DNA from: a virus
DNA length: 38,940 nucleotides
Reading direction: 5' to 3' (one strand)
IMG/VR virus record: IMGVR_UViG_3300032731_001386
Span: 1 to 38,940 of that record
The position numbers were made by a program, and so were the translations under genes. Below, piece after piece: positions 1 through 38,940 of this stretch; positions within the stretch are counted from its first letter, which is position 1, and every line of letters begins with the position of its first letter. Under the pieces are notes generated by a model. The model worked only from the letters and a program-made list of their open reading frames with translations. It was not told the origin of the DNA and did no database searches.

Positions 1-19
1 CTGGCGCGCCTGTCCCCAT

Positions 20-79
20 CGTATAGCGCGGGCGGGCTGGGCCGTTAAGGGGGGGGGGGCCACCCCTACCTAACGGCCC
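20..79 (-). promoter_or_regulatory. Hairpin plus promoter unit 1 of 4
   Basis: A hairpin stem GGGCCGTTA (39-47) pairs with TAACGGCCC (71-79) around a G-run/C-rich loop. Reading the minus strand, the 3' arm of the hairpin supplies a -35-like TTAACG (43-48), followed after exactly 17 nt by TATACG (20-25). The promoter would drive a minus-strand gene whose start lies beyond the left edge, while the hairpin could end the gene at 111-269. The same arrangement recurs at 313-378, 630-695 and 918-1013. Confidence 0.6.
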
Positions 80-110
80 AAGGCCCCCCCGGGTAGGGGG
101 GCCGTCCGGA

Positions 111-269
111 TCAATACCGGCGATCGTCTTGCCAGCCGTCGATCAGGTACGCCTCTCGAGCGAACTCGAGCTCGCGTTGCTGGCGATCCGCCAGCGTCGC
201 GGGCCGGCGGCCGGCGTTATTACCTGCTACGGCCTGCGAGGGCAGGCGGGTGATGCGTGGCTCGGTCAT
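111..269 (-). CDS. Small cassette protein 1, 52 aa, unknown function
   Basis: An ATG at 269 opens a 52-codon frame (MTEPRITRLP...GWQDDRRY) ending in TGA at 111-113. It is charged and rich in Arg, with no membrane segment and no domain that I recognise. The leader just upstream, CAACCTGACCC before ATGAC, is nearly shared with the genes at 408-602 and 728-886 and contains no Shine-Dalgarno. The stop is followed by TGATCCGGACGGCC, exactly as after the gene at 728-886, and then by a hairpin. The repeated layout, rather than the protein itself, is the main argument that it is a gene. Confidence 0.55.
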   Translation of the reverse strand: MTEPRITRLPSQAVAGNNAGRRPATLADRQQRELEFAREAYLIDGWQDDRRY

Positions 270-312
270 GGGTCAGGTTGATTGTGCGGACACCTCCGGC
301 CCGCGTCTCTCT

Positions 313-378
313 ATCATAGCAAGGCCTGGCTGGGCCGTTAAGTGGGGGGGGGGCCGGGCCGCAGGCCCGTAACGGACC
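313..378 (-). promoter_or_regulatory. Hairpin plus promoter unit 2 of 4
   Basis: GGGCCGTTA (332-340) pairs with TAACGGACC (370-378), with one mismatch, around an inner GGGCC/GGCCC hairpin. On the minus strand TTAACG (336-341) and TATGAT (313-318) are 17 nt apart, a good sigma70-type promoter for the gene at 111-269. The hairpin lies just after the stop of the gene at 408-602. Confidence 0.65.
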
Positions 379-407
379 AGGCGGGGGCCGAAGCCCCCCC
401 CAGCGGG

Positions 408-602
408 TCACTGGTACGTACGTACCATCGCCAGTACGTCTGTATTGCCAAGCTGCTCGGCGTAGGCTTTGGGTCTGGCGTACTCCGGGAATAGGCGGGA
501 GACCAGCTCCAGCCGCCGGATCGCGGCCGACTCGGTCAGGCCGGCGCCGAACTGGCGGTGGCCGCCGTCGAAACCGCGCCACTGGGCGATCAGGTAGGTC
601 AT
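408..602 (-). CDS. Small cassette protein 2, 64 aa, unknown function
   Basis: The frame starts at ATG 602 (MTYLIAQWRGFDGGHRQF...) and encodes 64 residues, mixed charged and aliphatic, with no recognisable domain. It sits in the second hairpin-promoter cassette, with the same CAACCCGACCC leader before ATGAC as its neighbours and a TATAAT box about 28 nt upstream. Its sequence is not obviously related to the other cassette proteins, so the units share control elements rather than coding sequence. No function can be inferred. Confidence 0.6.
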   Translation of the reverse strand: MTYLIAQWRGFDGGHRQFGAGLTESAAIRRLELVSRLFPEYARPKAYAEQLGNTDVLAMVRTYQ

Positions 603-629
603 GGGTCGGGTTGTGTGTGGTACCTATAA

Positions 630-695
630 ATTATAGCGCAAGGCCTGGCTGGGCCGTTAACTGGGAGGGGGGTCCACCACCTTACCTAACGGCCC
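630..695 (-). promoter_or_regulatory. Hairpin plus promoter unit 3 of 4
   Basis: GGGCCGTTA (651-659) pairs perfectly with TAACGGCCC (687-695). A perfect TATAAT lies at 630-635 on the minus strand. The TTAACG -35-like element (655-660) is 19 nt away, 2 nt longer than in the other three units. It would drive the gene at 408-602. Confidence 0.65.
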
Positions 696-727
696 AAAGG
701 CCCCCGTGGGGGGCCCGGCCGTCCGGA

Positions 728-886
728 TCAGATCGCGTCTATGGCCATGCGCTGGGCAGTGAACTCGGTGGACACGAGGTCATGGAATCGGGGCATATCC
801 CAATGCGACCAGTGACCATGGAGGCCTTCGGCCATGCGGCGCTCCCTGGCGCAGCGCAGGATGTGGGCCCATTGTGTTTTTGTCAT
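728..886 (-). CDS. Small cassette protein 3, 52 aa, unknown function
   Basis: ATG at 886 opens 52 codons (MTKTQWAHILRCARERRMAE...) ending in TGA at 728-730. Trp, His and Arg are frequent, giving a basic helical protein with no known motif. The leader CAACCCGATCCG and the post-stop TGATCCGGACGGCC match those of the other cassettes, which supports a real transcription unit. Nothing points to a specific function; many such small, separately transcribed phage genes are early host-takeover or defence-related genes, but that is only analogy. Confidence 0.55.
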   Translation of the reverse strand: MTKTQWAHILRCARERRMAEGLHGHWSHWDMPRFHDLVSTEFTAQRMAIDAI

Positions 887-917
887 CGGATCGGGTTGTG
901 TGGTTGTCTACTCTTAT

Positions 918-1013
918 AGTATAGCGGATGGCGGCTGGGCCGTTAGGTGGGGGGGTCCCGGGCGGCTGGGCCGTTAGGTGGGGGGGTCCCGGGCCGCAGG
1001 CCCGTAACGGCCC
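918..1013 (-). promoter_or_regulatory. Hairpin plus promoter unit 4 of 4, with tandem 31-bp duplication
   Basis: The GGGCCGTTA arm occurs twice (937-945 and 968-976), in two exact 31-bp tandem units starting at 932 and 963. A single TAACGGCCC arm (1005-1013) can pair with either copy. On the minus strand CTAACG (941-946) and TATACT (918-923) are 17 nt apart and would drive the gene at 728-886. Confidence 0.65.
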
Positions 1014-1026
1014 AAAGGTCCGACCC

Positions 1027-1043
1027 ACCACCCCTGGGGTGGT
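1027..1043. terminator. Perfect palindrome, possible terminator
   Basis: ACCACCCC, one T, then GGGGTGGT forms an 8-bp self-complementary arm pair between the last cassette and the ribbon-helix-helix gene. It could end transcription from either side. There is no clear U-tract. Confidence 0.35.
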
Positions 1044-1131
1044 CTTATTATCAGGACCCACCCCCTGTATATGGGACCCGCCTGACCCCGCTGATCCGCC
1101 AGCCAAAAACCCCAACTACTGCAGTAATCCG

Positions 1132-1140
1132 GTTGAAAGC
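1132..1140 (+). promoter_or_regulatory. GTTGAAAGC motif upstream of RHH gene
   Basis: Exact GTTGAAAGC, ending 22 nt before the ATG at 1163. It is one of about a dozen sense-oriented copies in the window. Confidence 0.5.
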
Positions 1141-1162
1141 CACATATACCGACCCACCTGCC

Positions 1163-1324
1163 ATGGCACGCTCAAAATCAAAGAACAAAACCCTCGCGGT
1201 AGGTGATACGGCCCACGCCGGCATCGCCGCGCTACAGGAACGCCTCGGGCTCAAAAATCACGACGAGACGATACGATATCTGTTGGACTATTACTGCAGT
1301 AGTGAACTCACCCGAGCCACCTGA
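1163..1324 (+). CDS. Ribbon-helix-helix DNA-binding protein, 53 aa
   Basis: Starting at ATG 1163 the product is 53 residues. A basic N-terminus (ARSKSKNK) is followed by a short beta segment (TLAVGD) and two helices (AGIAALQERLGL, then HDETIRYLLDYY), the usual ribbon-helix-helix order. Such proteins bind operators as dimers and often act as repressors or antitoxins. The frame stays open far upstream through repeat sequence, but the ATG at 1163 fits both the domain and the GTTGAAAGC motif 22 nt before it. The last 34 nt overlap the convergent small gene at 1291-1429. No toxin partner is evident. It may regulate nearby phage promoters. Confidence 0.65.
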   Translation: MARSKSKNKTLAVGDTAHAGIAALQERLGLKNHDETIRYLLDYYCSSELTRAT

Positions 1325-1429
1325 GCCGGAACCGAGACCAGGAAATCTTGAGCCCGATGATATATATCATACACCCCCGTATCGTCATTGAAGGGGTACA
1401 CCAGCTCCTCAGGCCCCGTAGTCCTTCAT
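1291..1429 (-). pseudogene. Small frame-disrupted gene after an ATGA overlap
   Basis: An ATG at 1427-1429 overlaps the upstream stop (ATGA), the coupling used by most genes here, but its frame stops after six codons. Skipping one base in the C-run at 1414-1417 (GGGG on the coding strand) gives a coherent 45-residue product (MKDYG then PEELVYPFNDDTGVYDIYH...) that ends at TAA 1291-1293. I infer a single-base indel, either a sequencing error in a homopolymer or a true mutation. A GTG start further in is an alternative. Function is unknown. Confidence 0.4.
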
Positions 1430-1625
1430 CGGAAAGTCCCCAACATGCCCAGCCACAGCACGACATCGTCTGGGTCGGCTTCACGGGGGAAAGTCGCCAG
1501 CACCGTTCGAGGGTTGCCCCGATCCGGTCCGCCGCCTCATTCACAGACCAGACTGTGTTCGAGCGGTAACAGATCTCAACGATCCGGGCCATGTCGGGGT
1601 CGAGAGGGGGGTGGGGCAACATCAT
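1426..1625 (-). pseudogene. Small gene with an apparent 1-base frameshift
   Basis: ATG 1625 overlaps the stop of the previous gene (ATGA). The first ~41 residues read well (MARIVEICYRSN, then VNEAADRIGATLER), after which the frame turns into Cys/Trp-rich, unlikely sequence. The -1 frame at about 1502-1505 continues sensibly (VLATFPREADPDDVVLWLG, then MLGTFR) and ends in TGA at 1426-1428, forming an ATGA overlap with the next gene. One extra G would restore a ~65-residue protein. This and the break just downstream suggest homopolymer indels or decay. Function is unknown. Confidence 0.45.
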
Positions 1626-1846
1626 GGTGAGAAGGTGTCCAGCAGGTCGATCGCCGACCGGAGTTCAGACACCCACGGCCCCGGTTCACCTGCCTCGAAC
1701 CTGTCACAAGAATACACAACACCGTGGGCCCGGTGGACGAAAAAGAACCTGCAGGACAGTGCGTCGTAATCCCACTCGAGACCCAACTCCATTGCAACTT
1801 TCCCGGCTAGCGGGAGTCGGCTATTCAGACACATGTATCCGGTCAT
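1622..1846 (-). CDS. Hypothetical protein, 74 aa, coupled to thyX
   Basis: Its ATG (1844-1846) overlaps the thyX stop as ATGA, and its own stop overlaps the next ATG in the same way, so it is translated as part of the thyX operon. The 74 residues (MTGYMCLNSRLPLAGKVAME...) look globular, with an aromatic/Cys-containing middle (CRFFFVHRAHGVVYSC), and show no domain that I recognise. Its position right after thyX may suggest nucleotide metabolism, but that is only association. Confidence 0.6.
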   Translation of the reverse strand: MTGYMCLNSRLPLAGKVAMELGLEWDYDALSCRFFFVHRAHGVVYSCDRFEAGEPGPWVSELRSAIDLLDTFSP

Positions 1847-2574
1847 GGTGCCAATCTTGCCCGGTGGAGGCGGTTCGTCTCATACCAACCCGCGATCTCC
1901 GGCACCCACCCAGTGACATGGGGCCACACCATGTCGCACAGGGCCTGGATTTCCGGCTGCGCGTCACGCTTACTGCGAAGGTCAAGAAAGTGGAGTGCGG
2001 AGCGAAGGCTAAAGCTCACTACGAAGTGTTGGCGAAGATCGAAGGGGAGGATGCCGCGAGCGTGTTCCTCGGCATACCCCGCCAAGATGAGTTCTTCGTA
2101 GCGAAGAGCTGCCTGGCTGCAAAGGAGCAAATCCTTTCCCCTTTGGTGTTCGGTGTACAGATATTTCTTTCCTTTTCGGTCGCTATAACTCCCTGCCGGT
2201 CTCAGATAGAACACCTCTTCTGGGGATATTTCACCACGGGCGGCTTTGCATACTCTTTCGCCGGTATACCGACCACTCTGTACATCGAATGAAATCCCGA
2301 CCCGGTGGGTGCGGGCCTGCTGCATTACCGAGTGGGGGAACCAGCCCGCGTTAAGCACGATCGATACGTGTTCGGTGGGGCCGTAGTGACCCCGCTCGCC
2401 GGCCAGCAGCCGCTTGACACACAGTTCCCCCGCTCGTGTTTCATCGGGCCACGAACTCCGCTCGTCGACAACAAACCCCTCGCTGTAGTCCTGGTGCATG
2501 GCGGCATAGATGACTTGTTGCGGGGTGGGGGTGGCGGCAATCAGCTCGACGCGGAAGTAAGGGTCGGGGATCAT
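1843..2574 (-). CDS. thyX: Flavin-dependent thymidylate synthase ThyX
   Basis: ThyX makes dTMP from dUMP using methylene-tetrahydrofolate, FAD and NADPH. The signature region QQARTHRVGISFDVQSGRY (about residues 84-102) carries the ThyX motif in its RTHR form, with the spaced Ser; my recollection is that cyanobacterial ThyX proteins also read RTHR. Downstream, LRYEELILAG...ILP and QHFVVSFSLRSALHFLDLR match the family's C-terminal helices. I start at ATG 2574 (MIPDPYF), giving 243 aa, about the normal size; the longer frame to 2631 would run through a perfect hairpin. It heads a coupled chain of small genes and would help a phage keep up dTMP supply. Confidence 0.93.
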   Translation of the reverse strand: MIPDPYFRVELIAATPTPQQVIYAAMHQDYSEGFVVDERSSWPDETRAGELCVKRLLAGERGHYGPTEHVSIVLNAGWFPHSVMQQARTHRVGISFDVQSGRYTGERVCKAARGEISPEEVFYLRPAGSYSDRKGKKYLYTEHQRGKDLLLCSQAALRYEELILAGYAEEHARGILPFDLRQHFVVSFSLRSALHFLDLRSKRDAQPEIQALCDMVWPHVTGWVPEIAGWYETNRLHRARLAP

Positions 2575-2593
2575 GGTGGGGGTTACAATGGTG

Positions 2594-2616
2594 AAAGATG
2601 CAAAAAGTGCATCTTT
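2594..2616. promoter_or_regulatory. 9-bp perfect hairpin in the thyX leader
   Basis: AAAGATGCA (2594-2602) pairs with TGCATCTTT (2608-2616) around AAAAG. It lies 20-42 nt upstream of the chosen thyX start and may act as an operator, RNA control element or terminator for the upstream gene. Confidence 0.5.
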
Positions 2617-2638
2617 GGCCGTGAGGGACAACGGGAAA

Positions 2639-2659
2639 GGTATACAAAAAACGTATACC
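2639..2659 (-). terminator. 7-bp hairpin after the gene at 2677-3102
   Basis: GGTATAC (2639-2645) pairs with GTATACC (2653-2659). On the minus strand the loop is GTTTTTT. It follows the stop at 2677 and precedes thyX, so it may end or process the upstream transcript. Confidence 0.45.
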
Positions 2660-2676
2660 TCACCCCCCGGGTCGAT

Positions 2677-3102
2677 TTAAGTTTCTCCAGCACTCCCGAA
2701 CGTCAACTCGACCATCGCTCCGGTCCAGGACTTTAGAGTAGCCGGCCGCAGCCCGCACACCACCCCCGTATCGGTACACACCGCCCCGGACTCGTCGACA
2801 AACACCCCATGCAGGCACAGACCGTCACCCGCCAACTCCACCGACCCGATGTACGTTTGGAAGTCCGGATCGATGTGTACCTGGTCTCCGGTATACGGAT
2901 CGTGGATGGAGTGTAGCGTGGTGTTCTCGGCCACATACAGTGCGCCGGACGGTTTGTCGGCCACGACCACCCGATCCAGGGGGATCTTGCGTTCCCGCAA
3001 CAACCTAAGGATGTCGGCTTGCCGACCGGTCCGGACCACGACTACGTCCAGGCTGGGGCGGGGTTTATCCTCCTCAGCATTAAACACTATGACGCGGCCC
3101 AT
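2677..3102 (-). CDS. Hypothetical protein, 141 aa
   Basis: ATG 3102 starts MGRVIVFNAEEDKPRP..., overlapping the end of the upstream gene by 16 nt. The N-terminal half has alternating hydrophobic strands and helices (SLDVVVVRTGRQADILRLL, then RVVVADKPSGALYVAEN) like a small alpha/beta fold. The C-terminal half is beta-rich (LCLHGVFVDESGAVCTDTGV). No catalytic motif is clear. It is the last gene before the hairpin at 2639-2659. A longer frame reaches 3327 but only by overlapping the neighbour heavily. Confidence 0.6.
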   Translation of the reverse strand: MGRVIVFNAEEDKPRPSLDVVVVRTGRQADILRLLRERKIPLDRVVVADKPSGALYVAENTTLHSIHDPYTGDQVHIDPDFQTYIGSVELAGDGLCLHGVFVDESGAVCTDTGVVCGLRPATLKSWTGAMVELTFGSAGET

Positions 3103-3419
3103 ATCGACTCCATTAGTAGTTGTGGTCGGGTGACCGGCTCGAGACGGACCGGCTCGGTACCATAGTACCAGATGCGGTCGGTGAGGTAGGGGATATATAG
3201 GGCCTCCCCCGACATATGGATCCGGTACACGTGCCAGTTGTTCCCTACCCACAACGTACCGTCTCGGCATGTATACATGGTTATGCGGTTTACCGAACGG
3301 ATCTGGTGGTAGTAGAGGCTTGGGCATACAACCCTATGCGGACGCGTCCACCACCGCAGGGGGAGATGGATGTGGCCGCAGGGGGAGGGGCGGATGTTGG
3401 TGGCCGTCAGGAGACTCAT
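3087..3419 (-). CDS. Hypothetical protein, 110 aa, tandem paralog family member
   Basis: The protein has the pattern GHIHLPLRWW ... MYTCRDGTLWVGNNWHVYRIHM, which matches GHLHL ... FCTPEGVYYVDGNRNVWKT in the product of 4325-4633. It therefore belongs to a small family of diverged, adjacent paralogs. Predicted content is mostly beta with many aromatics. There is no signal peptide or known domain. The start at ATG 3419 follows a gap holding a 32-bp repeat also present before the gene at 3841-4260. Confidence 0.55.
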   Translation of the reverse strand: MSLLTATNIRPSPCGHIHLPLRWWTRPHRVVCPSLYYHQIRSVNRITMYTCRDGTLWVGNNWHVYRIHMSGEALYIPYLTDRIWYYGTEPVRLEPVTRPQLLMESIWAAS

Positions 3420-3431
3420 GGCGCAGGTGTG

Positions 3432-3463
3432 TTTAGGTGAAAGCTAGATGGGTGTGCCGATAA
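3432..3463 (-). repeat. 32-bp intergenic direct repeat, copy 1
   Basis: The 32 bp beginning TTTAGGTGAAAGCTAGATGG are identical to 4261-4292. On the gene strand the repeat sits just before the start at 3419 and contains GGTGAAAGC (3436-3444) in the opposite orientation to the genes. It may be an operator or a duplicated leader. Confidence 0.7.
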
Positions 3464-3492
3464 TCGGAATAGGGGATACCAATAAGCTAGCT

Positions 3493-3834
3493 CTACAAAA
3501 ATATCGCCTCAAGACGTAGTTCTTCGTGACTTACCCGTTCGGCCCGGAGAGTGGATCGAGACACAGAGTCGTGCCACAACCTCGTATCGCTATTGAGGTA
3601 AAACCCCGTAGGGCTCCAGCCCTGACGAGGGACTATCCGCCAAATCGACTTACCGTCGTTCCATAAATGACCGTGGGAGATTACGTACAGCCCGCTGTAC
3701 CGTATTGTCGTATCGAGTATGGTGGATCTGGGGTTACGAGCTCTGGGGTCAAGATACCAGGAGTGTGGCAGGTACAGGTAGGATTCGTTACCTATCCACC
3801 GTGTGTTGTTCGTGCAGTATACGGGGGTGTTCAT
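3493..3834 (-). CDS. Hypothetical protein, 113 aa, tandem paralog family member
   Basis: From ATG 3834 the product is 113 residues, with NESYLYLPHSWYLDPRA followed by GHLWNDGKSIWRI, which fits the family pattern (a histidine/aromatic strand, then a D/N-G turn and a W-R/K strand). It follows the stop of the gene at 3841 by 6 nt and is probably co-transcribed with it. Aromatic-rich and beta-rich, no membrane segment. Function is unknown. Confidence 0.55.
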   Translation of the reverse strand: MNTPVYCTNNTRWIGNESYLYLPHSWYLDPRARNPRSTILDTTIRYSGLYVISHGHLWNDGKSIWRIVPRQGWSPTGFYLNSDTRLWHDSVSRSTLRAERVSHEELRLEAIFL

Positions 3835-3840
3835 GGAGTG

Positions 3841-4260
3841 TTAAAGCACAGATCGAGCTCGAGTTCGGTCCCGGAGATGCGTTTCCAGCGGAGTGGCCGG
3901 GACTCCCCCCCCTACACCGATGTGGAGACGGGTTCGACCTGATGCGTCCGGCTCGTAGGTGAGGAAGAACCGGCGGGTGTGAGGCAGACATCCCAGGACC
4001 ACCCTGGACTCACAGCCGGACGTAAGGCCGGTCCAGACCCGATCCCCCCGTTTCCGGTAGATGGCCGGGATACCCCACCGATTAGTCTCCTGGTCCCCGT
4101 AACACGTGTTTGGTAGGTTTTCCGGCAGACTTATCGCCCTATGGATCTGTCCGGCTCGTATCAGGTACAGGGACCGTAGGTATTTTCCCTTATCCGGGGG
4201 AGCGTAAAAGCCGGTGTAGGGGAGAGGGGGCGACGTGCAGAACCAATAGACGCGAGACAT
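3841..4260 (-). CDS. Hypothetical protein, 139 aa, possible paralog family member
   Basis: ATG 4260 begins MSRVYWFCTSPPLPYTGFYA. The protein is Arg- and Pro-rich, with GIPAIYRKRGDRVWTGL resembling the turn-and-Trp segment of the neighbouring paralogs, but the relation is weaker than for the other four. It starts a two-gene unit with 3493-3834. Its leader is the second copy of the 32-bp repeat, ending right at the start codon. Function is unknown. Confidence 0.5.
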   Translation of the reverse strand: MSRVYWFCTSPPLPYTGFYAPPDKGKYLRSLYLIRAGQIHRAISLPENLPNTCYGDQETNRWGIPAIYRKRGDRVWTGLTSGCESRVVLGCLPHTRRFFLTYEPDASGRTRLHIGVGGGVPATPLETHLRDRTRARSVL

Positions 4261-4292
4261 TTTAGGTGAAAGCTAGATGGGTGTGCCGATAA
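4261..4292 (-). repeat. 32-bp intergenic direct repeat, copy 2
   Basis: Identical to 3432-3463 and placed immediately upstream of the start at 4260. It contains GGTGAAAGC at 4265-4273 in the opposite orientation to the gene. Confidence 0.7.
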
Positions 4293-4324
4293 CCGGATAA
4301 GGAGTATAGCAGTAGGACCCCCCC

Positions 4325-4633
4325 CTACCCGAACAACCGCTCCAGCTTGTGGAGTTTGCGAAAATTAACGATCCGGCTCTTTTCCATGCATACCGGGCTG
4401 AATACAACATCGCCGATGTTGGCTATGTCTGTTTTCCAGACATTACGGTTACCGTCCACGTAGTAAACACCCTCGGGGGTGCAGAAGAAGGTCATGCGAC
4501 TTCTAAACTCCATACGGAGGACATATTCGGATACGCTGTTACTTTCATATAGCGTAGGACGGAGTGAGTATCTCCCCAAATGGAGGTGACCATGGCGCTT
4601 GGTCACTGATGCCGGCTTGGTGGTAGTGGTCAT
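4325..4633 (-). CDS. Hypothetical protein, 102 aa, tandem paralog
   Basis: It overlaps the upstream stop as ATGA (ATG 4631-4633). It is clearly paralogous to the product of 4630-4950: both share KPASV/QPASV near the N-terminus, GH(L/I), a (V/Y)YYV(D/N)G turn, and an end reading FRKLHKLE(R/W)LFG. The segment FFCTPEGVYYVDGNRNVWKT looks like a beta hairpin. No domain is recognised. Tandem duplication followed by divergence is visible. Confidence 0.65.
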   Translation of the reverse strand: MTTTTKPASVTKRHGHLHLGRYSLRPTLYESNSVSEYVLRMEFRSRMTFFCTPEGVYYVDGNRNVWKTDIANIGDVVFSPVCMEKSRIVNFRKLHKLERLFG

Positions 4634-4950
4634 CCGAACAACCACTCCAGCTTGTGGAGCTTGCGGAATAGTACGGGGGTGTTGTCAGCAAACCTGCCGA
4701 CCGGATCGAAATACACCCCATCACTACCAAACGGGATATCAGTCTCGTATACCTCCCTCCTCCCATTGACGTAGTAAACGACTGGTGGTACGTAGAAAAA
4801 ATCCCTCGCTACGCAGTTCTTGACTACTGCGCGATGTACCGAAGACGATACGTGGCCCAGATACATCCGCCCGGTGTCTGGGACGACACTGTTCCACCCC
4901 ACCCGTATGTGCCCGGGCTTCCTATCCACCGATGCGGGTTGCCAGGTCAT
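4630..4950 (-). CDS. Hypothetical protein, 106 aa, tandem paralog
   Basis: ATG 4948-4950 overlaps the AAA+ stop (ATGA), so the start MTWQPASVDRKPGHIRVG is well supported. It ends FRKLHKLEWLFG, almost the same as the next gene. The middle (FFYVPPVVYYVNGRREVYET) aligns with the paralog at 4325-4633. Coupling to the ATPase suggests it may be a partner or a substrate of that ATPase, but this is inference from order only. Confidence 0.65.
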   Translation of the reverse strand: MTWQPASVDRKPGHIRVGWNSVVPDTGRMYLGHVSSSVHRAVVKNCVARDFFYVPPVVYYVNGRREVYETDIPFGSDGVYFDPVGRFADNTPVLFRKLHKLEWLFG

Positions 4951-5918
4951 ACGAACCCCACAGTGGGTTTGGTCACCCCCCCACCCTCCCCGAGCAGTTC
5001 GGCCAGTGATACGGGCGCGGTGCCGGCGTAGTCGGAGCGTATGGCGCGGGCCCGGTCCGGCTCGAGGCGCCCAAACTTCATAACATCGAAACACCGGCCC
5101 GGCCGCAACAACGCATCGTCGATGTCCCGCACCGAGGGCAGGTTGGTGCTGAAGATGATTTTCTTACCGGTCGTGCTCATCAGGCCGTCGCCTAGGTTGA
5201 GAAACCGGTGCATGATGGTGTTGCCGCTCTTTGAACGGGAGGACAGGAAGCTATCGGCATCCTCCAGGACCATGAATGTCTCCTCGCCGGACATGAAATC
5301 GGCGAAGATCTCGTCGGACTCGAGGATGGATGTGTCGTAGGAGACAATGGCTCCGCCACCCGTGTGGTGCAGGAGTCCGCGGATGAAGGAAGTTTTGCCG
5401 GTACCGGGCGGACCGATCAGCACCAGGACGTTCGATCCGGATGCCATGAACCGGTCGTAGTAGTCGGTGAGTGGTTCGCCCGCTAGGGCGGGGTAGAACT
5501 CCGTCCGGGGGAGATTGTCGGTCCGGATTGGTAGTTTGATGCTGTCGCAGTTCGCCTTGTACACCCACTTGACACGGACCGGGACCGGATCGAATCGCGA
5601 CGTGATGGTGCGGGTGGCTTCATCGACGGCGTCTTGCCTCCCCATGATGTCGATTTCCGCAACCCGGTCCGTGTACTCGGCCATCACCAGCACCGATTGG
5701 TCCGGGCTCTCGATGGCCAGTTTGCGACCGGATCGGTAGCTGGGGAGGCCGAATAGGGGTATGAGGTCGGCGATATCCTTACACATCACCGCGATAGTGG
5801 TTTCGGTGAGGGTCTCTGAGCTTTCTACATACCGGAGCTGGAAGCGTCGCTCGAGATATTCGGAGAGGCCGTATACGGATTCGGATAGTAGGAGGGTGCG
5901 AGGCGTGTTGTCCGTCAT
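4947..5918 (-). CDS. AAA+ ATPase, BCS1/Cdc48-like core
   Basis: The start MTDNTPRTLLL at ATG 5918 gives 323 aa. A ~150-residue N-terminal domain of unknown fold precedes one AAA+ module: Walker A GPPGTGKT (169-176), Walker B FMVLEDAD (215-222), sensor-1 STN (257-259), and LLRPGR with the arginine finger (270-275). Walker B ends E-D rather than D-E, as in some BCS1-type ATPases. Such proteins remodel or unfold partners as rings. A truncated VWA-like gene lies upstream in the same direction, recalling ATPase/VWA pairs, and a coupled family of small paralogs follows. Confidence 0.85.
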   Translation of the reverse strand: MTDNTPRTLLLSESVYGLSEYLERRFQLRYVESSETLTETTIAVMCKDIADLIPLFGLPSYRSGRKLAIESPDQSVLVMAEYTDRVAEIDIMGRQDAVDEATRTITSRFDPVPVRVKWVYKANCDSIKLPIRTDNLPRTEFYPALAGEPLTDYYDRFMASGSNVLVLIGPPGTGKTSFIRGLLHHTGGGAIVSYDTSILESDEIFADFMSGEETFMVLEDADSFLSSRSKSGNTIMHRFLNLGDGLMSTTGKKIIFSTNLPSVRDIDDALLRPGRCFDVMKFGRLEPDRARAIRSDYAGTAPVSLAELLGEGGGVTKPTVGFV

Positions 5919-6259
5919 GGGATAAGGGGTCCGTATGGGGCGGTAATTGAGCATGGGGGGGGGTGGGGGTGGGTGGGATTTCCAGGCCCGCCCCACCCGC
6001 TGGCTAGGAGGGCTGAGCGGTGAGGGGCTGCGGTAGGGGACAGCATGGGCGCTATGGGGGATGGGCCTACCGGGGGGTCTAGCCCTCGCCCGGGGGTGGG
6101 GGCTAGCCCACCCACCGGCATCGCCCAGGGGACCTCCAGGTGGGGGGGGGGCTAACTCACCCGGACAGACGCCAAGGCACCGGGGGGGGGCCTAGCCCGG
6201 GTGGTGGGATAGCCCATCCGGTACAGCCGCCAAGGCACCTCCGGTGCGCCAGGGCTGTC
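5919..6259. other. G-run-rich intergenic stretch
   Basis: No convincing gene. Many runs of 6-10 G or C are present. A loosely repeated block of about 55 bp containing CGCCAAGGCACC occurs near 6155-6185 and again near 6215-6245. It separates the AAA+ gene from the VWA remnant and could hold terminators or G-quadruplex-prone sequence. Confidence 0.5.
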
Positions 6260-6619
6260 TCAGCCCTCGATCCGGGCCACATCGCCATATGGGAAGTCGG
6301 GGGATGGGGTGCCGCCCGGGCTGACCACCCACAACAGCGGGTTGGCGGTATCGTAGTCGAGGGCGAGGTTGGCGTAGCCGTCGGTGAGGATGATGGGGAG
6401 GATCGATGAAGGGGAGGACTCAGGGTTGGCGTCCCGATAGTCGGCGATATGGGCGATGATGGGGTCGAAGGAGGTGCCGCCGCCGCCGGTTAGGTGGAAG
6501 GAGGTGGTGATGGAGGAGATGTCGCAGATGGGGTGGATGGTGGTGTCTTGACCGGTGAAAGCTATACAGGTAATATAAAAAGTTGATAGTTTAAAGCTAA
6601 ACTTAAAACCTACAGTGCG
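6260..6619 (-). pseudogene. 5'-truncated VWA-like (DUF2201-type) gene remnant
   Basis: A minus-strand frame with no start codon is open from 6619 to TGA 6260-6262. From about 6590 it reads TFYITCIAFTGQDTTIHP, then GGGGTSFDPIIAHIADY, PIILTDGYANL, LLWVVSPGG and FPYGDVARIEG. That order (beta strand, GGGGTSF, P..I.TDGY, LWVV, PxGDVxRI) is the C-terminal half of the VWA-like domain found with DUF2201 putative metallopeptidases. The N-terminal half and any start are absent, and the break lies in AT-rich sequence unlike its surroundings. It is probably a decayed partner of the AAA+ gene downstream. Confidence 0.6.
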
Positions 6620-6633
6620 TTATAAAATAACGC
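6617..6633. terminator. Perfect 7-bp hairpin at the edge of the VWA remnant
   Basis: GCGTTAT, AAA, ATAACGC. It lies in the AT-rich junction (6560-6640) where the VWA remnant begins. It may be a scar or an element end rather than a terminator. Confidence 0.4.
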
Positions 6634-6658
6634 CTAGTATTCAGTCCCCTCCCCTTAA

Positions 6659-6667
6659 GCTTTCAAC
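6659..6667 (-). promoter_or_regulatory. GTTGAAAGC motif upstream of the VWA remnant
   Basis: Exact copy on the minus strand, about 40 nt before the open part of the remnant. It suggests that the remnant once had the standard phage leader. Confidence 0.45.
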
Positions 6668-6827
6668 CAGGGCAAGGGGTTTCGGGAATGGTCGCATGCT
6701 CGAGGTGGGGGTTCTGGCCGCTTACGCGGGGGTGTGGTGAAGGGATCGATCACATATACCGGCTATGGGCCCTAACGGGCCGGCCGGCCCGGCTTCGCCG
6801 GGACCGGGAACGGATCGGAGGGGTGCT

Positions 6828-7064
6828 ATGATGGGACGAGCTCGAGATGGTACCGTGGCGAGTTTAGACCGGATCCAGGCGGCTTGTGCTCAGTACGGAT
6901 TGCGGGTGGAACAGTGTCGTCCCAGACACCGCTGGGCGGTGTATCGTCCGATGACTGAGAAGACCATTGCCGTTATAGATATTTGTGATATAGCCGATGG
7001 GGAGGTGGACGAAATCGTCACGCAGTGGGTGTTAGCTGAGTCATTCGGAACTACTTTGTCATGA
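6828..7064 (+). CDS. Tandem small-protein family, member A (78 aa)
   Basis: First of eight related genes. ATG 6828 has a good ribosome site (CGGAGGGG, 4 nt spacing after GGAGG plus GGTGCT). The core reads ACAQYGLRVEQ, then HRWAVYRP, a strand IAVIDICDIADG, and an acidic end EVDEIVTQWVL. The family pattern is C-x2-Y-G-L, a short turn, a W/Y strand, then a C-terminal helix with E and V/L. It is coupled to member B by an ATGA overlap. No known domain; the size suggests small binding proteins. Confidence 0.65.
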   Translation: MMGRARDGTVASLDRIQAACAQYGLRVEQCRPRHRWAVYRPMTEKTIAVIDICDIADGEVDEIVTQWVLAESFGTTLS

Positions 7065-7315
7065 ACTATCACAACCTCCGTGAGATGTGTGATCGGTACG
7101 GGTTGCAGGTAAGTCATAACATCGCCGGCAAATGGGAAGAGGGTGATAGAGAAGTGGGGCTGGAGTACCTGCTATCTGTGCGGGAAGACTTTGGACCCGG
7201 ATGCTGGCCGATACGGGTGTTGGGACGGATCGGGGTGGGTGAGTTAAAGCTGATGGAGCAAGACCAACTCGAAGAGCTTGTAGTGGGGTGTAGTTTGGCA
7301 TCCTTCTCTCCGTGA
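7061..7315 (+). CDS. Tandem small-protein family, member B (84 aa)
   Basis: ATG 7061 overlaps the stop of member A. The protein has LREMCDRYGLQVSHNIAGKW, then a middle strand pair, and the C-terminal helix QDQLEELVVGCSLASF, matching the family pattern. It is joined to member C by a GTGA overlap. Function is unknown. Confidence 0.65.
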   Translation: MNYHNLREMCDRYGLQVSHNIAGKWEEGDREVGLEYLLSVREDFGPGCWPIRVLGRIGVGELKLMEQDQLEELVVGCSLASFSP

Positions 7316-7530
7316 CCTGGCGTATCGACCAGAAAGAGGATAGGATAAGGGAGCTATGCGACCAGTACGTACTGGATTTTGAATATGCGTGGGGCAAATA
7401 CTACATAGGGGCGAGATCGGACTGGGACAGTCCGTCAGTGATCATATTCAGTAGGCGGGATTTGTCAGAATGGGATGAGGACAGGATTGAGGAGATCGTA
7501 CTGGAGTATGTGTTGTTAGCGGGATTTTGA
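7312..7530 (+). CDS. Tandem small-protein family, member C (72 aa)
   Basis: GTG 7312 overlaps the stop of member B (GTGA), which decides the unusual start. Core: IRELCDQYVLDFEYAWGKYY, a strand SVIIFSRRDL, then EDRIEEIVLEYVLLAGF. The Gly of Y-G-L is replaced by Val. It is coupled to member D by TTGA. Confidence 0.6.
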   Translation: MTWRIDQKEDRIRELCDQYVLDFEYAWGKYYIGARSDWDSPSVIIFSRRDLSEWDEDRIEEIVLEYVLLAGF

Positions 7531-7796
7531 CACGGTGTGGTAAGATGGGGGCTAGTGACATGGAACGCGAACCGATGGGGCTGCGGAACAGGAAGAAGTT
7601 TGCGGGGCTTTGTAGGCGGTACGGGTTAAGGTGTAGAGAAGACCGGGATCGCCGTGAGACCCTCGTTTTTAGGGCGGGTGAGCAGTACCCGGACAGGGTG
7701 GGTATCGTAACCTTCTACGAGCTTAGGGATCCGGATTGGGAGAAGTTAGAGAACTTGGTGGTGGGTATATCTCTCGATACATGGGAGATATGTTAA
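7527..7796 (+). CDS. Tandem small-protein family, member D (up to 89 aa)
   Basis: A TTG at 7527 overlaps the stop of member C (TTGA). In-frame ATGs at 7545 and 7560 are alternatives, but the same TTGA arrangement at 8310 favours the TTG. Core: FAGLCRRYGLRCREDRDR, VGIVTFYELRD, WEKLENLVVGISLDTW. Its stop overlaps the start of member E by 7 nt. Confidence 0.6.
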   Translation: MTRCGKMGASDMEREPMGLRNRKKFAGLCRRYGLRCREDRDRRETLVFRAGEQYPDRVGIVTFYELRDPDWEKLENLVVGISLDTWEIC

Positions 7797-8077
7797 CGAA
7801 ACCTATGTATCGAGAAAATCTGTCGTGGACCGCAACCTCCGGGGTTTTGGATTCTATCTGTAGCGACCTTGACGTCGAATGGCTCTATGACTCTCGGCGG
7901 TGTTTAGTCATATTTCGAGAGTCTAAACCGAAGCATCGAACCGCTCACGATCTCGAAGTGTGTTTTGGGGACCCCGATTCCCTCGAGTTTAGGGTTTGGG
8001 AATCTGTTGTTATGCGAATGCCGGAGGTAGACATCCAGAGGATGTTAGAGTCGTGGTTGAGGGGGAGGTCGAGATGA
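7790..8077 (+). CDS. Tandem small-protein family, member E (95 aa)
   Basis: ATG 7790 lies inside the end of member D. This is the most diverged copy: LDSICSDLDVEWLYDSRRC replaces the C-x2-Y-G-L core, and MPEVDIQRMLESWLRG is the C-terminal helix. ATGA coupling to member F. Confidence 0.55.
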   Translation: MLTKPMYRENLSWTATSGVLDSICSDLDVEWLYDSRRCLVIFRESKPKHRTAHDLEVCFGDPDSLEFRVWESVVMRMPEVDIQRMLESWLRGRSR

Positions 8078-8313
8078 ACACGCTGAGGCAGATAATCGAC
8101 CGGAGGGGACGCGAACTCGACCCGAACTCTCGCGCCGACCAGATCCTCGGGCTGTGTTTTCGGTACAATCTGTTTGCGGTAAAGGATAAGGAGGGGGGTA
8201 GGGTTCTTGTCGGGACGTTGACCCGGTACCTGGGGATTGTCGGAGTGAATGAGGATTGGGAACACATCGAAAACAAGATCGTGTCGATGTCGATGGAGGA
8301 GATGTGGGATTGA
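8074..8313 (+). CDS. Tandem small-protein family, member F (79 aa)
   Basis: ATG 8074 overlaps the stop of member E. Core: QILGLCFRYNLFAVKDKEGG, RVLVGTLTRYLGIVGV, then EHIENKIVSMSMEEMW. Y-N-L replaces Y-G-L. The stop overlaps a TTG start for member G. Confidence 0.6.
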   Translation: MNTLRQIIDRRGRELDPNSRADQILGLCFRYNLFAVKDKEGGRVLVGTLTRYLGIVGVNEDWEHIENKIVSMSMEEMWD

Positions 8314-8561
8314 CACCACCGGCCGATAATGACATAGGGAGCTACGACCGGCTTCGGGAGTTGTGCAAAGAGTATGGGTTGGTCGCGATCCGGAACGACA
8401 ACGTAGGGAGGTGGGAGCTGGCGTTGCCGGCCCCCGGTTCGGAGTGGGAATACGTCCGGGTCGCGCAGGTGTCCGACATGGACATGTACTATACGCCGTG
8501 GCGCATGGTCGAAAAGCGTATCGTGGTGTCTATCCTGGATAGGAGTTTTCAAGACAGTTAG
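8310..8561 (+). CDS. Tandem small-protein family, member G (83 aa)
   Basis: TTG 8310 overlaps the stop of member F (TTGA); an in-frame ATG exists only far upstream inside member F, and internal ATGs would cut into the family core. Core: LRELCKEYGLVAIRNDNVG, RWELALPAPG, VRVAQVSDMD, then RMVEKRIVVSILDRSF. It is separated from member H by 2 nt. Confidence 0.6.
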   Translation: MTPPADNDIGSYDRLRELCKEYGLVAIRNDNVGRWELALPAPGSEWEYVRVAQVSDMDMYYTPWRMVEKRIVVSILDRSFQDS

Positions 8562-8563
8562 TT

Positions 8564-8848
8564 ATGACCGACCCTTATGGTGTTAAAGGTGCTAGGAAGA
8601 TTTTCGCGGAGCGGTACGAACAGTATCTATTCCGTACAGGGCAAAGGTTCGAGCTCAATTCCGATGACCCGGTGGCCCGGGAGTGCGCGAGGTATGGGCT
8701 AGAAGTGGTGTTTAGGAGAGGGAAGTATCTGATCGGTAAGGGGGACGATCTGTACGGAAGTATTAGTCCGTGGTTTCAGGAGGAAGGAATTAATCTGGTC
8801 GAGGTCGTAGCCGGTCTATTTGTCACCGGACCTTTTGATGACGCTTGA
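8564..8848 (+). CDS. Tandem small-protein family, member H (94 aa)
   Basis: ATG 8564 follows the stop of member G by 2 nt. An N-terminal extension (TDPYGVKGARKIFAERYEQY) precedes the core VARECARYGLEVVFRRGKYL and the hydrophobic end INLVEVVAGLFV. It closes the array. The last 33 nt overlap a possible convergent minus-strand gene. Confidence 0.65.
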   Translation: MTDPYGVKGARKIFAERYEQYLFRTGQRFELNSDDPVARECARYGLEVVFRRGKYLIGKGDDLYGSISPWFQEEGINLVEVVAGLFVTGPFDDA

Positions 8849-8995
8849 CAACCAGAGGGGGATCAGGTCGCGCAAAGCCCGGACCAGGAGTCGGAGTAGG
8901 CTTTTGGCTACAGGCTTTAATACGGTTTCGGCTACCACTACTCCAGCAGATGAAGCTACGGCTATGTGGACGTCGGCCGTATCAGGTGTAATCAT
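8816..8995 (-). CDS. Possible small convergent protein, 59 aa
   Basis: ATG 8995 to TAG 8816-8818 encodes MITPDTADVHIAVASSAGVV, then a hydrophobic/basic helix (VAKSLLRLLVRALRDLIPLW). The composition looks protein-like and could be membrane-associated. There is no ribosome site, and a plus-strand frame in the same interval is an alternative. This is a low-confidence call. Confidence 0.3.
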   Translation of the reverse strand: MITPDTADVHIAVASSAGVVVAETVLKPVAKSLLRLLVRALRDLIPLWLSSVIKRSGDK

Positions 8996-9043
8996 GTCTC
9001 GGGGGTGTTGTGGTGTTGACAGGGTGACGAATCACGTCGTTTA

Positions 9044-9185
9044 ACCGAGGGTAGGCCCTCAGCCCTGCTGTTTTATCGTGACGAAATGGAGGCCTGAACT
9101 CCTTGATTTCGTCTGAGCGACGGGAAACTGTCGCTGTACCTCCCGGGGCGCCCTTCGGAGGGTTCCGGCCGGGAGCAGAGTAACT
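9044..9185 (+). ncRNA. Candidate structured RNA with four hairpins
   Basis: There is no gene here, but hairpins follow one another: GAGGG/CCCTC (9048-9061); GACGAAAT/ATTTCGTC, 8 bp with an inner GGAG/CTCC; AGCGAC/GTCGCT; and CTCCCGG/CCGGGAG enclosing CCCT-TCGG-AGGG. CTGCT near 9068 and AGCAG near 9175 could close the whole domain. A TTGACA lies just upstream (about 9018). The first hairpin, with a TAGG loop, resembles the first hairpin of the RNA at 19404. No known RNA class was recognised. The minus strand would fold equally. Confidence 0.5.
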
Positions 9186-9203
9186 GTAGCACGGGATACG
9201 GGG

Positions 9204-9407
9204 TTAAGGTAGCAAGTCGGGAGGATAAGGCCAATCGGATAGGCGGTAGATCAGCTCGTATCCGGGCAGGAGGGGGCGGTGACGGGCAGGCGCGGTAGAT
9301 CGCCCCAGCAGCCCCGTGTACACATCGTTCCGGGTGGTATAAACCACGACCTCGTCCGCGTCGTAGTCGTAGGAGATGGCGGTTTCTCCGGAGTCGTGTG
9401 GGTCCAT
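9204..9407 (-). CDS. Hypothetical protein, 67 aa
   Basis: ATG 9407 begins MDPHDSGETAISYDYDADEV. An acidic N-terminal half and a Pro/Tyr-rich C-terminal half follow (RPLLPGYELIYRLSDWPY). It is preceded by GGTGAAAGC in the sense orientation, 21 nt from the start, which supports a real gene. No domain recognised. Confidence 0.5.
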   Translation of the reverse strand: MDPHDSGETAISYDYDADEVVVYTTRNDVYTGLLGRSTAPARHRPLLPGYELIYRLSDWPYPPDLLP

Positions 9408-9428
9408 GGGGGTTAACTCTCTCCCTCA

Positions 9429-9437
9429 GCTTTCACC
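9429..9437 (-). promoter_or_regulatory. GGTGAAAGC motif upstream of 9204-9407
   Basis: Sense orientation on the minus strand, 21 nt from the ATG at 9407. The first variable base is G instead of T. Confidence 0.45.
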
Positions 9438-10147
9438 GCCCCCGTGCCCATATCACGCTGGTGGGAGAAGCCCCGCCCCCATATCACACTGGATTGTGTC
9501 GAAACAGGCCCGCAGCCAAACCCAAAAGAAAAAGTCCTTTCAGCCCCCTATACGCCTACTATTAAGTTTTAATAAATAAAAGGATATATATATAGATGGG
9601 GCTGAGGGGACGGGGACTCAGGCGAAAGTTGATTTTCGGAAAAATTTCAGCCCAGTCATAGCAAGCGATCTGGAGGAAGCATTTTACCCAGACACCCGAT
9701 ATGGGGGTGATCGCACCCTCTTCCGCGAGGGGGCAACAATACCTATCAAAATACCCCAAAGAAAACTGACCCCCTTTAAGAGACTAAAAACGACCAAAAG
9801 GGAACTAAAAGGCCTTTAAATGATAAGCATGACGTTTTCACAAACGTTTGAAATGTTTCAGTCAAAGATGCCCCTAAAAACACCCTGTTTTAGAGACTAA
9901 AAAGGACTTTTTTGATATTCATTTTCTTATTTTGATAACCATGGGTGTTTTGATTTGAGGTTATTTTCTGAATTTCCCCAAATCCGTTGCAGCGCAATAG
10001 GTTTGACCTTATCAAAATAACCGTGACTTCTGGGCCACTTCGGGTACTTTTACTCTCTAAACCCATATACAACTCAAGTTACAAAATTTGTTGATAGCTT
10101 GATAGTGGCCCCCTGTGCTACAATTGTCTAGTATTCACCCCTCCGCC
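9438..10147. other. AT-rich intergenic region, possible replication origin
   Basis: About 700 bp without a convincing gene. CCCATATCAC(G/A)CTGG occurs twice (near 9447 and 9479). From about 9540 the sequence becomes strongly AT-rich compared with its flanks. ATCAAAATA occurs near 9746 and 10012 and in reverse near 9930; AGAGACTAAAAA occurs near 9780 and 9892. Clustered AT-rich short repeats before the replication genes recall an origin with iterons, but no canonical DnaA box was found. TACAAT near 10121 may be the -10 of the next gene. Confidence 0.4.
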
Positions 10148-11233
10148 ATGAGCCTTACCCGCCAAGCTAAGACGATCCTGGGCGAAGCAAACCCCAGCAT
10201 CACCTGGCTTCGATCTCAACCCAAAGAATCCGTTATCCAGGCTGTCCTCGAGATGAAGAGGATTTATTCAACCGACTCCATGCACCAACGACAGATGGCC
10301 CATGACCTGGCGATGGCCGAGATAGATATCCGTAAGCTGGAGCTCCAGTCCAAGCTGGAGGCCACCAACAACATGATCCGGTACGGGGTCGAAATCAAAG
10401 AAAACCCGTATGGACCCAAGGCAATCGGTGAAGTCGCATCGGTCTGGAATGGGGAGGACACTCGGCACTCGGTGCTTGCCAAATCCCTGCCTGATTCCGA
10501 CCTCTCTGAGCGGGCAAACCTGGCCGAGGAGCAGGGGATTGTCTGGAACTTGCAGAACAAACGGCCGGAGCGTGAGTCGACTATCCGGAAGAAGGTAGAG
10601 GGGTGGGAGAAAGGTCTGGATCGAGGGTTGAATGCCGACCTCGCCGTCTACGCCATCAAAAGTGCGGAGGCGATTAAGTCCTCAGGGCCGGATTACCGGG
10701 CCTTTATGACCGGCCTATGTATGCAGATGGAGCAGGGGTTGGGCAAAGACCCTCAGCATAGGTATCTAGTGCCCCGGTTTAAGAATATAGCCAAACAGTA
10801 CAATGCCACTGTCCAGCCGACACCAATAGTCCCCCTCGAGCGGGCCGAGAAGGTCATTGATCAGATCTACACTGAGTGGTTGTGCCCCGACTACCGAGCC
10901 GTGATCAAGAAGAACGATGAGACTAGCAAGGTACCAGGTACCGACCACCTCAAACGGATGATAGCCAAGCACATCGAGATGCTGGGGGATATGGGTGAAG
11001 ATGAAACGGTAAAAGATCGACCTTTTGCCGTCAAGATCCTGTGGGACCTAACTCAACCGTACACCTTCCCCATCATTAAGGATAATCTGGCCTGGGACGT
11101 TGCGTGTCAGAGGGCCATAGAGTACCTAGACTACTCCAATATCCATCAAACCCACAGCCGATCACCAAAACTCATGGACGATATGTACTATGAGTGGTGG
11201 TTGGGAATGTGCGAGAGGGTGGGTTTGGTGTGA
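10148..11233 (+). CDS. Hypothetical protein, 361 aa
   Basis: The ATG at 10148 (MSLTRQAKTILGEANPS) is preferred to an upstream GTG at 10115 because TACAAT, a likely -10, lies in between. The product is largely helical. A charged segment (LAMAEIDIRKLELQSKLEAT) looks like a coiled coil around residues 55-80. No catalytic motif is visible. It is the first gene after the AT-rich gap and converges on the gene at 11240 with only 6 nt between stops. A structural or replication-accessory role is possible but unsupported. Confidence 0.7.
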   Translation: MSLTRQAKTILGEANPSITWLRSQPKESVIQAVLEMKRIYSTDSMHQRQMAHDLAMAEIDIRKLELQSKLEATNNMIRYGVEIKENPYGPKAIGEVASVWNGEDTRHSVLAKSLPDSDLSERANLAEEQGIVWNLQNKRPERESTIRKKVEGWEKGLDRGLNADLAVYAIKSAEAIKSSGPDYRAFMTGLCMQMEQGLGKDPQHRYLVPRFKNIAKQYNATVQPTPIVPLERAEKVIDQIYTEWLCPDYRAVIKKNDETSKVPGTDHLKRMIAKHIEMLGDMGEDETVKDRPFAVKILWDLTQPYTFPIIKDNLAWDVACQRAIEYLDYSNIHQTHSRSPKLMDDMYYEWWLGMCERVGLV

Positions 11234-11239
11234 TCGGGG

Positions 11240-12697
11240 CTATTCTATCCCCCTAACAGCCATTTCGGTTATAACCCCCACGTCGATACGCCCAGAACCC
11301 TCCGGGGACGGAAACAGATTCCCGTCCCTGTCCGCGTTAACACACTTGTACTTGCCGGGATTATTCTCAATCCCGTTGTTCTGAGAAACAGTTATGGTGG
11401 GGAAGTATTCCAGATCCGAGGAGGTGTATAGGGGGGTGAGTCGGGACTGGAAACGTCTCTCGTTGATCTGGTGAAGTCGATCGACTACCGACGACTCGAG
11501 ATTCCCCTTCTCACTCTTCCCGTACCACTTGTCCCAAATCATCCCGCTGGTAACAAAGAACTCAAACGCCCTATCATCTTTCAAGGCAAGAAGCTTCTTG
11601 CACATATTGTTCCGGCTTGTGATGGTATCAGAAACATTCCCGAGCTTAATTTCACACCGGTAAGGTCCGAAATCCTTGTCAAATCCGACACGAGCCACAT
11701 CGCGGTAGATTGCGGAGAGGTCAATACCGTCAAAACTAGAGTTTTCCGCTATGTTTCTGGTGATGATGGCGGTCCAGACTAGGTCGGATAGGTGGTGACT
11801 GTGGTCGTCATCCCCAAGGGACCGGACACCCCCCCGCCCATATCTTTTTTCACGAGCGGACGATTCGGCTCTGCGTCTCGTCACATCGTGTAGCAAGAAG
11901 TCTCGGTACAGGGCAGCGTACGTATCGAGATTGTTATCGGACCTGAGGCTCGGATCTTCACGAACCGACTTAACGATGTCGCGAGAGTTTCCGGGCCTGT
12001 TCACATACAGAAACCGGTACAGGAGGTTGTAGTCAGTCATCTCTCTCTTAATGAATTTGGTGTACGCCCCCTTGGAGGTGTAGTACAGTCCGGGGCCGGG
12101 GGAACTAGACAGGGATTGTTCCAGCTCGGAGGTGTTGATCACATTGTGGTGAGCGAGAAACAACAGGCACGGCAGTCCGAAGTATCCCAGGTTCCCCGTA
12201 GTCACCTTGCGGACGTTATTCCGGACAGATGAATCCTTAAGCTCTCGACTAAATTCCGCTCCGCTCAACGTGGAGCAAATATCCTGGAGGATGCGGGAGC
12301 TGCGGAGATCGGGGGATACCAACAACGCTCTAGCCGTACTGATCCGATTACCATTATTGTTTCTGATTGAGGGCAACTGGGACGATTTGTAAAAATCCTG
12401 TGGGTTGGTGTAGGCCTCATAGATCCGCTTGACGAACTTATCCTCCTGGAAAAGGTTGAGCAGTTCGAAGCTGGGGTTCGATATGACCTCTTTGAGGTAG
12501 AGGCGTGCTGCCATGCACATGGTGGCAGAGTCGCAGTTGGGGTTGGATGCTACCGCCTTACGGACTCTGGTTGATTGAGTAGAGGCCCAGGCCTCCCTCA
12601 ATTGTTCCTGAGTAGCATCGGGGTCTATCGCCACCCTGTGCAGGTCGTCGACAGTTTCCCATGCGGGCAAAATCTCATTTACGGTGGTGGTTTCCAT
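11240..12697 (-). CDS. Large protein with N-terminal variant-LRR-like repeats, 485 aa
   Basis: The N-terminus reads LHRVAIDPDATQEQLREAW, then RVRKAVASNPNCDSATMCMA and VISNPSFELLNLF. These are repeats of the form V-R-x-A-V-A-x-N-P-x-x-x-x, like variant leucine-rich (LRV/armadillo-like) repeats, usually a binding surface. The remaining ~400 residues are mostly helical and contain no motif that I recognise. The start (METTTVNEIL) lies within the end of the zinc-finger gene (23 nt overlap), so both probably share the promoter at 12968-12997. Confidence 0.7.
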   Translation of the reverse strand: METTTVNEILPAWETVDDLHRVAIDPDATQEQLREAWASTQSTRVRKAVASNPNCDSATMCMAARLYLKEVISNPSFELLNLFQEDKFVKRIYEAYTNPQDFYKSSQLPSIRNNNGNRISTARALLVSPDLRSSRILQDICSTLSGAEFSRELKDSSVRNNVRKVTTGNLGYFGLPCLLFLAHHNVINTSELEQSLSSSPGPGLYYTSKGAYTKFIKREMTDYNLLYRFLYVNRPGNSRDIVKSVREDPSLRSDNNLDTYAALYRDFLLHDVTRRRAESSAREKRYGRGGVRSLGDDDHSHHLSDLVWTAIITRNIAENSSFDGIDLSAIYRDVARVGFDKDFGPYRCEIKLGNVSDTITSRNNMCKKLLALKDDRAFEFFVTSGMIWDKWYGKSEKGNLESSVVDRLHQINERRFQSRLTPLYTSSDLEYFPTITVSQNNGIENNPGKYKCVNADRDGNLFPSPEGSGRIDVGVITEMAVRGIE

Positions 12698-12941
12698 TTT
12701 TGGGGCGGCGGCGGGATGAAGAGGCAGTAGCTACACGTTCGGTGATGTCACACCATAGTTCGTTTGAGCACTCATGACTGCAGCAGTATTCGGCGGCGTA
12801 CAAGGACTTGTAGTAGGTGCGTCTGCCGCAGACACCACAGTAGCCGTAAGACTTTTGCAGGTAGTAGGTGTCGTCGTGAACGTGGACGAAAGGGTCGTAG
12901 GGCCCAAAGAAAGTCTTTCGGGGCTGGTGAGGATCGGCCAT
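12675..12941 (-). CDS. Small Cys4 zinc-finger protein, 88 aa
   Basis: Residues ~34-65 contain YCGVCGRRTYYKSLYAAEYC and then CSHEC, i.e. C-x2-C, about 15 residues, and C-x3-C, a likely zinc knuckle/treble-clef site. The C-terminal tail is basic (SSRRRPKNGNHHRK), consistent with nucleic-acid binding. ATG 12941 lies 27 nt downstream of a strong sigma70-like -10. Its 3' end overlaps the start of the 485-aa gene, implying a two-gene operon. Confidence 0.65.
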   Translation of the reverse strand: MADPHQPRKTFFGPYDPFVHVHDDTYYLQKSYGYCGVCGRRTYYKSLYAAEYCCSHECSNELWCDITERVATASSSRRRPKNGNHHRK

Positions 12942-12967
12942 CAGCGATGCTGATAAGGTACTTAGAT

Positions 12968-12997
12968 ACTATAGCCTAAACTTATCAGTTCTGTCAA
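12968..12997 (-). promoter_or_regulatory. Sigma70-like promoter for the 12675-12941 operon
   Basis: On the minus strand TTGACA (12992-12997) and TATAGT (12968-12973) are 18 nt apart. A plus-strand promoter for the gene at 13035 probably overlaps it (TTATCA, 17 nt, TAAGGT). Confidence 0.7.
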
Positions 12998-13034
12998 ACC
13001 ATGCTAAGGTTGATAGCAAGACAGGACCGCTGCC

Positions 13035-13415
13035 ATGAAACCCCCCAAACGTTACCAGGAAATTTTTGTAGAGAGGGAATTCCTGACGGCCCGTACCGAA
13101 GTGATTTACCAGGTGACCAAAGTCAACTCGGACACCTATCGGGTCATCCTAGAGCATCCGGTATTTGGGAAGACTCTAGAGATATTCGAGCTGGATAAGG
13201 ATGGAGATCTGTGCCTCAAGTCCGTATTCCCCACAGAAATGCAGGACAGCATTGAAGAGATCCAGTCGGTAAAATCATACTACAACGACTACTTGCTCGA
13301 TGGGTCTGAGTCATACCTGGAGTATCACAACCCCGAGGTCGGATACTTTTTGTTGAGCCGGAACATTGGCGTGTACCCAACCAGCACCTATCAGGTTGAC
13401 GATGAAGACGAATAA
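13035..13415 (+). CDS. Hypothetical protein, 126 aa
   Basis: ATG 13035 starts MKPPKRYQEIFVEREFL. The product is acidic, with an alternating beta pattern (VIYQVTKVNSDTYRVILEHP) and a very acidic tail (YQVDDEDE). No domain is recognised. It is divergent from the zinc-finger gene and overlaps the start of the topoisomerase gene by 14 nt, so both are probably transcribed together. Confidence 0.65.
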   Translation: MKPPKRYQEIFVEREFLTARTEVIYQVTKVNSDTYRVILEHPVFGKTLEIFELDKDGDLCLKSVFPTEMQDSIEEIQSVKSYYNDYLLDGSESYLEYHNPEVGYFLLSRNIGVYPTSTYQVDDEDE

Positions 13416-15426
13416 TACCCAACTCGTATCGATTGAGGCCGAGCTATCAGCCGACTTCCTCGCATACAGTACGGCCATTTATAACCGTGCGCTACCGGAC
13501 ATCGTAGACGGCCTCAAGGTGGCCCAGAGACGAGTCCTTTTGTCCTTGCACGATCTACGACTCTGGCCAGACTCCCCCTACTGCAAGGTGACTAGGGTAG
13601 AAGGGCACACCTTGGGGACGTATCACCCCCAGGGAGGATGTTCCGGCACAATAATTAACCTGGGGCAGGAGAGTTCGCTGCGTTATACGTTGACGGCGAT
13701 ACACGGAAATGCGGGCGGATCGATCCAGACCGGCAATTTCATCGGACAAATGGTCTCGGATGACTCACCGGCCGCACCCCGCTACTTAGAGGTCAAAGCT
13801 ACTAATTTCTGTCAGCGAGTATATCTTTCCGAGATCCGGAAGGGGTTGGGGGAATGGCGCGATAACTACGACGGAAGTCGGTCGGAGCCCACCCGTATCA
13901 TACCAGCCCTACCCTCCCTCCTGCTCACTGGCGCAGTAGGCATAGCCTCCGGATACGCGTGCTCGCATGTCCCCTGGAACCTAAGAGACGTGGTGAATGC
14001 CACCATCGCCCTGATCCGCACACCGGGTATGACCGATGCAGCTTTGGTGGCGAAGTTCACCAATCCCCCCGAGCCTCCAGCCGGAGGTCGCGTGGTTTGT
14101 GATGGGGGGGTCCGGTCCGCGCTATTGACAGGGCGTGGCCAAATAACGGTTTATGGGGAGTGGGAGATTGATGATTCGTTGGCTTGGGGCAAGAGGTCTA
14201 CCCGCCCCGCCCTAATCGTTACCAGGCTGGCTTCAGGCTCAAGCGAGAAATTCCTGGAGCGGGTGAGAGATTTTGCCGATGCGGAGAAGTTGCCCGGCCT
14301 ACTGGATGCCGCTGACCACTCGAGTCGAGATGGTGTCCGGATTGTGTTGGTTACCAAGACCGTAGAAGACCGGGACCGATTGCTGGGAGTTCTGGTCCAT
14401 AATGGTACGGGACTCAAACATACCCTCAGTGTTAATGCCACTGCGGTGGGGTGTGATGGGAAACCTCGCACCGTGGGGGTGCGCGAGTCGATACGGACGT
14501 GGTACGAGGCGAGGGTGGGGTATTTGACCGAGTCGAATCGGTCTGAGCTGAATCGCCTCAGCATTGATTCGGACCGTATGGTTGCGATTCTGTCAGTCCT
14601 GAACGATCTAGACAATTTCATCAGTACAGTACGTGGTGCGAAGGATAAATCGGATGCTGTTGAGAAAGTCTCCGGGGTGTGGAAGATTTCTGCTGATCTG
14701 GCCAAGTACGTCATCAACATCCCCATCTCGACCCTGATCAATACGGAACGGGAGGATATCCAGGACCGCCACGATAAACTATCAGCCGAGATCGATAACC
14801 TCACGACTCTGTGCACCCCGGGCCCCGCCCTCGACACCTACATCTGCTCCGAGCTCGCATCCCTCAGGGGCCTGTGCGGCCCGGCAAGGTCGGTCTGGAT
14901 GGGGGGTGACGTACCTGCCCATCAACAGTCCGTAAAGCCCCCCACGGAGCGGGAAAAGATGGCTGAGGAGGCCAAAGCTTTGGGTATTAGTGCCCGCGTA
15001 CTGGACCAGTGGATAAGGGATAACACCGGGACGGGGAAGTTATTCGACAAGTGGCAGGAGTACAAGTTGGAGTACGATCATCGGATCCAGATGACCACTC
15101 GGGACGGGAAAAAACAACGACGGATCGAGCTGGACAAGATCCGGGCTGATATGGAGGGTCGTGGCCTCCCCCGGCGTGGTCAATACGCCTGGAACGCATT
15201 TCTTTCCCAGTATGGGAGTTGCCGGATGGATACTATTCGTGATAAGGTGGTGGAATGGCTATCGAAGCTACCGCCACCCCATAATGCCCACACCAATCCG
15301 GATCAGCCTAAGTCCGCGACACCTCGAACTCGCAGAAGCCGAGGCTCAGAGGAGGCAGGGGGGAAACGAGATGGCAGGGTTGAGGGGGAGAAACCGAGCC
15401 CCGGAGAGGGGTGGCCGGGCCCTTGA
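13402..15426 (+). CDS. Type IIA DNA topoisomerase, A subunit (GyrA/ParC-like)
   Basis: Type IIA topoisomerase A subunits carry the catalytic Tyr that cuts DNA. Seen here from ATG 13402 (674 aa): RALPDIVDGLKVAQRRVLL (near residue 30), GTYHPQGGCSGTIINLGQ and LTAIHGNAGGS (~70-110), the active-site Tyr in AAPRYLEVKAT (~125-135), and LLLTGAVGIASGYACSHVPW (~170-190). There is no C-terminal beta-propeller; instead a lysine/arginine-rich end follows. No B (ATPase) subunit lies in the window, so it would need one elsewhere or from the host. The last 143 nt overlap the next gene in another frame. Confidence 0.9.
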   Translation: MKTNNTQLVSIEAELSADFLAYSTAIYNRALPDIVDGLKVAQRRVLLSLHDLRLWPDSPYCKVTRVEGHTLGTYHPQGGCSGTIINLGQESSLRYTLTAIHGNAGGSIQTGNFIGQMVSDDSPAAPRYLEVKATNFCQRVYLSEIRKGLGEWRDNYDGSRSEPTRIIPALPSLLLTGAVGIASGYACSHVPWNLRDVVNATIALIRTPGMTDAALVAKFTNPPEPPAGGRVVCDGGVRSALLTGRGQITVYGEWEIDDSLAWGKRSTRPALIVTRLASGSSEKFLERVRDFADAEKLPGLLDAADHSSRDGVRIVLVTKTVEDRDRLLGVLVHNGTGLKHTLSVNATAVGCDGKPRTVGVRESIRTWYEARVGYLTESNRSELNRLSIDSDRMVAILSVLNDLDNFISTVRGAKDKSDAVEKVSGVWKISADLAKYVINIPISTLINTEREDIQDRHDKLSAEIDNLTTLCTPGPALDTYICSELASLRGLCGPARSVWMGGDVPAHQQSVKPPTEREKMAEEAKALGISARVLDQWIRDNTGTGKLFDKWQEYKLEYDHRIQMTTRDGKKQRRIELDKIRADMEGRGLPRRGQYAWNAFLSQYGSCRMDTIRDKVVEWLSKLPPPHNAHTNPDQPKSATPRTRRSRGSEEAGGKRDGRVEGEKPSPGEGWPGP

Positions 15427-15862
15427 GCTTCATAGGCTAGGGGCTATGGGGGAGGTAGCGGCAGCAGTTCATTTGGGGCTGGAGTCCCACCTGTTCAAGG
15501 AGTTAACGGCGAGACGGGGATCAGCCGATCTACCAGGCGATATCGAGGTGAAAACCCGTTCCCGACACAAGTATGACCTGATAGTGCAGAAAGACGAGCG
15601 CCCCGGGAAAAGGCTGGTACTGGTCACTATCGAGAATAGGTCCGTATTCCTGCATGGGTGGTGTGAGGCTACAGATGTTATGGAGGAAAAGTACTGGGCT
15701 GATCCTGCAGGTGGGCGTCCGGCATATTTCGTCCCTAAAGGTGTCTTACGAGACATTACCGAGTTGCGTTCTCTTCTGGTTTTGGTTGAAAGCCAAACAG
15801 ATCATGACACAACCGCATGGAATACATTTACTTCACCCCCGTGTTCATCCTATTCTACATGA
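15284..15862 (+). CDS. PD-(D/E)XK-like nuclease protein, 192 aa
   Basis: ATG 15284 (MPTPIRISLSPRHLELAEAE) lies inside the topoisomerase gene. The order matches a phage nuclease-like family as I remember it: a helical N-terminus with GRNRAPE, GAMGEVAAAVHLGLE, then GDIEVKTRSRHKYDLIVQ, where D, E and K form a D-x(n)-E-x-K site, then a strand LVLVTIENRSVFLHGW. It could cut or process DNA. The C-terminal ~25 residues overlap the next gene, whose GTTGAAAGC leader lies inside this frame. Confidence 0.65.
   Translation: MPTPIRISLSPRHLELAEAEAQRRQGGNEMAGLRGRNRAPERGGRALELHRLGAMGEVAAAVHLGLESHLFKELTARRGSADLPGDIEVKTRSRHKYDLIVQKDERPGKRLVLVTIENRSVFLHGWCEATDVMEEKYWADPAGGRPAYFVPKGVLRDITELRSLLVLVESQTDHDTTAWNTFTSPPCSSYST
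15785..15793 (+). promoter_or_regulatory. GTTGAAAGC motif upstream of 15817
   Basis: Exact copy, 23 nt before the ATG at 15817 and inside the end of the nuclease-like gene. Confidence 0.45.
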
Positions 15863-16065
15863 TAGCAGTGGATAGAAATCTGGGTGAGTATTTATACCTA
15901 AAACTGTGGTCCGAGCCCCTATTGGGGTTCAGGACATCTGTGCTAAAATACCGACTACTGCTCTCTATCCGGTATGATGGGTTTTTGCTCAAGCGGGGTA
16001 TTGTTCCCCGCCGATTTCATAAAATGGCTAAAGATATCCGTAATGAGACCCTTAACCCAAAATGA
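15817..16065 (+). CDS. Small membrane protein, 82 aa
   Basis: ATG 15817 begins MEYIYFTPVFILFYMIAVD, a single hydrophobic segment of about 18 residues, followed by a positively charged, Arg/Lys-rich tail (KYRLLLSIRYDGFLLKRG). This predicts one N-terminal membrane anchor with a cytoplasmic basic domain. It has its own motif leader. Function is unknown. Confidence 0.55.
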   Translation: MEYIYFTPVFILFYMIAVDRNLGEYLYLKLWSEPLLGFRTSVLKYRLLLSIRYDGFLLKRGIVPRRFHKMAKDIRNETLNPK

Positions 16066-16189
16066 GCTCGAGTCGACACCCTGGTACGAGTTTGGAAGCT
16101 ACGTCGAGTGCTGCGTGTCTCTCAAACGCGCAGTTAGCATTACAGGATGGGTTCGGTACCAACTGTACTACAGGAGTTTTGGTTCTTGA
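16043..16189 (+). CDS. Hypothetical protein, 48 aa
   Basis: ATG 16043 lies within the end of the membrane-protein gene. It gives MRPLTQNELESTPWYEFGSY and ends YYRSFGS. The composition is protein-like, with a short strand-rich middle. A different frame at 16062-16250 is possible, but that one reads Ser/Thr-rich and less natural. Confidence 0.4.
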   Translation: MRPLTQNELESTPWYEFGSYVECCVSLKRAVSITGWVRYQLYYRSFGS

Positions 16190-16279
16190 GGACACCAACA
16201 GACTCGACAAAACCGACACTTTGTCACACTTCTCCCTAGGACCGTGCTAGGATCGGACAAATCACCCGAGACCGTGGAC

Positions 16280-16666
16280 ATGTCACACCCCTGGAACGAT
16301 CTAGAACAGCGTTTTCTCGAATTTACAACCACCGTCAAAGAGCTTGCTAAAGCGATTAGTGTGGTAGTTGAGGACAGCAGGGTTCCTGCTGAAATTTCTG
16401 ACACAGTGTCCAACCTGGCTATCGGACTCACATCGTATACCACAACGTGCGAGGATGAGATAGCGACGGCGATGGAAGGGAAGATATGTCACGACTACAG
16501 GATCGAAGCATTGCAGCAAGTCACGGGGGTGATGGTGATTGGCGACGATTACTCGATACAGTTGCCAATGCACGCCACTCAGCTACTGGGGTGGCAACCC
16601 GGAGACCAACTCAAATGGAAAATAACGGATGATAACACTGCAATCATCTGGAAACTGGCTGAGTAA
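16280..16666 (+). CDS. AbrB/SpoVT-like protein, 128 aa
   Basis: ATG 16280 (MSHPWNDLEQ) opens a helical N-terminal half. The C-terminal ~45 residues (DDYSIQLPMHATQLLGWQPG, then DQLKWKI) follow the swapped-hairpin AbrB/MazE pattern of a strand, LP, L-G-W-x-x-G-D-x-L and a strand. Such domains bind DNA, often as antitoxins or regulators. The helical half may dimerise. It overlaps the bilin reductase start by 38 nt. Confidence 0.55.
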   Translation: MSHPWNDLEQRFLEFTTTVKELAKAISVVVEDSRVPAEISDTVSNLAIGLTSYTTTCEDEIATAMEGKICHDYRIEALQQVTGVMVIGDDYSIQLPMHATQLLGWQPGDQLKWKITDDNTAIIWKLAE

Positions 16667-17252
16667 CGTCCTCGAACCAGATTGGGAGGTGAAAACTGAC
16701 ATCGCAGGGGTGGCTTTACTCCGATCGCGACACTTTTCCGACCCCGCTCGGGGCATATTTTACTGCCGAGAGTGCGTTTTGGACGTCCCAGGCAAGTTTT
16801 TTGCCGAAACCTCCCTCGTGTATCCCCAATCCCGGGGTGTTTTTCCCATTTTCGGCTCGGAATACATCCAAATGGCGCGAGGGTCGTTCGGAGCAGTAGA
16901 TTTTCACCCAACACAGACCGAGAACAACACAATTCCGGACGATTTTGGGTCCTACCCCAACCGAACAGTATCTAAATCCCCCCACTACGACCTCGACCGG
17001 CACTTTTCGCCCGTCCTGTGGCACAAAAAGTCGCCGGATGACTTCTATGACGAGTTTGCGGACGTTGCCGGAGAGCGTTTAACCCACTACTTGAGGGTTT
17101 TACCACCCCCTACCGCCCCCGACTCCGCCTCCTTCGCCCCCTTCGACGCGTACATGGCCCTTAACGACCCTGCCCGTGGTATACTTAAGGCGTATTTTGG
17201 GATCGAGTTCTCAGATGACTACATCCGACGGTTCCTCTTTCCGCACTGTTGA
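16629..17252 (+). CDS. Ferredoxin-dependent bilin reductase (PebS/PcyX/PcyA family)
   Basis: These enzymes reduce biliverdin to phycobilins using ferredoxin. Support: AETSLVYPQSRGVFPIFGSEY (~59-79) and GAVDFHP with the conserved Asp91; RHFSP (~124-128); and the C-terminal block PFDAYMALNDPARGILKAYF (171-190), which aligns closely with [20 protein letters not shown] of phage PebS as I remember it. The matching catalytic aspartates would be Asp91 and Asp173. At 207 aa it is shorter than PebS, mostly at the N-terminus. The start overlaps the AbrB-like gene. Which bilin it makes cannot be told from sequence alone. No heme oxygenase is visible here. Confidence 0.85.
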   Translation: MITLQSSGNWLSNVLEPDWEVKTDIAGVALLRSRHFSDPARGIFYCRECVLDVPGKFFAETSLVYPQSRGVFPIFGSEYIQMARGSFGAVDFHPTQTENNTIPDDFGSYPNRTVSKSPHYDLDRHFSPVLWHKKSPDDFYDEFADVAGERLTHYLRVLPPPTAPDSASFAPFDAYMALNDPARGILKAYFGIEFSDDYIRRFLFPHC

Positions 17253-17643
17253 TGTAACTGTAAGCTCAGACACCTTCAAAGAGATAAAGCTCCGGGATTT
17301 GGAATTTTACCGGTCTCTAAACCCAAACGAACCCCTGTCCGGCCTGCTCCCCCACAAACTTGTCCAGAAAGACGAAATAACGGGCTTTGTTTCCCTCGGG
17401 GCGATGGCCGTCGTGGTCATTACTAACGGCCATATCGTTAAAATCCTAGAGAAGGTCGAAAAAATCGTAATGAACAACCCGGACGGGATGAGTTACAAGC
17501 TCAACTCCATGTTTACGGACAAAAAAGACCAGAAGTGGACGGGTCCAAGCCCCGGTACACTGAGAATTTTCGGTACGGATCGGGTGTGTTTTTATACCGG
17601 ACGAAGCTGGCGCCGTATCCGTATTAACAAAGTCTCGGAATGA
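17215..17643 (+). CDS. Hypothetical protein, 142 aa
   Basis: ATG 17215 (MTTSDGSSFRTVDVTVSSDT) lies in the end of the bilin reductase gene. The middle has an aliphatic strand-rich stretch (GAMAVVVITNGHIVKILEKV) and the tail is basic (YTGRSWRRIRINKVSE). No domain recognised. Its stop overlaps the methylase-like start (ATGA). Confidence 0.55.
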   Translation: MTTSDGSSFRTVDVTVSSDTFKEIKLRDLEFYRSLNPNEPLSGLLPHKLVQKDEITGFVSLGAMAVVVITNGHIVKILEKVEKIVMNNPDGMSYKLNSMFTDKKDQKWTGPSPGTLRIFGTDRVCFYTGRSWRRIRINKVSE

Positions 17644-18467
17644 ATAGTGTTCTGTACTGTCCGGGTCGTACCACAGTTAACCACGAACAGTTTTTATTAG
17701 AGTACGGAGGGTTATCAAATTACCGATTCCTCGTACTTGATACGTCTACCGCCGGATTGGCGTATGCGAGTGGCTCCAGCGAGTTGATTTTGTGCGCGAA
17801 TGAGAGATATCACCTCGAAATGCACAAATTTCTGACAATTTCCCCTGCGCACCGGTACATCAGAGATGTGTGGGAGAACAAATACGATGGCGGGATGAAC
17901 TGGAGAGAAAGGGGCAGATTTATCGCCGTACTTAACAACCGTACCCGCCCCAAAGTTATGCGCACTTGGGATGATATGGCCCGATATTACTGCATACTGG
18001 CTATGAGCGGGTTCCAGACTAACTTCCATAAGTGGAGATTGATCTCAGAGCATACCCCGGTCACTCCTAACTACACAGCTATCCGGGAGTGGGCACAAAC
18101 ACACAAGCACAAGACGGTACGATACTACCGACGTAACGTATATAATTTTCCGACCCCCGAACTTGACCCGGAAACAGTAATATACATCCATTTGCCCGAT
18201 AACTTTGCCCCGTACGGGTGCGGGTACTCTTGGACCAAAAGAAAACTAAATCGCGTAGCCCAAGACCTGATCTACTTCGCCGAACTCGGTCAACCAATTA
18301 TCCTAAGCATTACTCACGGCCGGTGGGGTAAGAGGGACACGGGCATTGAAAAACTATTCCCTGAGAATCTTTTCCGTTCCCACTATTACACAGAGTTGAA
18401 AGCTCAAAAGCCGGGGTTTAACTCCAAACCGATAACGGAGGCGTATTTAGTTGCAAATCTCGGGTAA
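17640..18467 (+). CDS. D12-class (Dam-like) adenine methylase-like protein, catalytic motif degenerate
   Basis: The 275-aa product follows the general order of D12 N6-adenine methylases: an N-terminal glycine-containing strand (EYGGLSNYRFLVLD), then RPKVMRTWDDMARYYCILAM and GFQTNFHKW, then a strand VIYIHLPDNFAPYGCGY, then helices and GQPIILSITHG. In active enzymes the strand ends in DPPY; here it reads HLPD, so methyl transfer would probably be lost. It may have a binding role, or the assignment may be wrong. It is coupled to the preceding gene by ATGA. Confidence 0.4.
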   Translation: MNSVLYCPGRTTVNHEQFLLEYGGLSNYRFLVLDTSTAGLAYASGSSELILCANERYHLEMHKFLTISPAHRYIRDVWENKYDGGMNWRERGRFIAVLNNRTRPKVMRTWDDMARYYCILAMSGFQTNFHKWRLISEHTPVTPNYTAIREWAQTHKHKTVRYYRRNVYNFPTPELDPETVIYIHLPDNFAPYGCGYSWTKRKLNRVAQDLIYFAELGQPIILSITHGRWGKRDTGIEKLFPENLFRSHYYTELKAQKPGFNSKPITEAYLVANLG

Positions 18468-18480
18468 TGACGTCCGGGGG

Positions 18481-18822
18481 ATGGGAAACCACACCCTGTT
18501 GAATGTGTGCGGGTGCGGAGAGATCGATAGGTTGAGGTCGCTGGCTCTGTTCAGGGCTTGGGCGGGCCCCATGTTAGCCTTGTGCGGCGCCGAGGTGGTC
18601 GATGTGCTGGGGTACCAGTTCCAACCGTTTGGCGAAGCCGGCTTCACGTACCTAGCCCTCCTCACCACCTCCCATTTCTCGATTCACACGTGGCCCGAGT
18701 ACCGATCCGCCGCCGTTGATGTGTTCACGTGTGGTACTCGGGTCGATACGGATAGGATTGTGGCCGAGCTGGGTGGGTTTTTTGCTCCGGCATCGCAAAC
18801 TGTCCAGACCGTGTTAAGGTAG
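18481..18822 (+). CDS. speD: S-adenosylmethionine decarboxylase proenzyme SpeD
   Basis: SpeD self-cleaves to form a pyruvoyl group and decarboxylates AdoMet for spermidine synthesis. The segment LLTTSHFSIHTWPEYRSAAV, then DVFTCG, contains the cleavage Ser64, His69 and Cys84 when translation starts at ATG 18481, almost the textbook numbering (63/68/83). This favours that start over TTG 18451. The usual Glu before the Ser is Thr here, which is unusual and could affect processing. SpeD is, as I recall, a common cyanophage auxiliary gene. Confidence 0.92.
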   Translation: MGNHTLLNVCGCGEIDRLRSLALFRAWAGPMLALCGAEVVDVLGYQFQPFGEAGFTYLALLTTSHFSIHTWPEYRSAAVDVFTCGTRVDTDRIVAELGGFFAPASQTVQTVLR

Positions 18823-18842
18823 AGGGGTATTGCGACCTGATC

Positions 18843-18992
18843 ATGGCCAAAAAATCATCTCTTACCAACGTCAGTGCGTTAATTTTTTCCGGCAAACCCA
18901 AGAAAACCCGTCAAGGCTCGAGTATCACCACCAAGCTGTCAGCTACGAGCCGTAATGCACGGAAAAAGCGTTACCGGGGGCAGGGCACATAG
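18843..18992 (+). CDS. Small basic cyanophage-type protein, 49 aa
   Basis: ATG 18843 to TAG 18992 encodes MAKKSSLTNVSALIFSGKPK, then KTRQGSS...TSRNARKKRYRGQGT. The KPKKTRQG and YRGQG blocks match a small basic protein that I recall as widespread in T4-like cyanophages; function is unknown. The high Lys/Arg content suggests nucleic-acid or virion association. It is followed by an AGGGG/CCCCT hairpin and then the tRNA island. Confidence 0.7.
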   Translation: MAKKSSLTNVSALIFSGKPKKTRQGSSITTKLSATSRNARKKRYRGQGT

Positions 18993-19010
18993 GGGAAAAG
19001 CCCCCCTCTT

Positions 19011-19090
19011 GCGGGTTTAGCAATCTGGTGAATGCAGCGGATTCAAAATCCGCCTCTAAAGGCGTGGGGGATCGTAGCCCCCTTCACCGA
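19011..19090 (+). tRNA. Leu(CAA)-like tRNA, non-canonical acceptor
   Basis: The arms look like tRNA-Leu: D-arm GCA...TGC with GG in the loop, anticodon stem GCGGA/TCCGC with loop TTCAAAA (anticodon CAA), a short variable arm, and T-stem GGGGG/CCCCC. But the T-loop is ATCGTAG and the 5' end GCGGGTT cannot pair with the 3' TTCACCG. Instead CAATC-T-GGTGAA (in the D region) pairs with TTCACC-GATTG for 11 bp around one bulge. It may be a decayed tRNA or an unusual tRNA-like RNA. Confidence 0.45.
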
Positions 19091-19091
19091 T

Positions 19092-19178
19092 TGGGTTGGT
19101 TCGGAAGTCCTCTAACACTTCCGGTAATACAGGGTAAAGATGTGCTTGGATAGCTATCTTTGTTCGTTTCCCAACCCA
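19092..19178 (+). other. Structured tRNA-like spacer
   Basis: TGGGTTGG (19092-19099) pairs with CCAACCCA (19171-19178), as an acceptor stem would. Inside are CGGAAGT/ACTTCCG and AAAGAT/ATCTTT hairpins, but no normal anticodon or T arm. It may be a tRNA relic or a structured linker. Confidence 0.4.
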
Positions 19179-19181
19179 CTT

Positions 19182-19302
19182 GTCCGCTTAGCTCAGTTGA
19201 ACAGAGCAACTGCCTTCTGGGGTTTTTAGTAAACTTAGATCGGGAGCGTAACCCGATACCCCGTTAAGCAGTCGGTCGTGGGTTTGAATCCCTCAGCGGA
19301 CG
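19182..19302 (+). tRNA. tRNA-Arg(TCT) with a 47-nt insertion in the anticodon loop
   Basis: GTCCGCT pairs with AGCGGAC, the D-stem is GCTC/GAGC, and the anticodon stem is ACTGC/GCAGT. If 19219-19265 is removed, the loop becomes CTTCTAA, a normal tRNA-Arg loop with anticodon TCT. The 47-nt insert sits between positions 36 and 37 and folds on itself (GGGGT/ACCCC, ATCGGG/CCCGAT). It is far too short for a known group I intron. The T-arm is GTGGG-TTTGAAT-CCCTC with one mismatch. Confidence 0.8.
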
Positions 19303-19305
19303 CCA

Positions 19306-19376
19306 GCGGGTATGGTGTAGTGGTAACATCCGAGTTTTCCAAACTCTAGTCATCGGTTCAAATCCGTTTACCCGCT
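19306..19376 (+). tRNA. tRNA-Gly(TCC)
   Basis: GCGGGTA pairs with TACCCGC. D-loop AGTGGTAA, anticodon arm GAGTT-TTCCAAA-CTC type with TCC, and a T-loop TTCAAAT follow the normal order. Length about 71 nt; no encoded CCA. Confidence 0.9.
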
Positions 19377-19392
19377 CTGAAGAAAACCATGC

Positions 19393-19398
19393 TATAAT
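19393..19398 (+). promoter_or_regulatory. TATAAT box before the structured RNA
   Basis: A perfect TATAAT lies 6 nt before the predicted 5' hairpin region at about 19404. No good -35 at 17 nt. Confidence 0.4.
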
Positions 19399-19403
19399 GG
19401 TTA

Positions 19404-19740
19404 GTGACAGAGGGTAGGCCTCTGGACGTTCCTAATGAGTGCGTATCACGCCTGCTCCTCCGTCTATCCCAGGGTGCCATTTGCCGGTTTTCGTAGCCCT
19501 GGGTGGTAAAAATGGAAACCAGCCCGGCGGGTACAGGGCCCGCTTATTACCCCACGCTGCTCTGTCGGCGTGGAGCAGCCAGTTCTCTGGTCTGCGTTCC
19601 CCCGATACCCGGATTGTGGGTATCGGGCTTAAGTCCCGCATAAATAGGGCCGGAAGGGACGCCTTCCGACGGTATAGTTCCACCGCCATGGACCTTCGGG
19701 CCTCTGATGGAGACGGATTCGCCCCCAACTACTGCTTGGG
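19404..19740 (+). ncRNA. Large candidate structured RNA, class unknown
   Basis: About 340 nt with no good gene but dense hairpins: AGAGG/CCTCT, CCCAGGG/CCCTGGG, CCACGC/GCGTGG, CAG-CCAG/CTGG-CTG, CCCGATACCC/GGGTATCGGG (10 bp), GGAAGG/CCTTCC and CCCCCAA/TTGGGGG. It lies directly between tRNA-Gly and tRNA-Met. Group I intron, tmRNA and RNase P signatures were looked for and not seen. Large ornate RNAs such as GOLLD or ROOL occur near phage tRNAs and are candidates to test. Confidence 0.5.
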
Positions 19741-19746
19741 GGTACT

Positions 19747-19815
19747 GGCCCTGAAGTGTATGGTACACGCCATGCTCATAGCATGAAATTCCGGGTTCGA
19801 TTCCCGGCAGCGCCC
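19747..19815 (+). tRNA. tRNA-Met(CAT)
   Basis: GGCCCTG pairs with CAGCGCC (one C-C mismatch). D-arm GTG-TATGGTA-CAC, anticodon arm CATG-CTCATAG-CATG (anticodon CAT), T-arm CCGGG-TTCGATT-CCCGG. The short D-loop and the mismatches make it slightly irregular. Initiator or elongator Met cannot be decided, and an Ile-type modified CAT is also possible. Confidence 0.7.
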
Positions 19816-19836
19816 TGATAAAAATGACTGGAGTGC

Positions 19837-19845
19837 GTTGAAAGC
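19837..19845 (+). promoter_or_regulatory. GTTGAAAGC motif upstream of 19880
   Basis: Exact copy, 34 nt before the GTG at 19880. TTGACA follows it at 19849-19854. Confidence 0.5.
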
Positions 19846-19879
19846 TACTTGACAGTACAAAATTAGCCCGAAAATACCC

Positions 19880-20329
19880 GTGTCAGTTTTTGGTAATTCC
19901 GACCTACCTTTCAAGACACGAGTATCACTCCTCGAAGAACGACTAGCATCATATGATGAGATAAGCAAACAAATGCTTAACAAACTCGAGCAAGCGGTTG
20001 AGAAAATTTCCGAGTCGACAAGGGACATTTCTCTGATCCTGATTCGACACGAAGAGCGCATCGACCGCTCCTCAGAGGCCAATGCGGCACTGATTCAGTT
20101 GATTAACAAGACCGAGAATGAATTAAATAGTAAGATTGAGAAGACTGTTGGAGTTGTTAAAAAGCAAGTAGAGACTAATACTGTCGAGATCGAAGACTTA
20201 AAGAAGGGGAAATGGGTGTGGGTCGGTGTTATGCTTGCCGTTTCGTTTTTTGCAGGTGAGTTTCGTATTTTCGAAAAAATTAATAGCCCACTCCCAAATG
20301 TCGGTGCGGAGCAATTACGCCGGATGTAG
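19880..20329 (+). CDS. Coiled-coil protein with a C-terminal membrane anchor, 149 aa
   Basis: The GTG at 19880 is the only good start. Residues ~10-110 form long charged helices (VSLLEERLASYDEISKQMLN, then KIEKTVGVVKKQVETNTVEI), followed by a membrane segment KWVWVGVMLAVSFFAGEF (~112-129) and a short tail. The layout resembles XhlA-like or spanin-like phage lysis accessory proteins, but the sequence match is only in architecture. It is probably inserted in the inner membrane with its coil in the cytoplasm or periplasm. Confidence 0.6.
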   Translation: MSVFGNSDLPFKTRVSLLEERLASYDEISKQMLNKLEQAVEKISESTRDISLILIRHEERIDRSSEANAALIQLINKTENELNSKIEKTVGVVKKQVETNTVEIEDLKKGKWVWVGVMLAVSFFAGEFRIFEKINSPLPNVGAEQLRRM

Positions 20330-20431
20330 AAAAAATCCTGTCCTGTGTGATCAGTTCAAGACATAGACAACAACAACGACCCCTTAACGCTATAGTTTAT
20401 TACCGGAACGAGGGTTCCCGCCCTCAACACC

Positions 20432-20572
20432 ATGGTAGCCACGATCTCCCGTTCCCTGCTCAACCGTATTGCTCGAGTACTGATTCGGGCCATGCACAGC
20501 CCCAAGGCGGCGTTTCAAACCTATTTGGATGAAAACCCATGGAGCCTAGAAGCGAGAATATACGACACTTAA
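20432..20572 (+). CDS. Hypothetical protein, 46 aa
   Basis: ATG 20432 to TAA 20572 encodes MVATISRSLLNRIARVLIRA, then MHSPKAAFQTYLDENPWSLE. An amphipathic basic helix is followed by a short globular part. Its 3' end overlaps the phosphatase start by 34 nt. The other frame here (20347-20532) is rich in Gln/His/Pro and less likely. Confidence 0.45.
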   Translation: MVATISRSLLNRIARVLIRAMHSPKAAFQTYLDENPWSLEARIYDT

Positions 20573-21228
20573 CGGACACTGACTCACGCCCATATGCGTT
20601 TGTGGGAGACCTTCACAACCGGAGTAGCCTACTAGACTTGATACTCAGTCGTGACCCGACCCACAAGTACTACTATGTGTTTTTGGGGGACATTCTCCAC
20701 AGAAAAATCTTCTTCAAAAACAGTAAACGTACCTCTCCGATCCGAATTCTCGAGTCTGTGGCGACCCTGATCGATCAGGGCCGAGCGACCCTGGTCCTTG
20801 GAAATAACGAAAATTACGTCCTTAAGTCGTTAATTATGCCGAGCCAGAGCATCAAGAAGAAGGAGCTGAAATACACCCTGGAGTGTCTACGCGAACTCCC
20901 CCTCACCGAGAGGCTGCGCTACATATCAATGTTGTCTAACGCCCCCACTCATCTCGAGCTGGAGGGCCGGTACCGCCTCGCTCACGCCTACTACCCCCAC
21001 CCTGGACAAAACATCCCCCGGGATACGATTCTGTTCGGGCCGGGCTACGCGTGGTTCCGCGACTCCGACCTAGAGACCCGCCACATGATCGACCCCCAAT
21101 ACATGTACTTTTTTGGTCACTACGGGTTGCCATATCGCCGCGAGAACGTAAACATCCTCGATGCGACAAATCTTGAGGCGACTGGCGTGTACTACACCGA
21201 TCGGGACGAATCCGTGGTATACTATTAG
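20539..21228 (+). CDS. Calcineurin-like metallophosphatase, 229 aa
   Basis: The metal-site motifs occur in order: AFVGDLHNRSSLLDLIL (GDxH, ~24-40), VFLGDILHRK (GDxx, ~52-61), LVLGNNENYVL (GN-x-E, ~94-104), RLAHAYY (~143-149) and FFGHYGLPY (GH, ~189-197). The general acid His of GNHE is Asn here, and DRG after GD is changed, so activity or substrate may differ from lambda-type protein phosphatases. It may act on proteins, nucleotides or RNA ends. ATG 20539 overlaps the small gene before it. Confidence 0.75.
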   Translation: MEPRSENIRHLTDTDSRPYAFVGDLHNRSSLLDLILSRDPTHKYYYVFLGDILHRKIFFKNSKRTSPIRILESVATLIDQGRATLVLGNNENYVLKSLIMPSQSIKKKELKYTLECLRELPLTERLRYISMLSNAPTHLELEGRYRLAHAYYPHPGQNIPRDTILFGPGYAWFRDSDLETRHMIDPQYMYFFGHYGLPYRRENVNILDATNLEATGVYYTDRDESVVYY

Positions 21229-21247
21229 CTGATAGCTGGATAGCTCT

Positions 21248-24004
21248 GTGTCCCACCTAAGCCCCCTTGGGTACTCCGTCCTCTCTCCCTCGATGACCCG
21301 GGCGGCCTTTGGCGCTGAGGCTGTAAACCAATACTCCCCCGATTTATCTTTAGTCCCCGCGATCATGGAGGAGATGGAAAAGTTTGGGGTCAAGTTTCCG
21401 ATTAAAAATCCGGATGCGTTTACAAAGATGCCCGAGTTTTATATACCACCGTTGGTAGGAAACAACATCTCCCAGCATTTTGATAACATAGGCAAAGAGA
21501 TTTTATCCGATAGGGTTAAGTTATTAAAGAATTTTGCTGACTGCGATGTGCCACACCCTCCTCTCTCATCGGAGCTGGTGTACGCCAAAGGCTGGACGAG
21601 ATACCGCTGGAACAGGATTGACGAGTACGAGACGGAGTGGGAGTGGGAGGTGGAGCCGGCCCCGGACGGATTGGCTGGAATCGATATCGCCATCTTTGAC
21701 TGCGAGACATTCGTCAAGGGTACGGCGTTCGGGCATCCGATCCTCGCGACAGTCGTATCCCCCGACTCGTATTGGGTGTGGATGCACGATAGTTTTGTTG
21801 ATGAGACGATACCCTACACGCCCACCCTGGTGCCTCTGGGGACGGTTAATTCCCTCCTGATCGCCCACAACGTGGGGTTTGACCGTCAACGCACCCAGGA
21901 AGCCTATTACCTGAAGCATGACCCATTTCACCCTACCGAGCCCTTCGGCAACTTGTGGTTTGACACCATGTCCGCTCACATCAATGTGTCCGGATTGGCA
22001 TCGGAACAACGGTTCATGTTTACCCAAAACGACTCTTCGTTTACGGGCATTACCCAGCCTGTCTGGGCTGACAAGGGGTCGATGAACAATCTGGTCGATG
22101 CGTATAACTTCCACTGCCAGCCGATGATACCGCTGGAGAAGGAAACCAAGAAGACCCGTAATCTGTTTGTGGTGGCCGAGTCGATGGGGGATTTTGTCCC
22201 GGATCGTGATGAGCTGGTGACATACGCCCTGCAGGACGCTAAAGTCACCTACGACCTATATGCCGTACTGGTCCTGAAGTATCTTCAGGCTAACCCGTCT
22301 CTTACGACCCTATACGGGCATTTCGCCCAAACCGGATCGGTATTGCCGGTCACATCGGACTGGAATTACTGGGTAGCTAACTGCGAGAAGGTGTGGGAGG
22401 AGTCGATCTCTAGACAGGATGAGTTGTTGGGAGAGATGGCCGAACAGCTATTACTGGACTGGCGCAATGATGATATCGATGTTGTTTCGGATCCGTGGTT
22501 GTCCCAACTCGATTGGGAGGCCAATTACGCCTTGAAGAAGGACGGTAAGCCCAAGTCGGTGTGGTATGGGATTCCGATATGGTACAGGAAAAACGCCAAG
22601 AACAGCAAGGAGTTGGGGCGTATTGTACTCGAGCCCATCAGCACAAAAAGCCGGGTCAGCCACATCCTACTACGGTTGAAGTGGAAAGGGCAACCGCTGG
22701 TGTATAACAATCTACGTGGCTGGACTTATTGGGATGACGAGAAGTCACAATGCGAACGGGTGCCACACACCGATGGGGACGGAATAAATGTCGGTGGGGT
22801 CCTGAGCAAAGACTATCTGGATGATTTTGAATCTGGCACCCTATCGAGCGACTTGCCCCAAGCCCAAGAATTGATCCGTCTCGCGATCAAAGTTTCTTAC
22901 TGGACATCGGTCCGTAGTCGCGTCAGGGACCAATTGCCGATACGGGCGATCGACTCCACGGAGATGACGATCGTCATCCCGCAGACCGTCCCCCACAACA
23001 CGGCCACTAATCGGGCTGGAGAACGCCTCTGGCTGACTGTCCCCGACCCCAAGCCGGACAAGATCGGGACGGAGGTGAAGACTCGAGTGCAGGTCGAGTC
23101 CCCGTGGACATTTGTATCCTCCGACTATGACGGTCAGGAGTCTGTGGTGGCCTCGATCTTTGCGGATTGCCAGTACAGGATGGCCGGCAGCACTCAGTTT
23201 GGGCATAGCGTGCTGGCGGGTTCGAAGGAGGACGGAACCGACATGCACAGTGTGACCGCTAGCACTATTGGTATATCCCGGACAATTGCCAAGAACTGCA
23301 ATTACGGGATGTTGTACGGATCCGGAGCCAAGACATTGGCGGCCACTATCTGTAAGGGGAACAAGTCGATATTGTTAGCTGACGCTTTGTCGATGGGCAA
23401 GAAGCTTATAGCATCGAAGAAGGGTAAAAAAGCTTCGGCAATGTCTCCCAACTTAATCGGCGGTAGCGACTCACTCGCTTATAACGAGATGTCCCGGATA
23501 GCCAATACACCCGTACCCCTCAACCCCCTCAGCGGGACTCGGATGTCGACAGCTTTCCGTCCCAAAGTTGTAGGTAGCGACTTTTTTACAATGCGGAATA
23601 ATTGGGTAATTCAGTCCACCGGAAGCGCCATGCTGCACGCATTCCTTACGGCCATGGAGCACCTAACTAGGCGTTATGATGTCCGAGCCCGATTCTGTAT
23701 GTCCGTACACGACAGCGTACTGTTTATGTGCCGCGAGGAAGACGCCGACCTCGTTAGTGCGTTGTACCAGATCGCTCACTTGTGGTCGTGGGCCTGGCTC
23801 CGGTACAATTACGGGATTTGCGAGATGCCTCACGCCAATGCGTGGTTCAGCAGTATCGAAGTAGACAAGATCTTTCGGAAATCGGCTACGGCCAGTACGG
23901 TGACGGTATCCCAACCCCACCACGAGCAGGACGGACGCGCCCACACTATAACAACCCTGATCCCCGTGCTAAACTCACTCCGTACCCTCGAACAGATCAC
24001 ATGA
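21248..24004 (+). CDS. Family A DNA polymerase, mitochondrial POLG-like
   Basis: The phage replicase. From GTG 21248 (918 aa; ATG 21293 is an alternative), the 3'-5' exonuclease sites are DCETF (D151/E153), IAHNVGFDR (D212) and YALQD (Y326/D330). Polymerase motif A is SSDYDGQESVVAS (D626), motif B GISRTIAKNCNYGMLYGSGA (~675-694), and motif C CMSVHDSVLFMCREED (H821/D822). These, plus WVIQSTGSAMLHAFLTAME and the end WFSSIEVDKIFRK, follow human POLG remarkably closely (VHD-x-V...REED; GISREHAKxxNYGRxYG). Motif C is HDS rather than HDE. It is coupled to the next gene by ATGA. Confidence 0.92.
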   Translation: MSHLSPLGYSVLSPSMTRAAFGAEAVNQYSPDLSLVPAIMEEMEKFGVKFPIKNPDAFTKMPEFYIPPLVGNNISQHFDNIGKEILSDRVKLLKNFADCDVPHPPLSSELVYAKGWTRYRWNRIDEYETEWEWEVEPAPDGLAGIDIAIFDCETFVKGTAFGHPILATVVSPDSYWVWMHDSFVDETIPYTPTLVPLGTVNSLLIAHNVGFDRQRTQEAYYLKHDPFHPTEPFGNLWFDTMSAHINVSGLASEQRFMFTQNDSSFTGITQPVWADKGSMNNLVDAYNFHCQPMIPLEKETKKTRNLFVVAESMGDFVPDRDELVTYALQDAKVTYDLYAVLVLKYLQANPSLTTLYGHFAQTGSVLPVTSDWNYWVANCEKVWEESISRQDELLGEMAEQLLLDWRNDDIDVVSDPWLSQLDWEANYALKKDGKPKSVWYGIPIWYRKNAKNSKELGRIVLEPISTKSRVSHILLRLKWKGQPLVYNNLRGWTYWDDEKSQCERVPHTDGDGINVGGVLSKDYLDDFESGTLSSDLPQAQELIRLAIKVSYWTSVRSRVRDQLPIRAIDSTEMTIVIPQTVPHNTATNRAGERLWLTVPDPKPDKIGTEVKTRVQVESPWTFVSSDYDGQESVVASIFADCQYRMAGSTQFGHSVLAGSKEDGTDMHSVTASTIGISRTIAKNCNYGMLYGSGAKTLAATICKGNKSILLADALSMGKKLIASKKGKKASAMSPNLIGGSDSLAYNEMSRIANTPVPLNPLSGTRMSTAFRPKVVGSDFFTMRNNWVIQSTGSAMLHAFLTAMEHLTRRYDVRARFCMSVHDSVLFMCREEDADLVSALYQIAHLWSWAWLRYNYGICEMPHANAWFSSIEVDKIFRKSATASTVTVSQPHHEQDGRAHTITTLIPVLNSLRTLEQIT

Positions 24005-24270
24005 CAAAACCCTTCAACGAGGATGTTATCTCGGAGCGTGAGTACATTGGGGAGTTTGTCAAAGCTTGTGATGAGTGCAGCACAGATTACGTTACAGGCT
24101 TTCTGGTCATGAATGAGCTCAACCCCAACAGCGACCTTAACAGACCCATCTATCACCTCCATAGGCTGCTGGTCGAACAAGCCGAGCTAAACCCTCGCGA
24201 GGCCATTTCCCTCATCGACAACGCCATCTACGCCCTGCTCAACGGAGGATCGTCCAGTTCCGTGGTATAG
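24001..24270 (+). CDS. Hypothetical protein, 89 aa, coupled to the polymerase
   Basis: ATG 24001 overlaps the polymerase stop (ATGA). The product (MTKPFNEDVISEREYIGEFV...) is acidic and helical (LLVEQAELNPREAISLIDNA), ending in a Ser-rich tail. No domain recognised. The coupling suggests a replication accessory protein, which is inference. A good terminator follows. Confidence 0.6.
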   Translation: MTKPFNEDVISEREYIGEFVKACDECSTDYVTGFLVMNELNPNSDLNRPIYHLHRLLVEQAELNPREAISLIDNAIYALLNGGSSSSVV

Positions 24271-24297
24271 TTTCTTCGGAAGTGGAATCCCGTCAAA

Positions 24298-24338
24298 GGC
24301 GAGTGAGAGGACCTGACCCCTCGCCCGTCCTTTTTTTT
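24298..24338 (+). terminator. Rho-independent terminator after the polymerase operon
   Basis: GGCGAG (24298-24303) pairs with CTCGCC (24320-24325), followed after 5 nt by eight T residues (24331-24338). Confidence 0.8.
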
Positions 24339-24539
24339 GCTAGTTGACGCCGAGAGCATGTGCATGTTAGTCTCGACCCTACGAGAACTGGGGGGCTTGC
24401 CTCTCAATCTCCAATCGCTCAACTTTTCGGATTAGTTCGTTTCGTTGGGTGTCGCGGCCCCAGACAAGCGGAGGTAAATGGGAACTTTAGTTCTTACTCC
24501 GTCATCGCGCTGTTGCCGTTTGTCCTTTGCTAAATCCAA
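24339..24539. other. Intergenic gap before the RlpA-like gene
   Basis: No convincing gene. TTGACG and TTAGTC 17 nt apart (about 24345-24373) may form a promoter. GGAGG lies 3 nt before an ATG at 24477 that opens only a 35-codon frame. Confidence 0.35.
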
Positions 24540-24902
24540 ATGCTCAAATCACTTTCAGTCGCTATCGCCACCCTGGGCGTACTAGGTACCTCTCTCCCCG
24601 CAAACGCAGCCTCCTGCGGGTCTGCTTCGTTCTACGGTGTTGGAGACCCCTATCACGGCCGTCGTACTGCCAGCGGCGAGATTTTTGATGCCTACGGGCT
24701 AACTACGGCAAGTAAAACACTTCCGTTCGGAACCCGCATACGCGTCACCAATCAATCCAACGGTAAAAGCGTTGTGGTCCGAGTCAATGACGACGGTCCG
24801 CACGTCTACGGTCGTATCCTTGACCTGTCCTACGGTGCGTTCTCCCGGATCTCATCTCCGAGTCAAGGAGTAATCCCACGGGTGTGTTTTACGCGTCTGT
24901 AA
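24540..24902 (+). CDS. Secreted RlpA-like double-psi beta-barrel protein, 120 aa
   Basis: A signal peptide (MLKSLSVAIATLGVLGTSLP, then ANA) precedes a full RlpA core: CGSASFYGVGDPYHGRRTAS (~27-46), LPFGTRIRVTNQSNGKSVVV (~62-81), RVNDDGPHVYGRILDLSYGA with the conserved Asp. Bacterial RlpA is a lytic transglycosylase that acts on septal peptidoglycan. A phage copy with a signal peptide could open or remodel the wall for lysis or entry. It lacks the SPOR domain. It is flanked by terminators on both sides, so it is a single-gene unit. Confidence 0.85.
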   Translation: MLKSLSVAIATLGVLGTSLPANAASCGSASFYGVGDPYHGRRTASGEIFDAYGLTTASKTLPFGTRIRVTNQSNGKSVVVRVNDDGPHVYGRILDLSYGAFSRISSPSQGVIPRVCFTRL

Positions 24903-24911
24903 GACTGGTTT

Positions 24912-24937
24912 CGGGGGCCCCATGGCCCCCGTTTTTT
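24912..24937. terminator. Strong GC-rich terminator, shared by convergent genes
   Basis: CGGGGGCC...GGCCCCCG (24912-24931) followed by TTTTTT (24932-24937). It serves the plus-strand RlpA-like gene. The reverse strand has a weaker U-tract. Confidence 0.85.
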
Positions 24938-25355
24938 ACATTTTCCCACAGGAAGAACCCAGCAAGTATTTGATAGACCGGAAGTCGGTCATCGCCGCCT
25001 CGATCAGATTCAGGATGCCGTATTCACCAGCGTCATCACACTTCTCATGGAGCTTGTCCAGAGCTTCGCACACGTCCTCAGCTACCCCGCACAACTCGGT
25101 TACCAGCTCGGTACCGGTCGACCACTCGAGCTCAGGCACATCATGGAACATTTTGGCCGGGATCTCAATTTTGCTACCCCGAGCCTGTTCGGCCATCGGA
25201 TCGATGTGGGCTTCGGACATCTCGTACACACGCTGGAACAGCAAGTGCAGGGAGTAGAACTCTCCACTTTCTCCGGTCACGTTAAAGTGACTGAGCTGGG
25301 CGGCATACGTGAACGATGCCAGCTTGGTTAGGGCGTCAACGAATTCGGTTTCCAT
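24936..25355 (-). CDS. Dps-like ferritin-fold protein, 139 aa
   Basis: The segment LSHFNVTGESGEFYSLHLLF, QRVYEMSEAHIDPMAEQARG follows the Dps signature H-x-N-V-x-G...F-x-x-L-H-x-x-F...D-x-x-A-E, keeping the His, Asp and Glu of the ferroxidase site. Dps proteins form 12-mers that bind iron and protect DNA from peroxide. Length is slightly short for the family. In a phage it could protect DNA or bind nucleoprotein. It is the last gene of the minus-strand virion block, and ends at the shared terminator. Confidence 0.75.
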   Translation of the reverse strand: METEFVDALTKLASFTYAAQLSHFNVTGESGEFYSLHLLFQRVYEMSEAHIDPMAEQARGSKIEIPAKMFHDVPELEWSTGTELVTELCGVAEDVCEALDKLHEKCDDAGEYGILNLIEAAMTDFRSIKYLLGSSCGKM

Positions 25356-25391
25356 GGTGGGGGGGGTGGATAGGGTGATAACGAGGGGCGG

Positions 25392-26333
25392 TTAGGTCAC
25401 CGACCGCTCATTATATACCAGATTTGGTCTAATAGACAATGCCTGATACGAACTTGTCTCCGGCTCGGTGTTGGGCACTGTGCCCACCGAATTTCTCCAC
25501 AATCCCGCATCGATGTTTAGTTTAAACCAGTCGGGATACTCCTTCCCCGAATCAATACCTGCCCGGCTACATTTCCACACATCGGTCAGGGTTCCGGTCA
25601 CCACCTTGCTGTTGTCGATTGTCCCGTTGGCCCGAATCGCAGTGATCGGGGTAAACGCATACGTCGCGTTGCCGTCACCGGTGCACGTGACCGTCAGATT
25701 GTCCCCGATCAACCTCCCACACCGCACATCTTCGACAACGTACCGCTGGACGGTGTTGGGCCCGATGGCACGGCGCCACACAGCCAAACCAGTCTGTCGG
25801 CTCTCCGTGCCCGGTGTCACCAGGCACTTCCGGACCGGTAGGAAATCCCCCACCTGCACGGGGTCGAATGCCGCGCACGGTTGGCTGTAGAATCGGCCAT
25901 CCGCGACCAGAACATCGATCGTGTAGGTTTGCTCATAGACGAACTGGCTAGCGTCCTTCGTGACTTGTACAAACCGTTCCGGACCCAGCTCGAAGCCGGT
26001 TTGAAACTCCAGGCCCGGCACCTCTGGGACCCAACCCGTCACCGCGTCGGCCAACAGATCGAGGATGGGCAAACAGAACGAATGCCCCTCCCGCTGAACC
26101 TGTTTCTGTACCAGTGTGAGTGTGTAGTTCAGCGAACGGTTTCGGACCGTCGGGATATACGCCCCCCGGTTCGGGTTGTTGGTACTGGCTGAGGTAAACG
26201 AAACAACGATCATTGCTTGCTCGGCTACGCGTCCCGACTGGTCGAGTTCCTCCGCAAGCCGAAGCACTACCGCACTCTGGCCCAGGGTCTCATGCACCCT
26301 CTTATGGAGTTGGTTTTCTATCTCGAGCAGCAT
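25392..26333 (-). CDS. Gp37/DUF1834-like tail protein, 313 aa
   Basis: The first ~120 residues (MLLEIENQLHKRVHETLG; VVVSFTSASTNN-like strand; LDLLADAVTGWVPEVPG) match the pattern of Gp37/DUF1834-like tail completion proteins: an N-terminal helix, a central strand, and L-x-G-W near residue 110. The C-terminal half is beta-rich (LTVTCTGDGNATYAFTPITA). It starts 36 nt after a GTTGAAAGC motif. It probably joins the tail tube to the neck. Confidence 0.55.
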   Translation of the reverse strand: MLLEIENQLHKRVHETLGQSAVVLRLAEELDQSGRVAEQAMIVVSFTSASTNNPNRGAYIPTVRNRSLNYTLTLVQKQVQREGHSFCLPILDLLADAVTGWVPEVPGLEFQTGFELGPERFVQVTKDASQFVYEQTYTIDVLVADGRFYSQPCAAFDPVQVGDFLPVRKCLVTPGTESRQTGLAVWRRAIGPNTVQRYVVEDVRCGRLIGDNLTVTCTGDGNATYAFTPITAIRANGTIDNSKVVTGTLTDVWKCSRAGIDSGKEYPDWFKLNIDAGLWRNSVGTVPNTEPETSSYQALSIRPNLVYNERSVT

Positions 26334-26369
26334 AGCGGTTTTGAGTTAGGATGTATACACCCCCACTCT

Positions 26370-26378
26370 GCTTTCAAC
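26370..26378 (-). promoter_or_regulatory. GTTGAAAGC motif upstream of 25392-26333
   Basis: Exact copy on the minus strand, 36 nt before the start. It is back to back with a plus-strand copy at 26394-26402, as in a divergent promoter. Confidence 0.6.
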
Positions 26379-26393
26379 AGACCCTCTCACAGT

Positions 26394-26402
26394 GTTGAAA
26401 GA
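26394..26402 (+). promoter_or_regulatory. GTTGAAAGA motif upstream of 26436
   Basis: Last base A instead of C. 33 nt before the ATG at 26436. Confidence 0.45.
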
Positions 26403-26435
26403 AAGAGTGGGGAGTACTAACAACCGCGAGCTCAA

Positions 26436-26663
26436 ATGAAAGACAATGACTTGACCGGACCCGCCGTGGTATGGCAAAACACCCTAGACGATACGTATCG
26501 GTGTTACGTGCTCGCACAGTCCGACACCTACGGCTATCTGCGCATGGAGCGGATTGATACGGGCGATCGGATCCTTGACCTGGAGGTCCCGATCTCTCGG
26601 TATTTCCGAAACCGAGACGTGCTATACTGGGGAGATACGTGTATGGGGATGATCGATGGGTAA
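26436..26663 (+). CDS. Hypothetical protein, 75 aa
   Basis: ATG 26436 (MKDNDLTGPAVVWQNTLDDT). An all-beta pattern is likely (YRCYVLAQSDTYGYLRMERI). It has its own motif leader and runs opposite to the virion block. Its end overlaps the next gene. Confidence 0.5.
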   Translation: MKDNDLTGPAVVWQNTLDDTYRCYVLAQSDTYGYLRMERIDTGDRILDLEVPISRYFRNRDVLYWGDTCMGMIDG

Positions 26664-26832
26664 GGGAATCGAACACCACGAAAAGCGCCTACTGGAACGG
26701 ATGGTTCAAGCCGAAACCGTAACAGATCGCACCACTGCGCAACGAATTATCCGAAAGGCCAACAAACATCAACGTAAGATGTCCCGTCTCCGCCAACTCA
26801 TCCAGAAGGCGTTTGGGGGAAAAAGTTTATAA
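26656..26832 (+). CDS. Small basic protein, 58 aa
   Basis: ATG 26656 to TAA 26832 encodes MGKGIEHHEKRLLERMVQAE, then a Lys/Arg-rich helix (IIRKANKHQRKMSRLRQLIQ). The strongly basic helical character suggests nucleic-acid binding. It overlaps the upstream gene by 8 nt. No domain recognised. Confidence 0.5.
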   Translation: MGKGIEHHEKRLLERMVQAETVTDRTTAQRIIRKANKHQRKMSRLRQLIQKAFGGKSL

Positions 26833-26852
26833 TGGGTAGAGGGATATTGTCC

Positions 26853-27212
26853 CTAGAACTCCCCGCCAGACACAAATTCCAGCAGTTCCCACAACCCCGT
26901 TGTGTAGTTGTATGCCAGAATGTCTCCGGGCTGGGGGGAACGCTGAAAGTTTACATCGGCGAGATCGCGCAACTTTCTCGTAGCCTCGAGATTGATGATG
27001 TACTGCCGGAGTTCGCTAGCCGTTTGTTTGTATTCCGTGCTGTCCGGAAACACACCAAAATTAGAGACCGAAAGTCCTTGCAACCCGCTGTTGTTGTATC
27101 CGCAGTCAGCGTTTCCAGAAAACGGCACAATAGTCAACAGACTGGAGCCGCCAGGCATGCCCGGGTTGAGCGGGTCGTACCCGTAAGTTTGATTCTCGTC
27201 AGAGCTCCACAT
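26853..27212 (-). CDS. Tail-fibre-like protein, 119 aa
   Basis: ATG 27212 (MWSSDENQTYGYDPLNPGMP). Near the C-terminus RDLADVNFQRSPQPGDILAY, then NYTTGLWELLEF, matches the LxDVxxxxPxxGDxLxYNxxTGxW motif common in phage tail fibres and baseplate proteins. The middle has a predicted helix (YKQTASELRQYIINLEATRK), perhaps a trimeric coiled coil. Its start lies 15 nt after the DUF1320-like gene's stop. Confidence 0.6.
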   Translation of the reverse strand: MWSSDENQTYGYDPLNPGMPGGSSLLTIVPFSGNADCGYNNSGLQGLSVSNFGVFPDSTEYKQTASELRQYIINLEATRKLRDLADVNFQRSPQPGDILAYNYTTGLWELLEFVSGGEF

Positions 27213-27226
27213 GGACGGTAGGGGGG

Positions 27227-28015
27227 TTAGAAGGTGTCGGCTTCCTGAAGGCCGCCGGAGGTGGTCAAGTCGCCATCGGTGTTCTCCACCACCAGGACGT
27301 CGCCGCCATCGGGTGTAACAGCGTCCTGGGAGTCGGCAAACGATGCGATGTCGCGGGTCGTTTCCAGGTCATCGAACAGCTTGTTGACTTCGAGGGTGCT
27401 GTTACCGATGATGGTGGGAGTTTGCCGATCCAGTGAGCCGCTTGGTTGGCGGGGAGTGACATGATCGATAACGGGTGCTGGTTTGCGCTTGTACGGGTTC
27501 CAGCGGTTATTGGTGCCCCACCGCATCTCCCAACGCGCCAGAGAGGCGTCGGTGAACGCCCGGTCACGTTGGGTGTTCGACATGGTCATCGCACACGCGC
27601 TGCTCCAGTACCGGTAAGCTTCCTGCCACTTTATGCCGGAGGACGGGCTGGCTTTAGAGGCCCATAGGTCGAGTTGTTTGAGAGCGGATTCTGCGGCGTC
27701 TACGACCTGTTGCCGGGGTCGCAAAGTATCGAGATAATATCTAGCCAACGTAGCCTGTGTACGTCTATATGACCCTGCAATCAGGAGCTTTCCCTGGGGA
27801 GGGGCTGTCTCGATGAAATTATTTATAAGTATGGCGGCGTCGTGAAGAGCAACCTGGATACGCTGATAGTTGATTGTGTTGGCGGTCGGATCCTCGAGAC
27901 GGGATAGTTCCAGCGCCTCATTGAACCCAAAAACCCCAATGAAGTAATCTACGGTGGCCGGGTTGCAGTTGTTGGCAACGCCGTAAGCGTCAGGGGGCGG
28001 AGTGTATGGGGCCAC
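27227..28015 (-). CDS. Head-tail adaptor, DUF1320/Gp36-like, 262 aa
   Basis: Residues ~25-130 follow the DUF1320 pattern: FGFNEALELSRLEDPTANTI, then a helix ALHDAAILINNFIETAPP, then ATLARYYLDTLRPRQQVVDA and ALKQLDLW. Such proteins join the head-completion ring. A longer, polar C-terminal tail is present. The start lies 26 nt after a GTTGAAAGC motif; the gene follows the capsid gene and its terminator, as usual in head modules. Confidence 0.6.
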   Translation of the reverse strand: MAPYTPPPDAYGVANNCNPATVDYFIGVFGFNEALELSRLEDPTANTINYQRIQVALHDAAILINNFIETAPPQGKLLIAGSYRRTQATLARYYLDTLRPRQQVVDAAESALKQLDLWASKASPSSGIKWQEAYRYWSSACAMTMSNTQRDRAFTDASLARWEMRWGTNNRWNPYKRKPAPVIDHVTPRQPSGSLDRQTPTIIGNSTLEVNKLFDDLETTRDIASFADSQDAVTPDGGDVLVVENTDGDLTTSGGLQEADTF

Positions 28016-28041
28016 GGCTGGGTGATTACTACTTCTATGGA

Positions 28042-28050
28042 GCTTTCAAC
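28042..28050 (-). promoter_or_regulatory. GTTGAAAGC motif upstream of the head-tail adaptor
   Basis: Exact copy, minus strand, 26 nt before the start at 28015. Confidence 0.6.
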
Positions 28051-28082
28051 GCGGGGGTGGTGGTTGATTACCCCGTATAGAC

Positions 28083-28112
28083 AAAAAAAAAGCCCGTCAA
28101 ACGACGAGCTTT
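28083..28112 (-). terminator. Terminator after the major capsid gene
   Basis: On the minus strand AAGC-TCGTC, GTTT, GAC-GGGCTT is followed by nine T residues (28083-28091). Confidence 0.8.
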
Positions 28113-28137
28113 ATATCTACAGCCTTAATTGTTAGGC

Positions 28138-30038
28138 TTAAGCACCAACGGGATTCAGGAAGATGGCACCAGCGCCAACCCTTCCAGATTCTCCCATGCC
28201 CACGAGCTCAAATGATCTTTCGACCAAGATATCGCCCTCGAAGACTCTCCTGTCCATAGAAAAACGCTCTGGCGTTGATATCGGGTAACCTGCTAATGTG
28301 TAGGTGTACGCATAAGCTGGGGTACCGTAGTTAGCATCTAGAGCAGGAGTGAAACCGTCAGTACTACCACTGGGATGATAGAACATAACAGCCACGTTTT
28401 CGTAGATGTTTTCCAGAGCACTGGTTTCAGTGTTCAGTTTGAGACGGCGAGCGACACGAATCTCGTCGAGACCGAAGATCTCAGCAAGGCTCTTTTCGTT
28501 CACCAGAATACCGCGCTGCATGAAGTCACGGATACGCTTGTTACGCTTGAGAGCGTTAAACGCATCAGGAGACAGAACAAGTTTGTTGGGATAGCAACCT
28601 ATTTGTCCACGTACTTGCTCCTTCATGTCATCAAACAGTACTTCGATGTCAGAAGTCGGGCTGTTAAATTGATCGGCGCCAGAGTTGTAGGAAGCCAGGT
28701 CGAGAACGTTGCCGGTTTCGTATTGAGTTACGTCCAGAACTTTCTCGCTGACCTGGATTTCCCAGCTCTGCATGAGGCGGTTAGCAGCGTCCTTAGCGGC
28801 ATATGCGCGAAGGTCAATGGCGGCGGCGCCATTTTTGGCTTCTGCGGCCACTTCTTCAGCAAGCTGCCAGCTAATGGCTTCTTGGCGAAGAGCGAACGAA
28901 CGGGTTCCGAATTCATTAGAGATCTTCTGAATGTTGGTACCAGGCGCACGCAGGAACGACTGAGCGGCGAATGCCTCCTTGCCAAACACAAGGGTGCGGC
29001 CAGCCCGGACGCTCATAGAGACGGCAGGGGCGAAGAAGGTCGCAACACCTTCTGTATTCTTGTACAAATTGTTAACGTAGAAGCTCTTTATCTTCTACTT
29101 CTTGCAATTTCTTGCAAGTTCGGACTATATCTTCAACCCTAAGGTTGAGGGGCACTCGTGGGAGAAGTTATTGTTGGGACTCATTCTCCTAGTCTCTGAA
29201 CCTTCCGAAAGCACTAAAGCCCACTTTCGGCTTGGCTGCTGATTGCCATGTCTAACTTTATCCCATGGAAAATACTTCTTTCACCCTTTACCAGTCGAAT
29301 GAATTTTTTGTGTTCGCTCGGGTTTACTGAGATGCCAAATATATGGCAAAGATACTCACTTGTACGAGCAAAATCACTAAATTGATTCTGGTCAATGAAA
29401 ACCGATCTGTGTCCAAATTTAAATCTAAATTTGGATTCCATGAGGTCTATAGTTTCGTCGCTAAATCTAGCTGTTCTATTGGCAGCTATGTTATTTTTAG
29501 CAGCTTTGGAGACGTTTTGCCTCCAAGATTCGCCTCTGGATACTATGCCAGATTTTCTCTCTAGCATGGTTTTGTAAGCTTTTTTATTAGCTTTAGATCT
29601 TTTTTCAAATGTCCATGTTTTCTGGGCTAATGCACCAGACATTCTTTTGGCTTCCCCAGTTGGATCTCCTTTCATGAATAGAAAAGCAATCTTATCCGGT
29701 TTAGAGTCATAAGCTAACCATCTATAGTAGTGAGCTAAAATGTGATTTTTTCTAGAAAGTCTAATGATGTTTAATTTTTCATTAGTCCCTCCACAGTGTC
29801 TAGGGATTATGTGGTGTTTTTCCACATATTCCCCTGACTCTATCTCACCTTTTTCTATCGAGTGACAATACTCAATAAATTTCTCGTAGATGGTTTCCAT
29901 GTAGGTCAGATTTAGGTTTTCCAGCAATTCACCCCTTTATAATACCACAGATTTCTCTGAGGCACGGCTACAAAATTAACCTTGTGCGAGTTGCGTTAGA
30001 ATGGGGTCAATAATTCTGACCGAATCAAGATTCATCAT
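28138..30038 (-). CDS. Major capsid protein, split by a group I intron (exons 29979-30038 and 28138-29064)
   Basis: Exon 1 (60 nt, ATG 30038) encodes MMNLDSVRIIDPILTQLAQG. Exon 2 continues in phase with YKNTEGVATFFAPAVSMSVR and reaches the stop at 28138. The joined product is 328 aa. It shows capsid features: a DPxLTxLAxGY start, FGTRSFALRQEAISWQLAEE, CYPNKLVLSPDAFNALKRN and a late EIFGLDEIRVARRLKLN, as in HK97-fold capsids. A GGAG ribosome site lies just upstream, in the end of the decoration gene. Unspliced, exon 1 would stop at TAA right after the splice site. Confidence 0.9.
29065..29978 (-). mobile_element. Group I intron (914 nt) in the capsid gene
   Basis: The 5' exon ends in T (GGT) and the intron ends in G, as in group I introns. 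A P1 helix can form between GCAC..GGT and GCCGTGC with the U-G pair at the splice site. Core elements are present in order on the minus strand: P AATTGCTGGAAA (29915-29929), Q GGCAATCAGCAGCCAAGCC (29229-29247), R GTTCAGAGACTA (29190-29201) and S GAAGATATAGTCC (29122-29134). GCTG/CAGC (P/Q) and GACTA/TAGTC (R/S) pair. The HNH gene is inside. Confidence 0.93.
29214..29900 (-). CDS. HNH homing endonuclease in the capsid intron, 228 aa
   Basis: ATG 29900 (METIYEKFIEYCHSIEKGEI) opens the gene. The HNH site is EKHHIIPRHCGGTNEKLNII, then RLSRKNHILAHYYRWLAY, with the H-H, N and H residues of the family. A DNA-binding tail of mixed basic helices follows. The AT-rich base composition differs from its surroundings, fitting a mobile gene. 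Its last codons (AISSQAESGL) double as the intron Q element. The enzyme probably cleaves intronless capsid genes and so spreads the intron. Confidence 0.9.
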   Translation of the reverse strand: METIYEKFIEYCHSIEKGEIESGEYVEKHHIIPRHCGGTNEKLNIIRLSRKNHILAHYYRWLAYDSKPDKIAFLFMKGDPTGEAKRMSGALAQKTWTFEKRSKANKKAYKTMLERKSGIVSRGESWRQNVSKAAKNNIAANRTARFSDETIDLMESKFRFKFGHRSVFIDQNQFSDFARTSEYLCHIFGISVNPSEHKKFIRLVKGERSIFHGIKLDMAISSQAESGL

Positions 30039-30044
30039 AGTAAG

Positions 30045-30761
30045 TTACGCTCCGGCTTCGTTGCCAAGTTTCACCCGAACAAACTGACCAGCACCAGCGG
30101 TACCGATCACATCGAGTGCACGACCCAGGATCACAGCAGCACCAGCAGTGCTAGAAGCAGCACCGGCGGTAGTGGAATACACAGCGTCGTCAACAGCAAA
30201 GGTCGAAGTGGCGTCCACTTCTACGATTGCGATTCCGGTGGTCACAACCGACAGCAGGGACTGGTATGGGAACACACCAGGCTTGCGGGGGGTCGTGGAG
30301 GGATTGGACTGCCCCTCATAAGTGCCGGGCCAGATATACGCAGTAGCGCCAGAGATGGCGGTAGCGGGAGCAGGCAGCACGGTGGCGGCGGTGTCGCTGG
30401 TACGGGTCATGACCCGGAAAAGCTGCGCACCAATCTTGATGGTGTCACCGACATCGAGTTGGGGATCGAAGTTGGTACCGGAACCGGTCACAACGCCAGT
30501 GGTGGCGATGGACAGGGTGCCAGTCAGGGCGGTGAGGGCATCATCCTCAACGCTGTAGCCTTTATCGGTGAGTTCGCCTTGGCCGTAAAGCTTGTAGACG
30601 TTCACACCAGCCGCATAAGTACCGGCGGCGGCGGGATATGCACCGCTTCGTTTTACAAAGCGGCAGCGTTCAATACCATTAGCGAGAGCGGTCGCGTCAG
30701 TGACGGTCGCGGTCTCCACATATTTATGGTCGAACGACATGTAACGGGGATCAGTTGCCAT
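30045..30761 (-). CDS. Capsid decoration-like protein, 238 aa
   Basis: ATG 30761 (MATDPRYMSFDHKYVETATV), directly upstream of the capsid gene, as head decoration proteins often are. Small, Ala/Gly/Thr-rich and beta-rich. Residues ~79-144 (GTLSIATTGVVTGSGTNF ... TDTAAT-like) share a domain with the tail sheath (see findings). The tail end is aliphatic (GAAVILGRALDVIGTAGAGQ). The stop overlaps the capsid ribosome site. Confidence 0.65.
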   Translation of the reverse strand: MATDPRYMSFDHKYVETATVTDATALANGIERCRFVKRSGAYPAAAGTYAAGVNVYKLYGQGELTDKGYSVEDDALTALTGTLSIATTGVVTGSGTNFDPQLDVGDTIKIGAQLFRVMTRTSDTAATVLPAPATAISGATAYIWPGTYEGQSNPSTTPRKPGVFPYQSLLSVVTTGIAIVEVDATSTFAVDDAVYSTTAGAASSTAGAAVILGRALDVIGTAGAGQFVRVKLGNEAGA

Positions 30762-30860
30762 AGGACAAGATTCGTTGTTTCGTTGTTCGTGGGAGCGTAT
30801 GGTGACGTATCAGCCATACACCAGTATGTTGGGTTTAACCCCACCCTCGCGTAACCGGAA

Positions 30861-30923
30861 CGAACAACATTTGAGGATAACTCAAGGTTATCTGTTTGTT
30901 CGCCGGGGAACTTGCGTCCCCCG
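30861..30923 (-). promoter_or_regulatory. Nested hairpins between protease/scaffold and decoration genes
   Basis: CGAACAA/TTGTTCG (30861-30902) encloses GATAAC/GTTATC (30876-30892). CGGGG/CCCCG follows (30904-30923). They may end, process or stabilise transcripts at the module border. No clear U-tract. Confidence 0.45.
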
Positions 30924-30941
30924 TTGTTACAAGGCAGGTAG

Positions 30942-32528
30942 TTAAATATTCTCGCTCATTACAAATTTAACGGCCGACATGTAGTCGACACCCTTTTCTT
31001 CTGAGTAAGACATGGCGCGAGCATGGACTTCGGCGTTCCGCTCGTCATACACGTAACCGTCAGCGCTAGGTACCCGGGTCTTGGCCTTTTTAGGGGCAGA
31101 CGCCGGTGTGGCTACCTCGCTAAAGCTCACCATCGCGGGAAGGTTATTCAGCACGCCTTTCATAAAGTCGAACTGGCTAGCCTTACCACCCTCGCTGAAA
31201 TTCACGCTGTTCTTGGCGTTCAGGGTCTCCATGAACCGAACCAGATCGGTGATGGGGGCGACCTGCTCGGTCAGTTTCCCACCGTCATAGAGCTTTTCGC
31301 AGAAATCCGTAATGTCCTTCTGGCGCATGAGGCGACGCTGGCTGGCCAGCTCCTCCTCGAGTTCAGCGACCTTAGCTGCCAAGGGATCGGAAGAGGGTTC
31401 GGCGAAGGATGTGGTCGACTCAGTGTCGGCCTCACTTTCGCTATAGCCCATCATCCCCTGCTCACCCATCTCGCTAGAGCCTTGCGCGAGTTGGTACAGG
31501 GCCATGATCAACTGTTCTTCGGTGTACTGGGAGGCGAGATCGGCCGCAACCTTCTCGTCATCTTCTCCGGACATATCGTCGACATCAGCGTCGGCACCGC
31601 CCATGTCCTCGTCCTCGCCCTTCATTCCATCGGGTCCGGCACCAGACTCGTCGACAGGAGCGCCATCTCCACCATCCTCATCGCCCATCTCCTCCCCATC
31701 GGGACCTTCAACCATCGACATGGCGTCAGGCTCACTATCCATCATAGGATCGGGAGGGGTCGCCATATCCTGGCCGGGATCCATCATGCCCATACCATCG
31801 CCGTATTCGGCATCGTAGGGGGCTGGAGATCCTGTCTCTTCGATGAGTTGACCTTCCTCATCAGTAGACTTTACGCCGTTAATGTTGACATTAATGGTCA
31901 TGCCCCGCCCGTCAGCATGGTCAATAACTTTCGATTCGGCGGGGGCTTCGGTTTTTCTTTTAGCCATAGTAGGTTCAGTTTCCTGGAATGAAATAGAAGA
32001 CTCCCTTGGAGTTATTGTGATCGAGCCTTCGGGGTGGGTTTCGGAAAAAGCCGTGAGGCCTTTTACCGCGGGGATCGACACCAGTCCGAGATGGCGCAAT
32101 GCCAACTGTCCCGGTGTCGGATTGGTGTCAGCGTCAGGCAAGTAAAACGAGCTACTTACCTTCTTAAACACACCGTCGCGTATCAAGCGCTCGGCCTTAG
32201 GGGTCAGTTCGACCTTCCCCCAAAGCGATTTGCCTTTCCGCCAGACTTCGCGCACCCAGCCTAAGGCGGGGGTTCCGTCATCCTGATCGTGACCGATAAT
32301 CAACGGGGCCTCATGCCGATTCGAGTCGTAGCTAGACACCACTTGATCGAGATCGGTATCCGCAAATACCATCTTCTGTCCGGTCGAGCTGACTTGGGGT
32401 CCAGCCCGGAACAGCTCGATATACACAGTGCGCTTGGCTTGTTGCTTCGTCAGTGGGCCGTCACCATTAAGGACGACCTCATCTGATGAGAGGGGTCCCA
32501 TATCGGTTTTGCGAAGTCTTCTTGCCAT
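30942..32528 (-). CDS. Capsid protease fused to scaffold (Mu gpI-like), 528 aa
   Basis: Residues ~30-160 follow the Mu gpI prohead protease pattern: VYIELFRAGPQVSS, then PLIIGHDQDDGTPALGWVRE, SLWGKVELTPKAERLIRDGV, FKKVSSSFYLP, LALRHLGLVSIPAVKGL. The His (GHD) and the Ser-rich strand are likely catalytic. The next ~250 residues are very acidic and Met/Gly-rich (MGDEDGGDGAPVDES), then a coiled coil (AKVAELEEELASQRRLM), typical of a scaffold. ATG 32528 has GAGG close upstream. A TTG at 32537 is possible. Confidence 0.8.
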   Translation of the reverse strand: MARRLRKTDMGPLSSDEVVLNGDGPLTKQQAKRTVYIELFRAGPQVSSTGQKMVFADTDLDQVVSSYDSNRHEAPLIIGHDQDDGTPALGWVREVWRKGKSLWGKVELTPKAERLIRDGVFKKVSSSFYLPDADTNPTPGQLALRHLGLVSIPAVKGLTAFSETHPEGSITITPRESSISFQETEPTMAKRKTEAPAESKVIDHADGRGMTINVNINGVKSTDEEGQLIEETGSPAPYDAEYGDGMGMMDPGQDMATPPDPMMDSEPDAMSMVEGPDGEEMGDEDGGDGAPVDESGAGPDGMKGEDEDMGGADADVDDMSGEDDEKVAADLASQYTEEQLIMALYQLAQGSSEMGEQGMMGYSESEADTESTTSFAEPSSDPLAAKVAELEEELASQRRLMRQKDITDFCEKLYDGGKLTEQVAPITDLVRFMETLNAKNSVNFSEGGKASQFDFMKGVLNNLPAMVSFSEVATPASAPKKAKTRVPSADGYVYDERNAEVHARAMSYSEEKGVDYMSAVKFVMSENI

Positions 32529-32543
32529 AAGCCTCAATATGCT

Positions 32544-35372
32544 TTACACAGAGTTGAGGTTGGTCGCATCAAGGAAGGCGGTAAACCGCTCCTCGTTGCG
32601 GGAGAAACTATCACTCAGCAGGGAGACTTGACCGACGGGGGTGCGAACGATCGTGATTGCGAGACGTTCGAGGGTGGGGCTAGTAGCCACGTAGGCATCC
32701 ATACGGACGGTGCCTTGCTCGAGGAGTGTGGGGGAGTTATTGGCTACTCCGCACACCACGAGATACGCTTGTTCTGGGCGGTTGCCGAACAACGCCCCCT
32801 GACGATAGAACTGGTTCAGGACCTGGGTAGCAATGGATTTAACCCTGCTATACACAGTGTTGGCAGAGTCAATCGACTCGAACAGGATGTCGTCGAAGCT
32901 CCGGTTCATCACATCAATGAGGACGTTGAGGATGACTCGGGTGTTCACGAATCGGAACAGGGGGGAGCTGGACAAGGTCCGTGAACCCCACACCACAACA
33001 CCACGATTCGGTAGAGACCGGATGGGGTTGAGGCCCAGGGCGTACGTCACTTCCTGTTGCTGGGCAGTAATATTGAACTTGAGGCCGACAACACCCCGTA
33101 ACGGATAGCGAGATCCGGCGGGGGGTTGCTGGAAGCCTTCGTTCACAAAGCGGCTACATGCGATGCCGGCCACAAACGAGCTGGGGGGCACGAACCGGTC
33201 GGAGAGGTTTTTGACGTAGGGGGCGAAGTATGCGGCGTGACCGTAGGGGACTCCGACAATCCGCTTGATCAGGTTCAGTTCGTCTTGTGCCTGGGCCACA
33301 TTCTCGATATCGCCACCGCAGTCGATAATGGCCATGTGCTGGGTGCCAGATACACCTTCAGTAACCCCAAACCGACCTTCGGCCGCAGCCACCAGGGTCT
33401 GAGTGATCTTGAGCCGTTCAGTGGCGGCTTCGGACCGGGACGCCAGATCGGAATCCGCGCTGTAGGACAGAATGCTGTACGCTTCCGGAGCTGCAAGGAA
33501 CCCTGGCGCGTAGTACTCACCACTCATCCCCTTCTCAATCGCGTACACAAAATCTTGTGCTTTGGAGGCCGAAGTCAACTTGTAGCTTTCGTACCCGACC
33601 TGCTCAACAGCCGAGGTCAGTTTGACAACATTGTCGTCGATGAGACCTTGACGGTTGGTGCCAGGCAGCACCGGGCTCACAAGGCCGTTTTTCGCAGTGA
33701 CCCGGACCCGAAGGACATAGTCGAAGGACTGGAAACCGTTCGGGATGGATTTATCCAGTCTCGCGGTAGCTCCGGCAGCGATTGCGACGGTCGGGGAAGG
33801 CGAAACAGTGGCGGCGGTGTCGGTGGTGCGGGCGGTCACGGTGTACCGGACCCCGTTCACAACAATCACACTGTTGACGCCGATCTCGGAATTAAACAGG
33901 GTGCCGGTGCCGGTCACAACACCGGTGTCTGCGATAGCAACGGTGCCGGTCAGAGCGATGTCGTTGATGTCGGGGCGGATGAAGGGGGTACCTGCAGCCG
34001 ACACCAGATTCGAGACCACGTAGCCGTTATTCGGGGCGTAGTTAGTACCGCTGTAGTTCGAGCCGGTGGGGACGGCTTCGATGATGTAGTACTGCGCGAG
34101 GTCTTTTTCAACCAGGATCGCAGTGATTTCGTCGCGAAGTCCCTCCGCCAATTCGTCCGGCGTGGCGCCATTGACGATGATGGCGCGGTTCTCACCCGCC
34201 ACCGACACATAAAACACCTGCACGCTGTCGGGCAAGAACCCGGTACGGACGGCAACACCGCCCGTTACAGTAACGGTGCCGGTAGGAACGGTAGGAGTAG
34301 CTCCACCAATTTTGGCGAAGGTGGTAGTCCCCAGATCGTAACGCCAGTACGCGGAGTCGGCATCAGCCCACTTGTCACCAGCGCCCACACCCGAGCTAAA
34401 GTCCCGGCTGACGGCGACAATCTTGTCATCGGCAATGACGGTTACGCCATTGGCGGCCAGATAATCCTCCAGGATCTCGGATTGATCGGTAGTGGGATCG
34501 TAGGTGCCGGCGCTAGCCGCATTGGCGGCTGCGATAAACAAACTAACGGCCGATCCATCCACATACAGGACGTTCTCGCCAGTAGCGATCTCGCGGCTAT
34601 TACACCGAAAATTGATTTCCTTCACCGAGGTGAACAACCGGACCACACCTGCCGTATTAATATTCAGAGGAGACGCATATCCGGTGTCGCTAAAGTTGTA
34701 TGCGACAAACCGGTCGACGTCCGGCAGGACGCTGTTGTCCCGAGCGAACACGCGGAACTTGCCCTGCGTGGCCTCGGTGGCGGTCTGTTCTAACTTGTAA
34801 AAATTAGAGAACCCGTCAGAAGTCGAACTAGACAGGAAGCTAAAAAGATCTAGGGCGTTATCGGTGGCGTCGATGGCAGTGGTGGTAATCACCCTGATCT
34901 CATCGCCATCGGGATCGAGCACATTGATCGGAGTACCGAAGTACCGGCCGTTAACCTTCAGCGCGAAAGCGTTATAGCCGGAGCCGGCTCCGCTACCACT
35001 CAGGTCGATTACGGTCTCGGGGGTCGGGGTAACCCGGGTAAAGTACAGGATACCATTGACACCCACGTTATCGAAAAACCCCTTAACGGCGTCGTAGGTG
35101 GTTAGGGCACCCAACGAACCAGTAGGTGTGCTGTTACCTACCCGTTGCAGGTAGTCTTCTGGCGAAGCTACTTGGGTAGGGGTGTACGGCAAGAAGCTAG
35201 AATAAATACCTTCGCTCCCGCTGCCATAGTACTCATCAGCAGGAGTAGTCCCAAAAATGTATCCCACGGCATGACTTGCCAGGGGTTGAGGAAGACCTCC
35301 AGTGGCCGATTGAGTAACAAATACTCCCGGCCTATTCAGGAGGCCAGCGTTTAAAGTGATCGATGATGCCAA
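32544..35372 (-). CDS. Tail sheath protein, 942 aa
   Basis: The start MASSITLNAGLLNRPGVFVT resembles the sheath N-terminus (RPGVFV), and the C-terminal ~250 residues are conserved sheath sequence: GVVVWGSRTLSSSPLFRFVN, TRVILNVLIDVMNRSFDD, then YLVVCGVANNSPTLLEQGTV, RMDAYVATSPTLERLAITI. It forms the contractile tail sheath. At 942 aa it is long; insertions occur in the middle, including the domain at about residues 470-540 shared with the decoration protein. Its GTTGAAAGC motif lies 39 nt upstream. Confidence 0.92.
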   Translation of the reverse strand: MASSITLNAGLLNRPGVFVTQSATGGLPQPLASHAVGYIFGTTPADEYYGSGSEGIYSSFLPYTPTQVASPEDYLQRVGNSTPTGSLGALTTYDAVKGFFDNVGVNGILYFTRVTPTPETVIDLSGSGAGSGYNAFALKVNGRYFGTPINVLDPDGDEIRVITTTAIDATDNALDLFSFLSSSTSDGFSNFYKLEQTATEATQGKFRVFARDNSVLPDVDRFVAYNFSDTGYASPLNINTAGVVRLFTSVKEINFRCNSREIATGENVLYVDGSAVSLFIAAANAASAGTYDPTTDQSEILEDYLAANGVTVIADDKIVAVSRDFSSGVGAGDKWADADSAYWRYDLGTTTFAKIGGATPTVPTGTVTVTGGVAVRTGFLPDSVQVFYVSVAGENRAIIVNGATPDELAEGLRDEITAILVEKDLAQYYIIEAVPTGSNYSGTNYAPNNGYVVSNLVSAAGTPFIRPDINDIALTGTVAIADTGVVTGTGTLFNSEIGVNSVIVVNGVRYTVTARTTDTAATVSPSPTVAIAAGATARLDKSIPNGFQSFDYVLRVRVTAKNGLVSPVLPGTNRQGLIDDNVVKLTSAVEQVGYESYKLTSASKAQDFVYAIEKGMSGEYYAPGFLAAPEAYSILSYSADSDLASRSEAATERLKITQTLVAAAEGRFGVTEGVSGTQHMAIIDCGGDIENVAQAQDELNLIKRIVGVPYGHAAYFAPYVKNLSDRFVPPSSFVAGIACSRFVNEGFQQPPAGSRYPLRGVVGLKFNITAQQQEVTYALGLNPIRSLPNRGVVVWGSRTLSSSPLFRFVNTRVILNVLIDVMNRSFDDILFESIDSANTVYSRVKSIATQVLNQFYRQGALFGNRPEQAYLVVCGVANNSPTLLEQGTVRMDAYVATSPTLERLAITIVRTPVGQVSLLSDSFSRNEERFTAFLDATNLNSV

Positions 35373-35411
35373 GGCAAAATCTCCAAACTAGTCGACAGAC
35401 CTTTCACAAAA

Positions 35412-35420
35412 GCTTTCAAC
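35412..35420 (-). promoter_or_regulatory. GTTGAAAGC motif upstream of tail sheath
   Basis: Exact copy, minus strand, 39 nt before the start at 35372. A plus-strand GGTGAAAGC lies at 35445-35453. Confidence 0.6.
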
Positions 35421-35456
35421 GAGGCACAGGGTAGAATTACAGTCGGTGAAAGCTAA

Positions 35457-35756
35457 CTAATGGGGGGTGACCGGCTCAGTGCCATAGGACCGATAAAGCT
35501 CGTATAATGAGGTCATTAGCCAGTCACTGCAGAGATCTCTCCGGCACCTGTCCGTACCCATCATCCGAGTCACCCTCCGGACCAGGATATTAAAATCCTC
35601 AGGGCTAATAACCTTCGACACAAATTTGAGGTAACGGCTGAGCTCGCTGACCTCCCCGTTTTTAACAATTTTATACAGAACTACCATGTACTTTAATAGT
35701 TCATTGGACTCGAGTTCGTCGCTAAACTTCTGTAGTGGTGGGGCGGGTGATGACAC
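35457..35756 (-). CDS. Hypothetical protein, 99 aa
   Basis: ATG 35756 (MSSPAPPLQKFSDELESNEL). All-helical, with a hydrophobic pattern (LLKYMVVLYKIVKNGEVSEL). It lies between the chaperone pair and the sheath and follows the stop at 35775 by 18 nt. Probably a tail or baseplate accessory protein, inferred from position. Confidence 0.6.
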   Translation of the reverse strand: MSSPAPPLQKFSDELESNELLKYMVVLYKIVKNGEVSELSRYLKFVSKVISPEDFNILVRRVTRMMGTDRCRRDLCSDWLMTSLYELYRSYGTEPVTPH

Positions 35757-35774
35757 AATAGTGAGAGTGAGTAG

Positions 35775-36239
35775 TTAGGGGGTAGAACCAAAGTCGCCGG
35801 GGTTTCCAACCCCCTTCGCATTGTTTTCCATCTGATCCATAGCCTGTTTGTGAATTTGACACATGGCTACGAACTTTGACATGGGAACTAGTTCCATATC
35901 AGTAAGGCTCTGAAACGACCCGTTCTGGACGGCGTAACAATTTCGAAGCCACGCCTCTTTAGGCATATAGGACTTCAGGATATGCTCCTGAACTGACAAA
36001 TACAGATCTCGGATAGAACCGGGTACCAAACATCCGAAGTTAAGGCCGGGCGGGATAGATAACCGCCCGAGTAGACCGATTACGTCTCGGCTGGTTAGGG
36101 TCGGCTCGTCACCGGCCAGCAAGGTATCAAGATACTCGAGATCGTCGCCGGTGATGTCCCGAAACAGAACCCGGCGTCCTAACCCATCCGCAACAGTAAC
36201 GGTGTAATCCGGATTAAGAGCTACTTCATTCGTCGCTTT
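35775..36239 (-). CDS. Tail chaperone C-terminal extension in the +1 frame (no start codon)
   Basis: The frame is open from 36239 to a stop at 35775 and reads naturally from the beginning: KATNEVALNPDYTVTVADGL, GRRVLFRDITGDDLEYLDTL, LAGDEPTLTSRDVIGLLGRL. It has no ATG, GTG or TTG before 36122. It lies +1 (equal to -2) of the upstream gene, and AAAA at 36237-36240 would let tRNA-Lys slip. This fits a programmed frameshift making a G/GT-like long form of the tail assembly chaperone. A start at TTG 36122 or a sequencing indel is the alternative. Confidence 0.6.
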   Translation of the reverse strand, partial: KATNEVALNPDYTVTVADGLGRRVLFRDITGDDLEYLDTLLAGDEPTLTSRDVIGLLGRLSIPPGLNFGCLVPGSIRDLYLSVQEHILKSYMPKEAWLRNCYAVQNGSFQSLTDMELVPMSKFVAMCQIHKQAMDQMENNAKGVGNPGDFGSTP

Positions 36240-36594
36240 TCATATCTGTGTCGTCTCCGCTACTACCCAACAACTGATTAATCGCATCACCCAACATCTT
36301 GATCTGTTTAGCTCGGAGCCGCTTGGAATCCTTCAGGGTGAGTTTGCGGCCCCCTGGCTCCGGACTATGCAGGATGCAGATGGTTTTTAGGGTGGCCTGG
36401 ATTTCGTCCAACAACTTGTCGTTGCTGATTTTAGTGATTTCGATCAGGTCGTCGGCACTGGGCTCCTGTAGAGACAGGAATCGACCCGGCGCGACCTCAA
36501 CGGAGATGATCTCGGGCTCGCCGAAGTCGAAGTCGGAGCCGGCATCGGCGGCGGTGGTCTCCAGTTCTCGAATGGATTTAGACGATAAGGCCAT
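36226..36594 (-). CDS. Tail assembly chaperone, short form (G-like), 122 aa
   Basis: ATG 36594 (MALSSKSIRELETTAADAGS). Central strands (ISVEVAPGRFLSLQEPSADD) and helices (LLDEIQATLKTICILHSPEP) with a basic helix (LTLKDSKRLRAKQIKMLGDA) resemble phage tail assembly chaperones. The C-terminus GDDTDMKSDE contains the A-run where the +1 shift is proposed. These proteins coat the tape measure protein. An extended -10 (TGCTATAGT, 36651-36656) lies upstream. Confidence 0.6.
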   Translation of the reverse strand: MALSSKSIRELETTAADAGSDFDFGEPEIISVEVAPGRFLSLQEPSADDLIEITKISNDKLLDEIQATLKTICILHSPEPGGRKLTLKDSKRLRAKQIKMLGDAINQLLGSSGDDTDMKSDE

Positions 36595-36650
36595 GGGGGA
36601 TAGGGGGAGGTAACTGAGAGCGGAGGAGTTTTTCCTCACAATACACATGT

Positions 36651-36656
36651 ACTATA
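36651..36656 (-). promoter_or_regulatory. Extended -10 before the chaperone gene
   Basis: TGCTATAGT on the minus strand, about 57 nt before the ATG at 36594. No good -35. Confidence 0.4.
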
Positions 36657-36675
36657 GCACAAGATCGGGCGATTT

Positions 36676-36684
36676 GTTGAAAGC
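36676..36684 (+). promoter_or_regulatory. GTTGAAAGC motif upstream of 36709
   Basis: Exact copy, followed by AGAGTAG, as at 37865. 24 nt before the GTG at 36709. Confidence 0.6.
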
Positions 36685-36708
36685 AGAGTAGGAGTAGCGA
36701 TTATCACC

Positions 36709-37050
36709 GTGGCCGTTCAGACCAATCCGTACAGATATTGGGAAGACGAGAGGGACGGATCTGACTACAGGAGTCGGGAAACCCAAGCCAGCTCACTAAC
36801 GCGTCAGATGCTGCGGCAGCCGGAATACCTGTTGCAAAGCAACAGGGTGAATCCGGGACCTGGGAGGAATGTTCGCGCTTTAACGGCCGATGCTCAAGAA
36901 CCGGTCCCTCACCACACCTGCTCCGAGGACGTGTGGGGTTGGCAGCAGTGGACTGAGACCGGAGAGTACTTGTCCCCCTCTCCCACATCCAGCAACCTGC
37001 TCGAGCAGGATACGGATAAGTTGGGTATCCCAGGTTGCGGTGAAAGCTAG
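36709..37050 (+). CDS. Hypothetical virion-module protein, 113 aa
   Basis: GTG 36709 (MAVQTNPYRYWEDERDGSDY) is the only start close to the motif leader. Polar, Gln/Arg/Pro-rich, with little predicted hydrophobic core, perhaps a flexible tail or baseplate protein. No domain recognised. The next motif (37039) overlaps its end. Confidence 0.55.
   Translation: MAVQTNPYRYWEDERDGSDYRSRETQASSLTRQMLRQPEYLLQSNRVNPGPGRNVRALTADAQEPVPHHTCSEDVWGWQQWTETGEYLSPSPTSSNLLEQDTDKLGIPGCGES
37039..37047 (+). promoter_or_regulatory. GGTGAAAGC motif upstream of 37078
   Basis: 30 nt before the GTG at 37078 and inside the end of the previous gene. Confidence 0.55.
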
Positions 37051-37077
37051 GTAGAAGAACTAGTACACGATTTCGTT

Positions 37078-37560
37078 GTGGCGTATTACGACAATCCAGG
37101 CCAGGTAAACGACGAAGCGATTAGTATCGCTGCTGGTAAGACGTTCCAGGTTATTCAGATAGCCGACAGCGATGGGAACATCATCAACCCCGCCTCAGGA
37201 GAGTTGATATTTGACGGGGAGGTAACGATCGGCTCGGAGATCGAGATCAGTAATGACGCCGGCAACCCCATCCCAACTACCGTTCCTCTCCGGACCCCCA
37301 CCACCACCAGCGTAGCCAGCTCCGGCACCAGCGTCACCATACTGGCCGCCAACTCCAACCGGCGCGGATTCTCCGTCAGTAACATTAGCACCTCGAAACT
37401 ATATCTCTCTTTCTCCACCCCCGCAACCACACTCAACTCGTTCATTGAGGTTCCGGCCGGAGCATTTCTACTCCTCGACCAGCAGTGCATTATTTCCAAT
37501 GCCATCTATGGTATCTGGGCCAGCGCTAACGGTACCGCCCAAGTTACGGAGTTCGTCTGA
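37078..37560 (+). CDS. Beta-rich tail or baseplate protein, 160 aa
   Basis: GTG 37078 (MAYYDNPGQVNDEAISIAAG). Almost all beta: SVASSGTSVTILAANSNRRG, FSVSNISTSKLYLSFSTPAT, FIEVPAGAFLLLDQ, then AIYGIWASANGTAQVTEFV. This is the pattern of the small beta-sandwich virion proteins found near phage tail fibres. ATG of the next gene overlaps the stop (TGATGG). Likely part of the fibre or baseplate. Confidence 0.65.
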   Translation: MAYYDNPGQVNDEAISIAAGKTFQVIQIADSDGNIINPASGELIFDGEVTIGSEIEISNDAGNPIPTTVPLRTPTTTSVASSGTSVTILAANSNRRGFSVSNISTSKLYLSFSTPATTLNSFIEVPAGAFLLLDQQCIISNAIYGIWASANGTAQVTEFV

Positions 37561-37838
37561 TGGCAATTTTTATCACCCCCGGGGCCCCGGGCGGTAGTAA
37601 TACTCAGGTACAGTATAATAATAACGGGATATTTGACGGTGTTGCGAATGTCACCAATGTAACGCTGACTCGCCTGCTCGAATCCGAGCTGATGCGGACC
37701 AACGGCTCGTATAGTATTGGTACGCCGGGCACCGTACCGTTCGGCGTGGGCCCGATCGCGGCTACTGGCATGGCCCTGGCCCCCATCGGCCCCGACCAGT
37801 ACACGGTTATCGATATCCGGTCCGGGAGTTTTTGCTAG
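37560..37838 (+). CDS. Tail-fibre-like protein, 92 aa
   Basis: ATG 37560 shares its A with the previous stop codon. The segment GGSNTQVQYNNNGIFDGVAN matches the GGSxTQVQYNxxGxFxG motif often found in phage tail fibres. The rest is Gly/Pro/Thr-rich, with a short beta end (DQYTVIDIRSGSFC). Short for a fibre, so perhaps an adaptor or a truncated one. Confidence 0.6.
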   Translation: MAIFITPGAPGGSNTQVQYNNNGIFDGVANVTNVTLTRLLESELMRTNGSYSIGTPGTVPFGVGPIAATGMALAPIGPDQYTVIDIRSGSFC

Positions 37839-37864
37839 CGGATTATCGGGTCACGACCGGTTTA

Positions 37865-37873
37865 GTTGAAAGC
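37865..37873 (+). promoter_or_regulatory. GTTGAAAGC motif upstream of 37902
   Basis: Exact copy followed by AGAGTAG. 28 nt before the ATG at 37902. Confidence 0.6.
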
Positions 37874-37901
37874 AGAGTAGTAATATTCTGCACGAATTAG
37901 C

Positions 37902-38189
37902 ATGGAAATTCGCCTGTACCGGGCACTCCCCGAACACCTCGGGCCCGCTGTCCAGCCCCCGAGCTCTGACGAGCCCGGACAACCTTTGGTGGCCGTCGTT
38001 TGTCTCGAGCGCGACGCCGACCCCGACGCTAACAACCACACCGGCTACGATTACTGGGGAGCGTACAGCGAGGTTGGCGAAGACATCGATGCCTGGGAGA
38101 CCGCCAACCCCGACGCCCTCACACCCATCGACTACACCGAACTCCCCAACCCCGTAACGTTTTACCCCGCTCCCTTCAACGAGGCCTGA
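37902..38189 (+). CDS. Hypothetical acidic protein, 95 aa
   Basis: ATG 37902 (MEIRLYRALPEHLGPAVQPP). Very acidic and Pro/Asp/Asn-rich (ERDADPDANNHTGYDYWGAY), with little helix. It precedes the large partial gene by 3 nt. Possibly a fibre chaperone or small virion protein; no domain recognised. Confidence 0.55.
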   Translation: MEIRLYRALPEHLGPAVQPPSSDEPGQPLVAVVCLERDADPDANNHTGYDYWGAYSEVGEDIDAWETANPDALTPIDYTELPNPVTFYPAPFNEA

Positions 38190-38192
38190 TCC

Positions 38193-38940
38193 ATGACAAC
38201 TATCACACCGCTGCTGCGGGTCAAAGAACGTATCATCGGGCCCAGGGGCTTGTGGGATATCGACAACGAGTGGTATGGCTACACTGACGAGTTCAAGTAT
38301 ACGATCGGGCTGCCGGGCTTGCGCGGCTTCGGTGTGGGTTGTTGCCCGCCCGAGTTGCTACCGGGAGATATGGACGTGTTGCCGGGCACATACGACCGGT
38401 TCAGACCCAACTACGGCAGTTACGTACACGTGCCGTCCGCATCGATTGTGTGCTTCCTGCCGGCTCACCAGATCGATCTTCAGGCACCCGGATCCGGCAA
38501 CGACGCCTTCCTGACCCGCGTCGTTATCAGTTCAACGCAATCCGGCAACAGCGTCCTCGCTAAGACTTTCCGGAATGGCGGCGGCAGCCTGGCCGGCGTA
38601 TTCGTGGACAAGTACCAGGGCAGCAACGTGCGGCCAGATGGTTCCGGCCGGCCCAACAGCACGGATGGGTTGCCGGGCACCCTCCCCTCGACCGGTGGCA
38701 TCTTCGCCTCCCGCCCCCTACACTGGCCGGTATCGGCTGTTGAGATCGGCGGCACGCTCCGCAGCCCATTCAGCCTCTGCAACAGCACCGCGCTGAATGG
38801 CGCGGCCACTACACCCGCCAACAACTACGGTGGTGCGTGGGAGGCATGTAAGAGTCGCGGAGTGGATTGGTATCCCGCCCCGATCTGGACCCGCATCCAT
38901 CTGGGGTATTTGGCACTGGCGCATGCCCAAGCCTTGCTCA
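38193..38940 (+). CDS. Partial tail adhesin-like protein, open at the right edge
   Basis: ATG 38193 (MTTITPLLRVKERIIGPRGL) opens a frame without a stop through the edge (249 codons seen). Gly/Pro/Cys-rich beta sequence (GLPGLRGFGVGCCPPELLPG) leads to SPFSLCNSTALNGAATTPAN, then YGGAWEACKSRGVDWYPAPI, WTRIHLGYLALAHAQALL. The W-x-A-C-K-x-x-G...W pattern recalls FGE/C-type-lectin-like receptor-binding domains of phage fibres, but the fold is uncertain. It probably binds the host surface. Confidence 0.55.
   Translation, partial: MTTITPLLRVKERIIGPRGLWDIDNEWYGYTDEFKYTIGLPGLRGFGVGCCPPELLPGDMDVLPGTYDRFRPNYGSYVHVPSASIVCFLPAHQIDLQAPGSGNDAFLTRVVISSTQSGNSVLAKTFRNGGGSLAGVFVDKYQGSNVRPDGSGRPNSTDGLPGTLPSTGGIFASRPLHWPVSAVEIGGTLRSPFSLCNSTALNGAATTPANNYGGAWEACKSRGVDWYPAPIWTRIHLGYLALAHAQALL

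Follow-up and report, generated by a model that had tools for sequence, protein, structure and literature searches.

An array of eight small genes in an S-TIM5-like cyanophage genome, a candidate repertoire of host-directed binding proteins

Arrays of small, diverged viral paralogs are a known kind of gene arrangement. The Sulfolobus rudivirus SIRV2 encodes 12 AcrID1 homologs (PMC11065993), and phage T4 amplifies the counter-defence gene tifA (PMC9391042). The array described here resembles the AcrID1 clusters in that many small diverged paralogs of one family are adjacent in one viral genome; those clusters sit near the rudivirus genome ends, and many of their copies are without an assigned function (PMC11065993). 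The likeness drawn here is one of description, and unlike our array the AcrID1 clusters have one proven anti-CRISPR member and belong to viruses of archaea. In T4-like phages, tifA and further counter-defence genes undergo segmental amplification (PMC9391042); the array has tandem copy gain at an accessory locus in common with this, but the T4-like copies are recent and laboratory-selected, whereas those of the array are mostly ancient and strongly diverged. A further comparison is with T7 gp1.2, an inhibitor of the host dGTPase of 84 aa, which is similar in size and weakly resembles in topology both structural models described below, although no sequence similarity to the family was found and the Z scores lie within the background for unrelated proteins. 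In T7, gp1.2 is a single gene. Few small phage genes have an assigned function, and prioritising them is hard. A family that multiplies at one locus, with one predicted scaffold and with turnover, makes a compact and testable set of candidate host-interaction genes in cyanophages, and offers a means of asking if the hosts met by a phage lineage are recorded in its gene arrays.

The window, i.e., the whole stretch of DNA that was analysed, is a 38,940-base virus record and represents a fragment of an S-TIM5-like (Aurunvirus-related) cyanophage. Its DNA polymerase (family A) shares 56.6% identity with the counterpart in cyanophage S-TIM5 across 99% of the length, and its sheath, capsid and topoisomerase genes are consistent with a myovirus of the S-TIM5 lineage. 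The S-TIM5-like features found in the window were the polymerase, the capsid, the sheath, the homolog of a 372-aa protein and the shared gene order. As the relatives of the window are cyanophages, its hosts are probably cyanobacteria. S-TIM5 (Aurunvirus) itself has in common with the window the DNA polymerase, the tail sheath, the topoisomerase and a diverged homolog of the 372-aa protein, but S-TIM5 and S-TIM54 were without the small-gene family at the sensitivity used.

Re-deriving the ORF coordinates placed eight small plus-strand genes, g1 to g8, end to end at positions 6828-8848 (Table 1), and the chain of NTGA overlaps with one 7-nt overlap proposed in the original prediction proved exact. 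The junctions from g1 to g8 measure -4, -4, -4, -7, -4, -4 and +2 nt, corresponding to five NTGA overlaps, one overlap of 7 nt and one 2-nt spacer. The prediction had also held that coupling fixes the starts, and this was borne out only in part, because the overlap types are not kept in the closest large relative, G002 (IMGVR_UViG_3300035670_000044; polymerase 83% identical to that of the window). The last four genes of the window match the last four of the G002 array in order, and the matching junctions are -4, -4 and +2 nt in the window vs -11, -1 and -8 nt in G002, so that tight packing is kept and the exact overlap is not. The stop/start overlaps are ordinary tight phage packing, the form of which is not conserved. 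A Shine-Dalgarno-like stretch, which has a background of 19% of positions, precedes the starts of g1, g6 and g7 only. Because such a stretch is missing before the starts of g2-g5 and g8, it is reasonable to suppose that these genes are translated by reinitiation after the upstream stop. Shine-Dalgarno-like sites are often absent from cyanobacterial genes. A promoter scan reported one promoter-like site upstream of g1, with a score not above those of shuffled sequences. Beyond g8, the converging 59-aa ORF is likely a real neighbour gene that bounds the array, and the 67-aa ORF that follows had no Pfam match.

Table 1. Genes of the array and its downstream neighbours in the window (G002, G007: uncultured relatives, see text).
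Feature	Position	Strand	Length (aa)	Start or junction	Counterpart or remark
g1	6828..7064	+	78	ATG; Shine-Dalgarno-like GGAGG before start	best match G002_6
g2	7061..7315	+	84	ATGA overlap	best match G002_3
g3	7312..7530	+	72	GTG in GTGA overlap	ortholog G002_7, sister G007_10
g4	7527..7796	+	89	TTG in TTGA overlap	best match G007_2
g5	7790..8077	+	95	ATG; 7-nt overlap	divergent, tentative sister subfamily; ortholog G002_13
g6	8074..8313	+	79	ATGA overlap	positional counterpart G002_14
g7	8310..8561	+	83	TTG in TTGA overlap	ortholog G002_15
g8	8564..8848	+	94	2-nt spacer after g7	ortholog G002_16
small conserved ORF	8816..8995	-	59		converges on g8; similar ORF at L066 4170-4358, minus strand
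small conserved ORF	9204..9407	-	67		between array and 372-aa gene; similar ORF at L066 4355-4567, minus strand
conserved gene, function unassigned	10115..11233	+	372		downstream of array; locus marker in S-TIM5-like phages

All eight genes had been proposed to be paralogs, and for seven of them the kinship is beyond chance. Many pairwise shuffle Z scores among g1, g2, g3, g4, g6, g7 and g8 were between 4 and 10, and an external profile, built of 30 genes from the arrays of two other phages with no window sequences in it, recovered the same seven among the 307 window ORFs searched, at E values of 4e-11 to 8e-4. For g5 the case is weaker. It had no pairwise shuffle signal with the other array genes and was missed by the leave-one-out profile, and with the external profile it was the eighth-ranked of the 307 ORFs, at E 0.085, the next chance ORF being at E 0.98. 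We tentatively assign g5 to a sister subfamily of the core family, since it has relatives of its own (its ortholog in G002 and, more distantly, G007_12 and G007_13) and since a profile comparison of this group with the core family gave P 0.0079 in the region of the first helix and strand, at a low HH-suite probability (5%). The sequence features thought to be shared by the members, a C-x2-Y-(G)-L motif, an aromatic strand and an acidic C-terminal helix, are real by the column counts in the core alignment: the motif residues C, Y, G and L are found in 30, 27, 22 and 22 of the 32 core members, respectively, the strand position is W, Y or F in 19/23, and the C-terminal helix carries E in 27/32. 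The members are small and mostly acidic proteins.

That the family has no known domain is supported by Pfam, PHROG and PDB sequence searches. Scans of Pfam, PHROG and PADLOC yielded scattered, chance-level matches only, and a sequence profile search of PDB gave nothing below E 0.18. When g2 and g7 were compared by tblastn with isolated phages no match was obtained, nor was there a family match in S-TIM5, S-TIM54, S-CBWM1, Mic1 and A-HIS1 at the sensitivity used. Scans of viral contigs with alignments of g2, g3 and g7 returned only contigs that were already known, and a scan of genome contigs with the g7 alignment found no relative. The search of phage databases suggested with the original prediction has turned up relatives among uncultured phages and nothing solid among isolated ones. 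The array is described nowhere in the literature searched, most subscription journals being outside that search, and the family had no entry in the libraries searched.

AlphaFold2 modelling of g7, using an alignment of 30 sequences, gave a helix, three strands, a short helix and a helix, with pLDDT 83, and the model of g5 from a five-sequence alignment showed the same order of elements, with pLDDT 75. The two proteins are thus predicted to share an alpha-beta-beta-beta-alpha topology. Unrelated folds had been named beforehand as the outcome that would speak against a family, and the models of these two members agree. The conserved columns would fit a scaffold role: C19, Y22, G23 and L24 lie where the first helix ends, G43 is located between strands, and E68 belongs to the last helix. 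In the core alignment, length varies mainly between the strands. Among known structures, T7 gp1.2 (7u66_G) aligned to the g7 model with Z 4.7 (rmsd 3.7, 70 aligned), a score shared by several unrelated chains, and to the g5 model with Z 3.6 (rmsd 4.9, 70 aligned), in the background range; HicA3 (4p78_C) aligned to the g7 model with Z 4.3 (rmsd 3.2, 59 aligned), also within background. Since Z scores of 7 to 8 are common in such comparisons even for models that have no clear match, the gp1.2 and HicA matches are leads only. Foldseek found no match below E 0.23 in PDB and none below E 0.017 among viral models.

In uncultured relatives, the family is encoded upstream of the gene homologous to the 372-aa gene of the window. 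G002 has 16 small genes there, at 280-4205, and G007 has 14 at the same place; the core profile matches 11 places in each of these two arrays, not every gene. G014 has a six-gene array at the same locus, in which at least two genes match the family clearly, and G010 and G017 have there a single copy each, which is the ortholog of g7. The family copies in these relatives are thus 16, 14, at least 2, 1 and 1, and many other relatives are fragments in which absence of the family means little. The tandem expansion read from the window alone is hereby supported and extended, with up to 16 copies in relatives and with one recent duplication, described below.

Of most interest is the locus itself, which apparently hosts expansions of more than one family. 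Homologs of the 372-aa gene are found across S-TIM5-like phages, and in S-TIM5 the diverged homolog lies near the start of the record. In G016 (L106 127-4765), 16 small genes are located upstream of the 372-aa homolog, where the window has its array, and they fall into the paralog clusters {1-5}, {6, 7, 9, 10} and {8, 11, 12, 14, 15}. Many of them end in LFS or a similar motif, and none had a significant library match. That they belong to the window family by sequence was ruled out by profile comparison (probability 0.1%). It is because G016 has three other paralog clusters there that the locus appears to be an expansion site. G021 and G011 also carry small genes at this locus, with a few related pairs. 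The locus is at or near the record end in G002, G016, G021 and S-TIM5; a true genome end or a break in the assembly may be the reason. Beside the 372-aa homolog of S-TIM5, the stretch that spans the ends of the record includes many small genes, one of them annotated as anti-restriction; the eight small genes at the genome end of S-TIM5 were considered as another such array and rejected, as they include no paralogous pairs.

To get a view of the history of the array we examined a tree of its genes, with a rough bootstrap and long branches. The window rows did not group together and were interleaved with those of G002 and G007, by which recent local duplication was rejected as the origin of the array in this phage. 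Cross-phage pairs were supported for g3, g7 and g8. By these sequence comparisons the window members are old paralogs, partly conserved one-to-one, and turnover continues. The most conserved member is g7, about 72-74% identical to its G002 ortholog. Compared with their counterparts, in pairs of which several are saturated for synonymous change, pN/pS was 0.25 for g7, 0.34 for g3, 0.52 for g5, 0.53 for g1, 0.55 for g2 and 0.59 for g8, with 0.75 for the poorly aligned g6, 0.10 between the single copies of G010 and G017, and 0.42 for the 372-aa gene, included for comparison. The orthologs are under purifying selection, with pN/pS of 0.10 to 0.59 in the clearer pairs. Genes 5 and 7 of G007 (L091:6130-6396:- and L091:5596-5871:-) are a recent tandem duplicate with 67% protein identity and pN/pS 0.97, in which both pN and pS peak in the middle third. 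The 5′ ends of the two genes are nearly identical, and the middle is strongly diverged, with indels. Diversification of the middle would give this pattern, as would exchange between the copy ends; since pS is also raised in the middle third, recombination could explain it as well as selection.

One scaffold, many copies, turnover at an accessory locus and small, mostly acidic products together make host-directed binding the most likely reading of these data. We hold, with about even confidence, that the array is an accessory expansion site of an S-TIM5-like cyanophage, carrying a repertoire of small host-directed binding proteins that would serve host takeover or counter-defence. The array genes would share a transcript and be produced together, their translation being tightly packed and partly coupled, and every copy would be a soluble binding protein with a host target of its own to occupy or inhibit, most plausibly early in host takeover or in counter-defence. 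The conserved helices would hold the scaffold, the length-variable strand/loop region would set the target, and turnover of the array would track changing hosts. The original suggestion that the proteins bind diverse targets, for example host defence factors, would fit both the turnover and the locus; no result here favours defence factors over other host targets, and none of the members has sequence resemblance to a known anti-defence protein.

A different explanation of the same turnover is that the array is largely neutral, easy recombination at the locus accumulating duplications of which most copies have little function. The G007 duplicate with pN/pS about 1, the high turnover and the other paralog clusters that fill the same spot in G016 are all in its favour. 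We nevertheless consider it rather unlikely, as open frames and family motifs were kept over long divergence, pN/pS of orthologs is well below 1 (as for g7 and g3) and the order of the last four genes is conserved. That conservation has another side, for the one-to-one correspondence of several members between phages, together with the common predicted topology and a co-linear packing tight enough to give stoichiometric synthesis, is what would be seen if the copies were subunits of one phage assembly or regulatory complex, a paralog hetero-oligomer acting on phage molecules. A copy number of 1 to 16 in relatives ill suits a fixed assembly, and S-TIM5 is without the family at the sensitivity used, making such a complex unlikely. 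The predicted alpha-beta-beta-beta-alpha topology and the appearance of HicA chains among the top structural comparisons (4p78_C) point in yet another direction, to dsRBD/HicA-type proteins that bind nucleic acid or act as RNases, with host mRNA as their target. However, none of the columns in the 32 core members has a conserved histidine, as would be expected of the HicA catalytic residue, most members are acidic, Pfam gave no HicA match at E up to 5, no HicB-like partner was seen, and the Z score is in the range of common arrangements. We find this identity quite unlikely.

A broader version of the host-directed reading, which we offer as a speculation of fairly low probability, is that S-TIM5-like cyanophages have a dedicated locus at which different families of small proteins multiply independently, yielding lineage-specific sets of target-specific binders. 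If true, such a locus would be the phage equivalent of an array of variable receptors or effectors.

Several other elements of the window were recorded along the way. Just upstream of the array, at 6383-6547 on the minus strand, there is a fragment of ~55 codons that matches the C-terminal portion of a protein of G002 in which a von Willebrand A-like stretch occurs. G002 has an exact 127-nt inverted repeat at its two contig ends (L089 1-127 and the end of L090) that contains this same stretch, and the repeat may be genuinely terminal or may have arisen in assembly. A second, adjacent pair of small paralogs is encoded on the minus strand at 4325-4645 and 4630-5094 (shuffle Z 27.5); both members end in RKLHKLE-x-LFG and have no Pfam match. 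Farther downstream, an ORF beside the capsid gene (29214-29927, minus strand) is similar to HNH endonucleases (Pfam HNH, E 0.0026, below its cut-off) and possibly encodes a homing endonuclease. On the plus strand, the window also encodes an S-adenosylmethionine decarboxylase at 18451-18822 (Pfam AdoMet_dc, E 5.9e-22) and, at 24540-24902, a double-psi beta-barrel protein (RlpA-like; Pfam DPBB_1, E 1.6e-22) with an apparent signal peptide.

Follow-up and report, generated by a model that had tools for sequence, protein, structure and literature searches.

A POLG-type family-A DNA polymerase with an HDS motif C in an uncultured S-TIM5-like cyanomyovirus

What kind of DNA polymerase is encoded at positions 21248–24004 of this viral sequence, and does it bear on where the mitochondrial DNA polymerase gamma (POLG) came from? 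The origin of POLG is a long-standing question; outside eukaryotes, the sole close relatives found are the POLGs of phages. The stretch of DNA analyzed here (hereafter, the window) is a 38.9-kb fragment (38,940 nt) of an IMG/VR record. We are highly confident that the gene encodes a POLG-type family-A enzyme with which an uncultured S-TIM5-like cyanomyovirus replicates its DNA, and that, of the phages sampled, the Mic1-like phages are nearest to eukaryotic POLG.

The open reading frame (21248–24004, + strand) is uninterrupted and encodes a protein of 918 residues from a GTG codon, at a position where most homologues have ATG. Pfam profiles identified a DNApol_Exo domain, the mitochondrial polymerase 3'-5' exonuclease (PF18136, residues 63–343, 21434–22276, + strand, E 1.7e-44), followed by a DNA_pol_A domain (E 1.5e-11), with both matches exceeding the curated cut-offs, and the top PHROG was the DNA polymerase family (2e-292). 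In a search of all PDB chains, the first 14 matches were yeast Mip1 (7.6e-104) and mammalian POLG (~1e-85 to 1e-90), with an E. coli-type Pol I reached only at match 15 (E 0.028).

The predicted structure gave the same picture. An AlphaFold2 model based on 27 aligned phage sequences had a mean pLDDT of 86.7 and a pTM of 0.85, and in a Foldseek search of the PDB ranks 1 to 36 were all human, mouse or yeast POLG. The model matched human POLG (8d33_A) over the full-length fold with a TM score of 0.83 (E 7.6e-56), and the next structures, phage G20c Pol I and T7 polymerase, scored 0.37–0.40. POLG and Mip1 share the whole-length fold (TM 0.80–0.83), the domain order, all the exonuclease and most of the polymerase motif residues with the window enzyme at 29–31% identity. 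T7 gp5 and bacterial Pol I have family-A palm motifs in common with it, but T7 gp5 has a TM score of about 0.40 and 12% identity, and bacterial Pol I is barely detectable by sequence (E 0.03). The initial annotation had read this gene as POLG-like rather than as a Pol I or T7 type. The profile, PDB and structure comparisons bore this out, as did the trees described below, and an assignment as T7-like or Pol I-like is ruled out by the PDB matches, the TM scores and the rooted tree. The window polymerase is POLG-type.

Motif residues were assigned by alignment, with human POLG numbering checked against PDB sequences. The exonuclease residues are present as D151/E153 (exo I), D212 (exo II) and D330 (exo III). 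Motif A, DYDGQE (23123–23140, + strand), contains D626, equivalent to the catalytic D890 of human POLG, and E631, equivalent to the steric gate E895. In motif B, RTIAKNCNYGMLY (23279–23317, + strand), R678, K682, Y686 and Y690 correspond to human R943, K947, Y951 and Y955; the Y686 position is Tyr in the window and POLG and Phe in the A-HIS and S-CBWM1-like enzymes. The helix NNWVIQSTGSAMLH (residues 784–797, 23597–23638, + strand) and the C-terminal block FSSIEVDKIFRK (residues 867–878, 23846–23881, + strand), the latter common to POLG, were present as the initial annotation had named them, as were motifs A, B and C. Motif C reads HDS (23708–23716, + strand), with H821-D822-S823 aligned to human H1134-D1135-E1136. 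Its third residue is the single exception in the window; all other exonuclease and polymerase catalytic positions are retained.

Exo III and motif A are separated by 296 residues in the window enzyme (D330–D626) and by 491 in human POLG (D399–D890, D399 being the exo III residue), which binds its accessory subunit there. The phage enzyme is thus missing a large portion of the stretch devoted to the accessory subunit in animal POLG. It would act as a single chain, as yeast Mip1 does.

The surroundings of the gene identify the window as a fragment from an uncultured S-TIM5-like (Aurunvirus-related) cyanomyovirus. A metallophosphoesterase gene lies directly upstream of the polymerase gene (20539–21228, + strand; Pfam Metallophos 1.2e-7), and its product is 43% identical to that of the S-TIM5 gene immediately 5' of the S-TIM5 polymerase. 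Downstream on the − strand is an S-TIM5-like virion module (25392–35372) of gp156, gp155, gp154 head-tail adaptor, major head protein (28138–29067), HNH endonuclease (29214–29927), gp152, protease (30942–32537) and tail sheath (32544–35372). The order metallophosphoesterase and polymerase, then on the − strand gp156, gp155, gp154, major head protein, gp152, protease and tail sheath, is that of S-TIM5, whose capsid, tail sheath and polymerase clade the window likewise shares. The nearest named phages, S-TIM5, S-TIM54, S-TIM61 and S-TIM66 (Aurunvirus), are 56–57% identical in the polymerase and 78–79% in the capsid; they resemble the window in clade, HDS motif and gene order but represent a different genus-level lineage, the subclade of the window consisting so far of metagenomic contigs only. 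Genes for topoisomerase II subunit A (13366–15426) and a ferredoxin-dependent bilin reductase (16629–17252, + strand; Pfam 1.5e-11) would fit a cyanophage, and based on its relatives and the bilin reductase gene the host was presumably a cyanobacterium.

Phage POLGs as such are not new, having been in print from 2011 to 2020. As described in citing papers, POLG homologues were reported in cyanophages A-HIS1/2 (Chan 2011) and S-TIM5 (Sabehi 2012); further reports concerned S-CBWM1 (Xu 2018) and Mic1 (2020). In this literature a phage origin or a common ancestor was proposed for POLG (PMC7156551; PMC4928673), and the tree in the Mic1 paper was unrooted and neighbor-joining (PMC7156551). The suggestion in the initial annotation that the gene informs the origin of POLG had therefore been anticipated, as phage POLGs published from 2011 were already linked to that origin. 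Three points were not found in the literature compared, although the original 2011 and 2012 papers lie outside that comparison and may contain them: the clade-wide HDS motif described below, the grouping of Mic1-like and opisthokont POLG under a mixture model, and additional Mic1-like metagenomic relatives (L225–L229). An IMG/VR search with A-HIS2 as the query yielded no further relatives.

An unrooted tree of 38 full-length proteins resolved five groups, each with 100% ultrafast bootstrap: eukaryotic POLG, Mic1-like, A-HIS, S-CBWM1-like and S-TIM5-like. The window was placed in the S-TIM5-like clade (100/100), and the split of eukaryotes plus Mic1-like from the rest received 100/100. The nearest other phage clade in this tree is that of Synechococcus phage S-CBWM1, whose POLG-type enzyme is 34% identical to that of the window but has HDE in motif C and Phe for Tyr in motif B. 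The enzyme of Microcystis phage Mic1 is also POLG-type, with the same motif B Tyr as the window (PMC7156551), but it has HDE and an intron in motif A and groups with eukaryotic POLG. A palm-domain tree was rooted with T7 and nine other phage PolA, without bacterial Pol I; the cyanophage 9515-10a polymerase was dropped as an outgroup, its locus being fragmented. In this tree the POLG family, eukaryotic and phage and including the window, formed a single clade apart from T7-like and other phage PolA (100/100), and eukaryotes plus Mic1-like received 93/79. The eukaryotic sample in the trees comprised three sequences, all opisthokont; they were assembled from PDB alignments to the window query, so that human and mouse POLG are represented without their variable regions.

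These trees separate the two parts of the suggestion that the gene bears on POLG origin. Common ancestry stood, with the family recovered as a clade. The possibility that the phage lineage of the window was itself the direct source of mitochondrial POLG is scarcely credible, despite that ancestry and the motif B Tyr common to the window and POLG. A clade of eukaryotes and S-TIM5-like phages was rejected in the rooted palm tree (AU p = 0.0016), as was one of eukaryotes and A-HIS (p = 0.018), and eukaryotes plus S-TIM5-like was rejected again (p = 0.002) in a reduced tree from which A-HIS and the longest outgroup branches had been removed. A sister relation of the window lineage to eukaryotic POLG is thus ruled out by AU tests in two rooted trees. 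In addition, POLG does not have HDS, and over aligned segments identity to human POLG was 31.3% for the window and 42.6–42.9% for the Mic1-like enzymes, the latter equal to the identity between yeast Mip1 and human POLG on the same segments. Because of this lower identity and the rejected sister relation, the window lineage says little about the immediate ancestry of POLG. The window polymerase is one more member of a known phage branch, and it helps to show that this branch is not the closest kin of POLG.

Whether a relative of the Mic1-like cyanophages gave rise to eukaryotic POLG, which would then be nested within phage diversity, we judge to be evenly poised. The grouping of eukaryotes with Mic1-like phages and the identity of the Mic1-like enzymes to human POLG argue for it, but rooted support is not decisive: in the reduced tree the result was the same but weaker (84/57), and a clade of all phage POLGs with eukaryotic POLG outside it was not rejected in the palm tree (p = 0.21) or the reduced tree (p = 0.26). 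The opisthokont sample of three also counts against a firm conclusion. The same two tests leave room for POLG having passed from early opisthokonts to phages, or for both having obtained it from an unsampled third source, with phage POLGs sister or derived. This we consider possible but rather doubtful. The diversity of phage POLGs far exceeds that of the sampled opisthokonts, a transfer from a eukaryote to a cyanophage has no obvious route, and among 84,980 prokaryote species genomes POLG was confined to two contigs of one metagenome-assembled genome (MAG), in which the gene was S-CBWM1-like.

Those two loci (L155, CALGUV010000039.1, and L156, CALGUV010000157.1) come from a MAG labelled Microbacteriaceae and are two halves of one POLG, about 70–75% identical to those of L105 and L112. 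Phage POLGs are confined to cyanophages in the literature, and the MAG loci possibly belong to a phage that infects a heterotroph, or to a cyanophage that was binned wrongly.

The Ser in motif C proved to be real and not private to the window phage. Among scorable phage loci, some of which were overlapping pieces of one contig, 69 (58 distinct proteins) had HDS and 45 others (41 distinct) had HDE. All HDS proteins fell within the S-TIM5-like clade, where the motif was fixed in the 69 scored loci, and HDE occurred in every S-CBWM1-like, A-HIS and Mic1-like enzyme examined, as it does in POLG and Mip1. Because of its occurrence in so many loci and distinct proteins, a sequencing error or decay behind HDS is ruled out. 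The motif C Glu, absent from the window enzyme, was not used to define the POLG type because an entire phage clade is without it. One substitution on the stem of the S-TIM5-like clade, requiring a minimum of two base changes, explains the distribution of HDE and HDS.

A change at a catalytic position might be taken as the sign of a degenerate or non-catalytic polymerase, and the conservation of the motif C Glu in the alignment elsewhere favors that reading. We consider it very improbable. The isolated phage S-TIM5 has HDS and no other recognized DNA polymerase, and the remaining active-site and exonuclease residues are retained in the aligned clade members. Furthermore, T7 RNA polymerase is active, and by alignment it has HDS at positions 811–813, which suggests by analogy that the third carboxylate of motif C may be dispensable. 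The most economical reading of these sequences is that the HDS enzyme would be an active replicase that uses two aspartates. It is possible that activity or fidelity is altered in HDS enzymes, as the Glu is conserved in all other members examined. The change from HDE to HDS is a clade-wide natural active-site substitution in a relative of POLG, and offers a ready-made test of the role of that Glu.

The complete genomes of relatives support a replicative role. S-TIM5, S-CBWM1, Mic1 and A-HIS1 each carry one DNA_pol_A gene, the POLG, with neither a family-B nor a Pol III polymerase detected in any of the four; the sole-polymerase result comes from these complete relatives, the window being a fragment. 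We infer that the window POLG is the phage replicase and that it proofreads through its 3'-5' exonuclease domain. In the mechanism that we propose, the polymerase would copy the phage genome with its proofreading domain and right-hand polymerase domain by the usual two-metal mechanism, in which D626 and D822 are the predicted metal-binding aspartates and E631 is the putative sugar-selecting steric gate. The motif C Glu would have become Ser once, ahead of S-TIM5-like diversification, and POLG and the phage enzymes derive from a common ancestor, with Mic1-like phages as the nearest sampled branch to eukaryotic POLG. No single-subunit RNA polymerase or DnaB-type (Twinkle-like) helicase was detected with Pfam profiles in 14 POLG-phage records; the T7 control was positive for RNA polymerase in that search, and DnaB-type was the only helicase class covered. 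Given these absences, co-transfer of a full mitochondrial-like replisome is unsupported.

We tentatively propose, at a little short of even confidence, that opisthokont POLG came from within cyanophage diversity beside the Mic1-like branch, and that the branch of the window independently acquired Ser in motif C, as in T7-type RNA polymerase. If this is true, the mitochondrial replicase of animals and fungi was acquired from a lineage of cyanobacterial viruses. Mic1-like phages are indicated as the group to sample for the origin of POLG.

In Mic1 and several of its uncultured relatives the polymerase gene is split at one common point inside motif A (GADVDS|QELW). The inserts are about 0.3–0.9 kb and occur in L227, L228, L229 (7815–8705), L231 (7815–8101) and L068 (Mic1, about 9824–10120), with none at this site in L225 and L226. 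The insertion point looks like a self-splicing intron site.

Several other features of the window were observed. The HNH/homing endonuclease gene separates the gene for the major head protein from its neighbor, and in L003 an insert divides the match to the major head protein in two. A 555-residue open frame (33126–34793, + strand) antisense to the tail sheath gene is probably not a gene, its weak conservation tracking that of the sense gene. An AAA+ ATPase of 349 residues (4947–5996, − strand; Pfam AAA 4.9e-10) stands alone in its surroundings. The bilin reductase resembles the phycoerythrobilin synthase of Prochlorococcus phages at only about 28% identity, and is possibly a distinct type among cyanophages. 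Lastly, a 485-residue protein (11240–12697, − strand) with no Pfam or PHROG match is conserved in related contigs (68% identity in L002 and 31% in L029).

Follow-up and report, generated by a model that had tools for sequence, protein, structure and literature searches.

The window, which is the whole stretch of DNA analysed here, is a 38,940-base virus record from a relative of the cyanophage S-TIM5. Between about 35 and 27 kb, the minus strand encodes a tail sheath, a head protease, the capsid protein and head-tail proteins (Pfam, PHROG), with the genes in the same order as in S-TIM5. The capsid gene is divided by a 914-nt insert with an endonuclease frame inside it.

30038-29979, minus strand: capsid exon 1, 20 codons, MMNLDSVRIIDPILTQLAQG, last base T (alignment with intronless S-TIM capsids)
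29978-29065, minus strand: group I intron, 914 nt (borders from intronless relatives; Rfam RF00028, 41.2 bits)
29900-29214, minus strand: frame of an HNH homing endonuclease (228 aa), located in the P5 loop and extending through Q into P6a (PHROG 655 homing endonuclease, E 5.7e-18; Pfam HNH)
29064-28138, minus strand: capsid exon 2, 308 codons followed by the stop codon (exon join; match to the major head protein family PHROG 1005, E 1.3e-54)

The capsid proteins of S-TIM5, S-TIM66 and S-TIM54 are uninterrupted and share the N-terminus MMNLDQVRVIDPILTQLAQGYKNAEGVATFF; in S-TIM5, MMNLDQVRVIDPILTQLAQG runs unbroken into YKNAEG. In the window, MMNLDSVRIIDPILTQLAQG extends up to 29979 and YKNTEGVATFF resumes at 29064, with the 914-nt gap in between. 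The insert begins with TAATTTTG directly after the T of exon 1 and ends in AATTTG. When it is removed, LAQG continues into YKN in frame, and both the frame and the residues at the join match the three S-TIM capsids, as they do on exact removal of a group I intron. The original prediction, an insertion near codon 20 between in-phase exons, is thus sharpened to a break directly after codon 20. The predicted 5' T and 3' G are also in place: the final U of exon 1 is paired with a guide G, and the last base of the intron is G, as at group I borders. Splicing would join CACAAGGT to TACAAGAAT. The TTG at 29067-29065 is the 3' end of the intron and lies outside the capsid protein, which corrects an earlier reading.

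Elsewhere in the window, Pfam identifies a ThyX-type thymidylate synthase (1843-2631, minus strand), topoisomerase IV subunit A (13366-15426, plus strand), AdoMet decarboxylase (18451-18822, plus strand) and a ferritin-like protein (24936-25355, minus strand). A tRNA at 19182-19305 (plus strand) carries a 47-nt insert in its anticodon loop, at about 19219-19265, with a GGGG...CCCC hairpin. In cyanophage S-SM2, the same tRNA-Arg(UCU) arm (ACTGCCTTCTAAGCAGT) lacks these 47 nt; ARAGORN detects the window tRNA only when introns are permitted, in which case it assigns Lys(ttt). Only one other contig with the insert was found (L104), and a length of 47 nt does not suffice for a group I intron.

Ribozyme core of the capsid insert

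All four core elements that had been read from the letters, P, Q, R and S, were located, together with the helices around them.

29966-29970, minus strand: P1 guide strand UAGCC, which pairs with GGU of the exon and UA of the intron and forms U.G at the splice site (fold and pair test)
UUUUGUA just 5' of the guide GCC, minus strand: P10, pairing with the exon 2 start UACAAGA (fold and pair test)
29942-29965, minus strand: P2 hairpin (fold, position)
29918-29929, minus strand: P element (position)
29234-29244, minus strand: Q element, within the last HNH codons (position)
29205-29230, minus strand: P6a hairpin, whose 5' arm and loop carry the end of the HNH frame (compensatory change in 6 of 7 pairs; position)
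29190-29201, minus strand: R element, the P7 5' strand (position; P7 invariant in 10 distinct rows)
29161-29189, minus strand: P7.1/P7.2-type hairpin (covariation test, position)
29134-29147, minus strand: P8 hairpin (covariation test, position)
29122-29133, minus strand: S element, the P7 3' strand (position)
29101-29118, minus strand: P9 hairpin (compensatory change in 5 of 6 pairs; position)
29077-29098, minus strand: P9.1-type hairpin near the 3' splice site (compensatory change in 6 of 7 pairs, 73% of cells paired; position)

P7, formed by R with S, pairs in all ten distinct rows, as in a group I core. Covariation was tested on 39 pairs of P6, P6a, P7, P7.1, P8, P9 and P9.1, in a structure drawn from the window sequence and hence biased towards it. 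Among 13 introns (10 distinct rows), both sides change in 24 of the 39 pairs, and 89.6% of the cells are paired. None of 500 shuffles reached as high, and slid versions of the structure gave only 3 to 11 pairs. One of the five covariation measures, the number of further pair types, was no better than shuffled (274/500). RNAalifold alone recovered 19 pairs only, and pairing on the alignment is partial in outer P8 (63% of cells) and in P9.1. By eye, P4 covaries as well, with UUGCUG/CAGCAG replaced by UUGCGG/CCGCAG in L036 and by UUUCGG/CCGAAG in L029, and P7 and P3 are separated by one or two helices, where the subgroup IA2 intron of cyanophage Pf-WMP3 has P7.1 and P7.2. A chance resemblance to a group I core is ruled out by the covariation.

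The pairings with the exons follow the same pattern. P10 comprises 7 bp in the window; in the codon-20 intron of contig L040 it is kept by a compensatory change (exon 2 UACCG, intron CGGUA), and in that of L066 a mismatch follows after 3 pairs. In P1 of L036, the guide tracks a change in exon 1, as read from the fold. The exact borders, the P, Q, R and S elements and the core covariation together uphold the predicted group I intron in the capsid gene.

The covariance-model check of that prediction gave a divided outcome. RF00028 has a real match in the window at 29408-29101 (41.2 bits, E 8e-9), and four distinct sister introns exceed the cut-off (L056 and L092, the latter repeating the former, at 90.5 bits, L029 at 84.4, L022 at 70.7 and L036 at 61.2); the window itself, however, falls below the gathering score of 50 and is therefore absent from a default scan. 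The introns of L040, L044 and L066, all with an ORF between P and Q like the window, also miss the cut-off, and so does the psbA HNH intron of cyanophage S-SRM01, which has the same P-ORF-Q layout and scores 39 bits. Because these introns of one layout all fall short, the low score appears to be tied to the ORF in the P5 loop, which suggests that RF00028 handles such an ORF poorly.

An HNH frame that runs into the core

The HNH gene proposed for the intron is corroborated by the PHROG 655 match. The Pfam HNH match is weak (18.3 bits, E 0.0025, cut-off 21.4), and those of L040 and L044 are likewise below the cut-off. Translation more likely starts at the ATG at 29900 than at the listed TTG at 29927, which falls in the P element; inspection by eye revealed no clear ribosome site upstream of this ATG. 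The stop codon (29216-29214) lies within the P6a loop, 18 bases past the end of Q. The 5' arm of P6a and Q itself are therefore coding, and the claim that Q lies within the last HNH codons holds. In L040 and L044, the frame extends further, to the R element.

In the L066 intron (2086-3000, codon 20), the HNH reading frame is interrupted, leaving two ORFs, and is a decaying homing gene, and the capsid intron of L036 has no ORF. Together with the weak Pfam match and the ribosome site that was not apparent by eye, these cases would suit a real intron that is no longer mobile, with a splicing ribozyme and an HNH protein that is inactive or unexpressed. We consider this rather unlikely for the window: the frame is intact there and in L006, L037, L040 and L044, as well as over the available part in L088, and the window and L044 proteins are 67% identical, which for two open frames is expected only after selection for a time.

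Interrupted and intact capsid genes in relatives

A first capsid scan of IMG/VR kept 80 contigs of 157 relatives. Sixty-two lack an intron, and exon 1 continues in frame into exon 2; the other 18 are interrupted, 8 of them at codon 20 and 10 at a second site, codon 8. A second scan with the S-TIM5 capsid kept 80 of 123 contigs; 46 of these were already in the first scan (contig names, compared by eye), and all 34 newly seen ones are intronless with exon 1 joined. The search for intronless relatives thus yielded 99 alleles (62, 34 and the three S-TIM phages), and exon 1 is in frame in every one. Other scans contributed one allele at each site, L088 at codon 20 and L092 at codon 8. With the window included, there are 10 codon-20 and 11 codon-8 alleles, many of them near copies; the distinct full-length exon contexts number 4 at codon 20 and 5 at codon 8. 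The intron is incomplete in L007, L008, L012 and L088 at codon 20 and in L024 at codon 8, because these contigs start inside it. No allele with both introns occurs among the examined capsid contigs.

These alleles bear on a reading in which a free-standing HNH gene broke the capsid gene and the protein is now made from the TTG at 29067, with exon 1 dead. An open frame from this TTG does span the remaining capsid protein. Against this, exon 1 is kept in frame by 99 of 99 intronless relatives, none of which has a capsid starting at 29067 without it, and exon 1 is intact in the four distinct full-length codon-20 alleles; moreover, the end of the insert coincides exactly with a codon join, its borders are U and G, and its group I core covaries. 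We therefore reject this reading as very improbable. That the insert is an intein or a group II intron has nothing in its favour beyond its position in a conserved gene and is practically negligible, since immediate in-frame stop codons rule out an intein, and the core and the Rfam match are those of group I.

Intron presence is scattered on the capsid tree. On 67 exon-2 rows, after rows of one label with identical exon 2 had been merged, the three states need 11 changes, as compared to a shuffled mean of 13.5. Exon 2 of L012 (codon 20) is 99.8% identical to that of its nearest intronless relatives, L013, L014 and L016. A close empty allele of the window was not found, the best intronless exon 2 being 79% identical. 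At codon 8, L022 and L023 are 100% identical over flanks of 2092 + 992 bp (3,084 bp), and L023 lacks exactly the 873-nt intron. L023 may represent an empty allele at the DNA level or else a contig assembled from spliced transcripts; its IMG sample, 3300012711, may be a metatranscriptome, and the sample number turned up in no paper searched.

The codon-8 introns (L017, L022, L029, L036, L056 and their copies) interrupt the same gene and have a core similar to that of the window intron. In contrast to it, they split the gene between GTCCGT and GTAATTGAC, 36 nt upstream, differ in P8 and P9, and carry either a GIY-YIG frame 5' of P4 or no ORF. The GIY-YIG enzyme (L022, Pfam E 2.8e-17) precedes P4, with its last codons overlapping the P element. 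The ORF-less intron of L036 (1328-1649) is 322 nt long and still scores 61.2 bits in Rfam.

The stretch from the end of P6a through R to P3 comprises 57 bases that are identical, by eye, between the window and L017/L022. Another version of the R-P3 stretch is common, also by eye, to L040 and L066 (codon 20) and L036 (codon 8). The sharing of these versions suggests an exchange between the sites or an old polymorphism. A core tree of 15 introns, from which the near copies L006, L088 and L092 were omitted, has no starred branch and is too weak to decide on one origin for both sites. As counted by eye, none of the 5 distinct full-length codon-8 alleles has the T of GGT at codon 20, and none of the 4 distinct full-length codon-20 alleles has CGT at codon 8; among 43 distinct intronless rows, GGT occurs in about 11 and CGT in 4. 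A mutual exclusion of the two introns, judged from these exon letters, is not significant.

Known phage introns and the proposed behaviour

The nearest HNH protein in named phages is a putative endonuclease between two psbA parts of S-SRM01 (MW015081), 45% identical to the window protein over its first 95 residues, with the C-terminal part unaligned. As in the window, this HNH frame lies between P and Q and runs through Q (CAATCAGCATCC) into P6a. Unlike the window intron, the S-SRM01 intron resides in psbA and has two further group I matches downstream. The three matches in this psbA region (L122) score 39, 91.9 and 81.5 bits, the first being the one beside the HNH relative. In the passages of one paper, a self-splicing intron in S-SRM01 psbA is suggested, and psbA introns with enzymes are given for S-SRM01 and, by citation, for S-CBWM1 (PMC8557907).

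The original prediction called introns in capsid genes less common than those in polymerase or nuclease genes. This is fair, but such introns are already known in the mycobacteriophage LittleE and, as cited in a passage of the LittleE paper, in the lactococcal phage Tuc2009 (PMC3706429). According to the passages on LittleE, its major capsid gene, like that of the window, holds a group I-like intron that encodes a putative homing enzyme; RT-PCR and the protein N-terminus demonstrated splicing (PMC3706429). In contrast to the window intron, it belongs to an unrelated phage, measures 819 bp and has its enzyme on the opposite strand, LAGLIDADG-like by the text of the paper (PMC3706429). The cyanophage Pf-WMP3 intron with I-PfoP3I, as described in passages of its report, resembles that of the window in that an HNH ORF spans group I core elements, and differs in that it lies in the DNA polymerase gene, belongs to subgroup IA2 and has an ORF starting in P6a and spanning P7 (PMC3428280). 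Core overlap by intron ORFs is also treated as generally known in passages of another paper (PMC3984707), and those of a 2025 paper name both this overlap and shortcomings of the Rfam model (PMC11878797). The same passages infer that the polymerase gene of a Bastille-group phage was colonized by two introns with different enzymes (PMC11878797). In the titles, abstracts and passages of the literature covered, no report of a capsid intron in S-TIM5-like phages was found. Capsid introns and core-overlapping ORFs are already published phenomena, to which the window intron adds a well-supported case.

With high confidence, we read the interruption of the capsid gene as a mobile group I intron, whose RNA would splice and whose HNH protein would most likely home. 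Judging from the anatomy, the covariation and the exact restoration of the exons, the RNA would fold into the group I core and cut after the U of codon 20; this U would then be joined to UACAAG..., restoring a capsid protein of 328 residues. By analogy with its family, the HNH protein most likely cuts or nicks the intronless capsid gene near codon 20, and repair would copy the intron in. Since the end of the HNH frame is made of Q and P6a, ribosomes on this frame would block folding of the core, and each transcript probably yields either enzyme or splicing. The broken frame of L066 and the missing ORF of L036 fit, as expected, a cycle of gain, decay and loss.

A broader picture, which we put forward only tentatively and think somewhat unlikely, would make the first 60 nt of the capsid gene an arena. 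Related ribozymes at two sites 36 nt apart would be armed with unrelated endonucleases, HNH in the P5 loop and GIY-YIG 5' of P4, whose coding ends are fused into different core elements. The introns would convert each other in coinfection, in keeping with the R-P3 versions that occur across both sites, and the enzymes would serve as weapons against the capsid genes of rival phages.

The window and S-SRM01 indicate that introns with an ORF in the P5 loop can fall below the Rfam cut-off and escape routine annotation. In these phages, one presumably highly expressed gene occurs intronless and with introns that are ORF-less, carry an intact enzyme or carry a broken one, at two neighbouring sites and with two enzyme families. 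This series of capsid introns opens the cycle of gain, arming, decay and loss, and the competition of endonucleases for one gene, to test.
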